Below are positions 1 to 64,000 of a stretch of DNA of 64,000 bases, piece by piece (the stretch's first letter is position 1; each line of letters starts with the position of its first letter). Origin of the DNA: Synechococcales cyanobacterium GL140_1_metabinner_5_sub (lineage in GTDB: Bacteria > Cyanobacteriota > Cyanobacteriia > Cyanobacteriales > Chamaesiphonaceae); the NCBI GenBank assembly GCA_025359065.1, contig JANYHM010000115.1, positions 62,001-126,000 on the forward strand, given 5' to 3'. Made by a program: the position numbers and the translations under genes. A model generated the notes under the pieces. It had not been told where the DNA came from. It saw nothing but the letters and a program-made list of their open reading frames with translations, and did not search any database.

Positions 1-1143
1 CTAAATCAAAATGTCCAGCCTAATAAATTCAACTGTAAGTTAACTTTAGAAAATGGGGTGCTGGAATTCCCTACTACTTTTCATAACTTTATGGCTTTAA
101 TGGCTGAGCTAGGAGTGGAACTAGAGCCGGTGAATGTGGGTTCGGCACTGTTCATGAAAAATGGTAGTCATTATCTTTCTAAGGTGGCGATCGAACGTAA
201 TTTTACGGGTTTAAATAAATTCTTAGAGTATGCTCAACTCCATTTACTATATTTGCGTTCGGCCAGTTTATTGCTTGCTGCCAGAACCTGGCGTATATTA
301 GATTTTCGCAATCAGTCTATGGCCGAACACTTTAAAGATCCGGCTACTCGGAATACCTGGATGAAATTGTTTGCGATGTATAGTTATTCTATTCCTTATC
401 CGTTGATTGATGACTGCCCAGCAGAACTGGTAATTCCTACTTTGCGGGATGATGTTTTTGTAGACTGGGTTAGGATTAAAGGCGGAGTGTATTCATATAT
501 CCAAAAAATCCTCGATCGATTCCATGGCCAGGTTTTGACTGGAGTAGAAGTACTGGCTATTCGTCGTAATAAATTAGGGGCAACGGTAAAATTAGTTGGT
601 GGTCATTCGCAGGAATTTAATAAGGTAGTGTTTGCGACACCTCCTGACCAAGTACTCAAACTATTGGCCGATCCGCATTTGGCAGAAGTACGCAGATTTG
701 GGGCATGGCGTGGTAACTATGTGCAAACATTACTACACAAAGACACCAATATATATGAGCCTTACCATATTCAGAAAGGCTCAGAGTTTGATTTTTTTGA
801 AACTGATGTTCTTCATGGAGAATGGGGGTATAATGCCAACCTCAATCAGCTTTGTGGCATCTCGTCACCAGTGCAGTACAACCTGGCTTTTAATTTAGAA
901 AGCTTGATTAGGCCAGAGCAGATCCTGCATATTCAACAGCATCACACGCCCCTATATACCGTAGATGCTTTTCGCTATCGTCCAGAGGTAATCGCGACTA
1001 ATGGTGATTACCATACTTATCATGTAGGTGCTTATTTGGGTGATGGTTTACATGAAGGTGCAATTACTTCAGCTATTCGGGTAGCTGACTCGATCGCCAA
1101 TTACCAAAAGATCTCTAAACTTGTCTATGCCAATATTGGTTGA
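1..1143 (+). CDS. FAD-dependent oxidoreductase (amine-oxidase-like), 5' truncated by the window edge
   Basis: The reading frame is open from base 1 with no stop, so this is the C-terminal part of a longer gene; the GTG at 58 is only the first internal start-like codon. The visible 380 residues resemble the distal part of flavin amine oxidases: a substrate region, then a strand pattern around 'FNKVVFATPPDQVLKLL' that is typical of the second FAD-binding segment of this superfamily, then a C-terminal 'VGAYLGDGLHEGAITSAIRVADSI' region (quoted in part: GDGLHEGAITSAIRVADSI) that matches the conserved FAD-contacting end, where Gly-Asp and the following helix bind the cofactor. The N-terminal GxGxxG dinucleotide fold would lie upstream of the window. 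Substrate cannot be told; carotenoid, amine or protoporphyrin-type oxidation are all possible. It converges on the PPK2 gene 5 bp away. Confidence 0.75.
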   Translation, partial: LNQNVQPNKFNCKLTLENGVLEFPTTFHNFMALMAELGVELEPVNVGSALFMKNGSHYLSKVAIERNFTGLNKFLEYAQLHLLYLRSASLLLAARTWRILDFRNQSMAEHFKDPATRNTWMKLFAMYSYSIPYPLIDDCPAELVIPTLRDDVFVDWVRIKGGVYSYIQKILDRFHGQVLTGVEVLAIRRNKLGATVKLVGGHSQEFNKVVFATPPDQVLKLLADPHLAEVRRFGAWRGNYVQTLLHKDTNIYEPYHIQKGSEFDFFETDVLHGEWGYNANLNQLCGISSPVQYNLAFNLESLIRPEQILHIQQHHTPLYTVDAFRYRPEVIATNGDYHTYHVGAYLGDGLHEGAITSAIRVADSIANYQKISKLVYANIG

Positions 1144-1148
1144 TTCGT

Positions 1149-2021
1149 TCAGTTGCTTTCTGCTTGTAATAAAACTTTGGCTTCTTGTAACAAAGTTTGA
1201 TGTTCTTTGCTCACAATGGGATATTGTAAATTCAAGTCTTTAAGGCGTTTATTAATGATTTCGGCCACAACTAAATGGGTATACCACTTATGATCGGCAG
1301 GAATAATATACCAAGGAGCATTTTCAGTGCTGGTATGGTTGAAAACCTCCTCATAGGTGGTTTGGTAGTCTGGCCAAAATTGACGCTCTGTAATATCACT
1401 GAGCGCAAATTTCCAGTTTTTTTCGGGTGTGTCAATTCTTTTTAAAAAACGTTTTTTCTGCTCTGCTTTAGAGACATTCAAGAAAAACTTCAAAACTACA
1501 ATGCCATTATTCGTTAAATATTTCTCGAACTGATTAATCTCGGCAAAACGCTGCTGCCAGAGCTTTTCTCCTTTGGGTAAAATTGGTAACTGTTGTTTGG
1601 CCAAAATTTCGGGATGGACACGGGCGATTAAGACTTCTTCATAATATGATCGATTAAAAATTCCAATGCGTCCCCGCTCTGGCAAACAACGAGAATAGCG
1701 CCAAAAGTAGTCATGATCAAGATCTTCTTCGCTCGGTGTTTTGAAATTATAGACTTGGCAACCTTGCGGATTCACCCCAGACATCACTTGTCTAATAGTA
1801 CTATCTTTGCCAGCGGCATCCATAGCTTGAAAAATAATTAATACCCCATAAGTATTTTGGGCATAGAGGACATTTTGTAGCTTAGATAGAGTATTGATCT
1901 CGTCTTGTAACTTAATGACGGCTTTTTCTTTATTCAATTCATTGGATGTTAGTGTCGGATCATAGTCTTTTGACAATGAGATTTTTTTGCTTATTGGCAC
2001 TTGGAAAATCTGCTGATTCAT
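1149..2021 (-). CDS. ppk2: Polyphosphate kinase 2 family protein
   Basis: PPK2-family enzymes transfer phosphate between polyphosphate and nucleotides in the cytoplasm. The 290-residue protein carries the family Walker A motif 'AMDAAGKDST' at residues 66-75, a Walker B-like strand 'IGIFNRSYYE' at about 119-128, and an Arg-rich lid region after 'LPERGR'. Length matches single-domain PPK2 proteins of about 270-300 residues. Whether it prefers AMP, ADP or GDP cannot be read with confidence from the sequence. It stands alone: the next minus-strand gene downstream lies outside the window and the plus-strand gene before it converges on it. Start is the ATG at 2021; no alternative start close by looks better. 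Confidence 0.9.
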   Translation of the reverse strand: MNQQIFQVPISKKISLSKDYDPTLTSNELNKEKAVIKLQDEINTLSKLQNVLYAQNTYGVLIIFQAMDAAGKDSTIRQVMSGVNPQGCQVYNFKTPSEEDLDHDYFWRYSRCLPERGRIGIFNRSYYEEVLIARVHPEILAKQQLPILPKGEKLWQQRFAEINQFEKYLTNNGIVVLKFFLNVSKAEQKKRFLKRIDTPEKNWKFALSDITERQFWPDYQTTYEEVFNHTSTENAPWYIIPADHKWYTHLVVAEIINKRLKDLNLQYPIVSKEHQTLLQEAKVLLQAESN

Positions 2022-2176
2022 GGGTAATCCTACAAGTGAAGAAGTGCTTCACTTAATTCTATCTGCTAAAAGCTGAAGATCCTAATGTTAAATAGTCAAC
2101 AGACACTGTACATCATCTCGTCCAATCAATAATCCAGTATAAATTACTAAATAAATTATGCTGCCGTTTAACAGAG

Positions 2177-2581
2177 CTACTCGGCCTCTGCCAAGCGTTT
2201 TGCTTGCGTAACCCAGCGCTGTACCCGATCGACCGTGGGAGTCAGATCATTACGCTGCAACACGGCCACATGCAGCCGGAGCACTGATCGGTGTAGCTGA
2301 CTAACCGGAGTTAAAGCCAACTGTGCCACCGAAGAAATTCCGGCGTGCAGCAGCAGGCCGCAGTAATCACAGCCCACGCTGGACAACTGCGCCAAGCTAG
2401 CCATCGCTACCACCTTTTGAATATGGCGGGGATGATGACCAAGGCTGGTGGCCAAAGCAATTTGTTGCTCGATCGATAGCACCACCAACTGGCGAGTTTC
2501 GGTTAAGCCCGCCCCATCTAATTCTTTACCCAGATTGGGATCTAGGCCAGGAAGTTCAGCGATCGGCCAATTACAGCGCAT
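2177..2581 (-). CDS. DUF4332-type helix-hairpin-helix protein
   Basis: A 134-residue protein of two helix-hairpin-helix-like halves, with 'LPGLDPNLGKELDGAGL' near the N-terminus and 'VGCDYCGLLLHAGISSVAQLA' (about residues 69-89, key residues C-x-x-C and a GI-S turn) in the second half. This is the pattern of the DUF4332 family, small proteins common in cyanobacteria with a fold like DNA-binding HhH domains. No function is established. Its ATG overlaps the TAA of leuS by one base (TAATG), which points to translational coupling with leuS on the minus strand. The CxxC could bind a metal, but no second Cys pair is visible. Confidence 0.7.
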   Translation of the reverse strand: MRCNWPIAELPGLDPNLGKELDGAGLTETRQLVVLSIEQQIALATSLGHHPRHIQKVVAMASLAQLSSVGCDYCGLLLHAGISSVAQLALTPVSQLHRSVLRLHVAVLQRNDLTPTVDRVQRWVTQAKRLAEAE

Positions 2582-5172
2582 TAGCCCACAATGAGGTTGA
2601 CCAGTTTACCCGGCACCACAATCACTCTTTTGATTTCTTTGCCCGCGATCGACTTTTGGGCAACGTCAGATTCTCTAGCGTATGCTTCGAGAGCCGCCGC
2701 ATCACTGGTAGCTGGGACTTGGATGGTGCCGCGCATTTTACCCATGACTTGGATGGCGATCGTGATTTCATCGGCAACTAAAGCTGTTTCATCGGTAATT
2801 GGCCAAGGCTGTTGGTGTACCGAGCCACTTTGTCCTGCTTGCTGCCAAAGTTCTTCGGCCATGTGGGGCGCAAAGGGTGCGGCTAGCAGCATTAAGGTTT
2901 TAATGCCTTCGGCGTAGACTGGCGATTCTGGTAGTTTGGCATCGGTTAAGGCATTGCTGAGCTTCATCAGCTCCGAGATAGCGGTGTTGAATTGGTAAGC
3001 TCCGCTGAGATCTTCGGTAATTGCTTGGATAGCGATGTGGATCGATCGGCGCAGATTTTTCTCTTCTTTTGATAATTCGCCGGTCATCGCAGCCCTGCTC
3101 AAATCAAAGCCAGCAACTAAGCGCCAAACCCGACCCAAAAAGCGCGACTGACCTTCCACATCCGCCTCGTTCCACTCCAGATCTTTTTCTGGTGGAGCTT
3201 TGAACAGCACAAACATCCGAGCCGTGTCTGCGCCATATTTGGCCAACACATCTTCTGGGTCTACGCCGTTATATTTAGACTTAGACATTTTCTCAAAAGA
3301 TAACTCCAAAGCATCTCCAGTGTCTGGGTCTTGAGGATTGCTCGGATCGGCCACATTACTTGGTGGAATGTATTTGCCTGTCACAGGATTTTTGTAAGTG
3401 GTAGACTGCACCATTCCCTGAGTCAGCAAGCGCTTAAATGGCTCATCGAAGTTCAAGAATTTTTTGGTACCATCGCCACCAGCATCCCGAATTACCTTGG
3501 TAAAGAAGCGGGCATAGAGTAAGTGCAACACTGCATGTTCCACGCCTCCCACGTATTGATCTACCGCCATCCAATCATTGGCAATTTCTGGATCAAAGAT
3601 GGCCTGATCATTGCGGGCATCTGGGTAACGTAAGAAGTACCAAGAAGAATCCACGAAAGTGTCCATGGTGTCTGTCTCTCGCTTAGCGGGTGCTTGACAG
3701 CTCGGACAAGGCGCGTTCACCCAAGAGGCTAGCTGACCCAAAGGATTGCCACCTTTACCGGTAAATTCTACATCTTCGGGTAAGCGCACTGGTAGATCAG
3801 CCAATGGGACTGGCACTGCACCACATTTTGCACAGTGAATAATCGGAATCGGTGCCCCCCAATAGCGCTGCCGCGAAATCAACCAATCCCGCAGTTTAAA
3901 CTGCACTTTGGCGCGACCATAGCCCTGTTGGTCAGCATATTTAATAATGTCTTGCTTGGCTTTTAATGATTCCAGACCATCAAACTGACCGGAGTTAATC
4001 ATTTTGCCTTGGTCAGTATAGGCGGCCTTTAAGTCAGTGTTGCCATCTTCACCCACAATCACCTGGTCGATCGGCAACTGATACTGAGTCGCAAACTGAA
4101 AATCGCGGGTATCGTGGGCAGGAACACCCATGACCGCACCAGTACCATAGCTGTACAGAACATAGTCAGCGATCCAAATCGGCACAGTCTTGCCCGTGAA
4201 AGGATTCAGCGCCATTGCCCCCGTAAACACTCCGCGCTTTGGTTTATCTTCGGCAGTCCGATCGATGTCTGTCTGGCTTTGCACCTCTGCAATAAAAGCA
4301 TCTACCGCAGCCTTTTGAGCCGTCGTAGTCACTTGGTTAGTCAAAGGATGCTCGGGTGCCAACACCACGTAGCTCACTCCAAATACAGTATCTGGGCGAG
4401 TGGTGAACACCGCGATTTTTTCGCTGCTGTTTTCAATCGGAAACTCCAAATCAGCCCCGACCGATTTACCAATCCAGTTGGTCTGCATCAGCCTTACTTT
4501 CTCTGGCCAGCCTTCTAGCTGAGAAAGATCACCCAAGAGCTGCTCGGCATAGTCGGTGATTTTGAAGTACCACTGTTTCAGCAGCTTTTTCTCGACGATC
4601 GCCCCCGAACGCCAAGATTTACCTTCGCCATCTACTTGTTCATTAGCTAAAACGGTCTGATCGATCGGATCCCAGTTCACCGAGCCTTCTTTTTGGTAGG
4701 CCAAACCTGCCTGGAAAAACTTCAGAAAGATCCACTGAGTCCAGCGGTAATAATCGGGCGAACAGGTCGCCACTTCTCTGTCCCAATCGATCGATAGACC
4801 CAGTTTTTTAAGCTGAGTGCGCATGTGGGCAATGTTTTGGTATGTCCAGGTGGCTGGATGGATATTGCGTTCGATCGCGGCGTTCTCTGCTGGTAGACCA
4901 AAGGCATCCCAACCCATGGGGTGCAACACTCGATGACCCTGCATTCTTTTTTGGCGAGCCAAGACATCGGTGATTACATAGTTGCGCACGTGCCCCATGT
5001 GTAGGTTTCCAGAGGGATAGGGAAACATGGAGAGGGCATAGTATTTAGGTTTGGCGCTGCTGGTATCGGTTTTGTAGAGTTGCCGATTTTCCCAGTCTTG
5101 CTGCCATTTTGATTCGATAGCCTGCGGGCTATATCCGTCAGGAATCGAGCTGGGTTGGTAAATGTTTTCCAT
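2581..5172 (-). CDS. leuS: Leucyl-tRNA synthetase
   Basis: Charges tRNA-Leu with leucine. The 863-residue protein has the class I HIGH signature as 'HMGH' at residues 58-61 within '[17 protein letters not shown]', the editing (CP1) domain insertion in the middle, a zinc-ribbon-like stretch with CxxC pairs ('CAKCG' and 'CPSCQ'), and the KMSKS signature near residue 625 ('[15 protein letters not shown]'). Length is normal for bacterial LeuS. Start is the ATG at 5172, which aligns with the usual short N-terminal extension. The downstream DUF4332 gene overlaps the stop codon by one base. A tRNA-Pro gene lies 77 bp upstream on the same strand. Confidence 0.98.
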
Positions 5173-5249
5173 AAATACAAAAATGGCAGAGACGGGTCAG
5201 TTATCAACTGTACCTGTCTCTGCGGGTGGTGTAAAGGTTATAGACAAAA

Positions 5250-5323
5250 TCGGGATGGCCAGATTCGAACTGACGGCATCCTGCTCCCAAAGCAGGCGCG
5301 CTACCAAGCTGCGCTACATCCCG
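5250..5323 (-). tRNA. tRNA-Pro (anticodon UGG)
   Basis: On the minus strand a 74-nt cloverleaf can be drawn: acceptor arm CGGGATG paired with CATCCCG, D-arm GCGC/GCGC, anticodon arm CCTGC/GCAGG around loop TTTGGGA, which gives anticodon TGG, T-arm GTCAG...CTGGC with loop TTCGAAT. Discriminator base is A at 5250. The 3' CCA is not encoded. Confidence 0.95.
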
Positions 5324-5427
5324 GCGAGGTTTTAAGCTCTTAAATATAATATACCCTATATTGGGAAAGTCTGGATAAATTTTTAAAAACTTGCTGCGGC
5401 AAATGGATTCTGAGATTGAATAAATAA

Positions 5428-5454
5428 AGCCAGTCCTAAGTTCTAGGACTGGCT
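5428..5454 (-). terminator. Rho-independent terminator of ycf35
   Basis: A perfect 11-bp stem (AGCCAGTCCTA with TAGGACTGGCT, loop of 5 nt) is followed on the minus strand by TTTATTTATTC. It lies 24 bp past the ycf35 stop codon, so it most likely ends the ycf46-ycf35 transcript. Confidence 0.85.
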
Positions 5455-5478
5455 CTGTATTTTCGCAAAGAGAGAAGA

Positions 5479-5832
5479 CTATTTTTGTAGAACCACAGCC
5501 ACATTGGCGTTGCTCAATCCTCTTTGCTTTACTTCGGTGAGGGTCTTGTTGATCGCATATTTCTGGTTGATCGAATTGATCAACTCAGTTTGGTTGTGCT
5601 TTTTAGCAACGCCCCAAAGATCAGCAATCAGGTCAAAAGAACCATCGGCATTCCGAGACCAGCCGAGGTCATATTCGCCTTCCAAGACAGCCACGATGTC
5701 TGCCCGAATCTTTTGGCCTTGGTAGCCCCGTAGATCCGCTTCGGTTTTTACAGAAATGCCCAAATCGCGTAAAGAGCTTTTTAGAACTTCTGCATCAGAA
5801 ATTTTGGTACGTAAAGTGCTGAAGTGAGACAT
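5479..5832 (-). CDS. ycf35: Ycf35 / DUF1257 protein
   Basis: 117 residues starting 'MSHFSTLRTKISDAEVL', the hallmark N-terminus of the DUF1257/Ycf35 family, which is conserved in cyanobacteria and in red-algal plastid genomes. The body has the family pattern 'GYQGQKIRADIVAVL' and 'DLGWSRNADGSFDLIAD'. Its molecular role is not established. It follows ycf46 on the same strand after a 151-bp gap and is closed by a strong terminator; the frequent ycf46-ycf35 neighbourhood suggests a shared process. Start is the only sensible ATG. Confidence 0.92.
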   Translation of the reverse strand: MSHFSTLRTKISDAEVLKSSLRDLGISVKTEADLRGYQGQKIRADIVAVLEGEYDLGWSRNADGSFDLIADLWGVAKKHNQTELINSINQKYAINKTLTEVKQRGLSNANVAVVLQK

Positions 5833-5983
5833 AATCAGTTTCCTCCAAGGAATAGTTGAGAAAAAGTGAACATGGACTTAGCCATGCCACCCCAAAAAAT
5901 TACCGGGTGACATATCATCTGAACCAACTAGCAACCGGTTTTAACACCATGAGCTAGCCTTTCCTCCCGTAGGAGAAAACCTG

Positions 5984-7492
5984 TTAGAACTCCATGCGCT
6001 GATAATCAGCCACAGAGGATGCTGCCGGACGAGCACGTTGTCTAGCCCAATCTCGCAGAGCAGCAACCTGCTCGTGCATAGTGCGAGAAAGAGGCATCGT
6101 CGATTTAATGGCAGCAATAAAATCTAGCTGCGAGAACTCCCGGTCTTGAGCAAAGGCATCGTACATTGCCGCAAATAATGCTTGCTCAATCTCTGCCCCC
6201 GAAAATCCCTCGGCTACTTTGGCTAGTTCTTCGCAGTCAAAGCGTTCTGGATCGCGCTTGCGTTTGCGAATGTGGATCTTGAACACCGCTTCTCGCTCAG
6301 ATTGCGTTGGTAGATCGACAAAGAAAATTTCGTCGAAGCGACCTTTGCGTAAAAATTCGCTGGGCAGACGCTCCACCCGATTAGCTGTCGCCATCACAAA
6401 CACTGGCGAAGTTTTTTCCTGCATCCAAGTCAAAAAAGAACCAAAGATCCGGCTAGAAGTACCTGCATCAGAATCAGCAGAACCACCAGCACCCGAGAAG
6501 GCTTTTTCTAGCTCATCGATGAGCAGAATACAGGGCGAAATCGACTCCGCAGTCTTAATAGCTGCCCGCAGGTTGGCTTCTGATCGACCCACAGTAGAGC
6601 CATCGTAAACCCGACCCATATCCAATCGCAGCAAGGGTAAACCCCACATTTCAGCAGTGGTTTTGGCAATCAAAGATTTACCACAGCCGGGCACACCGAG
6701 AATCAGCATTCCTTTGGGCTGAGGCAGGCCATAATCCCGCGCTCGTTCGCTGAAAGCATCAGCTCGCTGAGTGAGCCAGCGTTTCAATTCGCCCAAACCA
6801 CCTACTTCCTGCATGGTCTCGCTATTTTGAATAAACTCCAAAATACCATTACGACGAATGAGCTGTTTTTTTTCTGCCAGCACAATATCTACTTCATCAC
6901 CAGTGAGGCGATTGCGTTGGATATAGGCTTTGCGGAAAACTTTTTCAGCTTCGTCTTTGGTTAAGCCCAAAGCTGCCGTGAGCAGACGCTCACGATCTTC
7001 AGCCGCCATGCTCCGCTGAGGAGTTTGCGCTAACTGATTAGACAACACTCGATCGAGTTCTTTGCGAGTGGGCAGATCGAAATCTATCACTACAACTTCA
7101 GTTTCTAGCTCGATCGGAATTTGCTGAACCGGTGACATCAAAATGATGTTCTTAGCACTACCTTTGAAGCTAGCTACCGCATCTCGCAGCCAACGAGTAA
7201 CATCGGCGGAATCTTTAAAGGGATGAAGATCTTTAAAGATGTAAATGCCACTTTCTTGGTGACGCACAACCCACTCGATCGCCATTTGTGGCGAGGCAGT
7301 GCCATGCTGTACAGCCTTAGTTTGACCGTGTTCCACCATGCCTTGGGTGAGAGTCCAAACGTATACCTTACGCTCGATGCCTTTTTGCTGGGCGATCGTA
7401 AGAATCTCTCGTTCAGCACGTTCTTCCTCAGAGGTCATGAGGTAGATCAGGGGGTATTGGGCTTGAATGAGAGTATTTAGCTCTGCTTGCAT
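5984..7492 (-). CDS. ycf46: Ycf46-type AAA+ ATPase
   Basis: A 502-residue AAA+ protein. The N-terminal ~230 residues hold a degenerate ATPase-like region ('YPLIYLMTSEEERAEREI'), and the C-terminal AAA module has Walker A 'GVPGCGKS' near residue 265, Walker B 'CILLIDELEKA' near 320, sensor and arginine-finger region 'FLRKGRFDEIFFVDLP'. This layout is that of Ycf46, conserved in cyanobacteria and some plastids. In Synechocystis the homologue has been linked to inorganic-carbon or photosynthesis regulation, but the mechanism is unclear. The gene precedes ycf35. A ribbon-helix-helix-like gene lies 88 bp upstream on the same strand and could be co-transcribed. Confidence 0.93.
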   Translation of the reverse strand: MQAELNTLIQAQYPLIYLMTSEEERAEREILTIAQQKGIERKVYVWTLTQGMVEHGQTKAVQHGTASPQMAIEWVVRHQESGIYIFKDLHPFKDSADVTRWLRDAVASFKGSAKNIILMSPVQQIPIELETEVVVIDFDLPTRKELDRVLSNQLAQTPQRSMAAEDRERLLTAALGLTKDEAEKVFRKAYIQRNRLTGDEVDIVLAEKKQLIRRNGILEFIQNSETMQEVGGLGELKRWLTQRADAFSERARDYGLPQPKGMLILGVPGCGKSLIAKTTAEMWGLPLLRLDMGRVYDGSTVGRSEANLRAAIKTAESISPCILLIDELEKAFSGAGGSADSDAGTSSRIFGSFLTWMQEKTSPVFVMATANRVERLPSEFLRKGRFDEIFFVDLPTQSEREAVFKIHIRKRKRDPERFDCEELAKVAEGFSGAEIEQALFAAMYDAFAQDREFSQLDFIAAIKSTMPLSRTMHEQVAALRDWARQRARPAASSVADYQRMEF

Positions 7493-7580
7493 AGTTCCCT
7501 ACCTATAAAAAACGGCTGTAAGAATGCGGTAGCTATTGGAAGTCAATTAATGATGTAGTGACCTCAGAAAGCTGCGATTT

Positions 7581-7898
7581 TTAGCGCTGACCCACCAGTA
7601 GAGCGTCCTGTCTAGGAACCACTAGCTCATCGTCTAAAACGCTTGGTTGGCTTCCGAGGGCGACCATTTCACCATCTCTAATTACCGTAGGATGATCACA
7701 TTCGGGGCAGTTGTATACCTGATGCTTTCCGAGGCGAGCGTTGGCGGCCTCTTCAATTAGCTGGGGATGCTGAATGTAAACTTCTAGCGCCCTTGCCGCA
7801 ATTGTTGACATGGTCTCTAACTCGACGGCGGCTTTTATTTTGAGCTGCCTGTACAAGTCAGATGTCAGGTATAAAGTGACCTTTTGCTTCTCTTCCAT
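7581..7898 (-). CDS. Small ribbon-helix-helix-like protein with CxxC
   Basis: 105 residues. The N-terminal half, 'KVTLYLTSDLYRQLKIKAAV' followed by 'ETMSTIAARALEVYI', has the strand-helix-helix pattern of CopG/MetJ-like DNA-binding proteins. The second half contains 'YNCPECDHPTVIRDGEM', a single CPxC knuckle, then an acidic/hydrophobic tail. Function unknown; a transcription regulator is inferred from the N-terminus only. It lies upstream of ycf46 on the same strand. It could also be the antitoxin half of a broken pair, but no toxin gene is next to it. Confidence 0.65.
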   Translation of the reverse strand: MEEKQKVTLYLTSDLYRQLKIKAAVELETMSTIAARALEVYIQHPQLIEEAANARLGKHQVYNCPECDHPTVIRDGEMVALGSQPSVLDDELVVPRQDALLVGQR

Positions 7899-8225
7899 GG
7901 TGTTTAGCGGTGCATTCCGGGTTGCTTGTTACTAATTTAATAAAGTTTTTTGGAACTGTCAAGCTGTTTTAATGCTTTGACGGCAAAATCTTTACATTGC
8001 TTAACAATAGCTGATTGAGTATTGGTAACGCAATGATCTTGGTAAAGGTCGATGATAAGGTGGAACGCATCAAGTTTTAACCCTGCTCTAAGTCCTATGA
8101 CTATCAGCCAGAACTCTGTTACTTTGCGAGAGCTGAAGCCTGGTCAAAGCAAAGTCAAAACAAAATCACTTGCGATGCAAAAAATATAAAAAAACGTAGC
8201 GCCAGTAAAAAATCGAGGTAACTTA
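7899..8225. other. Divergent intergenic region (327 bp)
   Basis: Lies between the ribbon-helix-helix gene (minus) and the epimerase gene (plus), so it must hold both promoters. Apart from the start-less frame at 7937-8143 I see no RNA gene or clear operator. An A-rich tract (8172-8205) precedes the epimerase GTG start. Confidence 0.5.
7937..8143 (-). pseudogene. Open frame without a start codon, possible gene remnant
   Basis: On the minus strand a 68-codon frame runs from just after a TGA at 8146-8144 to a TAA at 7939-7937. The translation reads protein-like ('VTEFWLIVIGLRAGLKLDA' then 'FHLIIDLYQDHCVTNTQ' and 'KQCKDFAVKALKQLDSS'), but there is no ATG, GTG or TTG in frame. It may be the tail of a decayed gene upstream of the ribbon-helix-helix gene, or chance. 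No family recognised. Confidence 0.3.
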
Positions 8226-9401
8226 GTGACTCAAAACTTCTTAGAATTATCCCAGCTCTACCGCGATACCCTGCTGAACAATATCATTCCTTTTTGGATG
8301 CAGCACTCGATCGATCACGCCAACGGCGGCTACTTTACCTGCCTCGATCGCCAAGGCCAAGTCTACGACACTGACAAATTCATCTGGCTGCAAAATCGCC
8401 AAGTATGGATGTTTTCTACCTTCTATAACCAGATCGAGAAAAACCCTAAATGGCTGCAAGTTGCCAAACACGGCGCAGACTTTTTAGCCCAGCATGGCCG
8501 CGATGCTAATGGAGATTGGTACTTTTCTCTCGATCGCACCGGCCAGCCACTAATCCAACCCTACAATATTTTCTCGGACTGCTTCGCCGCCATGGCCTTC
8601 AGTCAATATGCTGCCGCCTCTGGTCAAGAATCTGCCAAAGAAATCGCCCTCCACGCCTATCAAAATGTCCTCCGTCGTCAAGATAACCCCAAAGGCAAAT
8701 ATACGAAGGCTTACCCTGGTACTCGCCCCCTAAAATCTTTGGCAGTGCCGATGATTCTGGCCAACCTGACTTTAGAAATGAGCTGGTTATTGTCGCCCGC
8801 CGAACTCGATCGAGTCTTAACCGCCACCGTAAAAGAGGTAATGCAAGACTTCCGCGATCCTGAGCAGGGCTACATGCGCGAAGCCGTTGGTCTCCAAGGT
8901 CAGCGAGTAGATTGTTACGAGGGTCGGCTATTGAACCCCGGCCATGGCATTGAAGCCATGTGGTTCATGATGGATATTGCCCAGCGACAAGGGAATCGGG
9001 AATTATTATTGCAGGCTGTCGAAGTGGTGATTAAAACTTTGGAATTTGCTTGGGATAAAGAATATGGCGGTATTTATTACTTTATGGACGATGGGGGACA
9101 TCCACCCCAGCAGCTAGAGTGGGATCAAAAACTCTGGTGGGTACATGTAGAAACCTTAGTAGCCTTGGCTATGGGCTATCGGTTGACCGGTGATCAGCGC
9201 TGTTGGGAATGGTATCAGCGCATACATGAATATACCTGGAGTCACTTTGCCGACTCTGAGCAGGGCGAATGGTTTGGTTATTTGAACCGGCGAGGAGAAG
9301 TCTTGCTGAACCTGAAAGGTGGTAAGTGGAAAGGCTGTTTCCATGTGCCGCGCGCCATGCTTCTCTGCTGGCGAGAATTTGAAAAGTTAAGTGCTTTATG
9401 A
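8226..9401 (+). CDS. N-acylglucosamine 2-epimerase (AGE) family protein
   Basis: 391 residues, the usual length of AGE/RnBP proteins, which form an (alpha/alpha)6 barrel and interconvert sugar C2 epimers such as N-acetylglucosamine/N-acetylmannosamine or mannose/glucose derivatives. Family signatures include '[18 protein letters not shown]' near residue 33, '[11 protein letters not shown]' near 55, '[11 protein letters not shown]' near 240 with the barrel His, and '[17 protein letters not shown]' near 310. Several cyanobacterial homologues are true GlcNAc 2-epimerases, so that activity is the best guess. The start is GTG at 8226, preceded by GAGG; no better ATG exists upstream. The next plus-strand gene begins 85 bp later. 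Confidence 0.88.
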
Positions 9402-9486
9402 CAAAAAGCTTTGCTTTTGGAGCAGACTCCACGGACTTGGTCAGAAATTGCTAGGATAAGAGTATCAGCATGGGCTAATACAGACT

Positions 9487-10740
9487 ATGGAATTTTCAGC
9501 TCCTCTTTTGCAATCGATCGAACGCCTCCAGTACCAGGCAACTCCCGGAGAATTTGCGGTACAGGCTGGTCTCCCGTTAGCCACGGTCGAACGCGATCTG
9601 CAACAGCTAGCGATCGCGGTCGGTGGCCACCTCCAAGTGGCCACTACTGGCGAAATTGTTTATAAATACCCCAGCAATTTCCGCACCATTCTCTACAAAA
9701 AATCGGTGTGGCTACAGATCAAAAAATATACTGATTTGATTTGGAAAGTTGCTTTTTACATCATTCGGATGTCATTTGGCTTGGCCTTGTTAGCATCGCT
9801 TTCTATAGTTGTTTTGACAATTATTGTTTTCTCGATCGCCACCATGTTTAGTGATAACGATGGCGGCGGGATAGATTTTGGTGATTGGGGTAGTAGCAGC
9901 GGCGGCTCTAGCTCTTGGGGTGGTGCTTGGTGGTATTTCGATTGGGGTGGAAGCAGCACTTCCGCAGAGGCCATTGAGCCAGCCGTAAAAGAAAAGAAGC
10001 AGCTAAATTTTTTGGGTGCAGTGTTTTCATTCTTGTTTGGTGAAGCCGATCCCAATGCCAATTTAGAAGAACTGCGCTGGCGTAGCATTGGCCAAGTAAT
10101 TCGCAAAAACCAAGGAGCTATTACAGCGGAGCAAGTGGCACCTTACTTAGAAGAAGCTATGCCTCAAAGTGAAGACCATATTTTACCAGTGCTGGTGAGG
10201 TTTAATGGCATCCCGGAAGTCAGCGAAATTGGCGATATTGTCTATCGATTTCCTGATACTCAAACCATTGCTCAACAGCGCAAATTCAAGCATTTACCAC
10301 CATACCTCCAAGAAAAAGTTCGGAGCTTTAGCGGTGCAACGCCAGCACAAGTTGGTTTGATTTGTGCTTTGGGTGCTCTGAACTTTGCAGGCATATTTTT
10401 TATCGGCGCTTTGTTAAAAGGAGCAGCCGCATTTGGCTTCTTAGCTATAGTTGGCAGCATCTATAGCCTTTTGGCTGCTTACGCGATCGGGTTTGTAACT
10501 ATTCCAGCCGTGAGGCTACTATGGTTGAAATGGACTAACAATCAGATTAGCAAACGTAACGAAAAACGGCGACAGCGGTTGACTTGGCTGCATAGCGAAG
10601 ATGCCGATAGAAAACTGAGCTTTGCCCAACAGTTTCAAGTTCAGCGCACTTTATCAGAAGCTGACATGGTCTACAACACCGAAGAAGATCTGTTAGATCA
10701 AGAGATTCGTGATATTAAATATTTACCCAGCGAAGATTAA
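9487..10740 (+). CDS. Conserved cyanobacterial membrane protein of unknown function
   Basis: 417 residues. The N-terminal ~75 residues read like a winged-helix/DeoR-type fold ('EFAVQAGLPLATVERDLQQLA') followed by 'GEIVYKYPSNFRTILYKKS'. A similar unit recurs at about 190-260 ('AEQVAPYLEEAMPQSED' ... 'GDIVYRFPDTQ'), so the protein has two related cytosolic modules. Hydrophobic segments lie near 85-118 and in a long block near 290-345. Between them is a Gly/Ser/Trp-rich linker. I recall related proteins in cyanobacteria and plant plastids, but no function is known to me. The duplicated 'VYxxPxxF' module is the main thing visible. Confidence 0.75.
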   Translation: MEFSAPLLQSIERLQYQATPGEFAVQAGLPLATVERDLQQLAIAVGGHLQVATTGEIVYKYPSNFRTILYKKSVWLQIKKYTDLIWKVAFYIIRMSFGLALLASLSIVVLTIIVFSIATMFSDNDGGGIDFGDWGSSSGGSSSWGGAWWYFDWGGSSTSAEAIEPAVKEKKQLNFLGAVFSFLFGEADPNANLEELRWRSIGQVIRKNQGAITAEQVAPYLEEAMPQSEDHILPVLVRFNGIPEVSEIGDIVYRFPDTQTIAQQRKFKHLPPYLQEKVRSFSGATPAQVGLICALGALNFAGIFFIGALLKGAAAFGFLAIVGSIYSLLAAYAIGFVTIPAVRLLWLKWTNNQISKRNEKRRQRLTWLHSEDADRKLSFAQQFQVQRTLSEADMVYNTEEDLLDQEIRDIKYLPSED

Positions 10741-10825
10741 ATAATATGAACAGATCTCTGTGAATAACTGGGTTTCAATATATTACAGTGCTAGCTTGTA
10801 ACGGCAGTCATTAATCGATTACTAA

Positions 10826-12310
10826 ATGAATCAAATTGTTACTAGTGCTCAAATGCAATCGATTGAAAACCGGATGTTTGCAGCGGGAATGCCAGTAGCA
10901 GCCCTAATGGAAAAGGCCAGCATTCGCGCTGCACAACGTGTTCGAGAACTATATCCGTCACCCTGCTGCGTGGGTGTAGCCTTTGGAGCGGGGCACAATG
11001 GTGGCGATGCCCTGGTAGTGGCCAGAGAATTGCATTTGTTGGGATACAAAATATTAATGTATAGCCCCGGCAATGGCTTTAAAGATTTAACTACCCAGCA
11101 TTACAACTACGCCAAAAGTATTGGAATTTACCAAGTTTTTCATGTCAGCGACTTAAAAAAATGTGACCTGATTTTAGATGGACTGTTTGGTTTTAACCTT
11201 GATCGGCCAATGAATAATTCGTTGATTAATGTTATCAACGAAATTAACGACATGCAAATTCCTATTGTCAGTATCGACCTGCCATCAGGGATTCACGCTG
11301 ATACTGGAGATGTTTTGGGGACTGCTATTCAGGCTACCCATACCCTTTGCTTAGGATTATGGAAAGGTGCTTTTACCCAAGACAGAGCCTTGCCCTATAT
11401 CGGTAACAGTGACTTATTAAGTTTCGATATTCCTCAAGTTTATATCCAGGCTGTGTTAGGGAAAAGCAATTTAATCCAAGTTATGACTCGCCCAGATGCT
11501 GATCGGCATCTGCCATACCATCGACCGATCGCCACTCACAAATACCACCAAGGTCATTTGCTGTTAGTGGTGGGTTCTTGGCAGTATGCCGGAGCAGCTA
11601 TTTTAGCCGGACTGGGGGCACAGGCCAGTGGGATTGGCCTGTTGTCGATCGCTGTGCCCAATTCTTTAAAACCTATTTTGCTCCAGCGTCTACCAGATGC
11701 CATCATCATCGGCTGTCCAGAAAGCAGCAGTGGCGCAATTAAGCATTTGCCCGGTTTAGATTGGAATAAATACACTGCTGTAGCTGGCGGTAGTGGTCTC
11801 ACCCCAGAGCCGATCGGGGTGATTGGATCGCTGTTAGAGCAAAATCTACCCCTGGTGTTAGATGCTGACGGGATCAATATCTTGGCCAAGCTGCCCGCCG
11901 AACAGTGGCAGCACCGTAAAGCACCCACAATTTTGACTCCCCATGGTGGTGAGTGGCTGCGCTTATTTCCAGCTCCAGTAAATCGCCTAACCGAGGTTAA
12001 AGAACAGGCTAAAAAAACCAAAACAGTTATTTTGAGCAAGGGTGCCAGAACAATTATTTCTGACGGTGATCATACTTGGGTGATTAATAACGGTACGCCC
12101 GCTTTGGCCAGGGGTGGCAGCGGAGATGTGCTAACAGGGTTAATTGGTGGCTTGGTGGCCGGAGCACCGCCCAATGCTAAGCCAGTAGATGTTGTAGCCA
12201 GTGCCAACTGGTGGCACGCTCAGGCAGGCAGTTTGGCCGCTCAAGAGCGAGGATTGGCCGGGGTAGATGCTTTGACCCTTAGTAAATATTTGATTCGGGC
12301 AATTCACTAA
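10826..12310 (+). CDS. nnr: Bifunctional NAD(P)H-hydrate epimerase / ADP-dependent NAD(P)H-hydrate dehydratase
   Basis: Repairs hydrated NAD(P)H: the N-terminal YjeF domain epimerises R-NADHX to S-NADHX and the C-terminal ribokinase-like domain dehydrates it using ADP or ATP. The 494-residue protein shows both: residues 1-215 with 'GAGHNGGDALVVARELH' (nucleotide loop) and 'IPIVSIDLPSGIHADTG', then residues ~225-490 with 'HKYHQGHLLLVVGS', 'LDADGINIL', 'LTPHGGEWLRLF' and the C-terminal 'ARGGSGDVLTGLIGGLVA' dehydratase signature. It lies 59 bp before hemC on the same strand. ATG start at 10826. Confidence 0.96.
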   Translation: MNQIVTSAQMQSIENRMFAAGMPVAALMEKASIRAAQRVRELYPSPCCVGVAFGAGHNGGDALVVARELHLLGYKILMYSPGNGFKDLTTQHYNYAKSIGIYQVFHVSDLKKCDLILDGLFGFNLDRPMNNSLINVINEINDMQIPIVSIDLPSGIHADTGDVLGTAIQATHTLCLGLWKGAFTQDRALPYIGNSDLLSFDIPQVYIQAVLGKSNLIQVMTRPDADRHLPYHRPIATHKYHQGHLLLVVGSWQYAGAAILAGLGAQASGIGLLSIAVPNSLKPILLQRLPDAIIIGCPESSSGAIKHLPGLDWNKYTAVAGGSGLTPEPIGVIGSLLEQNLPLVLDADGINILAKLPAEQWQHRKAPTILTPHGGEWLRLFPAPVNRLTEVKEQAKKTKTVILSKGARTIISDGDHTWVINNGTPALARGGSGDVLTGLIGGLVAGAPPNAKPVDVVASANWWHAQAGSLAAQERGLAGVDALTLSKYLIRAIH

Positions 12311-12368
12311 AAAGCATCTTGCGCAGGCTTCCTGTATTCTAAGATCGGTGAATATATGAAAAATCTTT

Positions 12369-13349
12369 ATGCTTCGTACTATTAAAATTGCCTCTCGCAA
12401 AAGTCAGCTTGCTCTAGTCCAAACCTATTGGGTACAAGCTGAGCTGCAAAAGCATTTCCCTGATCGCACTTTTGAAATTGAAACAATGAGTACTCAGGGC
12501 GACAAGATTTTAGATGTGCCCTTGGCCAAAATTGGTGATAAAGGTCTGTTCACCAAAGAGCTAGAAGTAAAAATGCTCGATAACACCGCAGACATTGCAG
12601 TGCATTCTCTCAAAGACTTGCCTACAAATTTACCAGAAGGCTTAGTGCTGGGCTGCATTACCGAGCGGGAGAATCCGGCGGATGCCTTGGTGGTAAACGC
12701 TAAGAATCAACAGTATCAATTAGAAACTTTGCCCGCTGGTTCAGTGGTGGGGACTTCTTCACTGCGGCGCTTGGCACAGTTACGCCACCATTACCCTCAT
12801 CTAGTTTTTAAGGATGTGCGGGGAAATGTGATCACTCGTTTAGAAAAGCTAGATAGCGGCGATTACGATGCGTTGATTTTAGCGGCGGCTGGCTTGGGTC
12901 GCTTGGATTTGGGCAATAGAATTCATCAGCTTATTCCCCCCGAAATTTCTTTGCACGCAGTTGGTCAAGGGGCTTTAGGTATTGAGTGCCGCATTGACGA
13001 TCAAGAGGTACTAGAAGTCTTGAAATCTTTGGAGCATCCAGCAACAGCAGCCCGCTGTATTGCAGAGCGTTCTTTTTTGAGAGCTTTAGAAGGCGGTTGT
13101 CAGGTGCCGATCGGGGTAAACACGCTAGTCGAGGGTGATCAGTTAACTCTCACTGGCATGGTGGCTACTTTAGATGGCCAGACTTTGATCAAAAACCAAG
13201 TTACTGGCGCTGTTACAGCGCCAGAGCAGTTGGGTAAAGATTTGGCTGTGGCTCTATGTGAGCAAGGTGCCCGCACTATTTTAGATGAAATCTTTGAGAT
13301 GGTTGGCCGGGATGGGTTGCGTCAGGTGTTACAGCAACAAACTGAGTAA
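12369..13349 (+). CDS. hemC: Porphobilinogen deaminase (hydroxymethylbilane synthase)
   Basis: Polymerises four porphobilinogens into hydroxymethylbilane in tetrapyrrole synthesis, feeding heme, chlorophyll and bilins. The 326-residue protein starts with '[19 protein letters not shown]' and has '[12 protein letters not shown]', 'GTSSLRR' (substrate-binding Arg) and '[10 protein letters not shown]', where Cys244 binds the dipyrromethane cofactor. Length is normal. It sits between nnr and a secreted-protein gene, all on the plus strand with short gaps. Confidence 0.98.
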
Positions 13350-13400
13350 AAGAAATACATCAGATGGATCAACTGTTGAATACTATTTTAGGTACAAATC

Positions 13401-13856
13401 ATGTCTGGCCTTTCTTCTTCGATTCTTGGTGGGCTTCGCCGCATAGTGTTGGCCGTGATCACCATCGGGATTTTGTATTGTTCCTTTGTGCCACCTGTTT
13501 TGGCTGTCACCCAAATTGCCCTCACCGAAATTTCTTACAAAGAATGTCCACCAGATGTTGCTGAGGGAGCAGTGACTAGTGGCGGTGTTACCCAGTCAGC
13601 TAGTTGTTTTTTAGTAATTGGCAAAACCAAAAACCCCTCGGGTAAAACGGTGTTCGATGCCGATGTGTATGGTCGGATCTATGATGCTGACAATAACTTG
13701 GTTTTGCAAAATCGATCGCGGGTAGGATTAATAGAACAGATTCCACCGGGTGTAAGTGACTTCGAGATGCGTATTTCAGTCCCTAGCAACACCACAATGC
13801 CCTTGCAGCTCAAGAAATTTAAAGCGGCAGGCTTTACTCGCAAAATTCGCCAGTAA
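13401..13856 (+). CDS. Secreted conserved hypothetical protein
   Basis: 151 residues with an N-terminal hydrophobic signal ('IVLAVITIGILYCSFVPPVLA', roughly residues 14-34, likely cleavage after VLA). The mature part has two cysteines (about 49 and 69) that could pair, and a beta-rich pattern 'FDADVYGRIYDADNNLVLQN' with 'IPPGVSDFEMRISVPS', recalling FxLYD-like extracytoplasmic beta-sandwich domains. Function unknown; periplasm or thylakoid lumen is the likely place. It starts 51 bp after hemC and ends 5 bp before mobA, so it probably shares their transcript. Confidence 0.75.
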   Translation: MSGLSSSILGGLRRIVLAVITIGILYCSFVPPVLAVTQIALTEISYKECPPDVAEGAVTSGGVTQSASCFLVIGKTKNPSGKTVFDADVYGRIYDADNNLVLQNRSRVGLIEQIPPGVSDFEMRISVPSNTTMPLQLKKFKAAGFTRKIRQ

Positions 13857-13861
13857 TCGCT

Positions 13862-14491
13862 ATGAGAGATTATGTGTCAGCCGTAATTTTAGCTGGTGGC
13901 CAAAGTCGGCGCATGGGTCAAGATAAAGCCATGTTGCCCATAGATCCATTGGCCTCACAACGGATCATCGAAGGTGCGAACAGCGCGCTTCTCTCTCAGG
14001 GAGGCTTCGTGAACGTTACCACCACTCTTTTACAGCAGACCTGTGCAGTTGCCAAATCTTGTACTCAGCAGGTCTTTATTCTCTCATCCACTCCCTACCA
14101 TTTGCCATTGTGCCAGTGGATTTCCGAAGATCCTCCACATCAAGGGCCATTGAAGGCTTTTGCTGGTTGTTTCGGGCAGATCGAGAGTGAATGGATTTTG
14201 CTGTTAGCCTGTGATTTGCCCTATTTAGATGCCCGGGTCTTACAGCGCTGGATGGGGGAATTGCAGCAGGTACCAGCTAGTTCGATCGCCTATCTTGTTC
14301 CAAATCCCAAAGGCTGGGAATGTCTCTGTGGCTTTTACCGAGCAAACAGTTACCAAAGTTTGGCCAAGTTTGTCGCAGCAGGTGGAGATTCTTTTCAGGC
14401 TTGGCTGCAAGATCAGCAGGTACAGGCTATTCCCCACTCAGAACCTCAGATGTTGATCAATTGGAACAGCCCAGCAGATCTTTTCAGTTAA
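13862..14491 (+). CDS. mobA: Molybdenum cofactor guanylyltransferase-like protein with an in-frame insertion
   Basis: MobA attaches GMP to molybdopterin. The 209-residue protein has the nucleotidyltransferase signature 'ILAGGQSRRMGQDKAML' at residues 9-25, 'QGPLKAFAGCF' in the middle and the metal-binding 'LLACDLPYLD' near 118. Compared with the usual MobA layout, residues ~28-52 look inserted: after 'MLPI' one expects directly the 'PLLQR' region, which here appears as 'TTTLLQQTCAVAKSCTQQV' only after 25 extra residues. The inserted DNA (about 13943-14017) has partly inverted ends (CGAAGG...CTTCG). The frame is kept, so the protein may still work, but the loop lies close to the GTP site. Starts 5 bp after the preceding gene. 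Confidence 0.85.
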   Translation: MRDYVSAVILAGGQSRRMGQDKAMLPIDPLASQRIIEGANSALLSQGGFVNVTTTLLQQTCAVAKSCTQQVFILSSTPYHLPLCQWISEDPPHQGPLKAFAGCFGQIESEWILLLACDLPYLDARVLQRWMGELQQVPASSIAYLVPNPKGWECLCGFYRANSYQSLAKFVAAGGDSFQAWLQDQQVQAIPHSEPQMLINWNSPADLFS

Positions 14492-14563
14492 AAGAACACC
14501 CAGAAGTTTACTTTCGCGACCAAATAATCTTAACAAGCGGTCGATCGAGTCAGGTCTATTAGG

Positions 14564-14601
14564 GGCGATCCCCGCATGTCATCAACTGTCCGGGGATCGC
14601 C
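14564..14601. terminator. Terminator-like inverted repeat after mobA
   Basis: Perfect 11-bp inverted repeat (GGCGATCCCCG and CGGGGATCGCC) with a 16-nt loop, 72 bp after the mobA stop. No T-run follows, so it may be a weak terminator, a transcript-stabilising hairpin or a dispersed repeat. Confidence 0.5.
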
Positions 14602-14745
14602 TGTGGGGATTGGCGGCTACGCGATCGCCTGTGAACTCTAATTTCATCTTGATTTCATGAAGAATAGTTAAATTTACGGTTGTTTCCATAGCACCTTGAG
14701 GTTTATACTAAGGGTGATAAAAAACACAGTTTGAGAAGTTACCTT

Positions 14746-15021
14746 ATGGCAGGAATCGCAGACGTTAACTTGATGGTTATTGAGCGCTATACTCCTTTCT
14801 CGATCGAGAGACAGCCTTTGACACTCACTGAAGCTCTTCCTTCCGACTTTAAGATCCCGAACGCCCTGTCTCGTCGCCAGCTAGTAGCTTTATCGATCGC
14901 CGAGCGGCATCGAGTTTTGGCGGGATGCTTGCCCGGTATCGTAGCGGACTTTGAGAATCATTCAGAACTACGAGAATTCTCTATGCTAGATGGTTTAGAT
15001 TGGGACTCAGAAGATGACTAG
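14746..15021 (+). CDS. Putative antitoxin paired with a MazF-like toxin
   Basis: 91 residues from the ATG at 14746 (GAGAAG 7 bp upstream); a TTG at 14731 would add five residues. The acidic C-terminus ('FSMLDGLDWDSEDD') is typical of the toxin-neutralising tail of MazE/PemI-like antitoxins, but the N-terminal part ('LSRRQLVALSIAERHRVLAG') does not match AbrB- or CopG-type DNA-binding domains that I can recognise. The assignment rests on size, acidic tail and an 8-base overlap with the toxin gene. Confidence 0.6.
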   Translation: MAGIADVNLMVIERYTPFSIERQPLTLTEALPSDFKIPNALSRRQLVALSIAERHRVLAGCLPGIVADFENHSELREFSMLDGLDWDSEDD

Positions 15022-15379
15022 CCCCAGACAAGGGGAAATATGGTACGTAAACTTAGACCCGACTGTGGGTGTGGAAATCAAAAAGGCTCGACCGGTGGTG
15101 GTAGTTAGTTCGGATGCCCTGAACTCTCCCCAGTGGAAAATGCGAATTGTGATTCCTTGCTCGGCATGGCAAGAGCGCTTCGAGGACAAGTTTTTTAAAG
15201 TAATGATCCCCGCCGACCCTGAAACCGGATTGAAGAAACCTTCGGCTGCGATCGTGTTGCAGGTAAGGTCGATTTCGGTTGATCGGTTTCAAGACCGCTT
15301 GGGCAGAGTAGCAAATGACACTCTCCAAGAGCTGTTGGCGGGCTTGGTATTAGGCATCGACTATCAACCTTCCCGTTAA
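15014..15379 (+). CDS. MazF/PemK-family endoribonuclease toxin
   Basis: 121 residues starting 'SPRQGEIWYVNLDPTVGVE' followed by 'KKARPVVVVSSDALN', the standard N-terminus of MazF/PemK toxins, with the conserved Arg-Pro and the later 'GLKKPSAAIVLQVRSIS' strand (catalytic Ser/Thr and Arg region). These proteins cleave mRNA as dimers until bound by the cognate antitoxin. The start overlaps the upstream gene by 8 bases, the usual toxin-antitoxin arrangement. No sign of decay. Confidence 0.9.
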   Translation: MTSPRQGEIWYVNLDPTVGVEIKKARPVVVVSSDALNSPQWKMRIVIPCSAWQERFEDKFFKVMIPADPETGLKKPSAAIVLQVRSISVDRFQDRLGRVANDTLQELLAGLVLGIDYQPSR

Positions 15380-15475
15380 CTAAAAGCCCAACTAGGTAAG
15401 CTGTCCGCCAAGCAGAACTTTAACAGCAAGCATCTATTGCTAGTGACCGGATACCTGATTGACGAAGAATACAGA

Positions 15476-16480
15476 CTAGCTCTGTTCTGGCAGCATCACT
15501 ACTGCACCATTGAATGCTGCTAAGCGGCAGGCATCAGCGACCCACAGGCTATCTAAACTGGCTCCGGGTTTGACGTAGTTTGGCTCATTATCAAAGAAAT
15601 GCGCCAAGGCAATATTGAGATCTTGAACAAACATTCCTTTCCGAGAACCCAGCTCGATCGAAGTCTGCTCTTTTCCTACAATCAAAGTGCCCTGATCGCC
15701 ATCAAAAACTATTGCTCCCAAATCACCCTGAACTTCAAACCGCCGGGATGGTGCCCAAATCTGTTGGCCTTTGCCATAAGCTACTTCGGCAAATAGACCA
15801 TTAGCAAATTTGAGTTGGGCAGTGCAGAGCAACGTATGAAAATAGTCTTCGTCATCTAAGCCCCAATACTTTTCTTGGCAGCTCACTCGATCGACTTTGC
15901 CAAACAAATCAGTGAACCGATGGAGTCTAGATAGTGCAGCCGTCAAAGGAAAACCAAACTGCTGTTGTTGGTAGCTCCATTTGCGGGGCGCGGGGTTTTG
16001 GGGAGTTAGGGTGCTGTAGCGGGCATAGTAGGGCTTACCAATTTTGGGTAGCCATTCTGTCATGGCCTGGTGCAGGGAACCCAATAACTCAATATGTTCT
16101 ACATGAAGAAATAGCTGCCGATCGGCGGCCAAAATAATTATTTCTTCGGCATCTTGGGGTTCTAGTGCCAGAGGATATTCTACAATTACGTGGCGCAGGG
16201 CTTCGATCGCTGCTTTGGCGATCGGGCCATGTAAGTCGTTGGTAGAGCAAATCATCACCATATCTACGTTAGACATGGCTACTAGTTCTTGCCAGCTAGC
16301 TGCTGCGGTGCAGTTGAATTCGCTGGCAAATTCTTGGGCGCGATCGGGCGAAGAGCTGGCGACGGCGACTAATTCGGTACGACTATCGGCAACGATCGAC
16401 TGGGCGCGAATTTTGGCGGCGAAGCCGGTGCCTACTAAGCCAACCTTTAGGGGATTACGAACGTATCTATAAAGACTCAA
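15476..16480 (-). CDS. Gfo/Idh/MocA-family oxidoreductase
   Basis: 334 residues. The N-terminal Rossmann fold shows 'KVGLVGTGFAAKIRAQSI' at about 12-29 for NAD(P) binding, then 'VDMVMICSTNDLHGPIAKAA' and the family lysine-site strand, here 'HVIVEYPLALEPQDAEEI': the usual EKP is replaced by 'EYP', so the catalytic Lys of the EKP motif is missing. The C-terminal alpha/beta domain is present to the end. Substrate unknown. The EKP-to-EYP change suggests altered chemistry or a non-catalytic regulator. It lies alone, convergent with the MazF toxin gene. Confidence 0.8.
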   Translation of the reverse strand: MSLYRYVRNPLKVGLVGTGFAAKIRAQSIVADSRTELVAVASSSPDRAQEFASEFNCTAAASWQELVAMSNVDMVMICSTNDLHGPIAKAAIEALRHVIVEYPLALEPQDAEEIIILAADRQLFLHVEHIELLGSLHQAMTEWLPKIGKPYYARYSTLTPQNPAPRKWSYQQQQFGFPLTAALSRLHRFTDLFGKVDRVSCQEKYWGLDDEDYFHTLLCTAQLKFANGLFAEVAYGKGQQIWAPSRRFEVQGDLGAIVFDGDQGTLIVGKEQTSIELGSRKGMFVQDLNIALAHFFDNEPNYVKPGASLDSLWVADACRLAAFNGAVVMLPEQS

Positions 16481-16562
16481 AATACAGACCTAGCTCAAAC
16501 TTGTGCCTTTATTATCGGGCAAAAGTTCACCATCTGGTCACGATTTTGGGTGGTTTGAATTT

Positions 16563-16895
16563 TTATTGGGGAAGCTTTAAGCGCACTGCCAAGGTTTCCC
16601 AGCGAGTTTTGCCACAGGGTTCGGCGCTTTGACAGTCGTTGACTTTAACTCGGGCATAGGTGATCTGTACGCGGCGGTTCAAGAATTTTTTGGGTTTATT
16701 GCACAGTTCAAAATCTGCGCCTATTGTATGCTTGTTGCCAGATACATCACGCAGGTCGATGTAGCACATAATATCGCCATTGATCATTTTCAAAACTGTA
16801 CCGTTGCGGGGCAATTTTGTAGCGGCATCGGCAGGCACCGCAGCCAAAGACGTACTCAAAAAAATGAATGAGCTGACAATTAATTTTGTGAACAT
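16563..16895 (-). CDS. Small secreted hypothetical protein
   Basis: 110 residues with a clear signal peptide ('LIVSSFIFLSTSLAAVPADA', cleavage about residue 24). The mature 86 residues are beta-rich with four cysteines ('DIMCYIDLRD', 'FELCNKP', 'VNDCQSAEPCGKTRW') that could form two disulfides. The pattern 'NGDIMCYIDLRDVSGNKHTIGA' (positions about 39-60; key residues N-G-D and C-Y-I) suggests a small OB- or SH3-like barrel, but I recognise no family. Downstream of putA's divergent side; no operon partner. Confidence 0.7.
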   Translation of the reverse strand: MFTKLIVSSFIFLSTSLAAVPADAATKLPRNGTVLKMINGDIMCYIDLRDVSGNKHTIGADFELCNKPKKFLNRRVQITYARVKVNDCQSAEPCGKTRWETLAVRLKLPQ

Positions 16896-17043
16896 GATGT
16901 TTTTCTAGAAGCCTGCTGATTTTTTACAGTTTTATATTATCTGATGATTTTGAGACTCGGGACATTGTTCCGAAATTAGTTTATTTTTTTGATAGCTTCG
17001 CGCCCTGCGACAGTTTTGCCCGAACTCATTCGAGTGCCTCAGA

Positions 17044-20043
17044 CTAAACGTGTCCGCAGGCTTCATCAAAGGTGATCGGGGCAAATCCTTGGCGCTGAAT
17101 GTTTTCTGTCACTGTGCGCGGATCGAGGAATTGTAGTAAATAATCGGGTCCGCCAGCTTTGGAGCCGACCCCTGATAGCTTATAGCCACCAAAAGGCTGT
17201 CGTGCCACGATCGCCCCGGTAATGCTGCGGTTGATATAGAGGTTTCCCACCTCAAATTCTAGCTTTGCTCGATCGATGTGGGAGGGCGTGCGGGAGTATA
17301 GGCCACCGGTTAAGGCGTAGTTAGTACCATTGAAAATCTCCAGCGCAGCATCAAAATCTGGTGCTTTCATCACTACCAGCACTGGTCCAAAAATTTCTTC
17401 TTGGGCGATCGGATCTTGCGGATCTGCATCAGTGAAAATTACTGGACCGACGAAATAGCCCGGTGCTTGGGAGGGTAACTCTAAAGCTAGAGTAGATGTT
17501 AGTTTTCCTTGGGCGATGATCGATCGAATCCGTTGCTGTGCGGCTGCGTCAATCACTGGACCAATTTTAGTACTTGGATCCGCAGCGTTGCCTACATTTA
17601 ATGACTTGGTGGCATCTACTAGGCGATTAATAAAGGCATCATAAACTGGTGCAAGTACGATTACGCGGGAACAGGCTGAGCATTTTTGGCCACTATAGCC
17701 AAAGGCTGAATAGATTACTCCTTGCACCGCCTGGTCTAAATCGGCGCTTTCATCAATTACGATCGCATTTTTGCCACCCATTTCTGCTACTACTCGTTTG
17801 AGATGTTTTTGTCCCGGCTGTAGAATTGCGGCATTGGCATATATTTCGCAGCCGACTGATTGGGAACCAGTAAAGACGATCATATGTACGGCTGGATGTT
17901 TGACTAAATGTGCTCCTACGGTGGAGCCACTCCCTGGTACATATTGGAACACTCCCGGTGGGATGCCAGCTTCTACTAAAATTTCACTGAGTTTGGCGGC
18001 GATTACTGCGGTGACTGCGGCGGGCTTTAACAGCACGCAATTCCCGCTTACGAGGGCAGCTACAGTCATGCCGGTGGGAATGGCGAGGGGAAAGTTCCAA
18101 GGAGAAATTACCAACACAATGCCTTTGGGAGCGTAGTGGTAGCGATCGGTTTCCCCTGCCACGTCATAGACTATTTCTGGGGCTAAGCGTTCCATTTCTG
18201 CTGCGTAGTAGCGACAAAAATCTACAGCTTCGGAGACTTCGCCATCGGCTTGTTTGAGGGGCTTGCCAGCTTCAAAGACCATCCAGGCATTTAGTTCGTG
18301 ACGACGGGCTTCTAGTAAATCTGCGGCGCGACGGAGGATGGCGGTGCGTTCGGCTACTGGGGTTTTACGCCAGGTTTGAAAGGCTTTTTGGGCAGCGAGG
18401 ATGGCTTGATCGGCCTGTTCGATGTTAATTTGGCCGATCGAACCCACTACTTCTGTAGGATTTGATGGATTGACCGAGGGAATGATGGTGGTGGTGGGGA
18501 ACCATTGACCATTTAACAATGGCCAGTAGGTTTGACCAAGCTGTTGGTGGACTTTTTCTAGGGCTGTTGTGGCTTGAGAACGTAATTGGTCGATCGCATA
18601 GTCAGTATCGGCAGATGAATTAATGTGGGTGATTGTTGATGATGATTTTATGGGTGTGGGTAGCACTATATCACTATCTAAATCTCCTGATCCCCAAGTA
18701 GGTACTGCTAGTAGTGATTCTAAAGGCACATTCTCTAGGCTTTGCTTGAGAAAAGAACTATTGGCAGTATTTTCTAGCAATCGGCGAGTGAGATAGGCCA
18801 TGCCCGGTATGAGGGTGCCATAGGGGCAATAGACTCGTACTCTTCGACCTTGCTGGGCGAGGGTGGCGGCAAATTGGTCGGCCATGCCGTAGAGAACTTG
18901 AAATTCGATGTGTTCTGGGGGGATTTCTAAGGTTTGGGCGATCGCGATGGCTCGGGATTGGGAGCGAATGTTGTGGCTGCCGATCGCGGCATGGAGATAT
19001 TGATGGTTTTCTAACAACAACTGGCTCATCCGCTCGAAGTTAGCGTCGGTGGAGGATTTGTGGTTGTAAACCGGGGTTGGCCAATGATTTTGACGGGCGG
19101 CGATGCTTTCTTGATCCCAGTAGGCTCCTTTGACTAGGCGGAGGGTAAGGGAGTGGCCGCGTTCTTTGACCCAGGTGATCAGATCTTGGAGGTCTTGGTA
19201 GCTGTCGCGGAGGTAGGCTTGAAGGGTGAGTCCGATATCGGTGCGATCGCGGAATTCGGGTTCTAGTAATAGGCTTTTGAGAGTCTGGAGGGTGGCGTTT
19301 TTGTAGCGATATTGTTCCATGTCGAAATGTACTGCGGCACCGAGCTCTTGTGCTTTGCGAAGGAGAATGCGGATTCGATCACTTACTTTAGCCTGAGAAC
19401 CGACTACATCTAATGGGTCAAATTGGGAATAGAAGGCGGTGAGTTTGACGGATACTTGTATGGAGGTTTGCGCTGCGGCAGTGAGCTGTGCTATTAGTTG
19501 CAGATATTGGTCTAGGTAGGCTTGGGCTTCGGTTTCGGTGACTACGGCTTCTCCGAGTAAGTCCATGGTGAAGGTCATGGATTGTTTGCGAAGCTGTTGA
19601 ATGGTTTTGAGGGTTTGGGGGAGGGTTTCTCCGGCGATGTATTTGCGGGCGAGGGTTTCTACAGATGTAGTGAGGGTGGTGGCGGCTACTTGCGCAGGGA
19701 GGGAGTCGTTGGTGGTGAAGTTGAGGAGGTTTTTGAGGGCGGTGGGGAGTTCTACTTCGGGGGTGTTGAGATATTCTTGGAGGTGGCGGGCGATTTCGGT
19801 TTTGGTGGTGAGGGCGGGGAGGCAGTCGATGAGGCGGAAGAGTTGGACGCGGAGTGCGGGGTTGTCCATTGTCCAATTCAGCAGTTTTTCGTCCCAGCGC
19901 AGTTGGTCGCGGAGTTTGGTAAGAATCGATCGGTTGGTGGTAGTAGCAAGTAGTTGACTAGCAATTTTTAGGGTTTGGTTTTCGATTACTTCTGGTATAA
20001 GCAATGAAGGTGAAGGGGTCGAGCTGTTTGGATTTGAGTTCAT
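17044..20043 (-). CDS. putA: Bifunctional proline dehydrogenase / glutamate-semialdehyde dehydrogenase
   Basis: Oxidises proline to glutamate through P5C. The 999-residue protein has a proline dehydrogenase (FAD beta-alpha barrel) domain at about 110-460 ('SIQVSVKLTAFYSQFDP', 'LTLRLVKGAYWD', 'FQVLYGMAD') and an aldehyde dehydrogenase domain from ~510 to the end, with catalytic Glu754 ('VAEMGGKN') and Cys788 ('SGQKCSACSR'). There is no N-terminal DNA-binding ribbon-helix-helix, so it is the purely catalytic form of PutA. It follows cphA by 84 bp on the same strand. In this context it finishes the route cyanophycin-arginine-proline-glutamate. The coding strand of the first ~150 codons is unusually C-rich. 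Confidence 0.96.
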   Translation of the reverse strand: MNSNPNSSTPSPSLLIPEVIENQTLKIASQLLATTTNRSILTKLRDQLRWDEKLLNWTMDNPALRVQLFRLIDCLPALTTKTEIARHLQEYLNTPEVELPTALKNLLNFTTNDSLPAQVAATTLTTSVETLARKYIAGETLPQTLKTIQQLRKQSMTFTMDLLGEAVVTETEAQAYLDQYLQLIAQLTAAAQTSIQVSVKLTAFYSQFDPLDVVGSQAKVSDRIRILLRKAQELGAAVHFDMEQYRYKNATLQTLKSLLLEPEFRDRTDIGLTLQAYLRDSYQDLQDLITWVKERGHSLTLRLVKGAYWDQESIAARQNHWPTPVYNHKSSTDANFERMSQLLLENHQYLHAAIGSHNIRSQSRAIAIAQTLEIPPEHIEFQVLYGMADQFAATLAQQGRRVRVYCPYGTLIPGMAYLTRRLLENTANSSFLKQSLENVPLESLLAVPTWGSGDLDSDIVLPTPIKSSSTITHINSSADTDYAIDQLRSQATTALEKVHQQLGQTYWPLLNGQWFPTTTIIPSVNPSNPTEVVGSIGQINIEQADQAILAAQKAFQTWRKTPVAERTAILRRAADLLEARRHELNAWMVFEAGKPLKQADGEVSEAVDFCRYYAAEMERLAPEIVYDVAGETDRYHYAPKGIVLVISPWNFPLAIPTGMTVAALVSGNCVLLKPAAVTAVIAAKLSEILVEAGIPPGVFQYVPGSGSTVGAHLVKHPAVHMIVFTGSQSVGCEIYANAAILQPGQKHLKRVVAEMGGKNAIVIDESADLDQAVQGVIYSAFGYSGQKCSACSRVIVLAPVYDAFINRLVDATKSLNVGNAADPSTKIGPVIDAAAQQRIRSIIAQGKLTSTLALELPSQAPGYFVGPVIFTDADPQDPIAQEEIFGPVLVVMKAPDFDAALEIFNGTNYALTGGLYSRTPSHIDRAKLEFEVGNLYINRSITGAIVARQPFGGYKLSGVGSKAGGPDYLLQFLDPRTVTENIQRQGFAPITFDEACGHV

Positions 20044-20127
20044 GACTTGGTCTTCTTTGCTATTTTCGGACTAAGTAAAAGTGTTTTTGTAGCTATCAGC
20101 TTGGTTCTTGGGGGGGCCGACCCCCAG

Positions 20128-22866
20128 CTAATGATAGCCATTCTGACTCCCCTTGTTAGCAACAGTTGTTGCTGCTAGTTTGGCATCTAAGGCTTTTTCT
20201 AACAGAGGAACATTATCCTGAAGAGATTCCTTGGATTCTGACATCAAATTAACAGGGACGGGGTTGCGAGACATGATTAGTGAAATCGCGCGGCTGACGT
20301 TGTCGGGAAAAATAACTACCAGGGTATTTTTGGCGTTGTTATCCAGTGCCCATTCGATCGCCTCAGATTCGTTTAGTAATATTGAATAGGAAGCTGCTTG
20401 ATCGGTGGCTTGGATGCCCTGAACTATTAGCTCGGCTACGTCTCCCCAGGCACGACCTCGGCCATCGTCGTCTTCTTTTACAATGATGTGATCGAAGAAC
20501 TGGGCCGATAATGCGCCTAGCTCGATTAAATCTTCGTCTCGTCGATCGCCAGGGCCACCCACTACCCCAACGGTGGGGCCAGACCAATTTTTCACGAAGC
20601 TGCCTACCGCTGCATAGCCTGCGGGGTTGTGGGCATAGTCTACCAAAGCGTGATAGCTACCGAGATTAAACAAATTCATTCTGCCCGGTGTTTGGGCTGC
20701 TGAGGCATGGAAGCTCTGGAGAGCCGATCGAATATGTTCTACTTTTACTCCTTGTACAAAGGTTGCTAGGCAGGCAGCGAGAGCATTGGCAATCATAAAT
20801 GGTGCTCGGCCACCCAAAGTTAGAGGCACTCGATCGACTTTTTCAATGCGATGCACCCAGTCTTGCTGCAAAATGACCAAATAGTCTTCTTCATAAACAG
20901 CGGCAATGCCACCCCGATTGACGTGAGAGCGCACCAGTGGATTATTAGGATCCATTGAGAAATAAGCTACTTTGCCCCGTACTAGTTCTGCCATATCAGC
21001 AACTCTTTGATCGTCGGCGTTGAGTACTGCATAACCATCGGCATGGACGGTTTCGGCCACTACCGCTTTTACTTTGGCTAATTGATCGATCGTCTCAATA
21101 TCGCCTAAGCCCAAATGATCGGCGGCGACATTTAAAATTACGCCTACATCACAGGTTTGGAATGCCAGACCCGATCGCAGCATTCCACCTCGGGCTGTTT
21201 CTAACACTGCAATATCTACGGTGGGATCTTGAAGAATTAGTTGGGCGCTTTGTGGTCCGGTGGTGTCGCCTTTTTCAATGAGGTGCTCGCCGATGTAAAT
21301 ACCATCGGTGGTGGTAAAGCCCACGGAGTCGTAAATCTGGCTGAAGATATGGGCAATGAGGCGAGTGGTGGTGGTCTTGCCATTAGTGCCGGTCACTGCC
21401 ACGATCGGAATCCGGGTAGGGACATTGGGCGGAAACAGCATACTGATGATTGGGGCGGCTACATTGCGACCAACACCCACACTGGGAGAAATGTGCATTC
21501 TTAGACCCGGCGCAGCGTTAACTTCTACAATTACTCCGTCGGCTTCGGCTAATGTTTTAGAAATATCTGTGGTGACGACATCAATGCCGGTGACATCAAG
21601 ATCGATGATCTTAGAGACTCTTTCGGCTAACCATCGGGTTTCGGGGTGAATTTCGTCGGTGCGATCAATCGCAATGCCGCCGGTGCTCAAATTTGCAGTG
21701 GCTCGCAGGTAGCAAATTTGGTCTGGGGGCAGAATGGTGTCTAGGGTATAACCCTGATTACTCAATATTTCATCGGTAGAGTTATCAAGTTTAATTAGGG
21801 TCAACATATTGTCATGACCTTCGCCCCTGCGCAGATCTTGGTTTTCTTTGTCGATTAAAGCAGAGACAGAATCTTGACCATTACCAACTACATGGGCAGG
21901 TACTCGCTCAGCTACTGCTACCACTTTATGATTGACTACTAAAATGCGATGGTCGCGCCCTTGATAAAAATGCTCGACAATTACGCCCTTAGAAACTTCT
22001 TTGGCTCGATCGTAGGCGATTTCGACGTGCTCCCAAGAGTTAATATCGATTGTAATCCCTCGACCATGATTGCCACTGAGGGGTTTAATGACGATCGGGA
22101 AGCCTCCTAGACGGGGAATAGCGTCTTCTAATTCACTGAAAGAATAAATCACCATACCTTGGGGCACTCTTGCTCCCATGCTGGCCAGGATGTTTTTGGT
22201 TTTTTCTTTATTGCAGGCTAGCTCTACTGCCAAAATATTGCTGTGAGCAGTCAGTGATGCCTGGATGCGCTTTTGATGTTTGCCATAGCCTAACTGTATT
22301 AAGTCGCAGGTTTCTAGAGGCATCCAAGGAATGCCTCGGGATTCGGCTTCGCGCACTAATGATTCGGTGGTGGCTCCCAATGATGCCTGATTTTGCAGGT
22401 CACGTAGGTCGGCGATATCTCTAGCCAATTCGGAGGCAGGATAGCTGCCGGTTTCGATAATGCTTTCACACAGCCTGAGGGCGGCTCTGGCGGCGTAACG
22501 CCCTACTTCTTCGATTTGGTACTCAAAGACCACTTGATATACGCCAGGAGTGGCTGTTTCGCGGGTGCGGCCAAATCCGACGTTGATTCCTATTAGGTTT
22601 TGTAGTTCTAGTGCTACATGCTCCAAGATATGCCCTAGCATGGTGCCTTCTTTGACCCGCTGGAGAAAGCCCCCACGACAGCCCGGTGAACAAAAATGCT
22701 CTTCTAAACTGGGTAGTGCCACTACCAGGCTCTCGTAGAATTTTGGAATGGTGTTGGATGGTCGATCGGCTAATTCCTCCAAATCCAGTCTTACTAAAAT
22801 CAGTTTCGATCGACGAATGCTCCAATAGTTTGGTCCGCGTAATGTTTGGGTTTGGAGGATTTTCAT
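20128..22866 (-). CDS. cphA: Cyanophycin synthetase
   Basis: Polymerises aspartate and arginine into cyanophycin granules using ATP. The 912-residue protein has the N-terminal cyanophycin-synthetase domain ('TMLGHILEHVALELQNL'), an ATP-grasp domain at about 225-480 ('PIVIKPLSGNHGRGITID', 'GIDVVTTDIS') and a Mur-ligase-like domain with P-loop 'VTGTNGKTTTT' at about 490-500, then 'DYAHNPAGY' near the end. Both active sites look intact. The tail beyond the Mur domain is slightly longer than in common homologues. It is preceded by a 243-bp gap with an NtcA-like site at 23052-23065 and followed by putA. Confidence 0.98.
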   Translation of the reverse strand: MKILQTQTLRGPNYWSIRRSKLILVRLDLEELADRPSNTIPKFYESLVVALPSLEEHFCSPGCRGGFLQRVKEGTMLGHILEHVALELQNLIGINVGFGRTRETATPGVYQVVFEYQIEEVGRYAARAALRLCESIIETGSYPASELARDIADLRDLQNQASLGATTESLVREAESRGIPWMPLETCDLIQLGYGKHQKRIQASLTAHSNILAVELACNKEKTKNILASMGARVPQGMVIYSFSELEDAIPRLGGFPIVIKPLSGNHGRGITIDINSWEHVEIAYDRAKEVSKGVIVEHFYQGRDHRILVVNHKVVAVAERVPAHVVGNGQDSVSALIDKENQDLRRGEGHDNMLTLIKLDNSTDEILSNQGYTLDTILPPDQICYLRATANLSTGGIAIDRTDEIHPETRWLAERVSKIIDLDVTGIDVVTTDISKTLAEADGVIVEVNAAPGLRMHISPSVGVGRNVAAPIISMLFPPNVPTRIPIVAVTGTNGKTTTTRLIAHIFSQIYDSVGFTTTDGIYIGEHLIEKGDTTGPQSAQLILQDPTVDIAVLETARGGMLRSGLAFQTCDVGVILNVAADHLGLGDIETIDQLAKVKAVVAETVHADGYAVLNADDQRVADMAELVRGKVAYFSMDPNNPLVRSHVNRGGIAAVYEEDYLVILQQDWVHRIEKVDRVPLTLGGRAPFMIANALAACLATFVQGVKVEHIRSALQSFHASAAQTPGRMNLFNLGSYHALVDYAHNPAGYAAVGSFVKNWSGPTVGVVGGPGDRRDEDLIELGALSAQFFDHIIVKEDDDGRGRAWGDVAELIVQGIQATDQAASYSILLNESEAIEWALDNNAKNTLVVIFPDNVSRAISLIMSRNPVPVNLMSESKESLQDNVPLLEKALDAKLAATTVANKGSQNGYH

Positions 22867-23051
22867 AAGTAATGACTTGAAAGATAGCTTGGATTAAGGC
22901 TGGATGAAATTTATCAAATCTGTCGTTGTAAGTAACTAGGTTGCTTAAGGTTGAAAATAGGTGAATTTGACGTGATGCCAGAAGTTTTCAAGATTGACTA
23001 ATTATTTTAAGTCCAAAACATTATTGATGTAATACAATCAACTATTTTTCT

Positions 23052-23065
23052 GTACTTTTGGCTAC
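23052..23065 (-). promoter_or_regulatory. Candidate NtcA site upstream of cphA
   Basis: The sequence GTACTTTTGGCTAC fits the NtcA consensus GTA-N8-TAC exactly and lies 186 bp before the cphA start. A TATTAC hexamer lies 17 nt downstream in the cphA direction, shorter than the usual ~22 nt to the -10. The six fixed bases occur by chance many times in 64 kb, so context carries the weight. Confidence 0.45.
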
Positions 23066-23109
23066 ATTATGAATTATTTACCTGAAGAATAATGCTCTGA
23101 ATATTTTAA

Positions 23110-23973
23110 CTAGTTGTCCAAAATACAGCGCTGCTGGTAGTTATATCGATCGCCTTGACTTAAGACATGAACAGTAAGTTTGTGTAGACTGAGCGGGGAT
23201 GTATCATTACTTTCTAGGTAGTTGGTATGCAGCGTTTCACCAGGATCGATCACAGTAATAGTGCCTTTACCTAGCACTTCAAAGGTGCAATCGTTTTCAA
23301 AAGCTGCACAAGTATCTTCATCTATACCCAAACCCAATTTATCGGGATGGGCAGCGATCGCACTCATTAAGCGCGCCATGCGATTGCGGTTATGAAAATG
23401 TTGATCTACTAGTAATTCTGGAATTATGCTTAAGCCATTGGTCAGGTCAACTAAAGACCGGTTGGGGGATTCGCCACTACTGCCAGCGGCGATCATTTTT
23501 TCACCCATAATTGCGGCACCGGCACTGGTGCCAGCTACCATCAGTTCGCCCAGGTGCAGTCTTTGCTTGAGTAATTCGACAAATTTACTGCCGCCGATCA
23601 AATCGCACAGACGCTGCTGATCTCCACCAGTAATAAAAATGCCTGTGCAGTTGTCCAAGGTGTTCAGCCAAGACTCTTGATCACATTCTTTGGCCACCCG
23701 AATATCGAGGATCTGGACTTGTTGGGCACCCATTTCTCGAAATATTTGGTGGTAGCGATCGCCTACAACACTGGGTTCTTGGGAGGCGCAGGGGATGATG
23801 CCAATTTTAGCCTTCTTGCCACCAGCGCTTTCAAAAAAGGCGGTCAAAATGCTGCGCCCATTGGCTTTGTCCTCTGCTCCACCAATTACCATTATTGGAT
23901 ATTGGGTTGGAGTGGTCATAATTGTTTCAGCGATAAAAGGCCGGGGTTCAAGCACAGAACTTGAATGCTTCAT
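23110..23973 (-). CDS. cphB: Cyanophycinase
   Basis: Serine exopeptidase that cuts cyanophycin into beta-aspartyl-arginine dipeptides. In the 287-residue protein the nucleophile is Ser150 in 'AGTSAGAAIMG', the standard nucleophile elbow of the S51 family. Also present are 'MVIGGAEDKANGRSIL' near the N-terminus, 'FITGGDQQRLCDLIGG' and 'LGIDEDTCAAFE'. The first ~20 residues before 'TTPTQYPIMVIGG' look dispensable; an ATG at residue 19 is a possible alternative start. It follows agrE by 43 bp, so the two are probably one transcript. Confidence 0.97.
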   Translation of the reverse strand: MKHSSSVLEPRPFIAETIMTTPTQYPIMVIGGAEDKANGRSILTAFFESAGGKKAKIGIIPCASQEPSVVGDRYHQIFREMGAQQVQILDIRVAKECDQESWLNTLDNCTGIFITGGDQQRLCDLIGGSKFVELLKQRLHLGELMVAGTSAGAAIMGEKMIAAGSSGESPNRSLVDLTNGLSIIPELLVDQHFHNRNRMARLMSAIAAHPDKLGLGIDEDTCAAFENDCTFEVLGKGTITVIDPGETLHTNYLESNDTSPLSLHKLTVHVLSQGDRYNYQQRCILDN

Positions 23974-24016
23974 TGTATATTACCTGGTTAAAAAAAATTA
24001 AATATGGACGTTGTTT

Positions 24017-26149
24017 TTAGTGTTTGTACTGTCCTGTCAACTTATTGAGTTGCTGAACTAACAGACTTAAAAACAATCCTACATCGGTCACAACCCCGAT
24101 CGACTCAATAGAGCCCCGATCGCTTAACTTAGTCACCACGGCTGGATTAATATCAATGCAAACCATCTTGACCCCCGCCGGAGTCATATTACCCACTCCG
24201 ATCGAGTGCAGCATACTAGACAGCATCAAAATCAGATCTGCCCCCTCAATTAAGCGGGTGTAGTCTGCTTGGGCTTCGATCAGATCCATTTTGGTATCGG
24301 GCAGTGGCCCATCATCTCGAATTGAGCCAGCCAGAGAAAAGGGGACATTGTGTTTGACGCATTCATACATCACTCCGCTTTTTAACACCCCTTGCTCCAC
24401 GGCTTGGGCAATGCTGCCACAGCGGCGAATGGTGTTGATTGCTTTCAGGTGATGGCGGTGTCCACCATGTACCGATACACCGCGCTGCATATCGACACCT
24501 AAAGAGGTGCCCATGAGAGATTGTTCGATATCATGAACAGCGATCGCATTACCACCCAACAGCGCCTGCACATAGCCCTCTCGGATTAGCTGGTTGAGAT
24601 GTTCACTGCCGCCAGTATGAATGACCACGGGGCCGGCAGTTACGACTACCTTGCCACCTCGATCGCGGATTTGGCGCAAGTCCCAGGCAATTTGTTCGAC
24701 CACTAATTCCACGCTCCGCTCACTAGAAACCCCGGCTCCCATGAAGCTGAATTCTTCGGCGTTCTTTTTGAGAGTAGGGAGCTTGCGTTTGGTGCGGATG
24801 CCTTCGCTACCAATTACTACCGATTCCCCGATTTGCAAATTGCGCAGTAGCTTGCAGCGGGCGATAATGCCTTCAGGAGTTTGGGTAACGGCGATCGCCC
24901 CGTCCATTCGTTGCCCTTGCACCTTGATCCACTGCTCACCCACTAGAACTTCGGTGGGATAAATAGTAGTGGCATAAAAATCATCTGCCGCCACACCAGC
25001 CTGAGTTACAGCAGCTAAGCTTGCAGGAACTGCTTCGGCAGCACTGATGGCTCCTAAATCGATCAACTGCGCCATGATATCGGCCATAACGGCGGTATCG
25101 GGAGCAGATACTTTCACTTCAGCTACAGAGGTATCTTGACGCTGATTGCCCAGATTAAAGCTCACGACTTGGAAGCTGCCACCCCCAATCACGATGGTAT
25201 CTAGTACTCGATTCACTAGCCCAGAGTCCAACAAATGGCCTTCGAGATGAATGACTTTGGTTTGAATGGCCGATGAGCGCGGTGATTCTCGGTGTGGCTC
25301 AATTACTTTGAGAGTTAAACACTTGGCGGCACCACCTGCTTTCAGGAATTCAGTCAGGGGCGTTTCAACTACCGTAAAACCTCGATCGGCCAACAGTTTA
25401 TTCAAACCGTCACTGACCTTATTCATTACTACAACTCTATCAATGTTCACCGTATTACAGGCAAAATTGACCGCATCAGCTTCACTAATAGCAATTCGTT
25501 TCTCTGGGGGCACTCGCAGCTCAATTAAGTGATTGGAGTAGGTATCAAACGCGGGCGGATAGTATAGTAAATATCCATCAGTGAGCGGACAAAAGCAGGT
25601 ATCCAAATGATAAAATCGCCGATCGACCAATCGTAAAGACAAAACCTCTACGTCCAACCATTCAGCTAAGTAAGGATGAGAGTCAAGTTCCGATCGAAAA
25701 CCATAACCAGCCCACAGCCAGCCACCAGCCCGATCCATTAAAGCATCACCGGCACCCTCAAAAGGCAAACTATTTGGCAGAAGATGCACCTTGTAACCCT
25801 GGTCAGCAAACCACTTGTGGAAATGTGGTTCTTCTCCTTGGCGTTCGGGATGGAAAAAGCGACTAAGCACCACTGCATCTCCCAAAATCAAACCAGCGTT
25901 GGCAGTAAATACCATGTCTGGCCAGCCAGGCTGTGGTTCTACCAAGTCCACCTGGGCATATTTTTGTAAAACTTGGTAGAGCTGAGTCCATTGAGCCAAA
26001 GCCTGATCGCGTGACGATCGATGGATATTGCCTTCCATCCAAGGATTAATCACATAATCGACTTCGTAATGATCAGGGGCACACATGAGGATGCGCATGG
26101 TATCAGTCTTTAGTTCATCGGTCGTTGGAGTATCTGTGGTTAAAGACAT
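24017..26149 (-). CDS. agrE: Arginine dihydrolase / ornithine cyclodeaminase (AgrE/ArgZ type)
   Basis: Converts arginine to ornithine with release of ammonia and CO2 (N-terminal guanidine-modifying domain) and, through the C-terminal LOR/SDH domain, ornithine to proline. The 710-residue protein has 'INPWMEGN' near 34-41, 'DMVFTANAGL' near 78-87, His181 in 'FYHLDTCFCPL' and the nucleophile Cys277 in 'GGAAKCLTLKV', the catalytic set of this family. Residues ~290-700 form the second domain with a nucleotide-binding stretch 'GGKVVVTAGPVVIHTGG'. The ATG at 26098 (residue 18, 'MRILMCAPDHYEVDY') matches the common start of homologues better than 26149; neither has a clear ribosome site. It heads the agrE-cphB pair and lies 39 bp after the DUF2283 gene. 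Confidence 0.95.
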   Translation of the reverse strand: MSLTTDTPTTDELKTDTMRILMCAPDHYEVDYVINPWMEGNIHRSSRDQALAQWTQLYQVLQKYAQVDLVEPQPGWPDMVFTANAGLILGDAVVLSRFFHPERQGEEPHFHKWFADQGYKVHLLPNSLPFEGAGDALMDRAGGWLWAGYGFRSELDSHPYLAEWLDVEVLSLRLVDRRFYHLDTCFCPLTDGYLLYYPPAFDTYSNHLIELRVPPEKRIAISEADAVNFACNTVNIDRVVVMNKVSDGLNKLLADRGFTVVETPLTEFLKAGGAAKCLTLKVIEPHRESPRSSAIQTKVIHLEGHLLDSGLVNRVLDTIVIGGGSFQVVSFNLGNQRQDTSVAEVKVSAPDTAVMADIMAQLIDLGAISAAEAVPASLAAVTQAGVAADDFYATTIYPTEVLVGEQWIKVQGQRMDGAIAVTQTPEGIIARCKLLRNLQIGESVVIGSEGIRTKRKLPTLKKNAEEFSFMGAGVSSERSVELVVEQIAWDLRQIRDRGGKVVVTAGPVVIHTGGSEHLNQLIREGYVQALLGGNAIAVHDIEQSLMGTSLGVDMQRGVSVHGGHRHHLKAINTIRRCGSIAQAVEQGVLKSGVMYECVKHNVPFSLAGSIRDDGPLPDTKMDLIEAQADYTRLIEGADLILMLSSMLHSIGVGNMTPAGVKMVCIDINPAVVTKLSDRGSIESIGVVTDVGLFLSLLVQQLNKLTGQYKH

Positions 26150-26188
26150 TGGTATATTTTTGTAGAAGACAACAGAAGCTGGAAATAT

Positions 26189-26416
26189 CTAATCTTTTGG
26201 TCGGGGTTTATCTACATTTGCTTCGCCAACTTCGTAAGCAATCGCGTAAGGATTTTCTACTTTTGTGGATGCTTTACGAATCTCTAACCCGATCAAATCA
26301 CCGTCCTTGTCGTAGTCCAACACCAATTCCGGGGCAATTTTTGTTGTTTCTTCGACAGTTGCTTCACTAAAAGAAATTTGCAAAATATCTTTGTCTGGAT
26401 CATAAATAACTTTCAT
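26189..26416 (-). CDS. DUF2283 protein
   Basis: 75 residues starting 'MKVIYDPDKDILQISFSE', the typical opening of DUF2283, with 'LDYDKDGDLIGLEIRKAS' after it. A GTG at 26440 in the same frame would add eight residues, but the ATG at 26416 fits the family. DUF2283 proteins are often next to DUF4258 toxin-like genes; none is visible here. It reads into agrE (39 bp), so it may share its transcript, and it lies divergent from the transglutaminase gene. Confidence 0.75.
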   Translation of the reverse strand: MKVIYDPDKDILQISFSEATVEETTKIAPELVLDYDKDGDLIGLEIRKASTKVENPYAIAYEVGEANVDKPRPKD

Positions 26417-26598
26417 TACGGTTTTTTTAAAATTCCACAAAGTTAATCGTAGTCACAGGCAAGGCCGCTTGAATGTATCGTAGGCCACAAAAAAATGTAG
26501 CATTGTCGGTCAGAGTAGCAAGGCTAGAGTAGCCAGACAAGTCTGCACTCCAGATTTGAATTGGCTGTAGTTGTTGAAATGTTTTGAGCGGTGATTTT

Positions 26599-28293
26599 AT
26601 GCCAAATTCTGATTGTGCGTTTCCGGGCGTTTCCTTGCAGCATTCCACCATCCGTCCGATCGGAGTTTATGCTCTGTCTGGGCTGGCTGCGGATAGTAAT
26701 GGATTGTTAGCAGTCGATGCAGTCAGAGGCTATCTGCTAGCAGTTAATCCGCTTACCAACAACACCACCATCCTGAATTCTCACCACGTCTCGGGCTGGA
26801 TTGGGGTCAATGGAATCACTCTATCGCAAGAGATCTTTTGGTATGCCAAAGGGCAAGAGGTTATTTATTGTGACCGACAGACCCTGATCCCCACCGTCTT
26901 TACTCGCCTTCCTTATCCAGTAACCGGGGTAGCAGTCTGGGAAACCACGGTATATGTAAGCTGCCAAAAATCTGGCTATATTCATCTCTTAGATCGAAAC
27001 AGCGGTGAGCTGTTAGAACGCATCCCCCAACCCGGCATCGGCACCGAAACCCTCACCATATTTCAAGATCAGCTATGGGTCTGCGATCGAGCAGAGCAAA
27101 CGGTCTATTGCCTCGATCGCACCACCGGAGCCATTCAGTTTAGCGCCCTCACCCCTTTTCCCTCTCCTACCGGCATCGCTTTTTATACCCCCGCACCAGA
27201 CCAAGAACCAGTTTGCTATGTCTCCTATGCCGATGAAGAACCCTATATCCGCGACAACCCCAACGCCGAATTCCCCTACCAACTAACCTTCCGCGATCGA
27301 ACCTTCATTCATCCTCTATATTTTCACCACAATGCCGCCGAGCATTACACGCTTTCTAATGGTTACTTAATAGAACTCTCTTACGTAGAAGAACTACTGC
27401 CATTAGAAGCCGTCACCCTCAATCAAGTAGAGTGGCGCATTGCCTTACCATCTAACACCCTGCGTCAGCGCATCCGCCACATTGAACCAATTGGTCATGA
27501 GTTTACGATCGAAGAACAAGATGGCCAAAAAGTGGCAGTCTTTAAATTTGATCAGATTTTGCCCCACCAAGGAGGACTTATGGGCTGGCGGGCGATCATC
27601 GAAATGTATGGTCTGAAATACTCCCTTACTGCTACTGATATAGCAGAGGGGGAAGCATTACCCACTGAGTTACAGCCATACTTGATTGATGACGATGATT
27701 TGGCAATGGAGACAGAAACAATTCGACAGGCAGCAAAAGAAGCGATCGGCACCGAAACCAATGTGCTACGCCAAATGCTCAAAATCCGTAATTACGTCTA
27801 TGATCGACTCTCCTATGGCATCCGCCCCAAAATCGACACCCCCGATGTCGCCTTGGCACGAGGCGTTGGCTCTTGCGGCGAATACGTAGGAGTCTTACTT
27901 GCCCTCGCCCGCCTCAATGGCATTGCCTGTCGCACCATTGGTCGCTATAAATGCCCACCTCATCCAGAAAGCCATTATTTGCCCCTAGAGCCAGATTTTA
28001 ACCATGTGTGGCTAGAATTTTATGTGCCCGGTATCGGGTGGCTGCCGATGGAATCTAATGTGGATGATACGGTTGACCGTGGCCCTTATCCTCAAAGATT
28101 TTTTATGGGTTTATCTTGGTATCACACTGAAATTGGTAAGGGGATTTCTTTTGAAAAAATGAAAGCCGCCGATAAGCCAGCCCATATCTCCATGGGCGAT
28201 TTAGCGATCAACCATATTCGCTTTAGAATCTTGGAAGAATTGATTCCATCTAGCAGTTGCGCGACAGCGCTGGCTGATGTTTTGAATTGCTGA
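26599..28293 (+). CDS. Transglutaminase-like protein with an N-terminal beta-propeller-like region
   Basis: 564 residues from the ATG at 26599; a TTG at 26584 is an alternative. Residues ~20-215 are repeated beta-strand units ('GLLAVDAVRGYLLAVNPLTN', 'VYVSCQKSGYIHLLDRNSG', 'LWVCDRAEQTVYCLDRTTG') as in NHL/SMP-30-like propellers. The C-terminal transglutaminase core has Cys426 in 'GVGSCGEYVG', His469 in 'FNHVWLEFYVPG' and the following acidic/Asn site 'MESNVDD'. No signal peptide is seen, so it should be cytoplasmic. It sits divergent from agrE and 61 bp before iaaA; a role in peptide or isopeptide metabolism next to cyanophycin genes is inference only. Confidence 0.8.
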   Translation: MPNSDCAFPGVSLQHSTIRPIGVYALSGLAADSNGLLAVDAVRGYLLAVNPLTNNTTILNSHHVSGWIGVNGITLSQEIFWYAKGQEVIYCDRQTLIPTVFTRLPYPVTGVAVWETTVYVSCQKSGYIHLLDRNSGELLERIPQPGIGTETLTIFQDQLWVCDRAEQTVYCLDRTTGAIQFSALTPFPSPTGIAFYTPAPDQEPVCYVSYADEEPYIRDNPNAEFPYQLTFRDRTFIHPLYFHHNAAEHYTLSNGYLIELSYVEELLPLEAVTLNQVEWRIALPSNTLRQRIRHIEPIGHEFTIEEQDGQKVAVFKFDQILPHQGGLMGWRAIIEMYGLKYSLTATDIAEGEALPTELQPYLIDDDDLAMETETIRQAAKEAIGTETNVLRQMLKIRNYVYDRLSYGIRPKIDTPDVALARGVGSCGEYVGVLLALARLNGIACRTIGRYKCPPHPESHYLPLEPDFNHVWLEFYVPGIGWLPMESNVDDTVDRGPYPQRFFMGLSWYHTEIGKGISFEKMKAADKPAHISMGDLAINHIRFRILEELIPSSSCATALADVLNC

Positions 28294-28354
28294 ATTCTAT
28301 TTAGAGCAACCAGATTCTATCGACTTTTACCCACTTGAAACTCTCTAAAATCCC

Positions 28355-29284
28355 ATGTCCAACTCTTATTCCCTCATGATTCATGGTGGCGCTGGTGCCC
28401 TAGAAGATCTGAAACATGAAGCCAGTGAATCAACATTTCACCACAGTATCACCGCGATCTTAGAACAAGGTCGTCAGCGTTTAGCTCAGGGCGATCGAGC
28501 CTTAGATGTAGTCGAACACTGTGTGAGTTTGTTGGAAGACGATCGACTTTACAACGCTGGCTGTGGCTCAGTCCTCAATTCTGATGGCCAAGTAGAGATG
28601 GATGCCGCGTTAATGAATGGTAGTGACCTACGCGCCGGGGCGGTAGCCGGTATCAAACAAATCAAAAACCCGATCGCCCTAGCCCGACGTGTTTTAGAAC
28701 AGGGTGAACATGTCCTATTAATGGGCGATGGTGCTTTGGAATTTGCCAAGTTCTGTCAGATAGAATTCTATCCAGAAAGCTATTTTATTACCGATGCCCG
28801 CATTAAACAGCTCGCCGAAGTTCAGATATCTGGCGGCATGACTCTCGATCACGAACGAGTCAAACCATCCCAAAAACTAGGCACCGTAGGAGCCGTAGCC
28901 CAAGATTTACAAGGAAATTTGGCAGCCGCAACTTCTACAGGTGGATTGGTGAATAAACGCTGGGGTCGGGTGGGTGATACCCCGATCGTCGGAGCTGGAG
29001 TCTTCGCCGACAACGAAACCTGCGCAGTATCAGCCACAGGCTATGGCGAACAGTTCTTACGCACAGTGCTAGCCAAAACTATCTCAGACTTTGTACAGTT
29101 CAAAGACCTAGATGCAGCCGCAGCAGCCCAAGCTGGCATTGATTATCTCGTCCGCAAAGTTAACGGCAATGGCGGAGTAATTGTGATTGATGCGATGGGT
29201 CGTTGTGCCTCTGCTCAGTCCACCTCTGGCCTAATTCGTGGCTGGATTGAGAATGGAGGAGAGTCACAGTGTAAGTTAGGTTAA
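28355..29284 (+). CDS. iaaA: Isoaspartyl peptidase / plant-type L-asparaginase
   Basis: Ntn-hydrolase that cleaves beta-aspartyl dipeptides, including beta-Asp-Arg made by cyanophycinase. In the 309-residue precursor the autocatalytic cut precedes Thr177 in 'KLGTVGAVAQD', giving alpha and beta subunits of about 176 and 133 residues. 'HGGAGAL' at the N-terminus, 'GCGSVLNSDGQVEMDAA' and 'STGGLVNKRWGRVGD' are the family signatures. Its presence beside cphA, cphB and agrE supplies the dipeptidase step of cyanophycin use. Its 3' end overlaps the convergent GNAT gene by 9 bases. Confidence 0.96.
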   Translation: MSNSYSLMIHGGAGALEDLKHEASESTFHHSITAILEQGRQRLAQGDRALDVVEHCVSLLEDDRLYNAGCGSVLNSDGQVEMDAALMNGSDLRAGAVAGIKQIKNPIALARRVLEQGEHVLLMGDGALEFAKFCQIEFYPESYFITDARIKQLAEVQISGGMTLDHERVKPSQKLGTVGAVAQDLQGNLAAATSTGGLVNKRWGRVGDTPIVGAGVFADNETCAVSATGYGEQFLRTVLAKTISDFVQFKDLDAAAAAQAGIDYLVRKVNGNGGVIVIDAMGRCASAQSTSGLIRGWIENGGESQCKLG

Positions 29285-29755
29285 CTTTTTCACATAAACC
29301 CGATCGCACCTCAAAGTCTCCACCCCACTACTGGCAATGTAGCCACTGTTTTCGTAAAGCCCCACAGCCTCCACCAAAACCGAAGCTGTTTCAATCCAAA
29401 TCTCCCGAAACCCCCGAGACTTGATAGATTTTTCCAGCTCTTCCAAAACATATCGGCCCAAACTCCGACCCCGATACGCCCTCAACAAATACATCTTCCT
29501 AATCTCCACCGCCCCAGCAGAGCGCGAAATCGGATGATACCCCGCACTACCAACCACCTCACCCCCAGCATTCAACAAAGTCCAAAACTCCCCACCAGTT
29601 TCCAAATAATACTTCTCAATCTCCAACACGTCTTGATCGGCACCTTCCGGCTCCCAGCCCAAACCATACTCAGCCAAAACAGTACCAATCACCTGTGCTA
29701 TGGCCTGTCGATCGGCCACCTCCCAAGGACGAATCGTAAAATCTAGATATTTCAT
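29276..29755 (-). CDS. GNAT-family N-acetyltransferase
   Basis: 159 residues. Core GNAT motif A is present as 'VEIRKMYLLRAYRGRSLGRYVLEELE' (residues about 86-111; acetyl-CoA loop RAYRGRSLG), preceded by 'GEVVGSAGYHPISR' and followed by 'IWIETASVLVEAVGLYENSGY' (key residues E-x-A-x-x-L-Y-E-x-x-G). Substrate unknown. Its start lies 2 bp from the stop of miaE, both on the minus strand, so they are co-transcribed. Confidence 0.88.
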   Translation of the reverse strand: MKYLDFTIRPWEVADRQAIAQVIGTVLAEYGLGWEPEGADQDVLEIEKYYLETGGEFWTLLNAGGEVVGSAGYHPISRSAGAVEIRKMYLLRAYRGRSLGRYVLEELEKSIKSRGFREIWIETASVLVEAVGLYENSGYIASSGVETLRCDRVYVKKLT

Positions 29756-29757
29756 AA

Positions 29758-30357
29758 CTAGCTGTGAACCCGGGGTTCAGGATGAAGCTCCACCAACAGC
29801 CCACTTTCAAACTCAGCCAGCTCACCCAAGCGAGCCTGCACGATCGATCGCTCAAAATAGGTATCAGCCAAAGACCAAAAAGCCCCAAAATGCCGAGCCT
29901 CAGAAGCCATCAAACTGCGATAAAAACTAGCTAAATCCGGGTCAGGCAAATGAGCAGCCAGCAGACCCAACCGTTCATGAGAACGAGCCTCAATCAATCC
30001 CCCCACCAACAAACAGTCCAACAGCCGCTCTTGACCATTCGATCGAATTTGCTTCTTTAAAGCTGCCGCATAGGGCGGTGAATTTAGGGGAGCCAGCGAA
30101 ATCTGTCGATCGGCCAAAATTTGGTTAACCTGATGGAAATGCTCTAGCTCTTCTCGGGCAATGGCCGTCATTGATGCAACCAGTTTTTCATGACCAGGAT
30201 AGCGGAACATTAAGTTAATTGCATTATTTGCCGCTTTTAGTTCACAGTGGGAGTGATCTAGTAGAATCAGATCCATGTTTCTTAACGCCTGTTCTAGCCA
30301 TTGTGAACTAGATGCTAGCTTTAATAGATTTATTGTCGGATAATTAGTAACGGCCAT
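29758..30357 (-). CDS. miaE: tRNA-(ms2io6A)-hydroxylase-like diiron protein
   Basis: MiaE hydroxylates the isopentenyl group of ms2i6A37 in tRNA. The 199-residue protein is a four-helix ferritin-like fold with diiron ligands in 'AREELEHFHQV' (E-x-x-H), 'GLIEARSHERLGLL' and 'MASEARHFGAFW', the usual order for MiaE. Length is normal. The GNAT gene follows 2 bp later. Confidence 0.93.
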   Translation of the reverse strand: MAVTNYPTINLLKLASSSQWLEQALRNMDLILLDHSHCELKAANNAINLMFRYPGHEKLVASMTAIAREELEHFHQVNQILADRQISLAPLNSPPYAAALKKQIRSNGQERLLDCLLVGGLIEARSHERLGLLAAHLPDPDLASFYRSLMASEARHFGAFWSLADTYFERSIVQARLGELAEFESGLLVELHPEPRVHS

Positions 30358-30481
30358 CGGAGTAAGATATGAATGCGAATATTGCCTCTGTCTACCGTAA
30401 CAATTGTCAGACTTTGTGGGTCTAAATATTACAGACCAAACATTTTAGAAAGCTAATAGACTCAGCATCTACATCATAGCC

Positions 30482-31240
30482 ATGTTCAATCTTTTCTCCA
30501 AGCGTCCACAAAATCGAAGAATCATCATTGGAGACGTACATGGTCACTATGATGGTTTGATGGCGCTATTAAAAGAAGTCGATTTGGGCAGTGATGACCA
30601 AGTATATTTTTTGGGTGACTTGATTGATCGAGGCCCTAAAAGTGCTGAAGTAATCAAATTTGTGCGCGATAACAAGTATCCATCTCTGCTGGGCAATCAT
30701 GAAGTGATGATGCTGCGAGCAATCAGAGAGGGCGAGGAAGATCGCAGAATTCTACAGTTTTGGATGCAGGCCGGTGGTGATGCCACGATCGCCAGCTATG
30801 GAGCCAATGGTATTCTGCGATCGGATGTGGACTGGGTAGATTCTTTACCCACTTTTTTGGACTTAGGAGATATTTGGCTGGTACATGCTGGCGTAGATCC
30901 CTACATGCCCTTAGAGCAACAAGGCGAACAGCAGTTTTGCTGGATGCGTGAAAAGTTTTTTAGCTCTTCTTTTCCCTATTTTGATAACAAGCTAATCATT
31001 ACCGGTCACACCATTACTTTTACTCTGCCGGGAGTTTCTCCTGGAGAGTTAGCGGCAGGGATAGGCTGGTTAGATATCGAAACAGGGGCTTATCATCGCA
31101 AGAGCGGCTGGATGACGGCGCTAGATATTGATAATAAGCTAGTTTATCAAATGAATGTGTTTAGCAAAAAAGCCCGCAAAAAAAGACTCGATCAAATCAC
31201 TAAAGAAATTGACCCTACCAAAGTCAAGGCTTACTTGTAG
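30482..31240 (+). CDS. PPP-family metallophosphoesterase (Ser/Thr phosphatase-like)
   Basis: 252 residues with all PPP metal motifs: 'IIGDVHGHYDGL' (GDxHG) near residue 18, 'YFLGDLIDRGP' (GDxxDRG) near 47, 'LLGNHEVMMLR' (GNHE) near 74 and 'IITGHTITF' near 180. These bind two metals for hydrolysis of phosphoproteins or of dinucleotides such as Ap4A; short bacterial PPP enzymes can do either. The gene stands alone, 66 bp before a small membrane-protein gene on the same strand. Confidence 0.9.
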   Translation: MFNLFSKRPQNRRIIIGDVHGHYDGLMALLKEVDLGSDDQVYFLGDLIDRGPKSAEVIKFVRDNKYPSLLGNHEVMMLRAIREGEEDRRILQFWMQAGGDATIASYGANGILRSDVDWVDSLPTFLDLGDIWLVHAGVDPYMPLEQQGEQQFCWMREKFFSSSFPYFDNKLIITGHTITFTLPGVSPGELAAGIGWLDIETGAYHRKSGWMTALDIDNKLVYQMNVFSKKARKKRLDQITKEIDPTKVKAYL

Positions 31241-31305
31241 CTAATCTGGTTCACTAATTCATTTAAGATGGCCTTATAAATTATTAAGAAAACATGGAGA
31301 AGGTT

Positions 31306-31773
31306 ATGAGAAAACTTACTACTAGGCTGCTCGGTGCGGAAGTTGCTAAAGAATCTTTAGCTGCACCATCTGTTGAAGGTGAGCATGAACCCCATGAACC
31401 TGCTCCTGTCAGCACTGAAGTTTTTTATCAGCGGATGCTTGATCGAGATATTTATATTCATATTTCAGAAATATCGGTGGCGATGATCGGAGTATGTCTT
31501 ACTGGGGTATCAATTCTGCAAATTGACGAAAAGCCAGAGGCAGCAGCTTCCTATGTAGATGATATACTGGCATTGGATTCTTTTGTTTTTTTGACATCTT
31601 GCCTGTTGGCCTACTGGGCAGTAAGGGTGGCAATGAAAGGCAATCGCTACGTCCGTCGAGTGGCGAGTATTGCCAATCTCATTTTTATATTTGGCATGAT
31701 TTTGATGGCGATCGTCTGTGGTTGTATTGCCCTCCAGGGTGACTATACATTTGGTTTGTCACCAAAAAAGTAG
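31306..31773 (+). CDS. Small integral membrane protein, unknown
   Basis: 155 residues from ATG 31306, chosen because GGAGAAGG lies just upstream; ATG 31294 is in the same frame. An acidic soluble N-terminal segment ('VEGEHEPHEPAPVSTEVFYQ') is followed by three hydrophobic helices at about 50-70, 88-108 and 120-143 of the protein. No family recognised. It is followed by a terminator-like hairpin at 31798-31822. Confidence 0.65.
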   Translation: MRKLTTRLLGAEVAKESLAAPSVEGEHEPHEPAPVSTEVFYQRMLDRDIYIHISEISVAMIGVCLTGVSILQIDEKPEAAASYVDDILALDSFVFLTSCLLAYWAVRVAMKGNRYVRRVASIANLIFIFGMILMAIVCGCIALQGDYTFGLSPKK

Positions 31774-31797
31774 CAATAACTTGTTTCATGCACATCT

Positions 31798-31822
31798 AAT
31801 GACTGTATCTACTACAGTCATT
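31798..31822 (+). terminator. Stem-loop terminator after the membrane-protein gene
   Basis: Perfect 10-bp stem (AATGACTGTA with TACAGTCATT, 5-nt loop) 25 bp past the stop codon. The following sequence GGGTTTAG has only a weak T-tract. Confidence 0.6.
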
Positions 31823-32257
31823 GGGTTTAGTCAGGAAATTTAAAGCCTTAAGAGAAACTACCAAATTTCTCAAACTTTTACTCGAAAAAAATCCCTGCCT
31901 CCATAAGAATCAGGGAAATATAAAAAATGAGTAAACAAGCTGAGACAATTAGGCCGTGAAATAAAAGTTAAATTAGTTCAAACTTTGAAACTGAAATTTA
32001 TCCCCTAACTAAGTTACAGGGTTTTAAACCGCGTTGTCTTCGCATGTATCTAAGGTAACTGAACAGCCTCCAAAACCCCTGAGCCAAATTGCGTAATTTT
32101 TTGTAATCTAGCTAAAATGCCCTTTTGTAAGTAGGCGCGCCTAATTAAACTTAAGATGACTTTAGTCTAGGCAAGGATTTCAGGTTGATCCATCTTACAT
32201 TTAATTGAGCGTTGCTACTTATAGAGATCTACCGATAGCGTATTTTAAATACCAAAG
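31823..32257. other. Non-coding gap between two terminators, no gene seen
   Basis: 435 bp between the end of the plus-strand membrane gene and the chlN terminator. No open frame of useful length and no tRNA or known RNA motif was recognised. A second minus-strand terminator at 31893-31915 lies inside it, which would be redundant for chlN and leaves room for a small minus-strand transcript between about 32250 and 31890. Confidence 0.4.
31893..31915 (-). terminator. Possible minus-strand terminator
   Basis: CCCTG/CAGGG stem with 13-nt loop, followed on the minus strand by a run of T (plus-strand A-run at 31886-31891). Short stem, but the T-run is good. It lies about 400 bp past chlN. Confidence 0.45.
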
Positions 32258-32281
32258 CCGCCTTCAATATATCGAAGGCGG
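32258..32281 (-). terminator. Terminator-like hairpin downstream of chlN
   Basis: 8-bp stem CCGCCTTC/GAAGGCGG with an 8-nt loop, 29 bp past the chlN stop codon. The tail on the minus strand is CTTTGGTATTT, moderately T-rich. Confidence 0.65.
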
Positions 32282-32309
32282 TTTCATGATAGTCACATCT
32301 AACAGAATG

Positions 32310-33815
<1,506 letters not shown>

Positions 33816-33827
33816 ATTATAGTTTTA

Positions 33828-34694
33828 CTAAACCATCAAGAGCTGCTCAGCACTGGCAGTCACAGGTGGAGCGGTGTTACCCAAGTAGAAGTCTGAAAGT
33901 AGAGTAAATAGCTCCCGATCGGGGGTGTCATTAGGTACTACGCCTTCGGGCATGGCCAAAATTTGGTCAGCAATATTCAGGTAGTAATCACACACATAGT
34001 TGAGGGATGGATCCGTTTCGGCCATCTCAAACAATGTTTTGCCCTTAACTCGGGAAACCCGAATATCTTCAATCAGAGGCAAGATATCCAATACAGGCAT
34101 TGGTACTGCTTCTAGATACTTATCGATCAAGTCTCGTTTGGAAGTACGGTTGCCGATCAGTCCAGCCAAACGCAAGGGGTGAGTCCGGGCTTTTTCTCGC
34201 ACTGAGGCGGCAATTCGATTGGCGGCAAACAAGGCATCAAAGCCATTGTCAGTGACAATTAAACAGTAGTCAGCATAATTCAAGGGAGCCGCAAAGCCGC
34301 CACAAACCACGTCGCCCAATACGTCAAACAAAATCACATCATATTCATCAAAAGCATTTAGCTCTTTCAATAATTTGACTGTTTCGCCCACCACGTAACC
34401 ACCGCATCCTGCACCAGCCGGAGGGCCGCCTGCTTCTACGCAGTCTACGCCGCCATAGCCTTTGTAAATTACATCTTCAGGCCATACGTCTTCATAGTGA
34501 TAGTCCTTTTCTTGCAGTGTATCGATGATTGTTGGAATCAAATATCCTGTGAGCGTAAAGGTGCTGTCATGTTTGGGATCGCAACCAATCTGCAAAACTT
34601 TTTTCCCGCGCCGAGCTAAAGCGACTGAGATGTTGCAGCTAGTTGTAGATTTACCAATGCCGCCTTTTCCGTATACTGCTAGTTTCACCTGCAA
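33828..34694 (-). CDS. chlL: Light-independent protochlorophyllide reductase iron-sulfur ATP-binding protein
   Basis: NifH-like reductase of the dark protochlorophyllide reductase. The 288-residue protein has the P-loop '[14 protein letters not shown]' at 8-21, Cys97 ('AGAGCGGYV') and Cys131 ('GDVVCGGFA'), which bridge the [4Fe-4S] cluster of the homodimer, and switch residues '[10 protein letters not shown]' near 38-46. It is the first gene of chlL-chlN. The start ATG at 34694 is preceded by GGAGG-like CGGAGGTTTTGCAGGTGAA. The upstream 372-bp region has a perfect inverted repeat that may be an operator. Confidence 0.98.
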
Positions 34695-35066
34695 AACCTC
34701 CGCTGGCCGACTGTATCTTATAGATGAAAATTATGGCTGTTCGTCGCGGCAAAGAAAAGGAGCTGAAATATAGGTTAATACTAACAGTTTATCTAGTTGC
34801 TGTTGCTTGTATACTAGCAAGATAGAGTAACTGAGTAAAAATGCTTATGATTCACAAACAGTAGTATTTCCAGAAATACTATGTCTGATAACACTTTCAG
34901 CCTTAATCGTTAATGATTTCTCCGACTATTTAAACATCAAAATACCAAGCTGATTATCAATCAAGTCTAGTTGAAATGATAATTGGCCTGGTAACAAAAA
35001 AATATAATTATGTAAGTAAGACAGCGATCGACTTTCAATAAATCTCAATATTTATCAAAATATCAG
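34695..35066. promoter_or_regulatory. chlL upstream region with an 20-bp inverted repeat
   Basis: 372 bp, AT-rich, no gene seen. At 34862-34881 is TAGTATTTCCAGAAATACTA, two 9-bp half-sites around CA, 168 bp before the chlL start. This has the shape of a dimeric regulator operator; the regulator is unknown. A TATACT-like hexamer lies near 34811-34816. Confidence 0.45.
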
Positions 35067-35780
35067 CTAGTAACTAATCTGTAACGTGACGTTAGCTTGC
35101 ACCTCTTGCTCACCGCCCACAACTTCCGTAGGAGCAGTAGCTTTAGCGGCAAAGTCTGCACCTCGGCCTCTTCTGAATTCTTGAGGCGGTGCTGGTGGGG
35201 TGGCATCGTTGATCTGAATACCAACCACGCCTTTTTGCTGGAGGCCGAGGCTATTGAGAGCTGCTAGAGCTTGGCGTTGAGCATCTTTGGTGGCTAGCTG
35301 AATGGCCTGAGACTGAGCACGTTCGATCGCGGCATCTTCGGGCACCGAGCTAACGCTGTCTACCCTTGTAGCTCCGGCTTTCACGGCTTGATCGATCGTT
35401 TCTCCGGCTTCGGTAGTAGAGGTGCGAAAAGTAACGCTATTAGTGGCGGTATAACCCACCACTCGCTGGCGATTATTTTCGTTGACATAATTAGGAGTCA
35501 GGCTGACAGTGCTGGTTTGGAGTTTGTCAACTTTGCGCAGGCGGAGGAGTTGCAGTACTCGGGCGGCACGGTTTGCGGCTTCTTTTTGGACAGTGGCAGA
35601 GCTTTTACCAGAGACTTCTACTCCTAAACTAACTTGAGCTAAAGTGGCGGCGATCGAAGTATTGCCACGTCCAGTTACTGAGAGCACCCGCTGTTGCTCT
35701 GCCGTCCAGCCGGGAGAGCTAAGGCCAAGAGTTAACATTGCAGGTAAAATTAGGCGTGAGCAAGATCTAACAAGGGTCAT
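35067..35780 (-). CDS. SIMPL (DUF541) domain periplasmic protein
   Basis: 237 residues with an N-terminal signal ('LILPAMLTLGLSSPGWTA', cleavage about residue 27). The mature part follows the SIMPL pattern: 'VLSVTGRGNTSIAATLAQVSLGVE', (residues ~33-56, key GxG and A-x-V-x-x-G), repeated 'RAARVLQLLR' helix and 'VVGYTATNSVTFRT'. SIMPL proteins are periplasmic or outer-membrane-associated; their role is poorly known, with links to envelope stress in some bacteria. It lies downstream of rplY but is separated by a terminator. Confidence 0.88.
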   Translation of the reverse strand: MTLVRSCSRLILPAMLTLGLSSPGWTAEQQRVLSVTGRGNTSIAATLAQVSLGVEVSGKSSATVQKEAANRAARVLQLLRLRKVDKLQTSTVSLTPNYVNENNRQRVVGYTATNSVTFRTSTTEAGETIDQAVKAGATRVDSVSSVPEDAAIERAQSQAIQLATKDAQRQALAALNSLGLQQKGVVGIQINDATPPAPPQEFRRGRGADFAAKATAPTEVVGGEQEVQANVTLQISY

Positions 35781-35870
35781 GGTGCTGGTTGAAACTGAAA
35801 TAGTATTGTTTTCTTTGACTGAGTCACACCCTAAATAGTTTCTTGGCCTGGATGTTTGGCCAAAATAAAA

Positions 35871-35884
35871 CCCGCTATTGCGGG
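35871..35884 (-). terminator. Rho-independent terminator of rplY
   Basis: Short stem CCCGC/GCGGG (extended by A-T pairs) with loop of 4 nt, followed on the minus strand by TTTTATTTTGG. It lies 26 bp past the rplY stop. Confidence 0.8.
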
Positions 35885-35909
35885 TAATAAATCTTAGTAG
35901 AAACTAAAA

Positions 35910-36206
35910 TTACTTGTTGCTAGTGTAAAAGCTCACGTGATAAGCAAAAGGCTTCCAAGGGTGTTTGTGAACATCTTGTACTACTACTTTACCAGTCCAA
36001 GAAAGCTCAGGAATGGTAACTTCTACCATGGTTTTGCCCGGTTGAGCCTTTCTGAGCAGCATTTCCAAATCTTTAGTGCTGACGGTCAACAGCTCTGATT
36101 CGCTACCTTTGTGACCATACAGATTAGCTGGTGTACGACCTTCACGGCGAAGTTGGTTTGGTTTGCTGCCAGCTACTCGCTGTTTGCATTCGATCGTTAG
36201 TTCCAT
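35910..36206 (-). CDS. rplY: 50S ribosomal protein L25
   Basis: 98 residues starting 'MELTIECKQRVAGSKPNQLRR' with 'REGRTPANLYGHKGSE' after it, the 5S-rRNA-binding L25 fold (short form without the CTC extension). C-terminal 'VVVQDVHKHPWKPFAYHVSF' is the conserved end. It follows purA by 78 bp with a stem-loop in between and has its own terminator. Confidence 0.95.
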   Translation of the reverse strand: MELTIECKQRVAGSKPNQLRREGRTPANLYGHKGSESELLTVSTKDLEMLLRKAQPGKTMVEVTIPELSWTGKVVVQDVHKHPWKPFAYHVSFYTSNK

Positions 36207-36254
36207 AATGAATTTCTCTAGGTTATTTTTTAGAATTTTACCAGGTTTTATTTT

Positions 36255-36278
36255 ACCGATCTAGTAAGCTAGATCGGT
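36255..36278. other. Stem-loop between purA and rplY
   Basis: Perfect 10-bp stem ACCGATCTAG/CTAGATCGGT with a TAAG loop. On the minus strand it is followed by AAAATAAAA, not T, so it may stabilise the purA transcript or act as a processing site rather than terminate. Confidence 0.55.
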
Positions 36279-36284
36279 GTTGGG

Positions 36285-37838
<1,554 letters not shown>

Positions 37839-37869
37839 TCACACTCAATAATTCATCTTATTAAAAATG

Positions 37870-37889
37870 GTCAACCGTAAAAATACATA
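37870..37889 (+). repeat. Direct repeat, copy 2
   Basis: Second copy of the 20-bp unit, just upstream of a -10-like TATACT. See copy 1 at 37789. Confidence 0.7.
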
Positions 37890-38062
37890 GGCTAATCTAG
37901 TGTTTATACTACGGCCAGACTCTTTGTATTTCAAGGGTTTGAGGTTTATACTGAACTTTTTAATTTACGTTATTTCTGAGCATTTCACAGGGAAAGATGA
38001 GATTGTAAGACCAATCATAAAAAAAGGTTGGCAGAGTAAACAACGCAAAATGAGTACTTCCC

Positions 38063-40486
38063 GTGAACGCAGACAAGTTATCTAAATATTCCCGTCCGGT
38101 CATTGTTTCGCTATTGATTAGCGGTGGCATGTTACAGTTAGCAGCACCAGTTTTGGCTCTTGGCACAGATGCTGGCACCCAGATCACCAACACGGCTACT
38201 GCTAGTTACGAAGATCCGACCGACCCTAACAAACCGTTAAATACTTTCTCTAACACTGTTAAAGTGACAGTCGCAGAAGTTGCCGGATTAACTGTAACTG
38301 CCGATACCTTTGCGATCGGCAAAGGTACTGGGATCAACGGCGTTGTGAACAGCGGTGTTGGTGCAGAAGCTGGTGACAAAGTGAACTTTGACTATATTGT
38401 TACCAACGTAGGTAACGATGCTACACAATTCCGAATTCCTGGTACTGCTACTGTTGCTGGTGCTGGTTCTGTAGACAAAGTTCAGTACTTTGACGGCACC
38501 AATTGGATTGATATTCCTAATGCTGGTGAATTCATTAGCCCTTCTAAGCTGTCTGGTGAAACCCTGAAGGTGCGCGTTATCGTTTCTATTTTGGCTGGTG
38601 CCACTGCCAACACTGATGTAACAGTAACTTTAGGTAATACCACCACTCCTGGTGCTCAAAACGTTACTCGTGATGCTACTGGTGGTGACGTATTTACTGT
38701 CGATAACCCCAATGGTGTGGCCGGTGAAGTTGATGGTGCTCCTGAAAATGGTGTCAGAGAAGCTTCTGTGTCGCAAAAAGTAACAGTTGGTGCTACTCCT
38801 GAAGCATTTGCTACTGTTACCAAAGTACATGGCGCTCAAAACCCAGGTGCTAACCCCAATATTTTGACTGATGACACCTTAACCTATTCATTGGCTTTAA
38901 AAGTTGCTAGCCAAGTTGATGTTCCTGTTACTAGCAACAAAATTGCTGCGGACTTAGCTGCTACTACCATCACTTTAGATGGCAATGCCGCAGCTAAGAA
39001 GGTATTGGTATCTGACGCTGTACCTCAGTATACCACTGCCAAAACTGTAACTGCACCTGCTGGCTGGACTGCCGTTTACACCACTAGCGTTGCTGCTACT
39101 GTGACTGCTGATAAAGCAATTTGGTTGTCAATTGGCACTGGTAGCGTTGCTGTACCTGCTGGCGCAACTCGCGTTGGTTTTGTAGCTGATGGCCCGATCG
39201 CCAAAGGTTCTACTACTCCTGACATGCTTGTCACAGTAGAGTTTACTAACATGCCTGCGACAGGTGGCAACGTTGCTAACATCGCTCAGGTATTTGGTAG
39301 CACCAATGTTAACGGTGTTCTGAAGCCAGTCTACGACGAATCTGGAGACAACAAGCCTAACAACTATAACGACAATGGCACTCCAGGACCTGTCGATCCT
39401 GCTACCGGCAGCCCAGTTGTTTCGACTGGTGTGGTTGATCCTACAGCTCCTGGCGTAACCGATACCAACAACAACAACACTGGTACTGGTGACGGTGGTG
39501 AACCAAACGTTTTAGCCGTTACTCCTCCTGGACAAGCCGGTATTTTGAACGGTACTAGCAACAATCCTGGTGCAGTTGGTCCTACTGGTGAAAATGATGA
39601 TTTCACTAACGTTTCTGCTCCAATTCCAGCTACTACTTGGGTTCTAGATGCCAATGGCAACTATGTTCCATCTGCAATCAATCCAGGTTCTGTACCTTTC
39701 TCCAACACTTTCAAAACTGCCGTTGGTAGCCCAACTGGTAGCGTAGACTTATTGCCTGTAACTCCAGCTACTCCCCTACCTGCTGGCACCAAGGTGACTA
39801 TCAGTAACGGTGGCTCCTCCAAGGTTTATGAGTTTGATGGCACTAAGTTTGTAGATGTAGTTAATGGTGTTGCTACCACAACTCCTGCTACTCCTTTGGT
39901 TATTGCTAACGTAGTTGCTGATACTAAGGTGAATTACGGCGTAGACGTAGATCTACCTGCTGGCACTCCACAGTTAGCTGGTTACAGTGTACCTGTTACT
40001 GCTTTTGTAGACATCAATGGTGACGGCATTTTGGGTGCTACTGATCCTCAAAATAAAACCATTGATCGGGTTTACACTGGCTACCTTAAGCTGACTAAAG
40101 AAGCTCAAATTACTGATGCTAATGGTGGAATTGTTGAAGCCTTTACTGCTGCTCCTAACAAGAAAGCACAGCCCGGTCAGTCGATCGAGTACAGGATCAC
40201 TTATACCAATATCTCGGAAGTCGCTCCTGCTAACAGCGGTAGCGTCACCTTGAATGCTGCCAACATCAAAGTAACTGAGGATGGTAATGCTGCTCCTAAC
40301 AACTGGGCACCTATTACTACTCACAAAGTAGGCTCAGCTACCGGCAGCAACAATGGTGCCATCACCTTTGACGCTGGTGCTAGCAACAACAGTACTCCGA
40401 CCGTAGCTGTCTACAAAGATGTAGTAGCCGGTCCTTTAGGTCCTCAAGCTGCTGGGTCATTCCGTTTCACTCGCGTTGTGAAATAA
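38063..40486 (+). CDS. Large secreted surface protein, putative major subunit
   Basis: 807 residues from a GTG start. A signal peptide spans about 1-33 ('IVSLLISGGMLQLAAPVLA'). The mature chain opens with 'ITNTATASY' (41-49) and 'EDPTDPNKPLNTFSNTVKV', then DUF11-like units ('NFDYIVTNVGNDATQFRIP'; 'IEYRITYTNIS' near 710), an Asp/Asn-rich stretch 'DESGDNKPNNYNDNGTPG' near 430, and 'FVDINGDGILGATD' near 650, which looks like a calcium-binding DxNxDG loop. There is no cysteine at all. Composition is dominated by Ala, Gly, Thr, Val and Asn. Codons are strongly biased to GCT, GGT, GTT, ACT and AAC, more than in the neighbours, which suggests high expression. Paralogous to the next gene over its whole length. 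Followed by a strong terminator. Function unknown; a structural surface layer or fibre subunit is inferred. Confidence 0.8.
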   Translation: MNADKLSKYSRPVIVSLLISGGMLQLAAPVLALGTDAGTQITNTATASYEDPTDPNKPLNTFSNTVKVTVAEVAGLTVTADTFAIGKGTGINGVVNSGVGAEAGDKVNFDYIVTNVGNDATQFRIPGTATVAGAGSVDKVQYFDGTNWIDIPNAGEFISPSKLSGETLKVRVIVSILAGATANTDVTVTLGNTTTPGAQNVTRDATGGDVFTVDNPNGVAGEVDGAPENGVREASVSQKVTVGATPEAFATVTKVHGAQNPGANPNILTDDTLTYSLALKVASQVDVPVTSNKIAADLAATTITLDGNAAAKKVLVSDAVPQYTTAKTVTAPAGWTAVYTTSVAATVTADKAIWLSIGTGSVAVPAGATRVGFVADGPIAKGSTTPDMLVTVEFTNMPATGGNVANIAQVFGSTNVNGVLKPVYDESGDNKPNNYNDNGTPGPVDPATGSPVVSTGVVDPTAPGVTDTNNNNTGTGDGGEPNVLAVTPPGQAGILNGTSNNPGAVGPTGENDDFTNVSAPIPATTWVLDANGNYVPSAINPGSVPFSNTFKTAVGSPTGSVDLLPVTPATPLPAGTKVTISNGGSSKVYEFDGTKFVDVVNGVATTTPATPLVIANVVADTKVNYGVDVDLPAGTPQLAGYSVPVTAFVDINGDGILGATDPQNKTIDRVYTGYLKLTKEAQITDANGGIVEAFTAAPNKKAQPGQSIEYRITYTNISEVAPANSGSVTLNAANIKVTEDGNAAPNNWAPITTHKVGSATGSNNGAITFDAGASNNSTPTVAVYKDVVAGPLGPQAAGSFRFTRVVK

Positions 40487-40513
40487 CCTGTCTCTTTCGG
40501 GAGTACTAAATCT

Positions 40514-40533
40514 GCGGGCGGTTCGCCGCCCGC
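40514..40533 (+). terminator. Strong terminator after the first surface-protein gene
   Basis: 8-bp all-GC stem GCGGGCGG/CCGCCCGC with a UUCG tetraloop, followed by TTTCTTCC, 28 bp past the stop codon. It would let only part of the transcripts reach the downstream genes. Confidence 0.88.
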
Positions 40534-40668
40534 TTTCTTCCAAATCACAGAATGTTCGCTGGTCTAGGCTCGGGTGAATCAGTTCAGCCTACACAAGCGA
40601 AACATCTAAACTATTTGGTTTTGTCCTTTAACCTCAGGTCGCAATAGCAAGTTTATTGCAGAGCAAGC

Positions 40669-43080
40669 GTGAAACAATTTTCCTCGATTCGTAATTTATC
40701 ACTGTACTGCTTAGTGGCTACTGGCCTGAGTTTAGCAAGTACAGCAGTTGCTGCCCCAGTGCCCATTATCAGCAACCAAGCAGAAGGCAACTACCAAGAT
40801 CCGATCGATCCCAACAGGCCATTTACAGTTTTCTCTCCCACCCTAAAAATCAGTCTCCAAGAAATAGCTGGTATTACAGTCGTTCCGACTGGCATTACCC
40901 GCCAAGATGGCAGTTTAAATGGTGGCACCGTAGGCACTCCCACCAAAGACACGGTTCTATTTTACAATTTCGAGATTCAAAATATTGGCAGCGACACCAC
41001 TAAGTTTTTTGTGCCTAACCTTGCTCAAGTGGGGACAGTTGGTAACTTCCAAAAAAATCAATATTTCAATAGTATTGATTGGTTAGATGTACCTGTTGGG
41101 GGTTTTACTAGTGGAGTGATGCTGCCAAATGCCAAACTACCAGTGCGAGTAGTAGTTTTAGTGAATGATGCGATCGGCGATTTACCGGTCACATTAGGTA
41201 AAACGACGGGTTCTATAAATCCTGCTCAGACCCAAAACCAACTGCGCATCGACAACCCCGAAGACGTTTACACCATTGATGTGGCAGATGGAACAGTCGG
41301 AGAATATGATGGTCAACCTGGTAATGGTACTCGGGAAGCTCAGGCAACCCAAACCTTCAAAATAGGTGCTACGCCAGAAGCGCTTGCTAAAGTTACACTG
41401 GAAATCAAACAGCCTTTTAACCCGGCTGACAACACCATTAATTTTGGTCTGAGCTTGAATGTAGCTGATACCTTGCCCACGAATGTGAGCAATATTAGTC
41501 CTACGGATTTAACTGGTACTAGTACTTCGATCGATGGTCAAACTAAAACAGGCATCTTGATTTCTGACGCGATTCCGTTGGGCACTAAACTGATAGCAGC
41601 AGTCACACCAGATAATACCTGGATACCAATTTATTTCTACAGTAGCACCTCGATCAGTTCTACCGATACAGCTAATAATGTTGCTTGGTCTACCACTCCC
41701 CCCGATGCCAACACCGCTCTAAATGTCCGACGAGTAGGCTTCTTCCGCAACGATTACCGGATGCCCAAAGGCACTACAGTTATAGGATTTCAAGTCAAAG
41801 TCGAAATCACCGACTTTAGCCGCACCGAAATTTATAATATTGCTCAGGTCTTTGGTAGCCAACCCCAAAATCCGAACAACTCGGCAGACAAAAATCCTAG
41901 CACTAAGCTCATCTTTGATGAATCTGGTGACAGCCAACCCAATAACTACAATGATGATGGTACGGCAGGAATAAAAGATACAGAGCAGCAGCCTGTATTG
42001 TATCCGGGGATTTTGGATGCAGCGGTTCCGGCTAATGACCCTCGATCACCAAACAGAATTGGTTCTGATACGAGCAAGAATTCACCAGATGGCGAATTTT
42101 TATCGGTGCCCTTCAAGATTGCTGCTCCCCCGGCACTCAAAAATGGCCCTCGGGAACAGCCCACCGCAGTTGGTGCAACTAACGACAACGATGATTTTAC
42201 CAATAAATCTACGCCGATCGCCTTTGGTGGCAGCGGAGCTATTGGCAGTCCAAATGGTTCCACAAATCTACCACTGGTCACTTTTACCAATACCGTATTA
42301 AACAGCAGTGACCTGGCTCGGGATATCAAAATATTACCCCAAGTATCGGTGGCTAGCGACTTACCCAATGGCACGATCATCACCTTACTGGATTCAGCAG
42401 ATGCTAATCTCACCGCAGCATTCAGCTACCAAAATAGCATTTTTACACCTGTCGTAAATAGCCCTGCTACCTTGGTGCTGAAAAATGTACTAGCCAGCGC
42501 TACTAAAAACTACACGGTGCAGGTTAGCCTACCGGCTGGCACCGGAGCAGTTAAGGGGTACCCCGTGAAATTACTGGCATTTATTGATACCAATAATGAC
42601 AATATCCCGGATACTACCGAAGCCAAAAATGCCACGATCGATCGCACTTACACCGGTTTTGTTGAGGTGTTAAAGGAATCGCGAGTGCTGGATGCTAACA
42701 AAATGCCGCTAACTGATGCCAAAGGTGTTTTTAGCGAAACGCCCAAACCAGTCAAAGTCGATCAGTACATCGAGTATCGCATCACCTACACCAATATCTC
42801 TACCGTGGCAGTGGGGACTGGCAACAAGCCTATTAGCGCTATCAACTTCACTATCACCGAAGACGGTATCGCCAGTCCAACCAATGCTAACAATTGGGGC
42901 GACTTGACCACCAATGATCCCAGTTCGGCGACCAGCACCGCAGGCACCATTACTCACAGTAAAGCTGGCGGAGTTGGCACGGCCACCGATTTAGACATAG
43001 TGAAATACCAAAATATTCTTACTAAGCCGATCGAACCTGGTCAGATTGGCACTTTTACCTTCCGACGTAAAGTAAAGTAG
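40669..43080 (+). CDS. Large secreted surface protein, paralogue of the preceding gene
   Basis: 803 residues from a GTG start. Signal peptide about 1-29 ('LYCLVATGLSLASTAVAA'); the only cysteine is inside it. Segment by segment it parallels the previous protein: 'ISNQAEGNY' (34-42), 'QDPIDPNRPFTVFSPTLKI', 'EYDGQPGNGTREAQATQ', 'IGATPEALAKVT', 'FDESGDSQPNNYNDDGTAG', 'FIDTNNDNIPDTTE', 'IEYRITYTNIS' and the C-terminal 'GTFTFRRKVK'. It lacks the extreme codon bias of its paralogue, so it is likely a minor form. No enzymatic motif is seen. It lies 182 bp downstream, past a terminator, and may have its own promoter. Confidence 0.78.
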   Translation: MKQFSSIRNLSLYCLVATGLSLASTAVAAPVPIISNQAEGNYQDPIDPNRPFTVFSPTLKISLQEIAGITVVPTGITRQDGSLNGGTVGTPTKDTVLFYNFEIQNIGSDTTKFFVPNLAQVGTVGNFQKNQYFNSIDWLDVPVGGFTSGVMLPNAKLPVRVVVLVNDAIGDLPVTLGKTTGSINPAQTQNQLRIDNPEDVYTIDVADGTVGEYDGQPGNGTREAQATQTFKIGATPEALAKVTLEIKQPFNPADNTINFGLSLNVADTLPTNVSNISPTDLTGTSTSIDGQTKTGILISDAIPLGTKLIAAVTPDNTWIPIYFYSSTSISSTDTANNVAWSTTPPDANTALNVRRVGFFRNDYRMPKGTTVIGFQVKVEITDFSRTEIYNIAQVFGSQPQNPNNSADKNPSTKLIFDESGDSQPNNYNDDGTAGIKDTEQQPVLYPGILDAAVPANDPRSPNRIGSDTSKNSPDGEFLSVPFKIAAPPALKNGPREQPTAVGATNDNDDFTNKSTPIAFGGSGAIGSPNGSTNLPLVTFTNTVLNSSDLARDIKILPQVSVASDLPNGTIITLLDSADANLTAAFSYQNSIFTPVVNSPATLVLKNVLASATKNYTVQVSLPAGTGAVKGYPVKLLAFIDTNNDNIPDTTEAKNATIDRTYTGFVEVLKESRVLDANKMPLTDAKGVFSETPKPVKVDQYIEYRITYTNISTVAVGTGNKPISAINFTITEDGIASPTNANNWGDLTTNDPSSATSTAGTITHSKAGGVGTATDLDIVKYQNILTKPIEPGQIGTFTFRRKVK

Positions 43081-43165
43081 CCAGTTTGGGAATACTAACT
43101 ATGATCGCCCTTTTCTTTGGGGAATCAGAATCTTTATCTACACTAGTCTAGGAGAATTCCTGCTC

Positions 43166-43678
43166 ATGAAACGCTCTATCTTCTCTACCTTTTCGACTGT
43201 TGCTATAGTGGCTCTTTCTACCACTATCTTACTCAACAGCAATTTACCAGTCATCGGCCAATTGGCGGTGCCCGCTGTCGCTCAATCTGCTGAGCAACAG
43301 CAAGCAATTAAACTCAACCTTTCTCAGAATAAGAAAGTTGGTTCTAAGTTGGTGCCTATCTCCAACAGCACTTCAGTTAAGCCCGGCGATGTAATTGTTT
43401 ACACCGTTACTGCTAACAACGTCAGCGATCGCACCATCACAAAATTGAACATTGACCAAAAAATCAAGTCTGGTACTGTTTATGAAAGCCAGTCAGCTAC
43501 CTCTGTAGCCAATGCCGATTTGACTTTCAGCGTTGACGGTGGTGCAAGCTTTTCAGCCAAACCAGTTCTCAACAAAAAGCCTGCTTCTGCTAGCACCTAC
43601 ACTAATGTTCGCTGGGTATTTGCTACTGTGCCACCTAAGAGCAAATCTACTGTCAGCTATGCCGTAGTTGTGCGCTAG
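43166..43678 (+). CDS. Small secreted DUF11-like protein
   Basis: 170 residues. Signal peptide about 1-40 ('VAIVALSTTILLNSNLPVIG' then 'QLAVPAVAQS'). The rest is one DUF11-type beta-sandwich: 'VKPGDVIVYTVTANNVSDRTI', (residues 72-92, key PGD and Y-x-x-x-x-N-x-S), 'DQKIKSGTVYESQSA' and 'ANADLTFSVDGGASFSA', ending with 'KSTVSYAVVVR'. No cysteine in the mature part. It could be a cap, linker or chaperone-like single-domain unit of the same structure. AGGAG lies 12 bp before the ATG. Confidence 0.78.
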   Translation: MKRSIFSTFSTVAIVALSTTILLNSNLPVIGQLAVPAVAQSAEQQQAIKLNLSQNKKVGSKLVPISNSTSVKPGDVIVYTVTANNVSDRTITKLNIDQKIKSGTVYESQSATSVANADLTFSVDGGASFSAKPVLNKKPASASTYTNVRWVFATVPPKSKSTVSYAVVVR

Positions 43679-43732
43679 CTCGATGGTTCCGTCGATTCAG
43701 ACCCCGTCGATTTATTACTAAAGGAAAGCTTC

Positions 43733-45253
43733 GTGTTTAGATTTCAGTCGCCCTCACACAGAATATATCTGTCTGTTGGTTGTGCTAGCTGGTTGGTGTC
43801 GAGTTTATTAGCAGCTCAGCCCTTGTGGGCGCAGGATGCTGTGATTAAGATTACCAACCAAGCTCAGTACAATTACAACACCAATCAAGATGGCCCCAGC
43901 ACTGGTAGCCAAGATACTACAACTATTCAAAGCAGTACTGGTCAAATCGTCAACGATTTTACCGGCCTAATTGATCCGCTGGGGGTAATTACTGGCTGTA
44001 ACGGGCAGAAACTAGCAGATTACAACGGTTATACCATAGCCCTCTTTAACTCTGCTGCCGATGGATTGAATCCGACGGGGTTAGCGACCTTAGTACAAAC
44101 AGAAGTTCCTGACAATCCGAACAATAATATTCCTCTAGGTCTGCGACCAAATAGTAACAACGACAATCCTTTCAGGCTAGACACTACAAGTACAGGGGCT
44201 TATAACTTCCTGTTTAACAGGGCTGCTGGCCAATTGGATGTAGGTAAAAGCTATATTTTAGTTGTGAAACCACCAGCTAACTCCACCTATGCTGAACGAC
44301 GGATACGCATTGATGTTACTAGCTTCAGTAACAACATTTTGAGCTACAAAGCTACTAGTCTAGATGGTCAGCCTCTGAACTTAATTGATAATAGCACAGT
44401 AGTATCTAGCCAAGTAAACGTTAATGATGCTACCACCACCGGACTTAACCTTTCTTTGCTCAGTCTCAGAGGTATTGGAGTTAGTGCCTGCGATGCTAAG
44501 CCAATCCAAATTGTCAAAAGTGCCGATCGAGCCAGCGCCGAACCGGGCGACACAGTGGTTTATCGTCTGACTCTCCGCAACCTGAGCGACACCGATATTA
44601 TCAACCCCACAGTTACTGATACTTTACCTCTAGGACTATTCCTCCGCCCAGAATCGGTCAAAGCTCAGTTGGGTTCAGCAATACAGCCCGTCACTATTAG
44701 CCAAAACGGCAGCACCACTACATTCAAGGTCGGCGCACCTGGCTTTACTATCCCTGCAAAACAGGTAGTAAATTTGGTCTACGCTGCTACTTTAGATGCA
44801 GATGCTATTCGCGGCACTGGTCGAAACATCGCTAGCCTCACTGCTATTCGCAAAGATAACAATGTACCTATTACTGATGGCCCGGTTGGCTATCAGCTCA
44901 CTGTCCGTCAAGGCTTAATTCGAGATACTGGTACCTTACTTGGCCGAGTATTTGTCGATAAAAACTTTGATGGTGAACAACAGCCCAATGAACCCGGCGT
45001 ACCAAATGCCGTAGTCTTTTTAGACGACGGTAATCGGATCACGACAGATGCCAATGGTCTGTTCTCTGTCCAATCAGTTGCCACTGGGTATCGCACTGGC
45101 GTATTAGACCTAGGCAGTTTACCTGGATACACTCTAGCTCCCAATATCCGTTTTGTTGAACGCAACAGTCTATCCCGACTGGTGAAAATTGCTCCCGGTG
45201 GCATTGTCAGAATGAATTTTGGCGTTACACCTACAGCGCGCGAGGCTAAATAA
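43733..45253 (+). CDS. Secreted DUF11 / SdrD-B-like protein
   Basis: 506 residues from a GTG start with GGAAAG upstream. Signal peptide about 1-34 ('ASWLVSSLLAAQPLWAQ'). The mature chain again opens with 'ITNQAQYNY' (40-48). Residues ~60-255 form a domain with two cysteines, ~257-385 a DUF11 unit ('SAEPGDTVVYRLTLRNLSD', 'VTDTLPLGLFLRPESV'), and ~400-500 an SdrD-B-like unit ('GRVFVDKNFDGEQQPNEPG', then 'VVFLDDGNRITTDANGLFSV') with a probable Ca-binding DxNxDG loop. The C-terminus 'IAPGGIVRMNFGV' resembles the region before beta-barrels in larger fused proteins of other phyla. The beta-barrel gene begins 2 bp after its stop, which fits the idea that here the two parts are split and translationally coupled. 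Confidence 0.8.
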   Translation: MFRFQSPSHRIYLSVGCASWLVSSLLAAQPLWAQDAVIKITNQAQYNYNTNQDGPSTGSQDTTTIQSSTGQIVNDFTGLIDPLGVITGCNGQKLADYNGYTIALFNSAADGLNPTGLATLVQTEVPDNPNNNIPLGLRPNSNNDNPFRLDTTSTGAYNFLFNRAAGQLDVGKSYILVVKPPANSTYAERRIRIDVTSFSNNILSYKATSLDGQPLNLIDNSTVVSSQVNVNDATTTGLNLSLLSLRGIGVSACDAKPIQIVKSADRASAEPGDTVVYRLTLRNLSDTDIINPTVTDTLPLGLFLRPESVKAQLGSAIQPVTISQNGSTTTFKVGAPGFTIPAKQVVNLVYAATLDADAIRGTGRNIASLTAIRKDNNVPITDGPVGYQLTVRQGLIRDTGTLLGRVFVDKNFDGEQQPNEPGVPNAVVFLDDGNRITTDANGLFSVQSVATGYRTGVLDLGSLPGYTLAPNIRFVERNSLSRLVKIAPGGIVRMNFGVTPTAREAK

Positions 45254-45255
45254 CT

Positions 45256-48200
45256 ATGAAATACTCTCAAGCAGCTTTAGCGATTTGTCGAGCATTCTGG
45301 CTGGGCGCAGCTATTCAAGGATTAGGTTTAATTCTCTCTAGCACTTGCGTTCAAGCTGCTCCTCTTCTTGACAACGCAATTATTCCTGGCGCAGCGCTAG
45401 CTAGCCCCGCTCCGGCTGCACCAGAGCCATCAGCAGAACCAATCGCTCTAGCAAAACCAGTTAGCATCAGCAATCCGCTGCAAATTTTAACTCCGACTAC
45501 TAATAGTGTTGTCGATATCCCCGCAGCTACTGTTATCGTCCAATATTTAGGTAGCTCACCAATTGAACTAAAAGTCAACGGTCAACTGGTAGATAGTAAG
45601 TCGATCGGACGCACCGAAACTGATACTAAAACCAATATTGTTACCCAAACTTGGTATGGGGTATCGCTCAACGCTGGTGACAATATTATCGTTGCTCAAG
45701 ACAACCAGGGCAATACTGCGGTAAGCAAAGTACAGGTGCGTGGTGTACCAACAAAAGTACAGCTTACTACCAAAGAAAGCCGTGTACCTGCTGACGGTCG
45801 CTCTTTAGTAAATGTGGAAGGCCAGTTGCTAGATGAAAATGGCAACAATAGTAAACGCGATGGTGTAGTGACTCTTTATAGCACTGCGGGCGAATTTGCT
45901 GGCGTAGACAAAGACCGTGACCAGCCGGGTTTTCAAGTACCGGTAGTCAAAGGTTACTTCTCGGCTCCACTGAGAGCGGGTCTGACTGCTCAAAACGTGC
46001 AGATTCGAGCCACCATCATGAGCTTGGAAGCCACCACCCAAGTTCAGTTTGAGACTAACCTGCGCAGCTCGATCGCTACTGGTTTGTTAGATTTACGAGT
46101 AGGTGCTAGGGGCACTGACTACTATCGTTCTTTTACCGAGTTTTTACCGGTTGATCGCGATAACAACACCGAAGTCCGCTTACGTGGTCAAGGGTTTGCT
46201 ACTGGCCGCATTGGTGACTGGTCAGTAACTGGAGCTTTAAACAGCGATCGGCCTTTAAACAAGGTCTGTAACACCTCCGATCGACTATTCCGCGATACTA
46301 GCAGCACTCAATCTTGCGAAGATCTCTATCCGGTCTATGGCGATACTTCCAAAGTAGAAGCACTGACTCCTTCCCGAGACAGCGTCTATGTGAAACTAGA
46401 AAGCTCAGTAGGCGTAGCGGGTAGCACTCCCAACTCGTTGCTCTGGGGTGATTACAATACCACCGAGTTTGCCAATCGCTCTCAGCAGTTTACTACTACT
46501 TCTCGGAACCTTCATGGAGCTAAACTAAACTACAACTTTGGTAACTTGTTGGTTAGCGGTTTCTATGGCGACAATCTGCAAGGTTTCCAGCGAGATAACA
46601 TTGCCCCCGATGGCACTAGTGGCTATTACTTCTTGTCTCAGCGTTTACTGTTGGGTGGCACCGAATCTTTGAGCGTAGAGACCGAAGAGATTGATCGGCC
46701 AGGCAATGTGGTTAAAGTAGAGCCATTAGCCCGAGGCTTAGATTATGAAATTGACTACGATCGCGGTACCGTCTTACTGCGTAGTCCTTTGCTGCGCACT
46801 GCTGTAGCCGACAATGGCAACTTACTAGTTCGTCGCTTAATTGCTACTTATCAATATGCTAATGGTTCTAACAGTAACATTATTGGTAGTCGTGCCCAAT
46901 TTAACCTCAACCGCACTAATGGCCAAGAAAGTTGGTTAGCCGGTAGCTATACCAAAGAAACTCAAGGAATTAGAGACTTCAGCATTTTTGGTGTAGATGG
47001 ACTTATCTCCTTGGGCAACAGCAGCAACATTGTTGCAGAATACGCCCGTTCTACCAACAACAGCGGTCTAGGTGATGCGATAGGCGGCAGCGCCTTCCGG
47101 GTCGAAGGACAGTTCAAATTTAGCGATACCACTCAAAGTCGGGCTTACCTGCGCAGCAGTGAAGCTGGTTTTTCTAACAACGCGACTACTAGCTTTGTCC
47201 CTGGCCAAACTCGCTATGGTGCTGACCTAACTACTCGAATTGGTAACGGCACTAGTTTAAGGCTGCAAGCCGATCGAGAAGAAAATCGCGGTTTGCCCCC
47301 GATCGCCATCACCGGACTAACTAATTTCTTAATTCCCAGCATTCCAGTAACTGGTCGGGTCGATAACGACTTAACTACGGTTACGGCCGGTATTCAGCAA
47401 CGTTTGGGTAGTGCCACTGTCGATTTAGACTACGTTAATCGCAGTCGCCAAGATCGCTTAGCTACTCTTCCTAGCCAGTCAGATGTTTCTTCTGATCAGA
47501 TTCGGACAAGAGTTGGAATACCTTTAGGTAATAATTTGACTCTGCGAGGTCAAAATGAAATCAACCTCAGCAACCAGCAAGATGTGGTTTACCCTAACCG
47601 CACAGCTTTGGGCGTTGATTGGGCTGTATACCCCGGCATCAACCTGCGACTGAGCCAGAACTATGTTTCTAGCACCCAGTTTGGAGATAGCAATTATACC
47701 AGCTTAGATTTTGACAGCACATACAACCTCACCAACAGCACTAAAGTAATTGGTCGTTACTCTCTAAGTCCTTTCCAGTCGATCGGCTCTGTCGGACTTC
47801 AGCAAGGATTTGTGCTCAGCCCTGGACTCAAACTAGACCTGAACTACGAAAAAGTAATTGGTAGCATCACCAATGTTACTGGTGCTGGTCAGCAGTTTGC
47901 CCAACCCGTAGGCAGCGGTCAAGTAGCTTCTAGCTTAACCACTACTGGTGGCGACACCTATGGTATTGGTTTTAACTACACCGACAACGCCAACTTCCAA
48001 GCTAACGCTCGCTACGAACTGCGCAATACTAATATCAGCAGCTCCAGCTTAATTTCGGCGGGTGCTACAGGTAAGCTTGGTTCTGACTTGACTGCCTTGT
48101 TCCGCTTCCAGCAATCTGGAGCAGCTAATCAGCTTTTGCGAGATGCCCCGATCGGCGACACCACCAACCTCAAATTAGGGTTGGCTCTGCGGAACCCTGC

Positions 48201-48729
48201 GGTAGATCAATGGAACGCCCTGCTTAGCTATCAATATCGCAAAAACCCTGCCCTATTGCCTTCCAGCATTTTAACTGCCAGTGGTACTGGTTCCGAAGAT
48301 CATACTTTGTCTCTAGACGCTATTTATGCACCTAGCTGGCAGTGGGAGTTTGCTGGAAAATATGCTCTGCGTAATGCTACTAGCTACTTAGATCAAACTC
48401 TTAGCGCTGGCAACACGATCGGCATTAGTCAACTGCGAGCCACTTACCGCCTGGGCTACAACTGGGATCTGACTGGCGATGTGCGCTGGCTGAGCCAATT
48501 TGCTAGCGGTCGTAACGAAACCGGTGCTTCTTTAGAAGCTGGTTATTACCTCACTCCTAACCTCCGCCTCTCTGGTGGCTATAGCCTAGGTGCAGCCGAT
48601 GACCCCAATGGCAACCGCACTGGCGGCGGTTTATACGCCGGAGTCACCTTAAAGCTCAACGATTTATTTGGCGGCTTTGGTCAACAGCAGCTCAGCCCCA
48701 TCCAACAGCAGGAGTCTAAAATCAAATGA
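45256..48729 (+). CDS. Outer-membrane beta-barrel protein with an N-terminal invasin-like Ig domain
   Basis: 1157 residues. Signal peptide to about residue 35 ('GLILSSTCVQA'), then a Pro/Ala-rich linker, a small beta domain (~75-160) and a Big_1/invasin-like unit at ~165-255 ('VPADGRSLVNVEGQLLDENG'). From ~270 to the end alternating strands ending in aromatic residues indicate a large barrel. Family-type landmarks are 'WGDYNTTEFANRSQQF', 'LHGAKLNYNFGNLLVSGFYG', 'GTSGYYFLSQRLLLGGTESL' and 'ARGLDYEIDYDRGTVLL', a pattern I associate with DUF11/SdrD-containing outer-membrane proteins of other phyla. The final residues are Gln-rich rather than the usual aromatic last strand. It overlaps the next gene by 4 bases (ATGA). 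Likely the outer-membrane anchor or exporter of the surface proteins; that role is inferred. Confidence 0.8.
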   Translation: MKYSQAALAICRAFWLGAAIQGLGLILSSTCVQAAPLLDNAIIPGAALASPAPAAPEPSAEPIALAKPVSISNPLQILTPTTNSVVDIPAATVIVQYLGSSPIELKVNGQLVDSKSIGRTETDTKTNIVTQTWYGVSLNAGDNIIVAQDNQGNTAVSKVQVRGVPTKVQLTTKESRVPADGRSLVNVEGQLLDENGNNSKRDGVVTLYSTAGEFAGVDKDRDQPGFQVPVVKGYFSAPLRAGLTAQNVQIRATIMSLEATTQVQFETNLRSSIATGLLDLRVGARGTDYYRSFTEFLPVDRDNNTEVRLRGQGFATGRIGDWSVTGALNSDRPLNKVCNTSDRLFRDTSSTQSCEDLYPVYGDTSKVEALTPSRDSVYVKLESSVGVAGSTPNSLLWGDYNTTEFANRSQQFTTTSRNLHGAKLNYNFGNLLVSGFYGDNLQGFQRDNIAPDGTSGYYFLSQRLLLGGTESLSVETEEIDRPGNVVKVEPLARGLDYEIDYDRGTVLLRSPLLRTAVADNGNLLVRRLIATYQYANGSNSNIIGSRAQFNLNRTNGQESWLAGSYTKETQGIRDFSIFGVDGLISLGNSSNIVAEYARSTNNSGLGDAIGGSAFRVEGQFKFSDTTQSRAYLRSSEAGFSNNATTSFVPGQTRYGADLTTRIGNGTSLRLQADREENRGLPPIAITGLTNFLIPSIPVTGRVDNDLTTVTAGIQQRLGSATVDLDYVNRSRQDRLATLPSQSDVSSDQIRTRVGIPLGNNLTLRGQNEINLSNQQDVVYPNRTALGVDWAVYPGINLRLSQNYVSSTQFGDSNYTSLDFDSTYNLTNSTKVIGRYSLSPFQSIGSVGLQQGFVLSPGLKLDLNYEKVIGSITNVTGAGQQFAQPVGSGQVASSLTTTGGDTYGIGFNYTDNANFQANARYELRNTNISSSSLISAGATGKLGSDLTALFRFQQSGAANQLLRDAPIGDTTNLKLGLALRNPAVDQWNALLSYQYRKNPALLPSSILTASGTGSEDHTLSLDAIYAPSWQWEFAGKYALRNATSYLDQTLSAGNTIGISQLRATYRLGYNWDLTGDVRWLSQFASGRNETGASLEAGYYLTPNLRLSGGYSLGAADDPNGNRTGGGLYAGVTLKLNDLFGGFGQQQLSPIQQQESKIK

Positions 48730-50825
48730 AACTAGTTAACTATTTCCTGCTGCTGGCATTGGGTAGCAGCGCCCTCCCAGCTCAGGCAAACAATGACTCC
48801 CCAGATGTTTACAATTTACAATTCACTGTAAATAGTGATCGAGATGAGGTCAGTCCTGATGATTTTTTAACATTACGGGAAGCGATCGAGGTGATCAATG
48901 GCAAGATCAAGCTCGATCAACTCACTACTGCCGAACGTAAACAATATGTTCCAGAAGTAATGAATGGTTCAAAGATCGTTTTTAAGTTACCAGCGGGTAG
49001 TCAACGAATTCAACTTCAGTCGGCGTTACCAGCAATCACCCAACCGGGCGTAACAATCGAAGGAAAAACGACTGGTAAAGCTACTTTAGATGGTCTGACT
49101 TTTGAGGTGCCAGAGGTCGAAATTACTCCAGCTCCAGGAGTCATGATTGATCGGGGTCTCACCCTCATGGCCGACAACATTACCGTGAAGGGCTTAAGCC
49201 TTTATGGGTTTCAAGTTGGCATCAATCCCAGCAGTCAAAACCTCCCTGGCGCAGATATTTTTATTGGCACCAAAACTTATCCCGAAATTGACGAACGGCT
49301 GGCTCCTAAAAACATTGTGATCGAAAACAATTTTCTGGGCATCAATAAAAATCGTCAGATGCCAGACAGCACCTCCGATTTTGGCGTGTATGTTTTCGAT
49401 TCTCAAGGCATCACTATTCGCAATAACGCGATCGGCTTCCATACGGCCAGCGGCATTATCAGCCAAATTAGCGCCAATAACCTGTTGGTCGAAAACAACG
49501 CGATTTTTGCCAACGGCACCCAAGGAATGCCCGATGCCATTCGGTTAGAAGGTAAATTAGCCAACAACAAAATTAAAGGCAACTCCATTTGTGGCAACGA
49601 TGGCAGCGCCGTATTTATGTTTAAACCCGATTCTGGTGCCGTGGCCATCACCAACAACCGCATTTCCTCCAATGGTCGTCGCCTCCGGCGCGCCGCAATT
49701 CATTTAATGGGTAATGACAATGTGGTAGATAACAACTCGATCGAGTTTCAGGCAGGCTCCGGTGTCTCGGTTTCAGCGTTTGCTCAACATCATCGGGGCG
49801 ATTTGCCCTCTGGCCGCAATGTCATTAGCAACAATCGCTTTAGCAACCTAGAAGGACTCAGCATAGACCTAATTACCTATCGCAACGAAGCCGTCGAAGA
49901 TTTCCAAAATGGCGATGGCATTAATGCTCCCCGCAACAGCGAAAACCGCCGTCTAGATACGGGGAACGGAGCAATCAATGCGCCGCAGTTTCTAGCTAAC
50001 GAGTTCTACATTTTAGGTGGCCGGGTCAACCTAGATGGCACCGCCGAGCCAAATACTAAGGTAGAAATCTACCGGGTAAATAGCACCAAAGAGATTGAGT
50101 ATGGTCCCTTATCTCAGCCCCTAAAAACAGTTAGTGCCGACGCTCAAGGCAAATTCCAAGCCACATTAACTGGCCTAGAACCAGGAATGGTCTTAAGCGC
50201 AGTTACTACCGATGCTAAATATGGCACCTCCGAACCAGCCCGCAATGCGATCGTCACTGTACCTGGTCAGACCGCTTTAGCTCGTGAAGCGCAGCTATCC
50301 GAACCAGTTAAAAAAATCCCCGCTGATTGCAGCCTCCAAAATGTACCTGTAGCAGTTAATCCCCCCATTAAAGTCACGCCGCCTCCCGCCCCACCAATTC
50401 CAGTAGAACCACCAATCCCGAGCATTGTCAAAATCTCTATTCCCCAAAAGGTTCACTTCGCTCTCGATAAATCCTATCTCAGCCCAGCGACCACTAAGTT
50501 GTTAGATGAAATCGTGCGCGTACTGCAAGCTAACCCCAGCATCAGCGTTGATCTGGCTGGACATACTGACCCTCGGGCACCACAGGCTTACAACCAGGCT
50601 TTGGGAATGCGACGGGCAACAGCAGTGCGGAATTACCTGCTTCGCAAAGGTATTTCTACCAACCGTATGACCATTCGATCGATGAGCTTCAACAATCGCG
50701 CTACTGCTGACCAAGGCGTGAATCCCTATGCCCTCGATCGACGGGTAGAGTTTGAATATCGTGATGTGCGCGGCGTGGAGTTACAGGTGATTGATCGCTT
50801 CGATGACTTACAACCCGAACGCTAG
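48726..50825 (+). CDS. Exported beta-helix protein with C-terminal OmpA domain
   Basis: 699 residues. Signal peptide about 1-21 ('YFLLLALGSSALPAQA'). An N-terminal CSLREA-like stretch 'FTVNSDRDEVSPDDFLTLRE' lacks the Cys, then a right-handed beta-helix at ~130-390 with repeated 'NNxI/NNAI' turns ('IVIENNFLGI', 'ITIRNNAIGFHTASG', 'LLVENNAIFANG'). An Ig-like unit follows (~420-510), a Pro-rich linker ('VTPPPAPPIPVEPPIPS'), and an OmpA domain at ~570-690 with 'VDLAGHTDPRAPQAYNQALG' and 'RRATAVRNYLLRKGI', the peptidoglycan-binding helices. Starts inside the stop of the barrel gene. It would tie the barrel or surface structure to the cell wall. A 44-bp palindrome closes the cluster. Confidence 0.85.
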   Translation: MKLVNYFLLLALGSSALPAQANNDSPDVYNLQFTVNSDRDEVSPDDFLTLREAIEVINGKIKLDQLTTAERKQYVPEVMNGSKIVFKLPAGSQRIQLQSALPAITQPGVTIEGKTTGKATLDGLTFEVPEVEITPAPGVMIDRGLTLMADNITVKGLSLYGFQVGINPSSQNLPGADIFIGTKTYPEIDERLAPKNIVIENNFLGINKNRQMPDSTSDFGVYVFDSQGITIRNNAIGFHTASGIISQISANNLLVENNAIFANGTQGMPDAIRLEGKLANNKIKGNSICGNDGSAVFMFKPDSGAVAITNNRISSNGRRLRRAAIHLMGNDNVVDNNSIEFQAGSGVSVSAFAQHHRGDLPSGRNVISNNRFSNLEGLSIDLITYRNEAVEDFQNGDGINAPRNSENRRLDTGNGAINAPQFLANEFYILGGRVNLDGTAEPNTKVEIYRVNSTKEIEYGPLSQPLKTVSADAQGKFQATLTGLEPGMVLSAVTTDAKYGTSEPARNAIVTVPGQTALAREAQLSEPVKKIPADCSLQNVPVAVNPPIKVTPPPAPPIPVEPPIPSIVKISIPQKVHFALDKSYLSPATTKLLDEIVRVLQANPSISVDLAGHTDPRAPQAYNQALGMRRATAVRNYLLRKGISTNRMTIRSMSFNNRATADQGVNPYALDRRVEFEYRDVRGVELQVIDRFDDLQPER

Positions 50826-50835
50826 GGTATAAAAC

Positions 50836-50879
50836 AAAATTTAGGACTGTTCTCTAATTAGAGAACAGTCCTAAATTTT
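50836..50879. terminator. Bidirectional terminator, perfect 44-bp palindrome
   Basis: Bases 50836-50857 are the exact reverse complement of 50858-50879 with no loop bases, running from AAAATTTAGG to CCTAAATTTT. It fills nearly the whole 54-bp gap between the convergent beta-helix gene and the small minus-strand gene, and both directions end in a T-tract. Confidence 0.92.
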
Positions 50880-51134
50880 CTAATCCTTACTGATGTAGCT
50901 TTCTAGCTCCGATCGACTCATTTCTTTCCCCACATGCCAACCTTGGCAAAAAGCACAGGGATAACCCTCTAGAGTATTACGGGTGCTAGCCTTGCTGTTC
51001 ATTTTTTCGGCATAAACCGCAGCCTTATCTTCGGTGACATAGTTTATTTTTTTGCCGCAAATTTTCTCTTTCCCAATTACTAGCCCAGCTTGGATATGGA
51101 GCTTCTGAATATCTTCGTTCATTTTTTTGTTCAT
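50880..51134 (-). CDS. Small hypothetical protein with C-x-x-C-x-x-W-H motif
   Basis: 84 residues (or 80 from ATG 51122). Lys-rich and probably cytoplasmic. The visible feature is 'YPCAFCQGWHVGKEMS' near the C-terminus, a CxxCxxWHxG motif that may bind zinc and occurs in small cyanobacterial and phage proteins. Another Cys lies in 'EKICGKKINY'. The N-terminal half contains 'YVTEDKAAVYAEKMNSK', a helix with conserved-looking Ala and Lys. No function known to me. Convergent with the surface cluster and divergent from speA. Confidence 0.65.
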   Translation of the reverse strand: MNKKMNEDIQKLHIQAGLVIGKEKICGKKINYVTEDKAAVYAEKMNSKASTRNTLEGYPCAFCQGWHVGKEMSRSELESYISKD

Positions 51135-51370
51135 GGGCAGTAGCTTAATGATACCTTCCTATGTCTACAGTCTGTATATTTCTTTGACGACCCACTAAGT
51201 AGTTTGGCGTAAACAGGCGATCATAGGATTAATTTTAGCCCAGACCACCAGCAAGCCCAGAACCCATCTTCAAAAACAAAATTTTTGTGGGTATCATATC
51301 AAGGAAAGTCGAACCCGAGAATAAATCGGTTACACTTAATGTCGCCAACGCTTTTGGGAGGTATCGTCAC

Positions 51371-53377
51371 ATGGGATTAGAACTAGCTAGGGTCGAAGAA
51401 ATCCCTAAGATTATTAACGTACCTGAGCCACCTACCTCTGGCAAAAAGAAGAAAAAGCACAAAGAACCCAAGAACGGCTCCTGGTCGATCGAAGACAGCG
51501 AGAACCAATACCGCATCAAAGGTTGGGGCGAACCTTACTTCTCCATCAACGCCGCCGGTCACGTCACCGTATCTCCCCGAGGTGATCGAGGTGGGTCACT
51601 AGATTTATTTGAATTGGTCAATGCTCTGCGGGAGCGCAACCTTGCTTTACCTCTACTCATCCGCTTCTCTGATATTTTAGAAGATCGGATCGAGCGTCTG
51701 AACGCCTCCTTTGCTAAAGCGATCGCCCGCTACAATTACGATGGCAGCTACCGGGGCGTATTCCCCATCAAATGCAACCAGCAGCGCCATTTGGTCGAAG
51801 ACTTAGTGAAATTTGGCAAACCCTTCCAGTTTGGCTTAGAAGCTGGTTCTAAACCAGAATTGATGATTGCCCTAGCCACCTTAGATAACCCAGGGTCATT
51901 AATTATCTGTAACGGCTACAAAGACCGGGAGTATATTGAAACTGCCATGTTGGCCCAGAAGCTTGGCCAAACTCCGATCATTGTATTGGAGCAAGTAGAA
52001 GAAGTCGAAATTGCGATCGAAGCAGCCAAGTCTTTGGGCATCGAACCAAACCTAGGGGTGCGCGCCAAGCTCAACAGCAAAGGCATGGGTCGTTGGGGGG
52101 GGTCTAGCGGCGATCGGGCTAAGTTTGGCCTGACTATTCCTGAAATCATCATGGTGGTCGATCGGCTACGGGAAGCCAAGATGTTGAACTGTTTGCAGTT
52201 GCTACATTTTCATATTGGTTCTCAAATTTCTTCAATCTCAGTAATCAAAGAAGCCATCATCGAAGCTAGCAAAATTTATGTAGAGCTAGCCCAGTTGGGT
52301 GCCAACATGCGCTACTTAGATGTAGGCGGTGGTTTAGGTGTGGACTATGATGGCTCCCAGACCAACTTCCACGCCTCCAAAAATTACAACATGCAAAACT
52401 ACGCCAACGACATTGTGGCGGAAGTAAAAGATGCCTGTGCCGAAAAGAAAATCCCCGTACCCATTTTAGTTAGTGAAAGTGGGCGAGCCGTTGTCTCTCA
52501 CCAATCAGTCTTAATTTTTGATGTACTGGGCAGCAGCGAAGTGCGCAGTGAACTCCCTCATCCTCCGAATGAGAATGAACACGCCATCATCCGCAATCTT
52601 TGGGAAATCTACAACACCATCAACCTCGAAAATTTCCAAGAAGCCTACCACGATGTCACCCAATTCAAAGAAGAAGCCTTGAACCGCTTTAACTTGGGCT
52701 ACTTGAGCATCTCTGAACGCGCCCGCGCCGAGCAGTTCTATTGGGCCTGCTGTCGCAAAATTTTAGACATCATCAATGATGAAGACTATGTGCCCGATGA
52801 CCTAGAAGAGCTGGAGCAAATGATGTCCTCGATCTACTACGTTAATATGTCGGTATTTCAATCAGCTCCAGATAGCTGGGCGATCGATCAACTCTTTCCG
52901 ATCATGCCCATCCATCGCCTTTGTGAAGAACCCACCCAACGGGGCATTTTGGCTGACCTCACCTGCGACAGCGACGGTAAAATCGACCAGTTTATTGACC
53001 TCCGCGATGTAAAGCCTGTCTTAGAACTCCATACTTTGAAAAAGCATAAGCCCTACTATTTAGGTCTTTTCTTAGCCGGTGCCTATCAAGAAATCATGGG
53101 CAATCTGCACAATCTTTTTGGCGATACCAATGCGGTACATATCAAGCTCACTCCTAAGGGCTACCAAATCGAACATGTGGTTAAAGGCGACACCATGAAG
53201 GAAGTGGTAGGCTATGTGCAGTATGACGCAGAAGATTTGATGGAAAATATCCGCAAAAAATCTGAGCAAGCCCTGCAAGAAAAACGCATTACCCTCCAAG
53301 AATCCCAGCGACTGATGCAGAACTACGAGAGTAGCTTAGGGCGTTATACTTATTTATCACCGCCTCCCCGAGATTAA
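51371..53377 (+). CDS. speA: Biosynthetic arginine decarboxylase
   Basis: PLP enzyme that decarboxylates arginine to agmatine, the first step of polyamine synthesis. From ATG 51371 the protein has 668 residues; GGGAGG lies 8 bp upstream and 'MGLELARVEE' is a more usual beginning than the longer GTG frame from 51287. PLP binds Lys134 in 'VFPIKCNQQRHLVEDL'. Other marks are 'LLHFHIGSQISSI', 'YLDVGGGLGVDYDGS' and 'SESGRAVVSHQSV'. Competes with agrE for arginine. A DUF1824 gene starts 8 bp after the stop. Confidence 0.96.
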   Translation: MGLELARVEEIPKIINVPEPPTSGKKKKKHKEPKNGSWSIEDSENQYRIKGWGEPYFSINAAGHVTVSPRGDRGGSLDLFELVNALRERNLALPLLIRFSDILEDRIERLNASFAKAIARYNYDGSYRGVFPIKCNQQRHLVEDLVKFGKPFQFGLEAGSKPELMIALATLDNPGSLIICNGYKDREYIETAMLAQKLGQTPIIVLEQVEEVEIAIEAAKSLGIEPNLGVRAKLNSKGMGRWGGSSGDRAKFGLTIPEIIMVVDRLREAKMLNCLQLLHFHIGSQISSISVIKEAIIEASKIYVELAQLGANMRYLDVGGGLGVDYDGSQTNFHASKNYNMQNYANDIVAEVKDACAEKKIPVPILVSESGRAVVSHQSVLIFDVLGSSEVRSELPHPPNENEHAIIRNLWEIYNTINLENFQEAYHDVTQFKEEALNRFNLGYLSISERARAEQFYWACCRKILDIINDEDYVPDDLEELEQMMSSIYYVNMSVFQSAPDSWAIDQLFPIMPIHRLCEEPTQRGILADLTCDSDGKIDQFIDLRDVKPVLELHTLKKHKPYYLGLFLAGAYQEIMGNLHNLFGDTNAVHIKLTPKGYQIEHVVKGDTMKEVVGYVQYDAEDLMENIRKKSEQALQEKRITLQESQRLMQNYESSLGRYTYLSPPPRD

Positions 53378-53385
53378 ACAGATCT

Positions 53386-53781
53386 ATGACTACTTCAGAA
53401 GCAGACCAAGCCCTCCGTAAATTACAAGATCTGGGGGCGGCAGCTAGCGTTGAGCAACGAGAATCAATCCGTCAAAACTTACAGATACTTACTAAGGCTG
53501 CGGACTATCATACGATCGGGATGTGTGCTGACAATCAGACTATGGGATTAACAGCATTGCACAGTTACGCTAAGTATTTTGGTTACAGTATTACGGCAGA
53601 TTTAGTAACGGCATTGCCTGCTATTAGTGGCTCGGTTTATTTGAAATATAATCCTCGATCGAATCGTTTATATGTTGACACCTATCAAGGTGATTATCGC
53701 GGTGGTTTGGTGTCTTTTCAATCAGATTTAGTCGATGGTTACAATGGTACTCATGGACACTTTCCATTGGATCTCTTTTAA
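53386..53781 (+). CDS. DUF1824 protein
   Basis: 131 residues of the DUF1824 family, found mainly in cyanobacteria: helical N-terminus ('ADQALRKLQDLGAA'), the patch 'MCADNQTMGLTALHSYAKYFG' (residues ~46-66, key CADN and H-S-Y), then 'GSVYLKYNPRSNRLYVDTY' and a conserved end 'GTHGHFPLDLF'. Function unknown. It starts 8 bp after speA, so the two are co-transcribed. Confidence 0.85.
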   Translation: MTTSEADQALRKLQDLGAAASVEQRESIRQNLQILTKAADYHTIGMCADNQTMGLTALHSYAKYFGYSITADLVTALPAISGSVYLKYNPRSNRLYVDTYQGDYRGGLVSFQSDLVDGYNGTHGHFPLDLF

Positions 53782-53859
53782 CTATCTAGATCAGGATTTG
53801 GATAATTTTTAGATGAGCAGAATTTTGTTGGCTGGCTTGCTTTCCAGACTATAAATAAG

Positions 53860-53882
53860 GGTGGATGAACTCGTCATCCACC
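53860..53882. terminator. Terminator between convergent DUF1824 and fabI
   Basis: 9-bp stem GGTGGATGA/TCATCCACC with a 5-nt loop, between two convergent genes; moderate T-content on the plus side and TTATTTATAG on the minus side. Confidence 0.7.
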
Positions 53883-53907
53883 TCTTGTCTACTATCTTCG
53901 GGTTGGC

Positions 53908-54684
53908 TTACATGCCGATAGTTTCATAACCAGCATCTACATATATAATCTGCCCAGTAATTCCACTGGATAGATCACTACATAAAAAAGCTGCTGTGTT
54001 ACCAACTTCTGTTTGAGTCACGGTGCGACGCAGAGGGGCAATATCTTCTACGTGATGAATCATATCTAAAATGCCACCCACAGCCGAAGAAGCCAATGTC
54101 CGAATAGGTCCTGCCGAAATGCCGTTGACTCGAATGCCCAGTGGTCCTAACTCGGTTGCTAAATAACGCACACTCATCTCTAGGCCAGCCTTGGCGATGC
54201 CCATGAGATTATAATTGGGAATAACCTTAACGCCACCCAGATAGGTGAGTGTGACGACGCTACCACCTTCTCTCAGCAAAGGCTTGGCCGCACCTACTAG
54301 GCGGGTCAAAGAAAAAGTACTAATTTCTAGGGCTTGGCCGAACCCAGCACGGGAGGTTTTGCTGATATCGCCTGCAAGATCTTCTTTGTTTGCAAAAGCT
54401 AGACAGTGAATTACGATGTCAATATGACCCCATTGTTTTTGAATTTCACCAAAGGTGGCATCGATTTGGGCATCGTCTTGGACGTTCAGAGGCAAAAATA
54501 TGCTGGGATTCAGTTCTTCTACCAGCTTGCCCACTTTCTTCTCCATTTTGCCGGTTTCGTCGGGCAAGTAGGTCACACCAATGTTGGCACCGGCTTTGTG
54601 CAGTTGTTTAGCGATTCCCCAGGCGATCGATTTATCATTGGCAATCCCTGTCACCAGGGCATTCTTGTTTTTTAGGTCTAACAT
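53908..54684 (-). CDS. fabI: Enoyl-[acyl-carrier-protein] reductase
   Basis: NAD(P)H-dependent last reduction of fatty-acid elongation. From ATG 54684 the protein has 258 residues and begins 'MLDLKNKNALVTGIANDKS', the standard FabI start with the modified SDR glycine loop. The active-site pattern Tyr-x6-Lys is present in 'PNYNLMGIAKAGLEMSVRY', and 'VNGISAGPIRTLASSAVG' is the FabI substrate loop. GGAAAAG lies just upstream; an in-frame extension to 54723 is less likely. Divergent from ntcA. Confidence 0.97.
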   Translation of the reverse strand: MLDLKNKNALVTGIANDKSIAWGIAKQLHKAGANIGVTYLPDETGKMEKKVGKLVEELNPSIFLPLNVQDDAQIDATFGEIQKQWGHIDIVIHCLAFANKEDLAGDISKTSRAGFGQALEISTFSLTRLVGAAKPLLREGGSVVTLTYLGGVKVIPNYNLMGIAKAGLEMSVRYLATELGPLGIRVNGISAGPIRTLASSAVGGILDMIHHVEDIAPLRRTVTQTEVGNTAAFLCSDLSSGITGQIIYVDAGYETIGM

Positions 54685-54794
54685 GTCTTTTCCATTTTCA
54701 GCGGCACTAAACCATGATCCCACTAAGAGGAAACTTAGGAAAGAGGTAAAAAAGTATATGCTGATACAAAAAAATTTAGCTAAATCCTACTACC

Positions 54795-54808
54795 GTAGTC
54801 TGTAATAC
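54795..54808 (+). promoter_or_regulatory. NtcA site upstream of ntcA
   Basis: GTAGTCTGTAATAC fits GTA-N8-TAC and lies 82 bp before the ntcA start. A TACTTT (TAN3T) at 54826-54831 is 17 nt downstream. Autoregulation of ntcA through such a site is known in cyanobacteria. Confidence 0.7.
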
Positions 54809-54889
54809 CTTCCACACGTTGGTAATACTTTTGGCTACCAAGTGGTTCTGGCCAGACTCTGTAAATTTATATCCAAGTGACAAAAAGTT

Positions 54890-55561
54890 ATGGTAGCACT
54901 GCAGGACAGACCTTTATCCAGCGTTTTTCAAGGGTTGAGCGGCACATTGCCACCAGTGATCGAAACATTCGATCGCAGTAAGACCATCTTTTTTCCCGGC
55001 GATCCTGCCGAACGAGTCTATTTCCTCAAAAAGGGTGCTGTCAAGCTCTCGCGGGTTTATGAAGCGGGTGAAGAAATTACTGTAGCTCTGTTACGGGAAA
55101 ACAGCGTTTTTGGGGTTTTGTCTTTAATTACCGGCAATCGCTCCGATCGGTTCTATCATGCTGTGGCCTTTACTCCGGTTGAGTTGATTTCAGTGCCGAT
55201 CGAGCAGTTTGAGCGCTCTTTGCGCGATAACCCCGATATGTCTTGGCTGATGCTTAAAGGTCTTTCTTCGCGCATTTTGCAGACCGAGATGATGGTAGAA
55301 ACATTAGCCCACCGGGATATGGGGTCTCGGTTAGTGAGCTTCTTGCTGATTCTCTGCCGCGATTTTGGCATACCCAACGGAGGCAGCGCCATCACTATCG
55401 ATTTGCGACTATCTCATCAGGCTATTGCCGAGGCGATCGGCTCTACCAGAGTCACTGTCACCAGACTTTTAGGCGATCTAAAAGACGGTGAACTCATCTC
55501 GATTAACAAGAAAAAGATCACCGTCCATAACCCCATATCTTTGGGACAGCAGTTTGCTTAG
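54890..55561 (+). CDS. ntcA: Global nitrogen regulator NtcA
   Basis: CRP-family activator that responds to 2-oxoglutarate and controls nitrogen assimilation. The 223-residue protein has the effector domain with '[20 protein letters not shown]' and '[19 protein letters not shown]' and the C-terminal helix-turn-helix at about 174-194 ('[19 protein letters not shown]'), all nearly identical to other NtcA proteins. It has its own likely NtcA site upstream. Its stop overlaps the stop of galE by 4 bases in convergent orientation. Probable regulator of the cyanophycin genes in this window. Confidence 0.98.
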
Positions 55562-56640
55562 CTCGCCGCTACCGCCAGTTGCTGTTCTTTAGTAACTGGT
55601 GTTTCCATTGAGATAACATTGGTTGGCATCGCAGTCGGGACAATATTTGGAACAACAGTGAGAGCTTTAGATCTCTTCTCCCAAGCATAGGCACTGTGGA
55701 CGATCGTTCGTAGGTCGTTAAAGCGAGGGATCCAACCCAACATCTGCTTGATTTTGGCAGAAACTGCAACTACCGCAGCGGGGTCGCCAGCTCGGCGATC
55801 GGCTTCAATAACAGTGAATTCTTCGCCAGAAACTTCTTTAACCATGTCAATTACTTCTCGCACGCTGTAACCTTGGCCATAACCGCAGTTAAAGATTTCG
55901 CTTTCGCCACCATCAGCTAGGTACACTAAAGCATCTACATGTGCTCTAGCTAGGTCTTCGACGTGAATATAATCGCGGATTCCAGTACCATCGTGGGTCT
56001 CAAAATCGGTGCCAAAAATATTGATGGAGGAGGTACGACCTAAGGCTGCATTGCAGGTAGCTTTAATTAGATGGCTGGCTTTAGGATTGTTTTGTCCCAG
56101 CTCTCCTGCCATATCAGCTCCTGCTACATTGAAGTAGCGCAAAATCACATGTTTCATCCCGCTAGCTGCGCTGTAGTCCCGAATCATCTGTTCGCTCATC
56201 AGCTTAGAGCTACCATAAGGATTAAGTGGTTGAGGATGAGTGGTTTCAGTAATATGTGTTTCTGCTGGTTGACCATAAACTGCGGCTGTACTAGAAAAAA
56301 CTAATTTCTTTACTCCAAATCGTTGACATTGGCGCAACAAATTGAGCGTATTCATTGTATTGTTACTGTAGTAAGCCAACGGATCGGCTACTGATTCTGG
56401 TACCGAAATACTAGCAGCGAAGTGCAATACAGCATCGAAATTGTGTTCAGCAAAAGTTGCGGCTAAAAGATTAGTGTCTTCTAAGCTCCCTACTACCAAT
56501 TTTCCATAGGTAATAGCCTGTGGAATGCCCGTAGAAAGATTGTCGTAAACAACTATATCGTAACCAGCTTGTCCGAGTTGCTTGACAGTGTGAGAACCAA
56601 TGTAGCCCGCACCACCGGTTACCAAAATCTTTGTGCTCAT
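55558..56640 (-). CDS. galE: UDP-glucose 4-epimerase
   Basis: Interconverts UDP-glucose and UDP-galactose. From ATG 56640 it has 360 residues starting '[19 protein letters not shown]' (NAD loop GxxGxxG), with catalytic 'YGSSK' (Tyr-x3-Lys) after 'NPYG' and Ser in 'FSSTAAVYG'. AGGAG lies 11 bp before this ATG; a TTG three codons upstream is closer but too near the ribosome site. The C-terminus has a 25-residue Thr/Val/Pro-rich tail after the conserved 'SAYAWEKR', longer than usual. Convergent with ntcA. Confidence 0.95.
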
Positions 56641-56969
56641 GTTACTCAATTCTCCTGCTGTGGTTCCTAGTTCTTGTTAAACCCGTCTACTCATATTTAA
56701 TCGGCACAAAGTTGATTTTGTATCTGATTTAACACTTGATTCCATCAGTCTAGTTACCAACCATTTAGAACGTAGTGAAGCAGATCACAGCATTCCTTTG
56801 TAGCAATCATTTGAGTAATTTAGCTTAGGCCATTTAACTCTGATTTTTTTCTCTGGAACAATAACTGCCTTGGAGATGGGAACACGCTGGGCTAATATTA
56901 GATTAAAATCTATCACTCAAACATAATTTTATAGCAGTGGTAGATCTATTAATGTTTTGGGGAGCATAT
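56641..56969. other. Divergent intergenic region between galE and the Fe-S carrier gene
   Basis: 329 bp that must hold promoters in both directions. A/T-rich 'TAATATTAGATTAAAATCT' at about 56896-56914 may supply a -10 for the plus-strand gene. No RNA gene, repeat or NtcA-type site recognised. Confidence 0.4.
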
Positions 56970-57290
56970 ATGATCGAAATCACTCCAGCGGCTACGGCAG
57001 AAGTGATCAGAATGATGTCTTTAGGGCCTGTTGATGCCAATTTGTATCTGACATTAGGTATTGGTACCTGTGAACAATTTTATTATCAGCTCTCGCTAAC
57101 GACTCTGACCAACAGCACAGATTTGACTATACAGGTGGGTGATTTTAAGGTATTGATCGACTCTCAATACCGCCAGTACCTAGAAAATATCCAAATCGAT
57201 TTTTCCCAAGACCTGATGGGCGGGGGATTCCGTTACCGCAACTCCCAAGCCAGCAAGGTCTGTGGCTGTGGTAACGCTTTTACTGTTTAA
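56970..57290 (+). CDS. A-type iron-sulfur carrier (IscA/HesB-like), divergent cysteine loop
   Basis: 106 residues from ATG 56970 (GGGGAG 5 bp upstream). The fold signature is clear: 'MIEITPAATAEVIRMM' at the start, 'VLIDSQYRQYLENIQIDFSQD' (residues ~62-82), 'LMGGGFRYRNSQASKVCGCG' at the end with the C-terminal CGCG. The first cysteine loop, normally GGGCSG, reads 'LGIGTCEQFYYQL': the Cys stays but glycines and the following Ser-Gly are lost and the loop is about two residues shorter. So it may carry Fe-S clusters in a different way or serve as a regulator. Stop overlaps the SPFH gene stop by 4 bases. Confidence 0.85.
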   Translation: MIEITPAATAEVIRMMSLGPVDANLYLTLGIGTCEQFYYQLSLTTLTNSTDLTIQVGDFKVLIDSQYRQYLENIQIDFSQDLMGGGFRYRNSQASKVCGCGNAFTV

Positions 57291-59302
57291 GAGTCGAGTA
57301 ATTCCTGGACATCTAAAATATCTTGGCGCTTGCCATCATTTTTAGATTGTCCCAAGAGCTTCGCCGACTCGGCGTTTTCTTGACCCTCGATCTTTTGCTC
57401 TACTAACAGACCCATCAAACTATCCATCACCCCATTATTATTACCACCGCTGCCAGTGATCGACACATTGGGGACAATTTTGATGTTGCCATCCCGTACT
57501 CGATCCATCATTTGCAGCGCTGCATAGGCTTGATTACCCAGCGCATCTACACCTTCTTCGTAGGCATGAGCCGTAGCTTCACCAATTTGACGAATTTCTG
57601 AAGCTTTAGCCGTGGCAATCTGCTGAATTTCGGCGGCTTCCCCAGCCGCCCGATTCGATCGAGCATGTGCTTCCATTCTGGCGATCGCCACTCCTTGTTC
57701 AGCACTCACAAGCTGTTTCTGGATATTGGCCATCGTAGTTTCCCGCACTAGTTCTTGACGCTGGCGCTCAGCAAGACGTTCAGCTCCATAGGTTTTTTCT
57801 AGCTCCTGGGCAATCTTGCGATCGGTCAAAGTCTTCATCAGTTCAGCCGGTGGGATAATTTGGCCAATCAAGGTATCCACCGCCTGCACATCGTAAGCCC
57901 GCAGGGCTTGACGCACATATTCGGCAGCCTCAGCCTGACGTTGTTCTCGATCGATCAAAAAATCCAACACAGTATATTCTTGTGCCGAGTTGCGGAAATA
58001 GTTGGCAACAATCGGACGCAACACCTGGTCTACCAAGTTTTGCATCGAACCCAATCGAGAAATCACCTTAGCGGCATCGCTGGCTCCAATATGGATGATC
58101 TGAAATACCTCCATTTGATAAGAGAAACCATCCATTGACAGCAGATCTAGAGTCTGCAAATCATGGTCATAGCCATGTTCATCCACAATGCGACTCGTAA
58201 AGTTTAAGATGATGTTGGTGGTGGGCACCAGCTCCATCTTCATGATTTTGTCGTTAATTGGGTGCATCCCTGGATGTAATGGATCAATCCAAACTCCTTT
58301 ATCACCTTTTTTTACCAAGTTGCCATGGGCAAAAGACTCACCGCTCAGATCTTTGCTGGAGTGACCAATAAAGGAAATAATCACGCCTACAAACCCGATC
58401 GGCACTTCCTGCATGGGCACTGATCGCACGTTCACAAACCAAGGGTTCAAGTTCCAAGAGCCAGAGAGCAATACTTGCTCTTGCAAACCCCGTCGGCCAC
58501 CGTTTTCCAGGAAAGCCTTGGCGCGCTGGAAGCTGTTGTTTTTAGGAATGATCACCCCAGCAATTTCCCCTTGATCTAAGGCTTCGCCATCGAGAGTGGT
58601 GACAATGCCCACTCTATCGTCAGGAATGCGGGTCACTTCTAACTGTTTATTGGTCATGCCATAGTGTTCAGCATTATTAGCGGTAACAATTTCAAACAGG
58701 GCAGTGTTAATCCGATAAACCCCAGTGGTCAAAATTCCTAACTGCCGCCCTTTTTCGCCACCGTTCACCAAAAACTCCCGAGCATCTTGAAAGTTTTCAC
58801 TATCTACCTCGGTGCCCAAAATTCTTTCGGTGGGAATCGATCGACCATCTTTGGCAATCACCAACCCAATTTGTTCTTGAGAAATCACCACCACACTATC
58901 TTTAGTAACTCGATATTGCCAAGGAAAATAGCCAAAGTGCCAACCCGGAGCCAGGGTATCCGCCTGAATTCCCGCTTCTCCATTAATAGCAACCAGTTGA
59001 TTGGGTCGTAAACGCTTGGTTGCAAATTTCTTTTTGACGATGCCCACCTCCATTTCTTTGATCGAAATAAATCCTAAACAAGTCGGACCAAAAAATAGTA
59101 AAAATGCCCCAGTCCCCACAGCCGTAAAGCCCCAATTCCAGTCTATAGAGTTACTTGCACTAGTAAATTTGCTGTTGTTGGGATCTTGTGGAGATACTAA
59201 AGACTGTTGAGCTGCTGCTGATCGGGTGGTGACACCTTGTGTACCCACAACTAAGCCAGCCACTAATCCCGACCACACTATCCGCCAGAAAAGTTTTTGC
59301 AT
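57287..59302 (-). CDS. Large SPFH/band-7 (flotillin-like) membrane protein
   Basis: 671 residues. An N-terminal hydrophobic stretch ('IVWSGLVAGLVVGTQGV') looks like a signal or anchor; a second helix lies at ~60-82 ('GTGAFLLFFGPTCLGFISI'). The SPFH domain follows ('VPIGFVGVIISFIG', 'SMDGFSYQMEVFQIIH'), then a long coiled coil rich in Ala/Glu/Gln (~490-610, 'ERLAERQRQELVRETTMAN', 'AHARSNRAAGEAAEIQQIA') and a short tail. Several 'DRVGIVTTLDGEAL'-like repeats precede the SPFH core. Flotillin-like proteins organise membrane microdomains or shield proteases; no NfeD partner gene is adjacent. Convergent with the Fe-S carrier gene. Confidence 0.85.
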   Translation of the reverse strand: MQKLFWRIVWSGLVAGLVVGTQGVTTRSAAAQQSLVSPQDPNNSKFTSASNSIDWNWGFTAVGTGAFLLFFGPTCLGFISIKEMEVGIVKKKFATKRLRPNQLVAINGEAGIQADTLAPGWHFGYFPWQYRVTKDSVVVISQEQIGLVIAKDGRSIPTERILGTEVDSENFQDAREFLVNGGEKGRQLGILTTGVYRINTALFEIVTANNAEHYGMTNKQLEVTRIPDDRVGIVTTLDGEALDQGEIAGVIIPKNNSFQRAKAFLENGGRRGLQEQVLLSGSWNLNPWFVNVRSVPMQEVPIGFVGVIISFIGHSSKDLSGESFAHGNLVKKGDKGVWIDPLHPGMHPINDKIMKMELVPTTNIILNFTSRIVDEHGYDHDLQTLDLLSMDGFSYQMEVFQIIHIGASDAAKVISRLGSMQNLVDQVLRPIVANYFRNSAQEYTVLDFLIDREQRQAEAAEYVRQALRAYDVQAVDTLIGQIIPPAELMKTLTDRKIAQELEKTYGAERLAERQRQELVRETTMANIQKQLVSAEQGVAIARMEAHARSNRAAGEAAEIQQIATAKASEIRQIGEATAHAYEEGVDALGNQAYAALQMMDRVRDGNIKIVPNVSITGSGGNNNGVMDSLMGLLVEQKIEGQENAESAKLLGQSKNDGKRQDILDVQELLDS

Positions 59303-59530
59303 ATTAATTCAGCTTTTTTCAGGTTATGCAAATCTAATGGGCTGAGTGTAGGAGATTATGCAGATCAACTTAAAGTCTCGGGAATTTCTCGACAGTTCCT
59401 TGTAGTCGCAGTTAGACTGAAGAAGTCATTTCAGATTTGCTGCCCAGAAATCTATTCTGTCCGCAGCGCCTCTGAAATTCGGTAGTTGCGACTCACACAA
59501 CCGTTTACTACCCGTAAGAAAAAATTTATC

Positions 59531-61141
59531 ATGTCTAATATTTCTCGATCAATTGCCTATATTAGCCTTACCGTCCTGATCGGTAGCCTTGCCGCCTGTG
59601 GTTCTAATCCTGGTTCTCAGCAAGCCACCAAAGATGTGGCACCAGCAAGCGCGCCCCAGAATGTAGCTGGTCAAAAATCTATGGATAAAGCTTCGACAAA
59701 AAAAGCGCCTTCCGAAGCAGATACAGTCCCTGAAACCAGTGGCGAAACCTACAAAGGAGTGGCCGATAACCAGTTCTATGGAGCCAAAGCAGATCCCCTT
59801 TCAACTTTCTCGATCGATGTAGATACTGCCAGCTATAGCAATTTGCGCCGCTTTATTAATGGTGGTAACTTGCCACCCAAAGATGCTGTGCGCATCGAAG
59901 AAATGGTCAACTACTTCCCTTACAACTATCCTCAACCTACTGGCGATAAGCCTTTCTCGATTAACACCGAAGTAGCCGATGCCCCTTGGAATCCTCAACA
60001 TAAGCTAGTCCAAATCGGTTTGCAGGGTAAAAAGATTGGGATGGAGCAATTACCACCCAATAACTTGGTGTTTTTGCTAGATGTTTCTGGCTCGATGAAT
60101 GAACCTAATAAGCTGCCGCTGCTGAAAGCTTCGCTGAAGCTATTGATTAACGAACTTCGCCCTCAAGATAGAGTGGCGATCGTGGTTTACGCCGGTAACG
60201 CTGGACTAGTGCTGCCTTCTACCTCCGCTAAAGAAAAAAGTAAAATCATTGCTGCTCTAGATAAATTAGAATCTGGTGGCTCTACTGCTGGCGGTGAGGG
60301 AATTATCCAAGCCTACAAAGTAGCTCGTGATAACTTTATTAAAGATGGCAATAACCGAGTTGTTTTGGGTACTGACGGTGACTTTAATGTGGGGGTCAGC
60401 AGTGATGAAGCGCTGGTGAAGCTGATTGAAAAAGAACGCGGTACTGGCGTATTTCTCTCGGTTCTGGGTTTTGGCATGGGCAATCTGAAAGATGGCAAAA
60501 TGGAACAGTTAGCTAATAAAGGCAATGGTAACTATGCCTATATAGATAGCTTGGCTGAAGCTAAAAAAGTCTTAGTAAAAGAATTTGGTGGCACGTTGGC
60601 CACGATCGCTAAAGATGTCAAAATTCAGGTAGAGTTTAATCCTAACTTCGTGCAGGGCTATCGTCTCATCGGCTACGAAAATCGGGTGTTAGCCAACAGC
60701 GATTTCAAAAACGACAAAAAAGATGCTGGTGAGCTGGGTTCTGGACATACCGTCACGGCTTTATATGAGGTGATTCCAGTCGGAGTCAAAACCGATTTTA
60801 AATTCGTCCAAACTAATGCGACGGTGGATAAGCCAACTAAGCTGTCTGCCGATATGTTTGCACAGGTGAATTTACGCTATAAAGCACCGCAAGCCAATGA
60901 GTCTCAGCTTTTGAGCAGCACCATCGGTCAACAGACTAAAGCGGGTGCCTCAGAAAATCTGAAGTTTGCTGCTGCTGTGGCCTCTTATGGAATGACTCTG
61001 CGCAACTCGCCTTTTAAGGGAAACAGCAGTTATAATAGCGTGCTGGAATTGGCTAATCAGGCTAAGGGTGCTGATTTAGATGGCTATCGAGCAGAGTTTA
61101 TTCGTTTGGTGGAAAGCAGTAAGAAAATAGCGAAATCTTAG
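59531..61141 (+). CDS. VWA-domain lipoprotein (YfbK-like)
   Basis: 536 residues from ATG 59531; an upstream in-frame extension to 59486 would spoil the signal sequence. The lipobox 'GSLAAC' gives lipidated Cys23. After a low-complexity linker comes 'DPLSTFSIDVDTASYSNLRR' (~80-100), then a von Willebrand A domain with MIDAS 'LLDVSGSMNEP' (Asp184), 'GGSTAGGEGIIQAY' and 'VVLGTDGDFNVGVSSDE', and the DUF3520-like C-terminal part 'SAYNSVLE'-type region (here 'SSYNSVLELANQAKG'). Probably periplasmic-facing; role unknown. Relatives often sit with anti-sigma or envelope genes; here it stands alone before a kinase gene. Confidence 0.9.
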   Translation: MSNISRSIAYISLTVLIGSLAACGSNPGSQQATKDVAPASAPQNVAGQKSMDKASTKKAPSEADTVPETSGETYKGVADNQFYGAKADPLSTFSIDVDTASYSNLRRFINGGNLPPKDAVRIEEMVNYFPYNYPQPTGDKPFSINTEVADAPWNPQHKLVQIGLQGKKIGMEQLPPNNLVFLLDVSGSMNEPNKLPLLKASLKLLINELRPQDRVAIVVYAGNAGLVLPSTSAKEKSKIIAALDKLESGGSTAGGEGIIQAYKVARDNFIKDGNNRVVLGTDGDFNVGVSSDEALVKLIEKERGTGVFLSVLGFGMGNLKDGKMEQLANKGNGNYAYIDSLAEAKKVLVKEFGGTLATIAKDVKIQVEFNPNFVQGYRLIGYENRVLANSDFKNDKKDAGELGSGHTVTALYEVIPVGVKTDFKFVQTNATVDKPTKLSADMFAQVNLRYKAPQANESQLLSSTIGQQTKAGASENLKFAAAVASYGMTLRNSPFKGNSSYNSVLELANQAKGADLDGYRAEFIRLVESSKKIAKS

Positions 61142-61294
61142 AATTTGGACTGCGAATTTGGACTGTGATGGAGATAAAAGTGATCATCAGATCACCTCAT
61201 TTCCCATGAAGGAAGAAGGAGATCACAAGCAAAGGTTGCCATAAACCTTCATGCCCAATGGCTAAAATATTTTGAAATCACCTTGGATGAAAAT

Positions 61295-62464
61295 ATGAAT
61301 AATCCTCACGTTGAAGCAATAGATCTATCACCCCAAGGATATCAAGTCGATCGAGTTCTCGGTCACAATGTCCACGGAGGCCGAGTCACCTATTTAGCCC
61401 AAGATTTGAATGCCGAAATCCCGGTAGTAGTTAAGCAATTTCAGTTTGCAGGCAATACCTGGGGCAACTATGATGCCTATCAGCGAGAAGTAGATATTTT
61501 GCAACAGCTAGATCATCCTCGTATCCCCAAATACTTGACTTCTTGGGAAACCCCGAGCGGGTTTTGCTTGGTGCAAGAATATAAGACGGGCAGCACTTTG
61601 GCAAATGTAGGGCGCAAGTTTACGCTCGATGAAGTGAAGCAGATTGCGATCGACATCTTAGATGTCTTAATTTATCTACAGCAACAGCAGCCCCCCATTG
61701 TTCACCGCGATTTAAAACCCGAAAATATTCTCATTGATGAACAAAATCAAGTCTATGTGATCGATTTTGGTTTTGCCCGCAATAATGATCAAGAGGTCGC
61801 GGCTAGCAGCACAGTCAAAGGCACCTTGGGCTTTATGCCTCCAGAGCAACTATTCAATCGGCCTTTAACCAAAGCGGCTGATCTGTATAGCTTAGGCGTA
61901 ACTTTGGTCTGTTTGCTCACCGGCCACAAATCTACCGAAATCGATCGGCTCATTGATCACAACTATCGACTCGATCTGCGATCGCACTTGGGTCATTTAC
62001 CAGCCAATTTTTTAGCATGGCTAATTAAAATCACCGATCCAAACCCTGATCAACGCTATCTAGATGCCCAGGATGCTTTGACTGCCTTGCAAACAGTCGA
62101 TCAGACTGTTTGTAACAAACCCCCTTCACTAGCTATCATCAGCTTGGGAGTATTATTGACAACGGGACTAGTGACAATGTATCGACCAACAATTCCAACA
62201 AAGGTAGCAATATCAGTCGAGCAAATCCAAGCCGATCGAGGCTGCCCCGGCTGCAATTTAGCAGGCATGAATTTACATGGAGCAAATTTGCAAAGCTATG
62301 ATTTCACCGGAGCCAATTTAACTGGTGCTGATCTGCGCGGAGCCGATTTACGCGGCGCTAGCCTCCGAAACGCCGATCTGACTAATGCCATGTGGCATGG
62401 GGCAATCCTAGAAAGTACCGATTTACATGGAGCCAAAGATCCATCTGGCAAAGTTCAACAGTAG
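61295..62464 (+). CDS. Ser/Thr protein kinase with transmembrane helix and pentapeptide repeats
   Basis: 389 residues from ATG 61295; a TTG at 61283 would add four. The kinase domain (~15-275) has the VAIK-type lysine in 'PVVVKQFQF', catalytic 'VHRDLKPENILI' (Asp139), 'VIDFGFARN' (Asp157) and 'GTLGFMPPEQLF'. A single hydrophobic helix ('LAIISLGVLLTTGLVTMY') follows at ~280-300, then a 'CPGCNLAGMNLHGANLQ' start of pentapeptide repeats (A/N-L/D-x-x) running to the end, about 12 units. The repeats should lie on the far side of the membrane. Kinase plus pentapeptide fusions are common in cyanobacteria; targets unknown. gdhA follows after 29 bp. Confidence 0.9.
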   Translation: MNNPHVEAIDLSPQGYQVDRVLGHNVHGGRVTYLAQDLNAEIPVVVKQFQFAGNTWGNYDAYQREVDILQQLDHPRIPKYLTSWETPSGFCLVQEYKTGSTLANVGRKFTLDEVKQIAIDILDVLIYLQQQQPPIVHRDLKPENILIDEQNQVYVIDFGFARNNDQEVAASSTVKGTLGFMPPEQLFNRPLTKAADLYSLGVTLVCLLTGHKSTEIDRLIDHNYRLDLRSHLGHLPANFLAWLIKITDPNPDQRYLDAQDALTALQTVDQTVCNKPPSLAIISLGVLLTTGLVTMYRPTIPTKVAISVEQIQADRGCPGCNLAGMNLHGANLQSYDFTGANLTGADLRGADLRGASLRNADLTNAMWHGAILESTDLHGAKDPSGKVQQ

Positions 62465-62493
62465 TTTTAATAAATTCAAAGGTCTATATAGCT

Positions 62494-63777
62494 ATGACAG
62501 AATCTTTATTCGCAGAAGCCACACAAAGACTAGATGCGGCTCTCCAACACATCTCCATTTCAGAAGATGCCATAGAACACCTAAAGTACCCTAAATCTAG
62601 CTTACAGGTCTCCATCCCGGTGCGGATGGACAACGGCTCTTTAAAAATCTTCCAGGGATACCGAGTGCGCTACGATGATACCCGAGGACCAACCAAAGGC
62701 GGCATCCGCTATCATCCTAATGTTTCCTTGGACGAAGTGAAGTCTTTGGCTTTTTGGATGACTTTTAAGTGTGCCGTAATGGATATTCCATTTGGTGGTG
62801 CCAAAGGCGGAATTACGATCGATCCTAAGCAACTCTCCAAATTTGAATTAGAACGCCTCAGCCGAGGCTATATCGACGCGATCGCCGACTTTATAGGCCC
62901 TGATGTAGATATTGCTGCCCCAGATGTGCAAACCAACGCAATCATTATGGGCTGGATGATGGATCAATACAACATTATTCAACGCAAAATAGTCCCTGCC
63001 GTTATTACAGGGAAACCCCTGAGCATGGGCGGTAGCTTAGGCCGCGACACGGCCACTGGCATGGGTACCTTCTTTGCGATCGAGGCTTTAATGCCAAAAT
63101 TTAAGGTTATGCCCAAAAACACCACGGTTGCAGTGCAGGGCTTTGGCAACGCGGGCGGAGTGGTTGCCGATTTGCTCTGTCGGGCTGGTTATAAGGTGGT
63201 AGCCGTAAGTGATTCTAAGGGTGGCATTTATGCCAAAGATGGTTTGGATATTGCCAGTGTGCGGCAGTTTAAAAATTCTACCCGCGATCTTAAAGCAGTT
63301 TACTGTGAGGGAACGATCTGCAATATTGTAGACTACAAAACCATTAGTAATGAACAATTATTGGCGCTAGATGTGGATATCTTGGTACCAGCGGCGCTGG
63401 AAAATCAAATCACTGAGGCCAATGCTGATGGTGTAAGGGCAAAGTATATCTTTGAAGCAGCGAATGGCCCGATTACCGCTGCTGCCGACGCTATTTTAGA
63501 AGCCAAAGGAATTCATGTCTTCCCAGATATTTTAATTAATGCTGGCGGTGTGACTGTAAGTTATTTTGAGTGGGTGCAAAATCGTAGTGGTCTTTATTGG
63601 ACTGTGGATGAAGTGAACGATCGGCTAAAACAAAAGATGGTGACAGAAACCGAGCGAATCTGGTCGACCGCCCAAGAAAAGTCAATTTCGATGCGCACTG
63701 CGGCCTATGTTCATGCCCTCGATCGCATTGGTGCAGCCATTAATGCCAAGGGAACCCGTGATTATTATGTCAGCTAA
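62494..63777 (+). CDS. gdhA: Glutamate dehydrogenase (Glu/Leu/Phe/Val dehydrogenase family)
   Basis: Interconverts glutamate and 2-oxoglutarate plus ammonia. From ATG 62494 it has 427 residues. Substrate region 'GPTKGGIRYHPNVSLDEVK' and catalytic Lys104 in 'PFGGAKGGITIDP' are intact, as is the Rossmann loop 'VAVQGFGNAGGVVADLL' near 215. The C-terminal 'FPDILINAGGVTVSYFEWVQN' (~345-365, key N-A-G-G-V-x-x-S-Y-F-E) is typical. Length and motifs fit the hexameric ~420-residue type; co-factor is not decided by the sequence. Close to the upstream kinase gene (29 bp). Confidence 0.97.
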   Translation: MTESLFAEATQRLDAALQHISISEDAIEHLKYPKSSLQVSIPVRMDNGSLKIFQGYRVRYDDTRGPTKGGIRYHPNVSLDEVKSLAFWMTFKCAVMDIPFGGAKGGITIDPKQLSKFELERLSRGYIDAIADFIGPDVDIAAPDVQTNAIIMGWMMDQYNIIQRKIVPAVITGKPLSMGGSLGRDTATGMGTFFAIEALMPKFKVMPKNTTVAVQGFGNAGGVVADLLCRAGYKVVAVSDSKGGIYAKDGLDIASVRQFKNSTRDLKAVYCEGTICNIVDYKTISNEQLLALDVDILVPAALENQITEANADGVRAKYIFEAANGPITAAADAILEAKGIHVFPDILINAGGVTVSYFEWVQNRSGLYWTVDEVNDRLKQKMVTETERIWSTAQEKSISMRTAAYVHALDRIGAAINAKGTRDYYVS

Positions 63778-63894
63778 CATAATTCTTAGCTACTTACTGC
63801 CTAAATAACCAGTAGTGATGAAAAAAAATACGTCTCTCGGAATAAGAATGGTGCTTGCGACCTCCAGCTCTAATAACGAGAATAAGTTTAAAAA

Positions 63895-63918
63895 TTCCCG
63901 CAGACTGATTTGCGGGAA
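63895..63918 (-). terminator. Minus-strand terminator
   Basis: 8-bp stem TTCCCGCA/TGCGGGAA with an 8-nt loop, followed on the minus strand by TTTTTAAAC. It lies 29 bp past the TGA of the partial gene at the right edge, and points away from gdhA. Confidence 0.85.
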
Positions 63919-63947
63919 CAGCAAAAATTGAGGTGGAGACTAGTTCA

Positions 63948-63998
63948 TCAATCCTCCAAATGAGCATAGCGATTGTACAGAAAATCTAAAGCCGAGTT
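63948..63998 (-). CDS. C-terminal end of a gene entering from the right edge
   Basis: Sixteen codons on the minus strand ('NSALDFLYNRYAHLED') run in from the window edge to a TGA at 63950-63948 and are followed by a good terminator. The other two frames are closed earlier. The family cannot be identified from this piece. Confidence 0.45.
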   Translation of the reverse strand, partial: NSALDFLYNRYAHLED

Positions 63999-64000
63999 AC

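Follow-up and report, generated by a model that had tools for sequence, protein, structure and literature searches.

A row of six plus-strand genes in a cyanobacterial genome is one co-inherited unit with a fixed gene order. On sequence grounds, its products probably form a surface fibre or fibrillar adhesin that consists of several subunits and is anchored in the outer membrane. Within the window (the whole stretch of DNA analysed, 64,000 nucleotides in length), the ORF listing confirms six ORFs in a row at 38063-50825, here termed P1 to P6; the gaps from P1 to P6 are 182, 85, 54, 2 and -4 bp. All features of the cluster described below lie on the plus strand. Sec signal peptides are seen by eye at all six N-termini. 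The flanks are ordinary, with an adenylosuccinate-synthetase-like gene upstream (by eye) and genes for arginine decarboxylase and a DUF1824 protein downstream. A promoter scan at the locus gave results no better than those for shuffled sequences. Domain searches of the six proteins revealed neither SLH or RTX domains nor tandem DUF11 domains.

The wider surroundings of the cluster form a nitrogen-storage neighbourhood (17044-26149, minus strand, and 51287-53377, plus strand). Genes for proline utilisation A, a cyanophycin-synthetase-like protein and an ArgZ-like arginine dihydrolase lie close together, and the arginine decarboxylase gene is separated from these by the cluster. At 32310-34694 (minus strand), a NifH/FrxC-family gene adjoins a nitrogenase-component-1-type gene; this pair probably encodes subunits of the light-independent protochlorophyllide reductase.

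P1 (38063-40486; 807 aa) and P2 (40669-43080; 803 aa) are exported DUF7925 proteins (PF25546; E 1.2e-47 over residues 249-435 of P1, and 5.4e-42 for P2), and are 39% identical to each other. Both are proposed shaft subunits. An IxNxA motif marks the mature N-terminal strand of each, namely GTQITNTATASYEDP in P1 (38177-38221, following the signal peptide) and PIISNQAEGNYQDP in P2 (40759-40806); both are proposed donor strands. The C-terminal region of P1 (40076-40483), which ends in GSFRFTRVVK, appears DUF11-like in the family alignment inspected by eye and is a proposed acceptor that lacks its last strand. The DUF11 profile itself has no significant match to the C-termini of P1 and P2, and no sequence relative of P1 was found in the PDB. 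Between the two genes, a hairpin scan located a perfect 8-bp G+C hairpin with a T-rich tail (40514-40533), and hairpins also occur 3' of the DUF7925 gene in most relatives. The hairpin after P1 is possibly an attenuator or a 3' stabiliser of the mRNA; it is also cited for the plausible suggestion, first made in the first-pass annotation, that P1 and P2 are 'abundant' subunits. In two relatives (L047 and L051), the hairpin after the DUF7925 gene is a GTAGTAAG..CTTACTAC palindrome, which may be a repetitive element.

P3 (43166-43678; 170 aa) is an exported protein with a single DUF11-type domain (TIGR01451, E 1.3e-5) and is proposed to be a cap or assembly factor. Family alignments indicate that P3 stops at the penultimate strand and that the catalytic acid is missing from most P3 proteins; the N-terminal donor motif is absent across the family. 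P4 (43733-45253; 506 aa), the proposed base of the fibre that engages the barrel, is exported and combines a DUF11 domain (E 1.6e-7) with a sub-threshold match to SdrD_B (E 2e-4). Its mature N-terminal strand, DAVIKITNQAQYNYNT (43841-43891), carries the N-terminal strand motif and is another proposed donor. Profile searches delimit a DUF11-SdrD_B module (44504-45229) that is conserved in other phyla; profile positions ~245-488 of P4 match C-terminal stretches of proteins encoded upstream of barrels.

P5 (45256-48729; 1157 aa) is a probable outer-membrane barrel, judged from its relatives, its strand pattern and its beta-amphipathicity. Relatives in cyanobacteria are 45-53% identical. The protein falls into no confident family, and no sequence relative of the barrel was found in the PDB; Invasin_D3 remains below cut-off, as do the better-scored Big_1/Invasin_D3 matches of one relative. 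An AlphaFold model, built from a 9-sequence alignment and of low confidence overall (pLDDT 50), has an Ig-like N-terminal part followed by a strand meander over the last ~880 residues. The invasin/GH2-Ig-like domains (45475-46053) lie in a segment modelled with moderate confidence, and their assignment also draws on fold matches. The meander of about 30 strands (46078-48726), a probable barrel, is delimited by the low-confidence model and by beta-amphipathic windows, which are in excess over shuffled sequences (z 4.5). Fold matches of a model at this pLDDT are indicative only; they comprise GH2 Ig domains, InvE and, weakly, TonB-dependent receptors. P6 (48726-50825; 699 aa) is exported and contains a beta-helix (Beta_helix, E 3.1e-11) and an OmpA domain (PF00691, E 7.4e-15; residues 578-662, 50457-50711), the proposed link to the cell wall. 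In comparison with one relative (L064), dN/dS is about 0.04 for P5 and about 0.13 for P6, and both are thus under purifying selection.

These results bear out most of what the first-pass annotation had read from the window: six exported plus-strand genes in a row, of which the last three are coupled (a 2-bp gap between P4 and P5, a 4-bp overlap between P5 and P6), encoding two ~800-residue paralogues, a one-domain DUF11-like protein, a DUF11/SdrD-B protein (its SdrD_B part being weak) and a beta-helix/OmpA protein. For the remaining gene, described as a barrel with an invasin-like domain, the strand meander and the Ig-like N-terminal part agree with the description; the invasin assignment itself falls below cut-off.

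The unity of the cluster is apparent from 146 cyanobacterial genomes, evenly spread over the phylum. The barrel is matched in 20 of them, P4 in 20, DUF7925 in 14 and the beta-helix part of P6 in 8. All DUF7925 matches, and all strong P4 and P6 matches, adjoin a barrel on the same strand; none was found away from a barrel in the 146 genomes. The barrel-linked loci are drawn from several families. With genome relatedness ignored, the presence of all 14 DUF7925 genomes among the 20 barrel genomes corresponds to a hypergeometric p of 3e-15, and the P6-barrel association to a p of 3e-8; the linkage of DUF7925 with the barrel is far beyond chance. The order DUF7925-P3-P4-P5 is kept in 15 further loci, so that the co-occurrence in fixed order for which the first-pass annotation had called is indeed found, and the scattering of the genes among relatives that it regarded as fatal to its proposal is not. 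P6 is present in five of 15 DUF7925 loci, missing in 8 and in fused form in two. A shorter form of the cluster consists of a short P4, P5 and mostly P6, and lacks DUF7925 and P1-P3. A matching layout is seen in a row of hypothetical proteins encoded on a Synechococcus NIES-970 plasmid: the first protein ends like DUF7925 proteins, and the last ends in the conserved C-terminal domain described below. The presence of the cluster is patchy, even inside one genus.

In one clade (L044, L046-L051 and L055), the cluster adjoins a shared divergent gene, 86-99% identical among these eight relatives; the copy that was scanned encodes a PLP-dependent enzyme. Given this shared neighbour, the cluster has probably been inherited vertically at one site in this clade. 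A deep-branching relative, L063 (G047:C6), has a distant barrel match (28%) amid large GEVED, SdrD_B and DUF11 proteins, and may represent an ancestral state of the system.

Most relatives carry a seventh gene downstream of the cluster, which encodes a large, variable, adhesin-like protein. The N-terminal parts of these proteins differ (DUF11 repeats, LTD, VWA, GEVED); the last ~175 residues are common to them. In two seventh proteins, 70% identity is confined to the last 217 residues. Alignment of 12 of these C-terminal domains reveals invariant KRxT, EYTxY, CD and RFR motifs, and the corresponding profile has full-length matches in 17 genomes, all 17 of which bear a barrel. The only PDB sequence match of the domain is a weak one (E 0.03), to the DUF11 structure 9IFR; its model has no significant fold match, the best being mostly Gram-positive pilus backbones (E 0.02-0.05). 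The locus in the window has no seventh gene, and arginine decarboxylase comes next instead. The same genome encodes the C-terminal domain in three tandem proteins on contig C34 and in one on contig C73; two of these four (P0001 and P0004) have N-terminal ~240 residues in common with P1 and P2, and the other two do not. The cluster had been described as a complete build; subunits, adaptor, probable barrel and OmpA-type wall-binding protein are all in place, and the seventh gene is absent from the locus. Elsewhere, at L124 (G000:C18, 2955-11961), two large neighbouring proteins have near-alike glycine/aspartate-rich C-termini, RTX-like in look; one of them is the strongest DUF11 match of its genome and is without the conserved C-terminal domain.

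The core of the system extends beyond cyanobacteria. Searches of plasmids with tblastn found barrel relatives in Pseudomonadota; in Thermus and Deinococcus, the N-terminal part alone had relatives. When 25 cyanobacterial barrels were combined into a profile, it matched ten Pseudomonadota barrels with E values of 1e-26 to 1e-69. A giant DUF11/SdrD-type gene lies directly upstream of the barrel in Roseivivax, Loktanella, Sulfitobacter, Nitratireductor, Phyllobacterium, Sinorhizobium and Eleftheria, and in Pelagibacterium the upstream gene encodes a 1907-aa hypothetical protein. A C-terminal stretch of these upstream proteins, the giants and that of Pelagibacterium alike, matches the DUF11-SdrD module of P4; past this module, the C-termini of the giants are OmpA-like in look (by eye). 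In Paracoccus, the gene upstream of the barrel is short and near insertion sequences, yet matches P4. Fusions are also found: in Acinetobacter, the P4 module is fused ahead of the barrel, and genes for OmpA and DUF11 proteins come next; in Eleftheria, OmpA is fused to the barrel, and so is an OmpA-like part at L057 and L058. These fusions in other bacteria support the association of adaptor with barrel, and of barrel with OmpA, that had been proposed from the window. A Deinococcus cluster has the order P4-like protein, barrel-like protein and a protein whose end matches the C-terminal domain.

The ends of the proteins suggest how subunits may be joined. DUF11 is an established stalk domain of adhesins with a Lys-Asp-Asn isopeptide bond, and in complete DUF11 domains the last strand carries the Asn of this triad (PMC12617251). 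Alignments and inspection indicate that P1, P2, P3 and the seventh proteins end one strand short of a complete DUF11 domain. Conversely, P1, P2, P4, P0001 and P0004 start, right after the signal peptide, with a strand of the last-DUF11-strand type; in the domain alignment, that of P1 resembles the final strand of complete domains. The IxNxA strand comes after the signal peptide in all 17 DUF7925 proteins and in most P4 proteins, and P3 and the seventh proteins have no such strand at the N-terminus. The alignment of the DUF7925 family shows an apparently invariant Lys and Glu near the C-terminal end and Asn in the N-terminal strand, and the residues of the C-terminal domain and the N-terminal strand are compatible with a Lys-Asp-Asn isopeptide bond. 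In principle, then, the C-terminal DUF11-like domain of one subunit, lacking its last strand, could be completed by the N-terminal IxNxA strand of the next, and a Lys-Asn bond from subunit to subunit could seal the joint, just as one forms inside complete DUF11 domains. In a computed join test, the candidate donors came out ahead for P3, to some extent for P2, and for neither P1 nor the C-terminal domain; the test also missed the last strand of P4 itself and is insensitive. Of the DUF7925 proteins, only some reach their highest position-specific score for the final DUF11 strand at the mature N-terminus. Strand exchange, possibly sealed by an intersubunit Lys-Asn bond, is put forward only tentatively as the subunit joint.

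From these donor and acceptor ends, distinct roles follow for the subunits: P4 would be donor only (base), P1 and P2 both donor and acceptor (shaft), and the seventh proteins acceptor only (tip). P5 would act as the outer-membrane platform, tied to the cell wall by the OmpA domain of P6. The DUF11-SdrD_B module of P4 would engage P5, with P4 starting the fibre, and repeated P1 and P2 would form its shaft. Large variable proteins with the C-terminal domain would join the fibre, some as adhesive tips; candidates are the downstream seventh gene in relatives and the four C34/C73 proteins in the genome of the window. P3 may be the cap or assembly factor. The fibre borne by the P4-P5-P6 base would thus comprise several subunits in cyanobacteria, and elsewhere a single giant chain.

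Other arrangements deserve consideration. The proteins might be displayed or exported without any fibre, by a logic like that of type IX secretion: P5 would be an exit pore or anchor, the C-terminal domain a sorting tag, and P1 and P2 further displayed proteins. The presence of one barrel per genome against several unlinked C-terminal-domain proteins would fit this, as would a tag that lies at the very C-terminus and occurs together with the barrel, and N-terminal parts that vary like cargo. However, the DUF7925 proteins are fixed in the locus and have both end strands, the Pseudomonadota relatives have a single giant stalk-like protein with the P4 module at its end, and no further secretion parts are seen at the loci. 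Export without a fibre is accordingly considered unlikely. Of the six proteins, only P6 resembles a type IX component, its OmpA domain being similar to PorE.

It is less likely still that P1 and P2 form a two-dimensional coat, i.e. a surface layer or sheath, on the P4-P5-P6 complex. The lack of SLH and RTX domains in the six proteins, the adhesin-type domains of the partner proteins and the kinship with single-chain DUF11 stalks all speak against it, even though P1 and P2 are large and probably abundant paralogues, with a hairpin after P1, and layers of Ig domains exist, as in the Deinococcus HPI layer according to the excerpt of PMC10120038. Of the surface layer, fibre or adhesion sheath suggested by the first-pass annotation, a fibre or adhesin is thus favoured. 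Finally, adjacency could reflect inherited history only, with independent surface proteins and no joint machine. This is very improbable in view of the P4-barrel and barrel-OmpA fusions, the lack of strong P4, DUF7925 or P6 matches off the barrel in 146 genomes, and a linkage maintained between phyla; the shared site in eight related genomes would be compatible with it, and P6 is missing at several P1-P5 loci, which, with the short form without P1-P3, indicates that not all parts are obligatory.

The surface fibre or adhesin favoured here can be compared with known systems. The open-access literature searched yielded no account of a cyanobacterial DUF11-barrel-OmpA cluster, and none of the barrel family. 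DUF11 adhesins (PMC12617251) and, in the excerpt of PMC13319060, grappling hooks have already been described, and two 'SdrD B-like' proteins have been reported from Spirulina vesicles (PMC11635480). The closest parallel is provided by the DUF11/CLIPPER adhesins, for example Acinetobacter silvestris B9T28_05395 (PDB 9IFR; PMC12617251), which share a DUF11 stalk, GEVED-type adhesive parts, OmpA-like anchoring and a diderm host. Exported DUF11-type domains are likewise present in the cluster (P4 above cut-off, P3 by TIGR01451). The known example is a single chain, whereas the cluster divides the parts among several genes and also has DUF7925 subunits, a barrel and unlinked partners; it lacks a tandem DUF11 stalk joined to an anchor in one polypeptide, OmpA being encoded in a separate gene. 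The grappling hooks, Aureispira GhpA and Litorilinea GhlA, are long DUF11 surface filaments (excerpt of PMC13319060), and giant DUF11 proteins directly precede barrel relatives in Pseudomonadota. In contrast, the window encodes no giant protein with tens of DUF11 domains like GhpA, the largest of the six having 1157 aa; according to the same excerpt, the organism with GhlA is thought to have no outer membrane, and no barrel partner is described there.

Chaperone-usher pili and archaeal threads, the latter with covalent links added between subunits, offer a precedent for an N-terminal donor strand and an incomplete C-terminal Ig-like domain (PMC9715654); their sequences are unrelated to the cluster, for which strand exchange is a proposal. 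A chaperone-usher pilus was rejected on the lack of any usher (PF00577) match in the genome, the E. coli control being positive, and a sortase-assembled pilus on the lack of any sortase (PF04203) match, again with positive controls. An inverse autotransporter (intimin/invasin) was rejected as well, since in the low-confidence model the Ig-like part precedes the strand meander, in reversed order. A SlpA-type connector (PMC9388160) also links a large barrel to the cell wall; it does so through an SLH domain and a coiled coil in one chain, whereas the counterpart in the cluster is an OmpA domain, carried by a protein of its own or by a fusion, and no SLH domain occurs in any of the six proteins. 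With the defining features of chaperone-usher, sortase and SLH systems lacking, the cluster is best placed as a variant of DUF11 fibrillar adhesins. A bolder and rather doubtful reading is a new class of diderm fibre, based on split-DUF11 strand exchange with a spontaneous Lys-Asn lock, without usher or sortase, and with an unnamed barrel common to Cyanobacteriota, Pseudomonadota and (partly) Deinococcota and unlinked, interchangeable tips.

If subunits do crosslink over a split DUF11 domain, this would be a simple self-assembling covalent polymer, of interest to surface biology and materials science. For the giant DUF11 adhesins in other diderms, the barrel would be a candidate partner in the outer membrane; its current annotation there is TonB receptor or hypothetical protein. 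The conserved C-terminal domain provides a search handle for displayed proteins, and 'hypothetical' and DUF genes of cyanobacteria would become a defined surface system with named parts.

Follow-up and report, generated by a model that had tools for sequence, protein, structure and literature searches.

A codon-biased gene and its paralogue as probable major and minor subunits in a conserved cyanobacterial outer-membrane gene cluster

Two adjacent cyanobacterial genes, here called A and B, encode paralogous secreted-type proteins that differ in codon usage, and are best read as the major and minor subunits of an outer-membrane surface structure, an interpretation that is considered moderately probable. 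The location of this structure, the amounts of the two proteins, the activity of a hairpin between their genes and the role of the downstream gene E are what we infer under this reading. Gene A stands first in a conserved cyanobacterial outer-membrane gene cluster, A-C-D-E, which is apparently unstudied; a search of open-licence papers returned one naming the DUF7925 domain of A and none describing the cluster.

The window, i.e. the whole stretch of 64,000 nucleotides that was analysed, is part of contig 28 in a 3.92-Mb cyanobacterial genome, and the genes of interest all lie on its forward strand. Gene A (38063–40486) encodes a secreted-type, multi-domain Ig-like protein of 807 aa, the putative abundant subunit, and gene B (40669–43080) a paralogue of 803 aa with genome-average codons, the putative minor subunit. 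These are followed by gene C (43166–43678; 170 aa), which encodes a secreted-type DUF11 protein scoring above the TIGR01451 cut-off, and gene D (43733–45253; 506 aa), the product of which has DUF11 and SdrD_B-like domains. The protein encoded by gene E (45256–48729; 1157 aa) has invasin-like Ig domains at its N-terminus and is predicted to form a large outer-membrane beta-barrel, and gene F (48726–50825; 699 aa) encodes a right-handed beta-helix (PF13229, E 3.1e-11) with an OmpA family domain (PF00691, E 7.4e-15). Folding of the region downstream of F identified a 20-bp palindrome with a T-rich end (about 50836–50879, forward strand), likely the terminator of the cluster. A search of positions 37700–51300 against Rfam found no RNA families, and A, B and E had no matches in PHROGs.

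Residues 41–807 of A align with residues 34–803 of B (37% identity, 344 bits), and DUF7925 (PF25546; residues 249–435 of A) was detected in both (162.6 bits, E 1.2e-47 for A and 144.1 bits for B; cut-off 26.5), confirming the proposal in the first-pass annotation that the two genes are paralogous from end to end. A 2025 survey predicted an intramolecular isopeptide bond in DUF7925, a CnaA-like family, with Lys264, Asp326 and Asn415 as the residues involved in the representative Q8YS00 (PMC12617251). The matching positions in A are K254 (codon at 38822–38824, forward strand), D318 and N406, and the triad is kept in almost all relatives, with the lysine present in 32 of 34 aligned proteins and the aspartate and asparagine in all 34. 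B retains the aspartate and asparagine but has no lysine at this position, thus it is possible that B differs in function. Where it treats DUF7925, the survey deals with the domain itself rather than with its gene cluster or barrel, and B differs from the family described there in having lost the lysine. Of 292 genomes sampled from the phylum, 27 encode DUF7925, almost always in single copy. Homologues of A of ~575 aa without DUF7925 were also found in otherwise normal C-D-E clusters (L181, coordinates 336–2066; L182, 3500–5233; L183, 3468–5189), which points to a removable isopeptide module.

Codon adaptation was calculated with a high-expression set made up of ribosomal and phycobiliprotein genes, against a background of 388 ORFs, each 150 aa or longer, taken from ~0.5 Mb of the same genome; this background may contain a few spurious ORFs. 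The index of A was 0.759 (99.2 percentile, z +2.9), well above the genome mean of 0.621, and that of B was 0.618 (45th percentile), in line with the bias described in the first-pass annotation. The codons GCT, GGT, GTT, ACT and AAC make up 60% of usage in A and 34% in B (genome mean 34.5%), and the reference set contains four phycobiliprotein genes in which their fraction is 0.55–0.71. Synonymous usage differs between A and B (chi-square p about 2e-12), and the bias of A is spread along the whole gene. Local base composition is an unlikely source, as GC3 is 0.41–0.48 in the neighbours B to F against 0.35. The statement that only the first gene is extremely biased is correct for the A/B pair but not for the locus, where C is level with A (0.743, 99th percentile) and E lies above the average (0.688, 94th percentile); D (0.630) and F (0.647) are nearer to the mean. 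High expression of C was rejected as a general rule, since C does not exceed its flanking genes at other loci. Codon bias in A is higher than in the flanking genes at 68 of 75 loci, and in another genus of the same family A has 0.57 and 0.51 preferred codons versus 0.28–0.36 in the genes that follow. Together these suggest that high production of A is old, to which the ordinary-level paralogue B would be a local addition.

The 185-nt A–B spacer includes a hairpin (40514–40533, forward strand) with an exact 8-bp stem composed entirely of G and C (GCGGGCGG-TTCG-CCGCCCGC), followed by the tail TTTCTTCC, and contains further structure. None of 3000 dinucleotide shuffles of the spacer produced an all-GC stem of this length, and the hairpin pattern occurs once in the 3.9-Mb genome. 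In the only sister genome (L055), the stem is unchanged at all 16 bases, whereas the loop reads AACG and the rest of the spacer differs at many places, which suggests, for the two sequences compared, that the stem is kept by selection. C(UUCG)G is an extra-stable tetraloop; here the closing pair is G-C, not C-G. The UUCG loop, not being conserved in the sister genome, was therefore dismissed as the key feature, and what stands of the GC-rich UUCG hairpin described in the first-pass annotation is an all-GC hairpin, not a classical cUUCGg tetraloop. The stem is G or C at 8 of 8 positions, and the tail has 5 T in 8, a poor U-tract compared with the T-flanked palindromes found after F and after a phycobiliprotein gene. 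A terminator common to the family was not found, a hairpin with at least four T being present in just 11 of 78 A–C spacers. The palindrome TTGTAGAGACGTAGC...GCTACGTCTCTACAA recurs in A–C spacers (L062, coordinates 12503–12593; L090; L101), and is possibly a dispersed repeat.

The first-pass annotation described the hairpin as a strong terminator that separates the major from the minor subunit. However, C lies beyond B and is as codon-biased as A, hence the hairpin alone cannot divide A from all downstream genes. The strong bias of C implies either that C–F have a promoter of their own or that B is distinguished by codon choice rather than transcript level. Given this bias, the non-classical loop and the weak U-tract, the hairpin is better read as a candidate leaky terminator or RNA-stabilising element, which may set the A:B ratio.

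How this ratio would be set admits an alternative, which we rate below even but take seriously, namely that the hairpin is mainly a 3' stability or processing element, with cleavage of the message between the two genes leaving the A part protected, as happens where operon transcripts are processed selectively. This shares the major/minor view and differs just in the way the ratio is set. It is consistent with the weak U-tract, with the stem-loops of the cip-cel operon, which set subunit ratios in this way (PMC10311766), and with the palindromes often seen after A in relatives, where 43 of 72 spacers have z below -2. Palindromes are, however, frequent after C as well (31 of 71) and so not specific to A, and an all-GC stem with 5 T in 8 also fits an intrinsic terminator. 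In the cip-cel operon, too, a hairpin stands between genes for subunits needed in unequal amounts, with activity proven there and inferred here.

A more distant, and rather doubtful, alternative is that the codon gap records selection history and not present dosage, B being a condition-specific alternative to A, with the hairpin ending the A transcript and B–F served by their own promoter. The absence of the isopeptide lysine from B, the length and further structure of the spacer, and the strong bias of C, as if B-C-D-E received more than read-through, are all compatible with this. Against it, a scan of positions 40487–40668, with partial coverage of cyanobacterial promoters, found no promoter-like site.

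Outside the window, B was seen only in the sister-genome contig (L055), where it is ended by the contig edge but readable; its carriers are two genomes of one genus. A is 81% identical between these two genomes, and preferred-codon fractions in the window and the sister are 0.60 and 0.57 for A and 0.34 and 0.36 for B. Two genomes from the family's other genus have a single A, which is followed by C or D, then by E and F. B is apparently a genus-specific addition between A and C to a cluster that usually has a single A, and a view of B as an ancient, fixed minor subunit cannot be upheld. In the tree, A groups with one relative from the same family and B is on a long branch (1.33–1.44 versus 0.48–0.72); a clade of A and B gave an AU p of 0.057, and an origin of B from A within the genus is not clearly shown by the tree. 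B is under purifying selection, as is A (dN/dS between the window and the sister genome 0.11 and 0.14, respectively). The long branch and the lost lysine would suit a decaying, functionless duplicate with average codons from relaxed selection, but this is very improbable and was rejected on the dN/dS of B, which is as low as that of A, while the reading frame is open across 803 aa, a signal-peptide-like start and the C-terminal tail are retained, and the preferred-codon fraction equals the genome mean.

Of 80 named loci, 71 keep the order A-C-D-E unbroken and most of the others are interrupted by contig ends; F or another tail-bearing DUF11 protein comes next. E was found in all 27 genomes with DUF7925 among the 292 sampled, and in 9 further genomes without DUF7925, two of these matches being weak or fragmentary. 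It is the most conserved component of the cluster (about 50% identity). One genome (G091) carries two complete, diverged A-C-D-E clusters (L040 and L041). Homologues of E with ~30% identity were present in G035 and G047, members of the phylum outside the class of the window genome. A genome without detectable E has a 2709-aa ORF with an A-like C-terminal region (L187, coordinates 5262–13391).

An AlphaFold2 model of A (pLDDT 78.7) is a string of beta-sandwich domains, and its fold matches include PrgB, the CFA/I pilins CfaB and CfaE, CupB6, BcpA and SdrD, with low whole-chain TM-scores. Such scores are usual for multi-domain strings. The prediction for A is thus an Ig-like beta-sandwich chain of the kind seen in pilins and adhesins. 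Sequence searches of solved structures with A and the A profile found no matches, and with E found just beta-galactosidase Ig domains and chance-level matches. Members of the E family match the invasin D3 and Big_1 models, and some give a porin-like barrel signal. The model of E was poor (pLDDT 67.8), and its fold matches include large outer-membrane barrels, among them TonB-dependent receptors, the Mtr complex, SlpA and SprA, which does not identify the class. Fold TM-scores are low (0.1–0.3).

A and B both end in F-x-F-x-R-x-V-K/N, and in relatives the C protein carries Y, V and R at positions -6, -2 and -1, respectively. A large DUF11 protein is often encoded 3' of E and ends in Y-G-F-x-R-F-R-x-K/R-V-K/N, the tail being near-invariant (L056, coordinates 19082–21952; L058, 18774–21431; and others). 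A DNA pattern for this tail matched 23 of 292 genomes; E is present in 22 of these 23, and in 36 of the 292 overall. A reversed-pattern control gave one match. The association with E (Fisher p about 1e-22) is uncorrected for kinship and comes partly from linkage with E. Both matches in the window genome are on a different contig. This genome also encodes three large proteins distant from the cluster, on contigs 34 and 73 (L035, coordinates 3079–6777 and 6938–11203; L036, 3060–6590), two with an A-like N-terminal domain and all three ending in Y-G/G-Y-x-R/K-F-R/K-x-R/K-V-N/K or similar. A third match of the A-type tail pattern in this genome (contig 82) was outside any fitting gene and was taken as chance. 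The conserved tail provides a lead, not proof, for a C-terminal sorting or assembly strand.

Among known systems, chaperone-usher and sortase pili resemble the proposed reading of this locus in having abundant and scarce related Ig-like subunits in one operon, and CfaB/CfaE and BcpA are among the fold matches of A. However, no usher or PapD-like chaperone was matched in A–E by Pfam or NCBIfam models or in F by Pfam, no sortase or LPXTG-type anchor was found by profile (A and its relatives ending in the F-x-F-x-R-x-V-K/N tail), and A–F gave no match to the SLH domain. The suggestion of major and minor subunits as in pilus or surface-layer operons therefore survives as a codon contrast between secreted-type paralogues that is conserved in the sister genome, while membership of either class gains no support from these profile searches, and the comparison is an analogy. 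Deinococcus SlpA, of the S-layer deinoxanthin-binding complex, is a large, surface-abundant outer-membrane barrel and is among the top fold matches of E, but the TM-score is low (about 0.25), and E has neither a sequence match to it nor an SLH match. The DUF11/CLIPPER fibrillar adhesins and the DUF11 fibres of the GhpA/GhlA grappling hooks (PMC13319060) are likewise secreted chains of Ig-like beta-sandwiches; whereas those are giant single proteins, several proteins of 170–800 aa are encoded here along with an outer-membrane barrel.

In the preferred reading, A and B would be paralogous secreted subunits that form a fibre or layer in a conserved cyanobacterial outer-membrane surface system. 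A, made at a very high level, would be the bulk subunit, and B, made at an ordinary level and kept by selection, a minor subunit, perhaps with a specialised part in that structure. E, the large outer-membrane barrel, would probably export or anchor the Ig-like subunits, and the hairpin after A would most likely lower B as a leaky terminator and/or a stabiliser of the 3' end of the A message.

The principal protein channels of the cyanobacterial outer membrane have been described as unknown (PMC11424642). We tentatively suggest, as a possibility on the unlikely side, that A-C-D-E is an undescribed dedicated pathway for outer-membrane export and assembly, in which the E barrel would display Ig-like, isopeptide-locked subunits whose C-termini share a conserved beta-strand tail (an aromatic residue at -6, then V at -2 and K, N or R at -1), with A as the bulk subunit and B as a minor subunit without the DUF7925 cross-link, at a dose set by the hairpin. 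A conserved cluster in which Ig-like surface subunits are encoded together with a single large barrel of the outer membrane is a specific candidate for such a dedicated route, or for an anchor, and A and B form a ready-made pair on which to examine how operons of this type build in a step in dosage.
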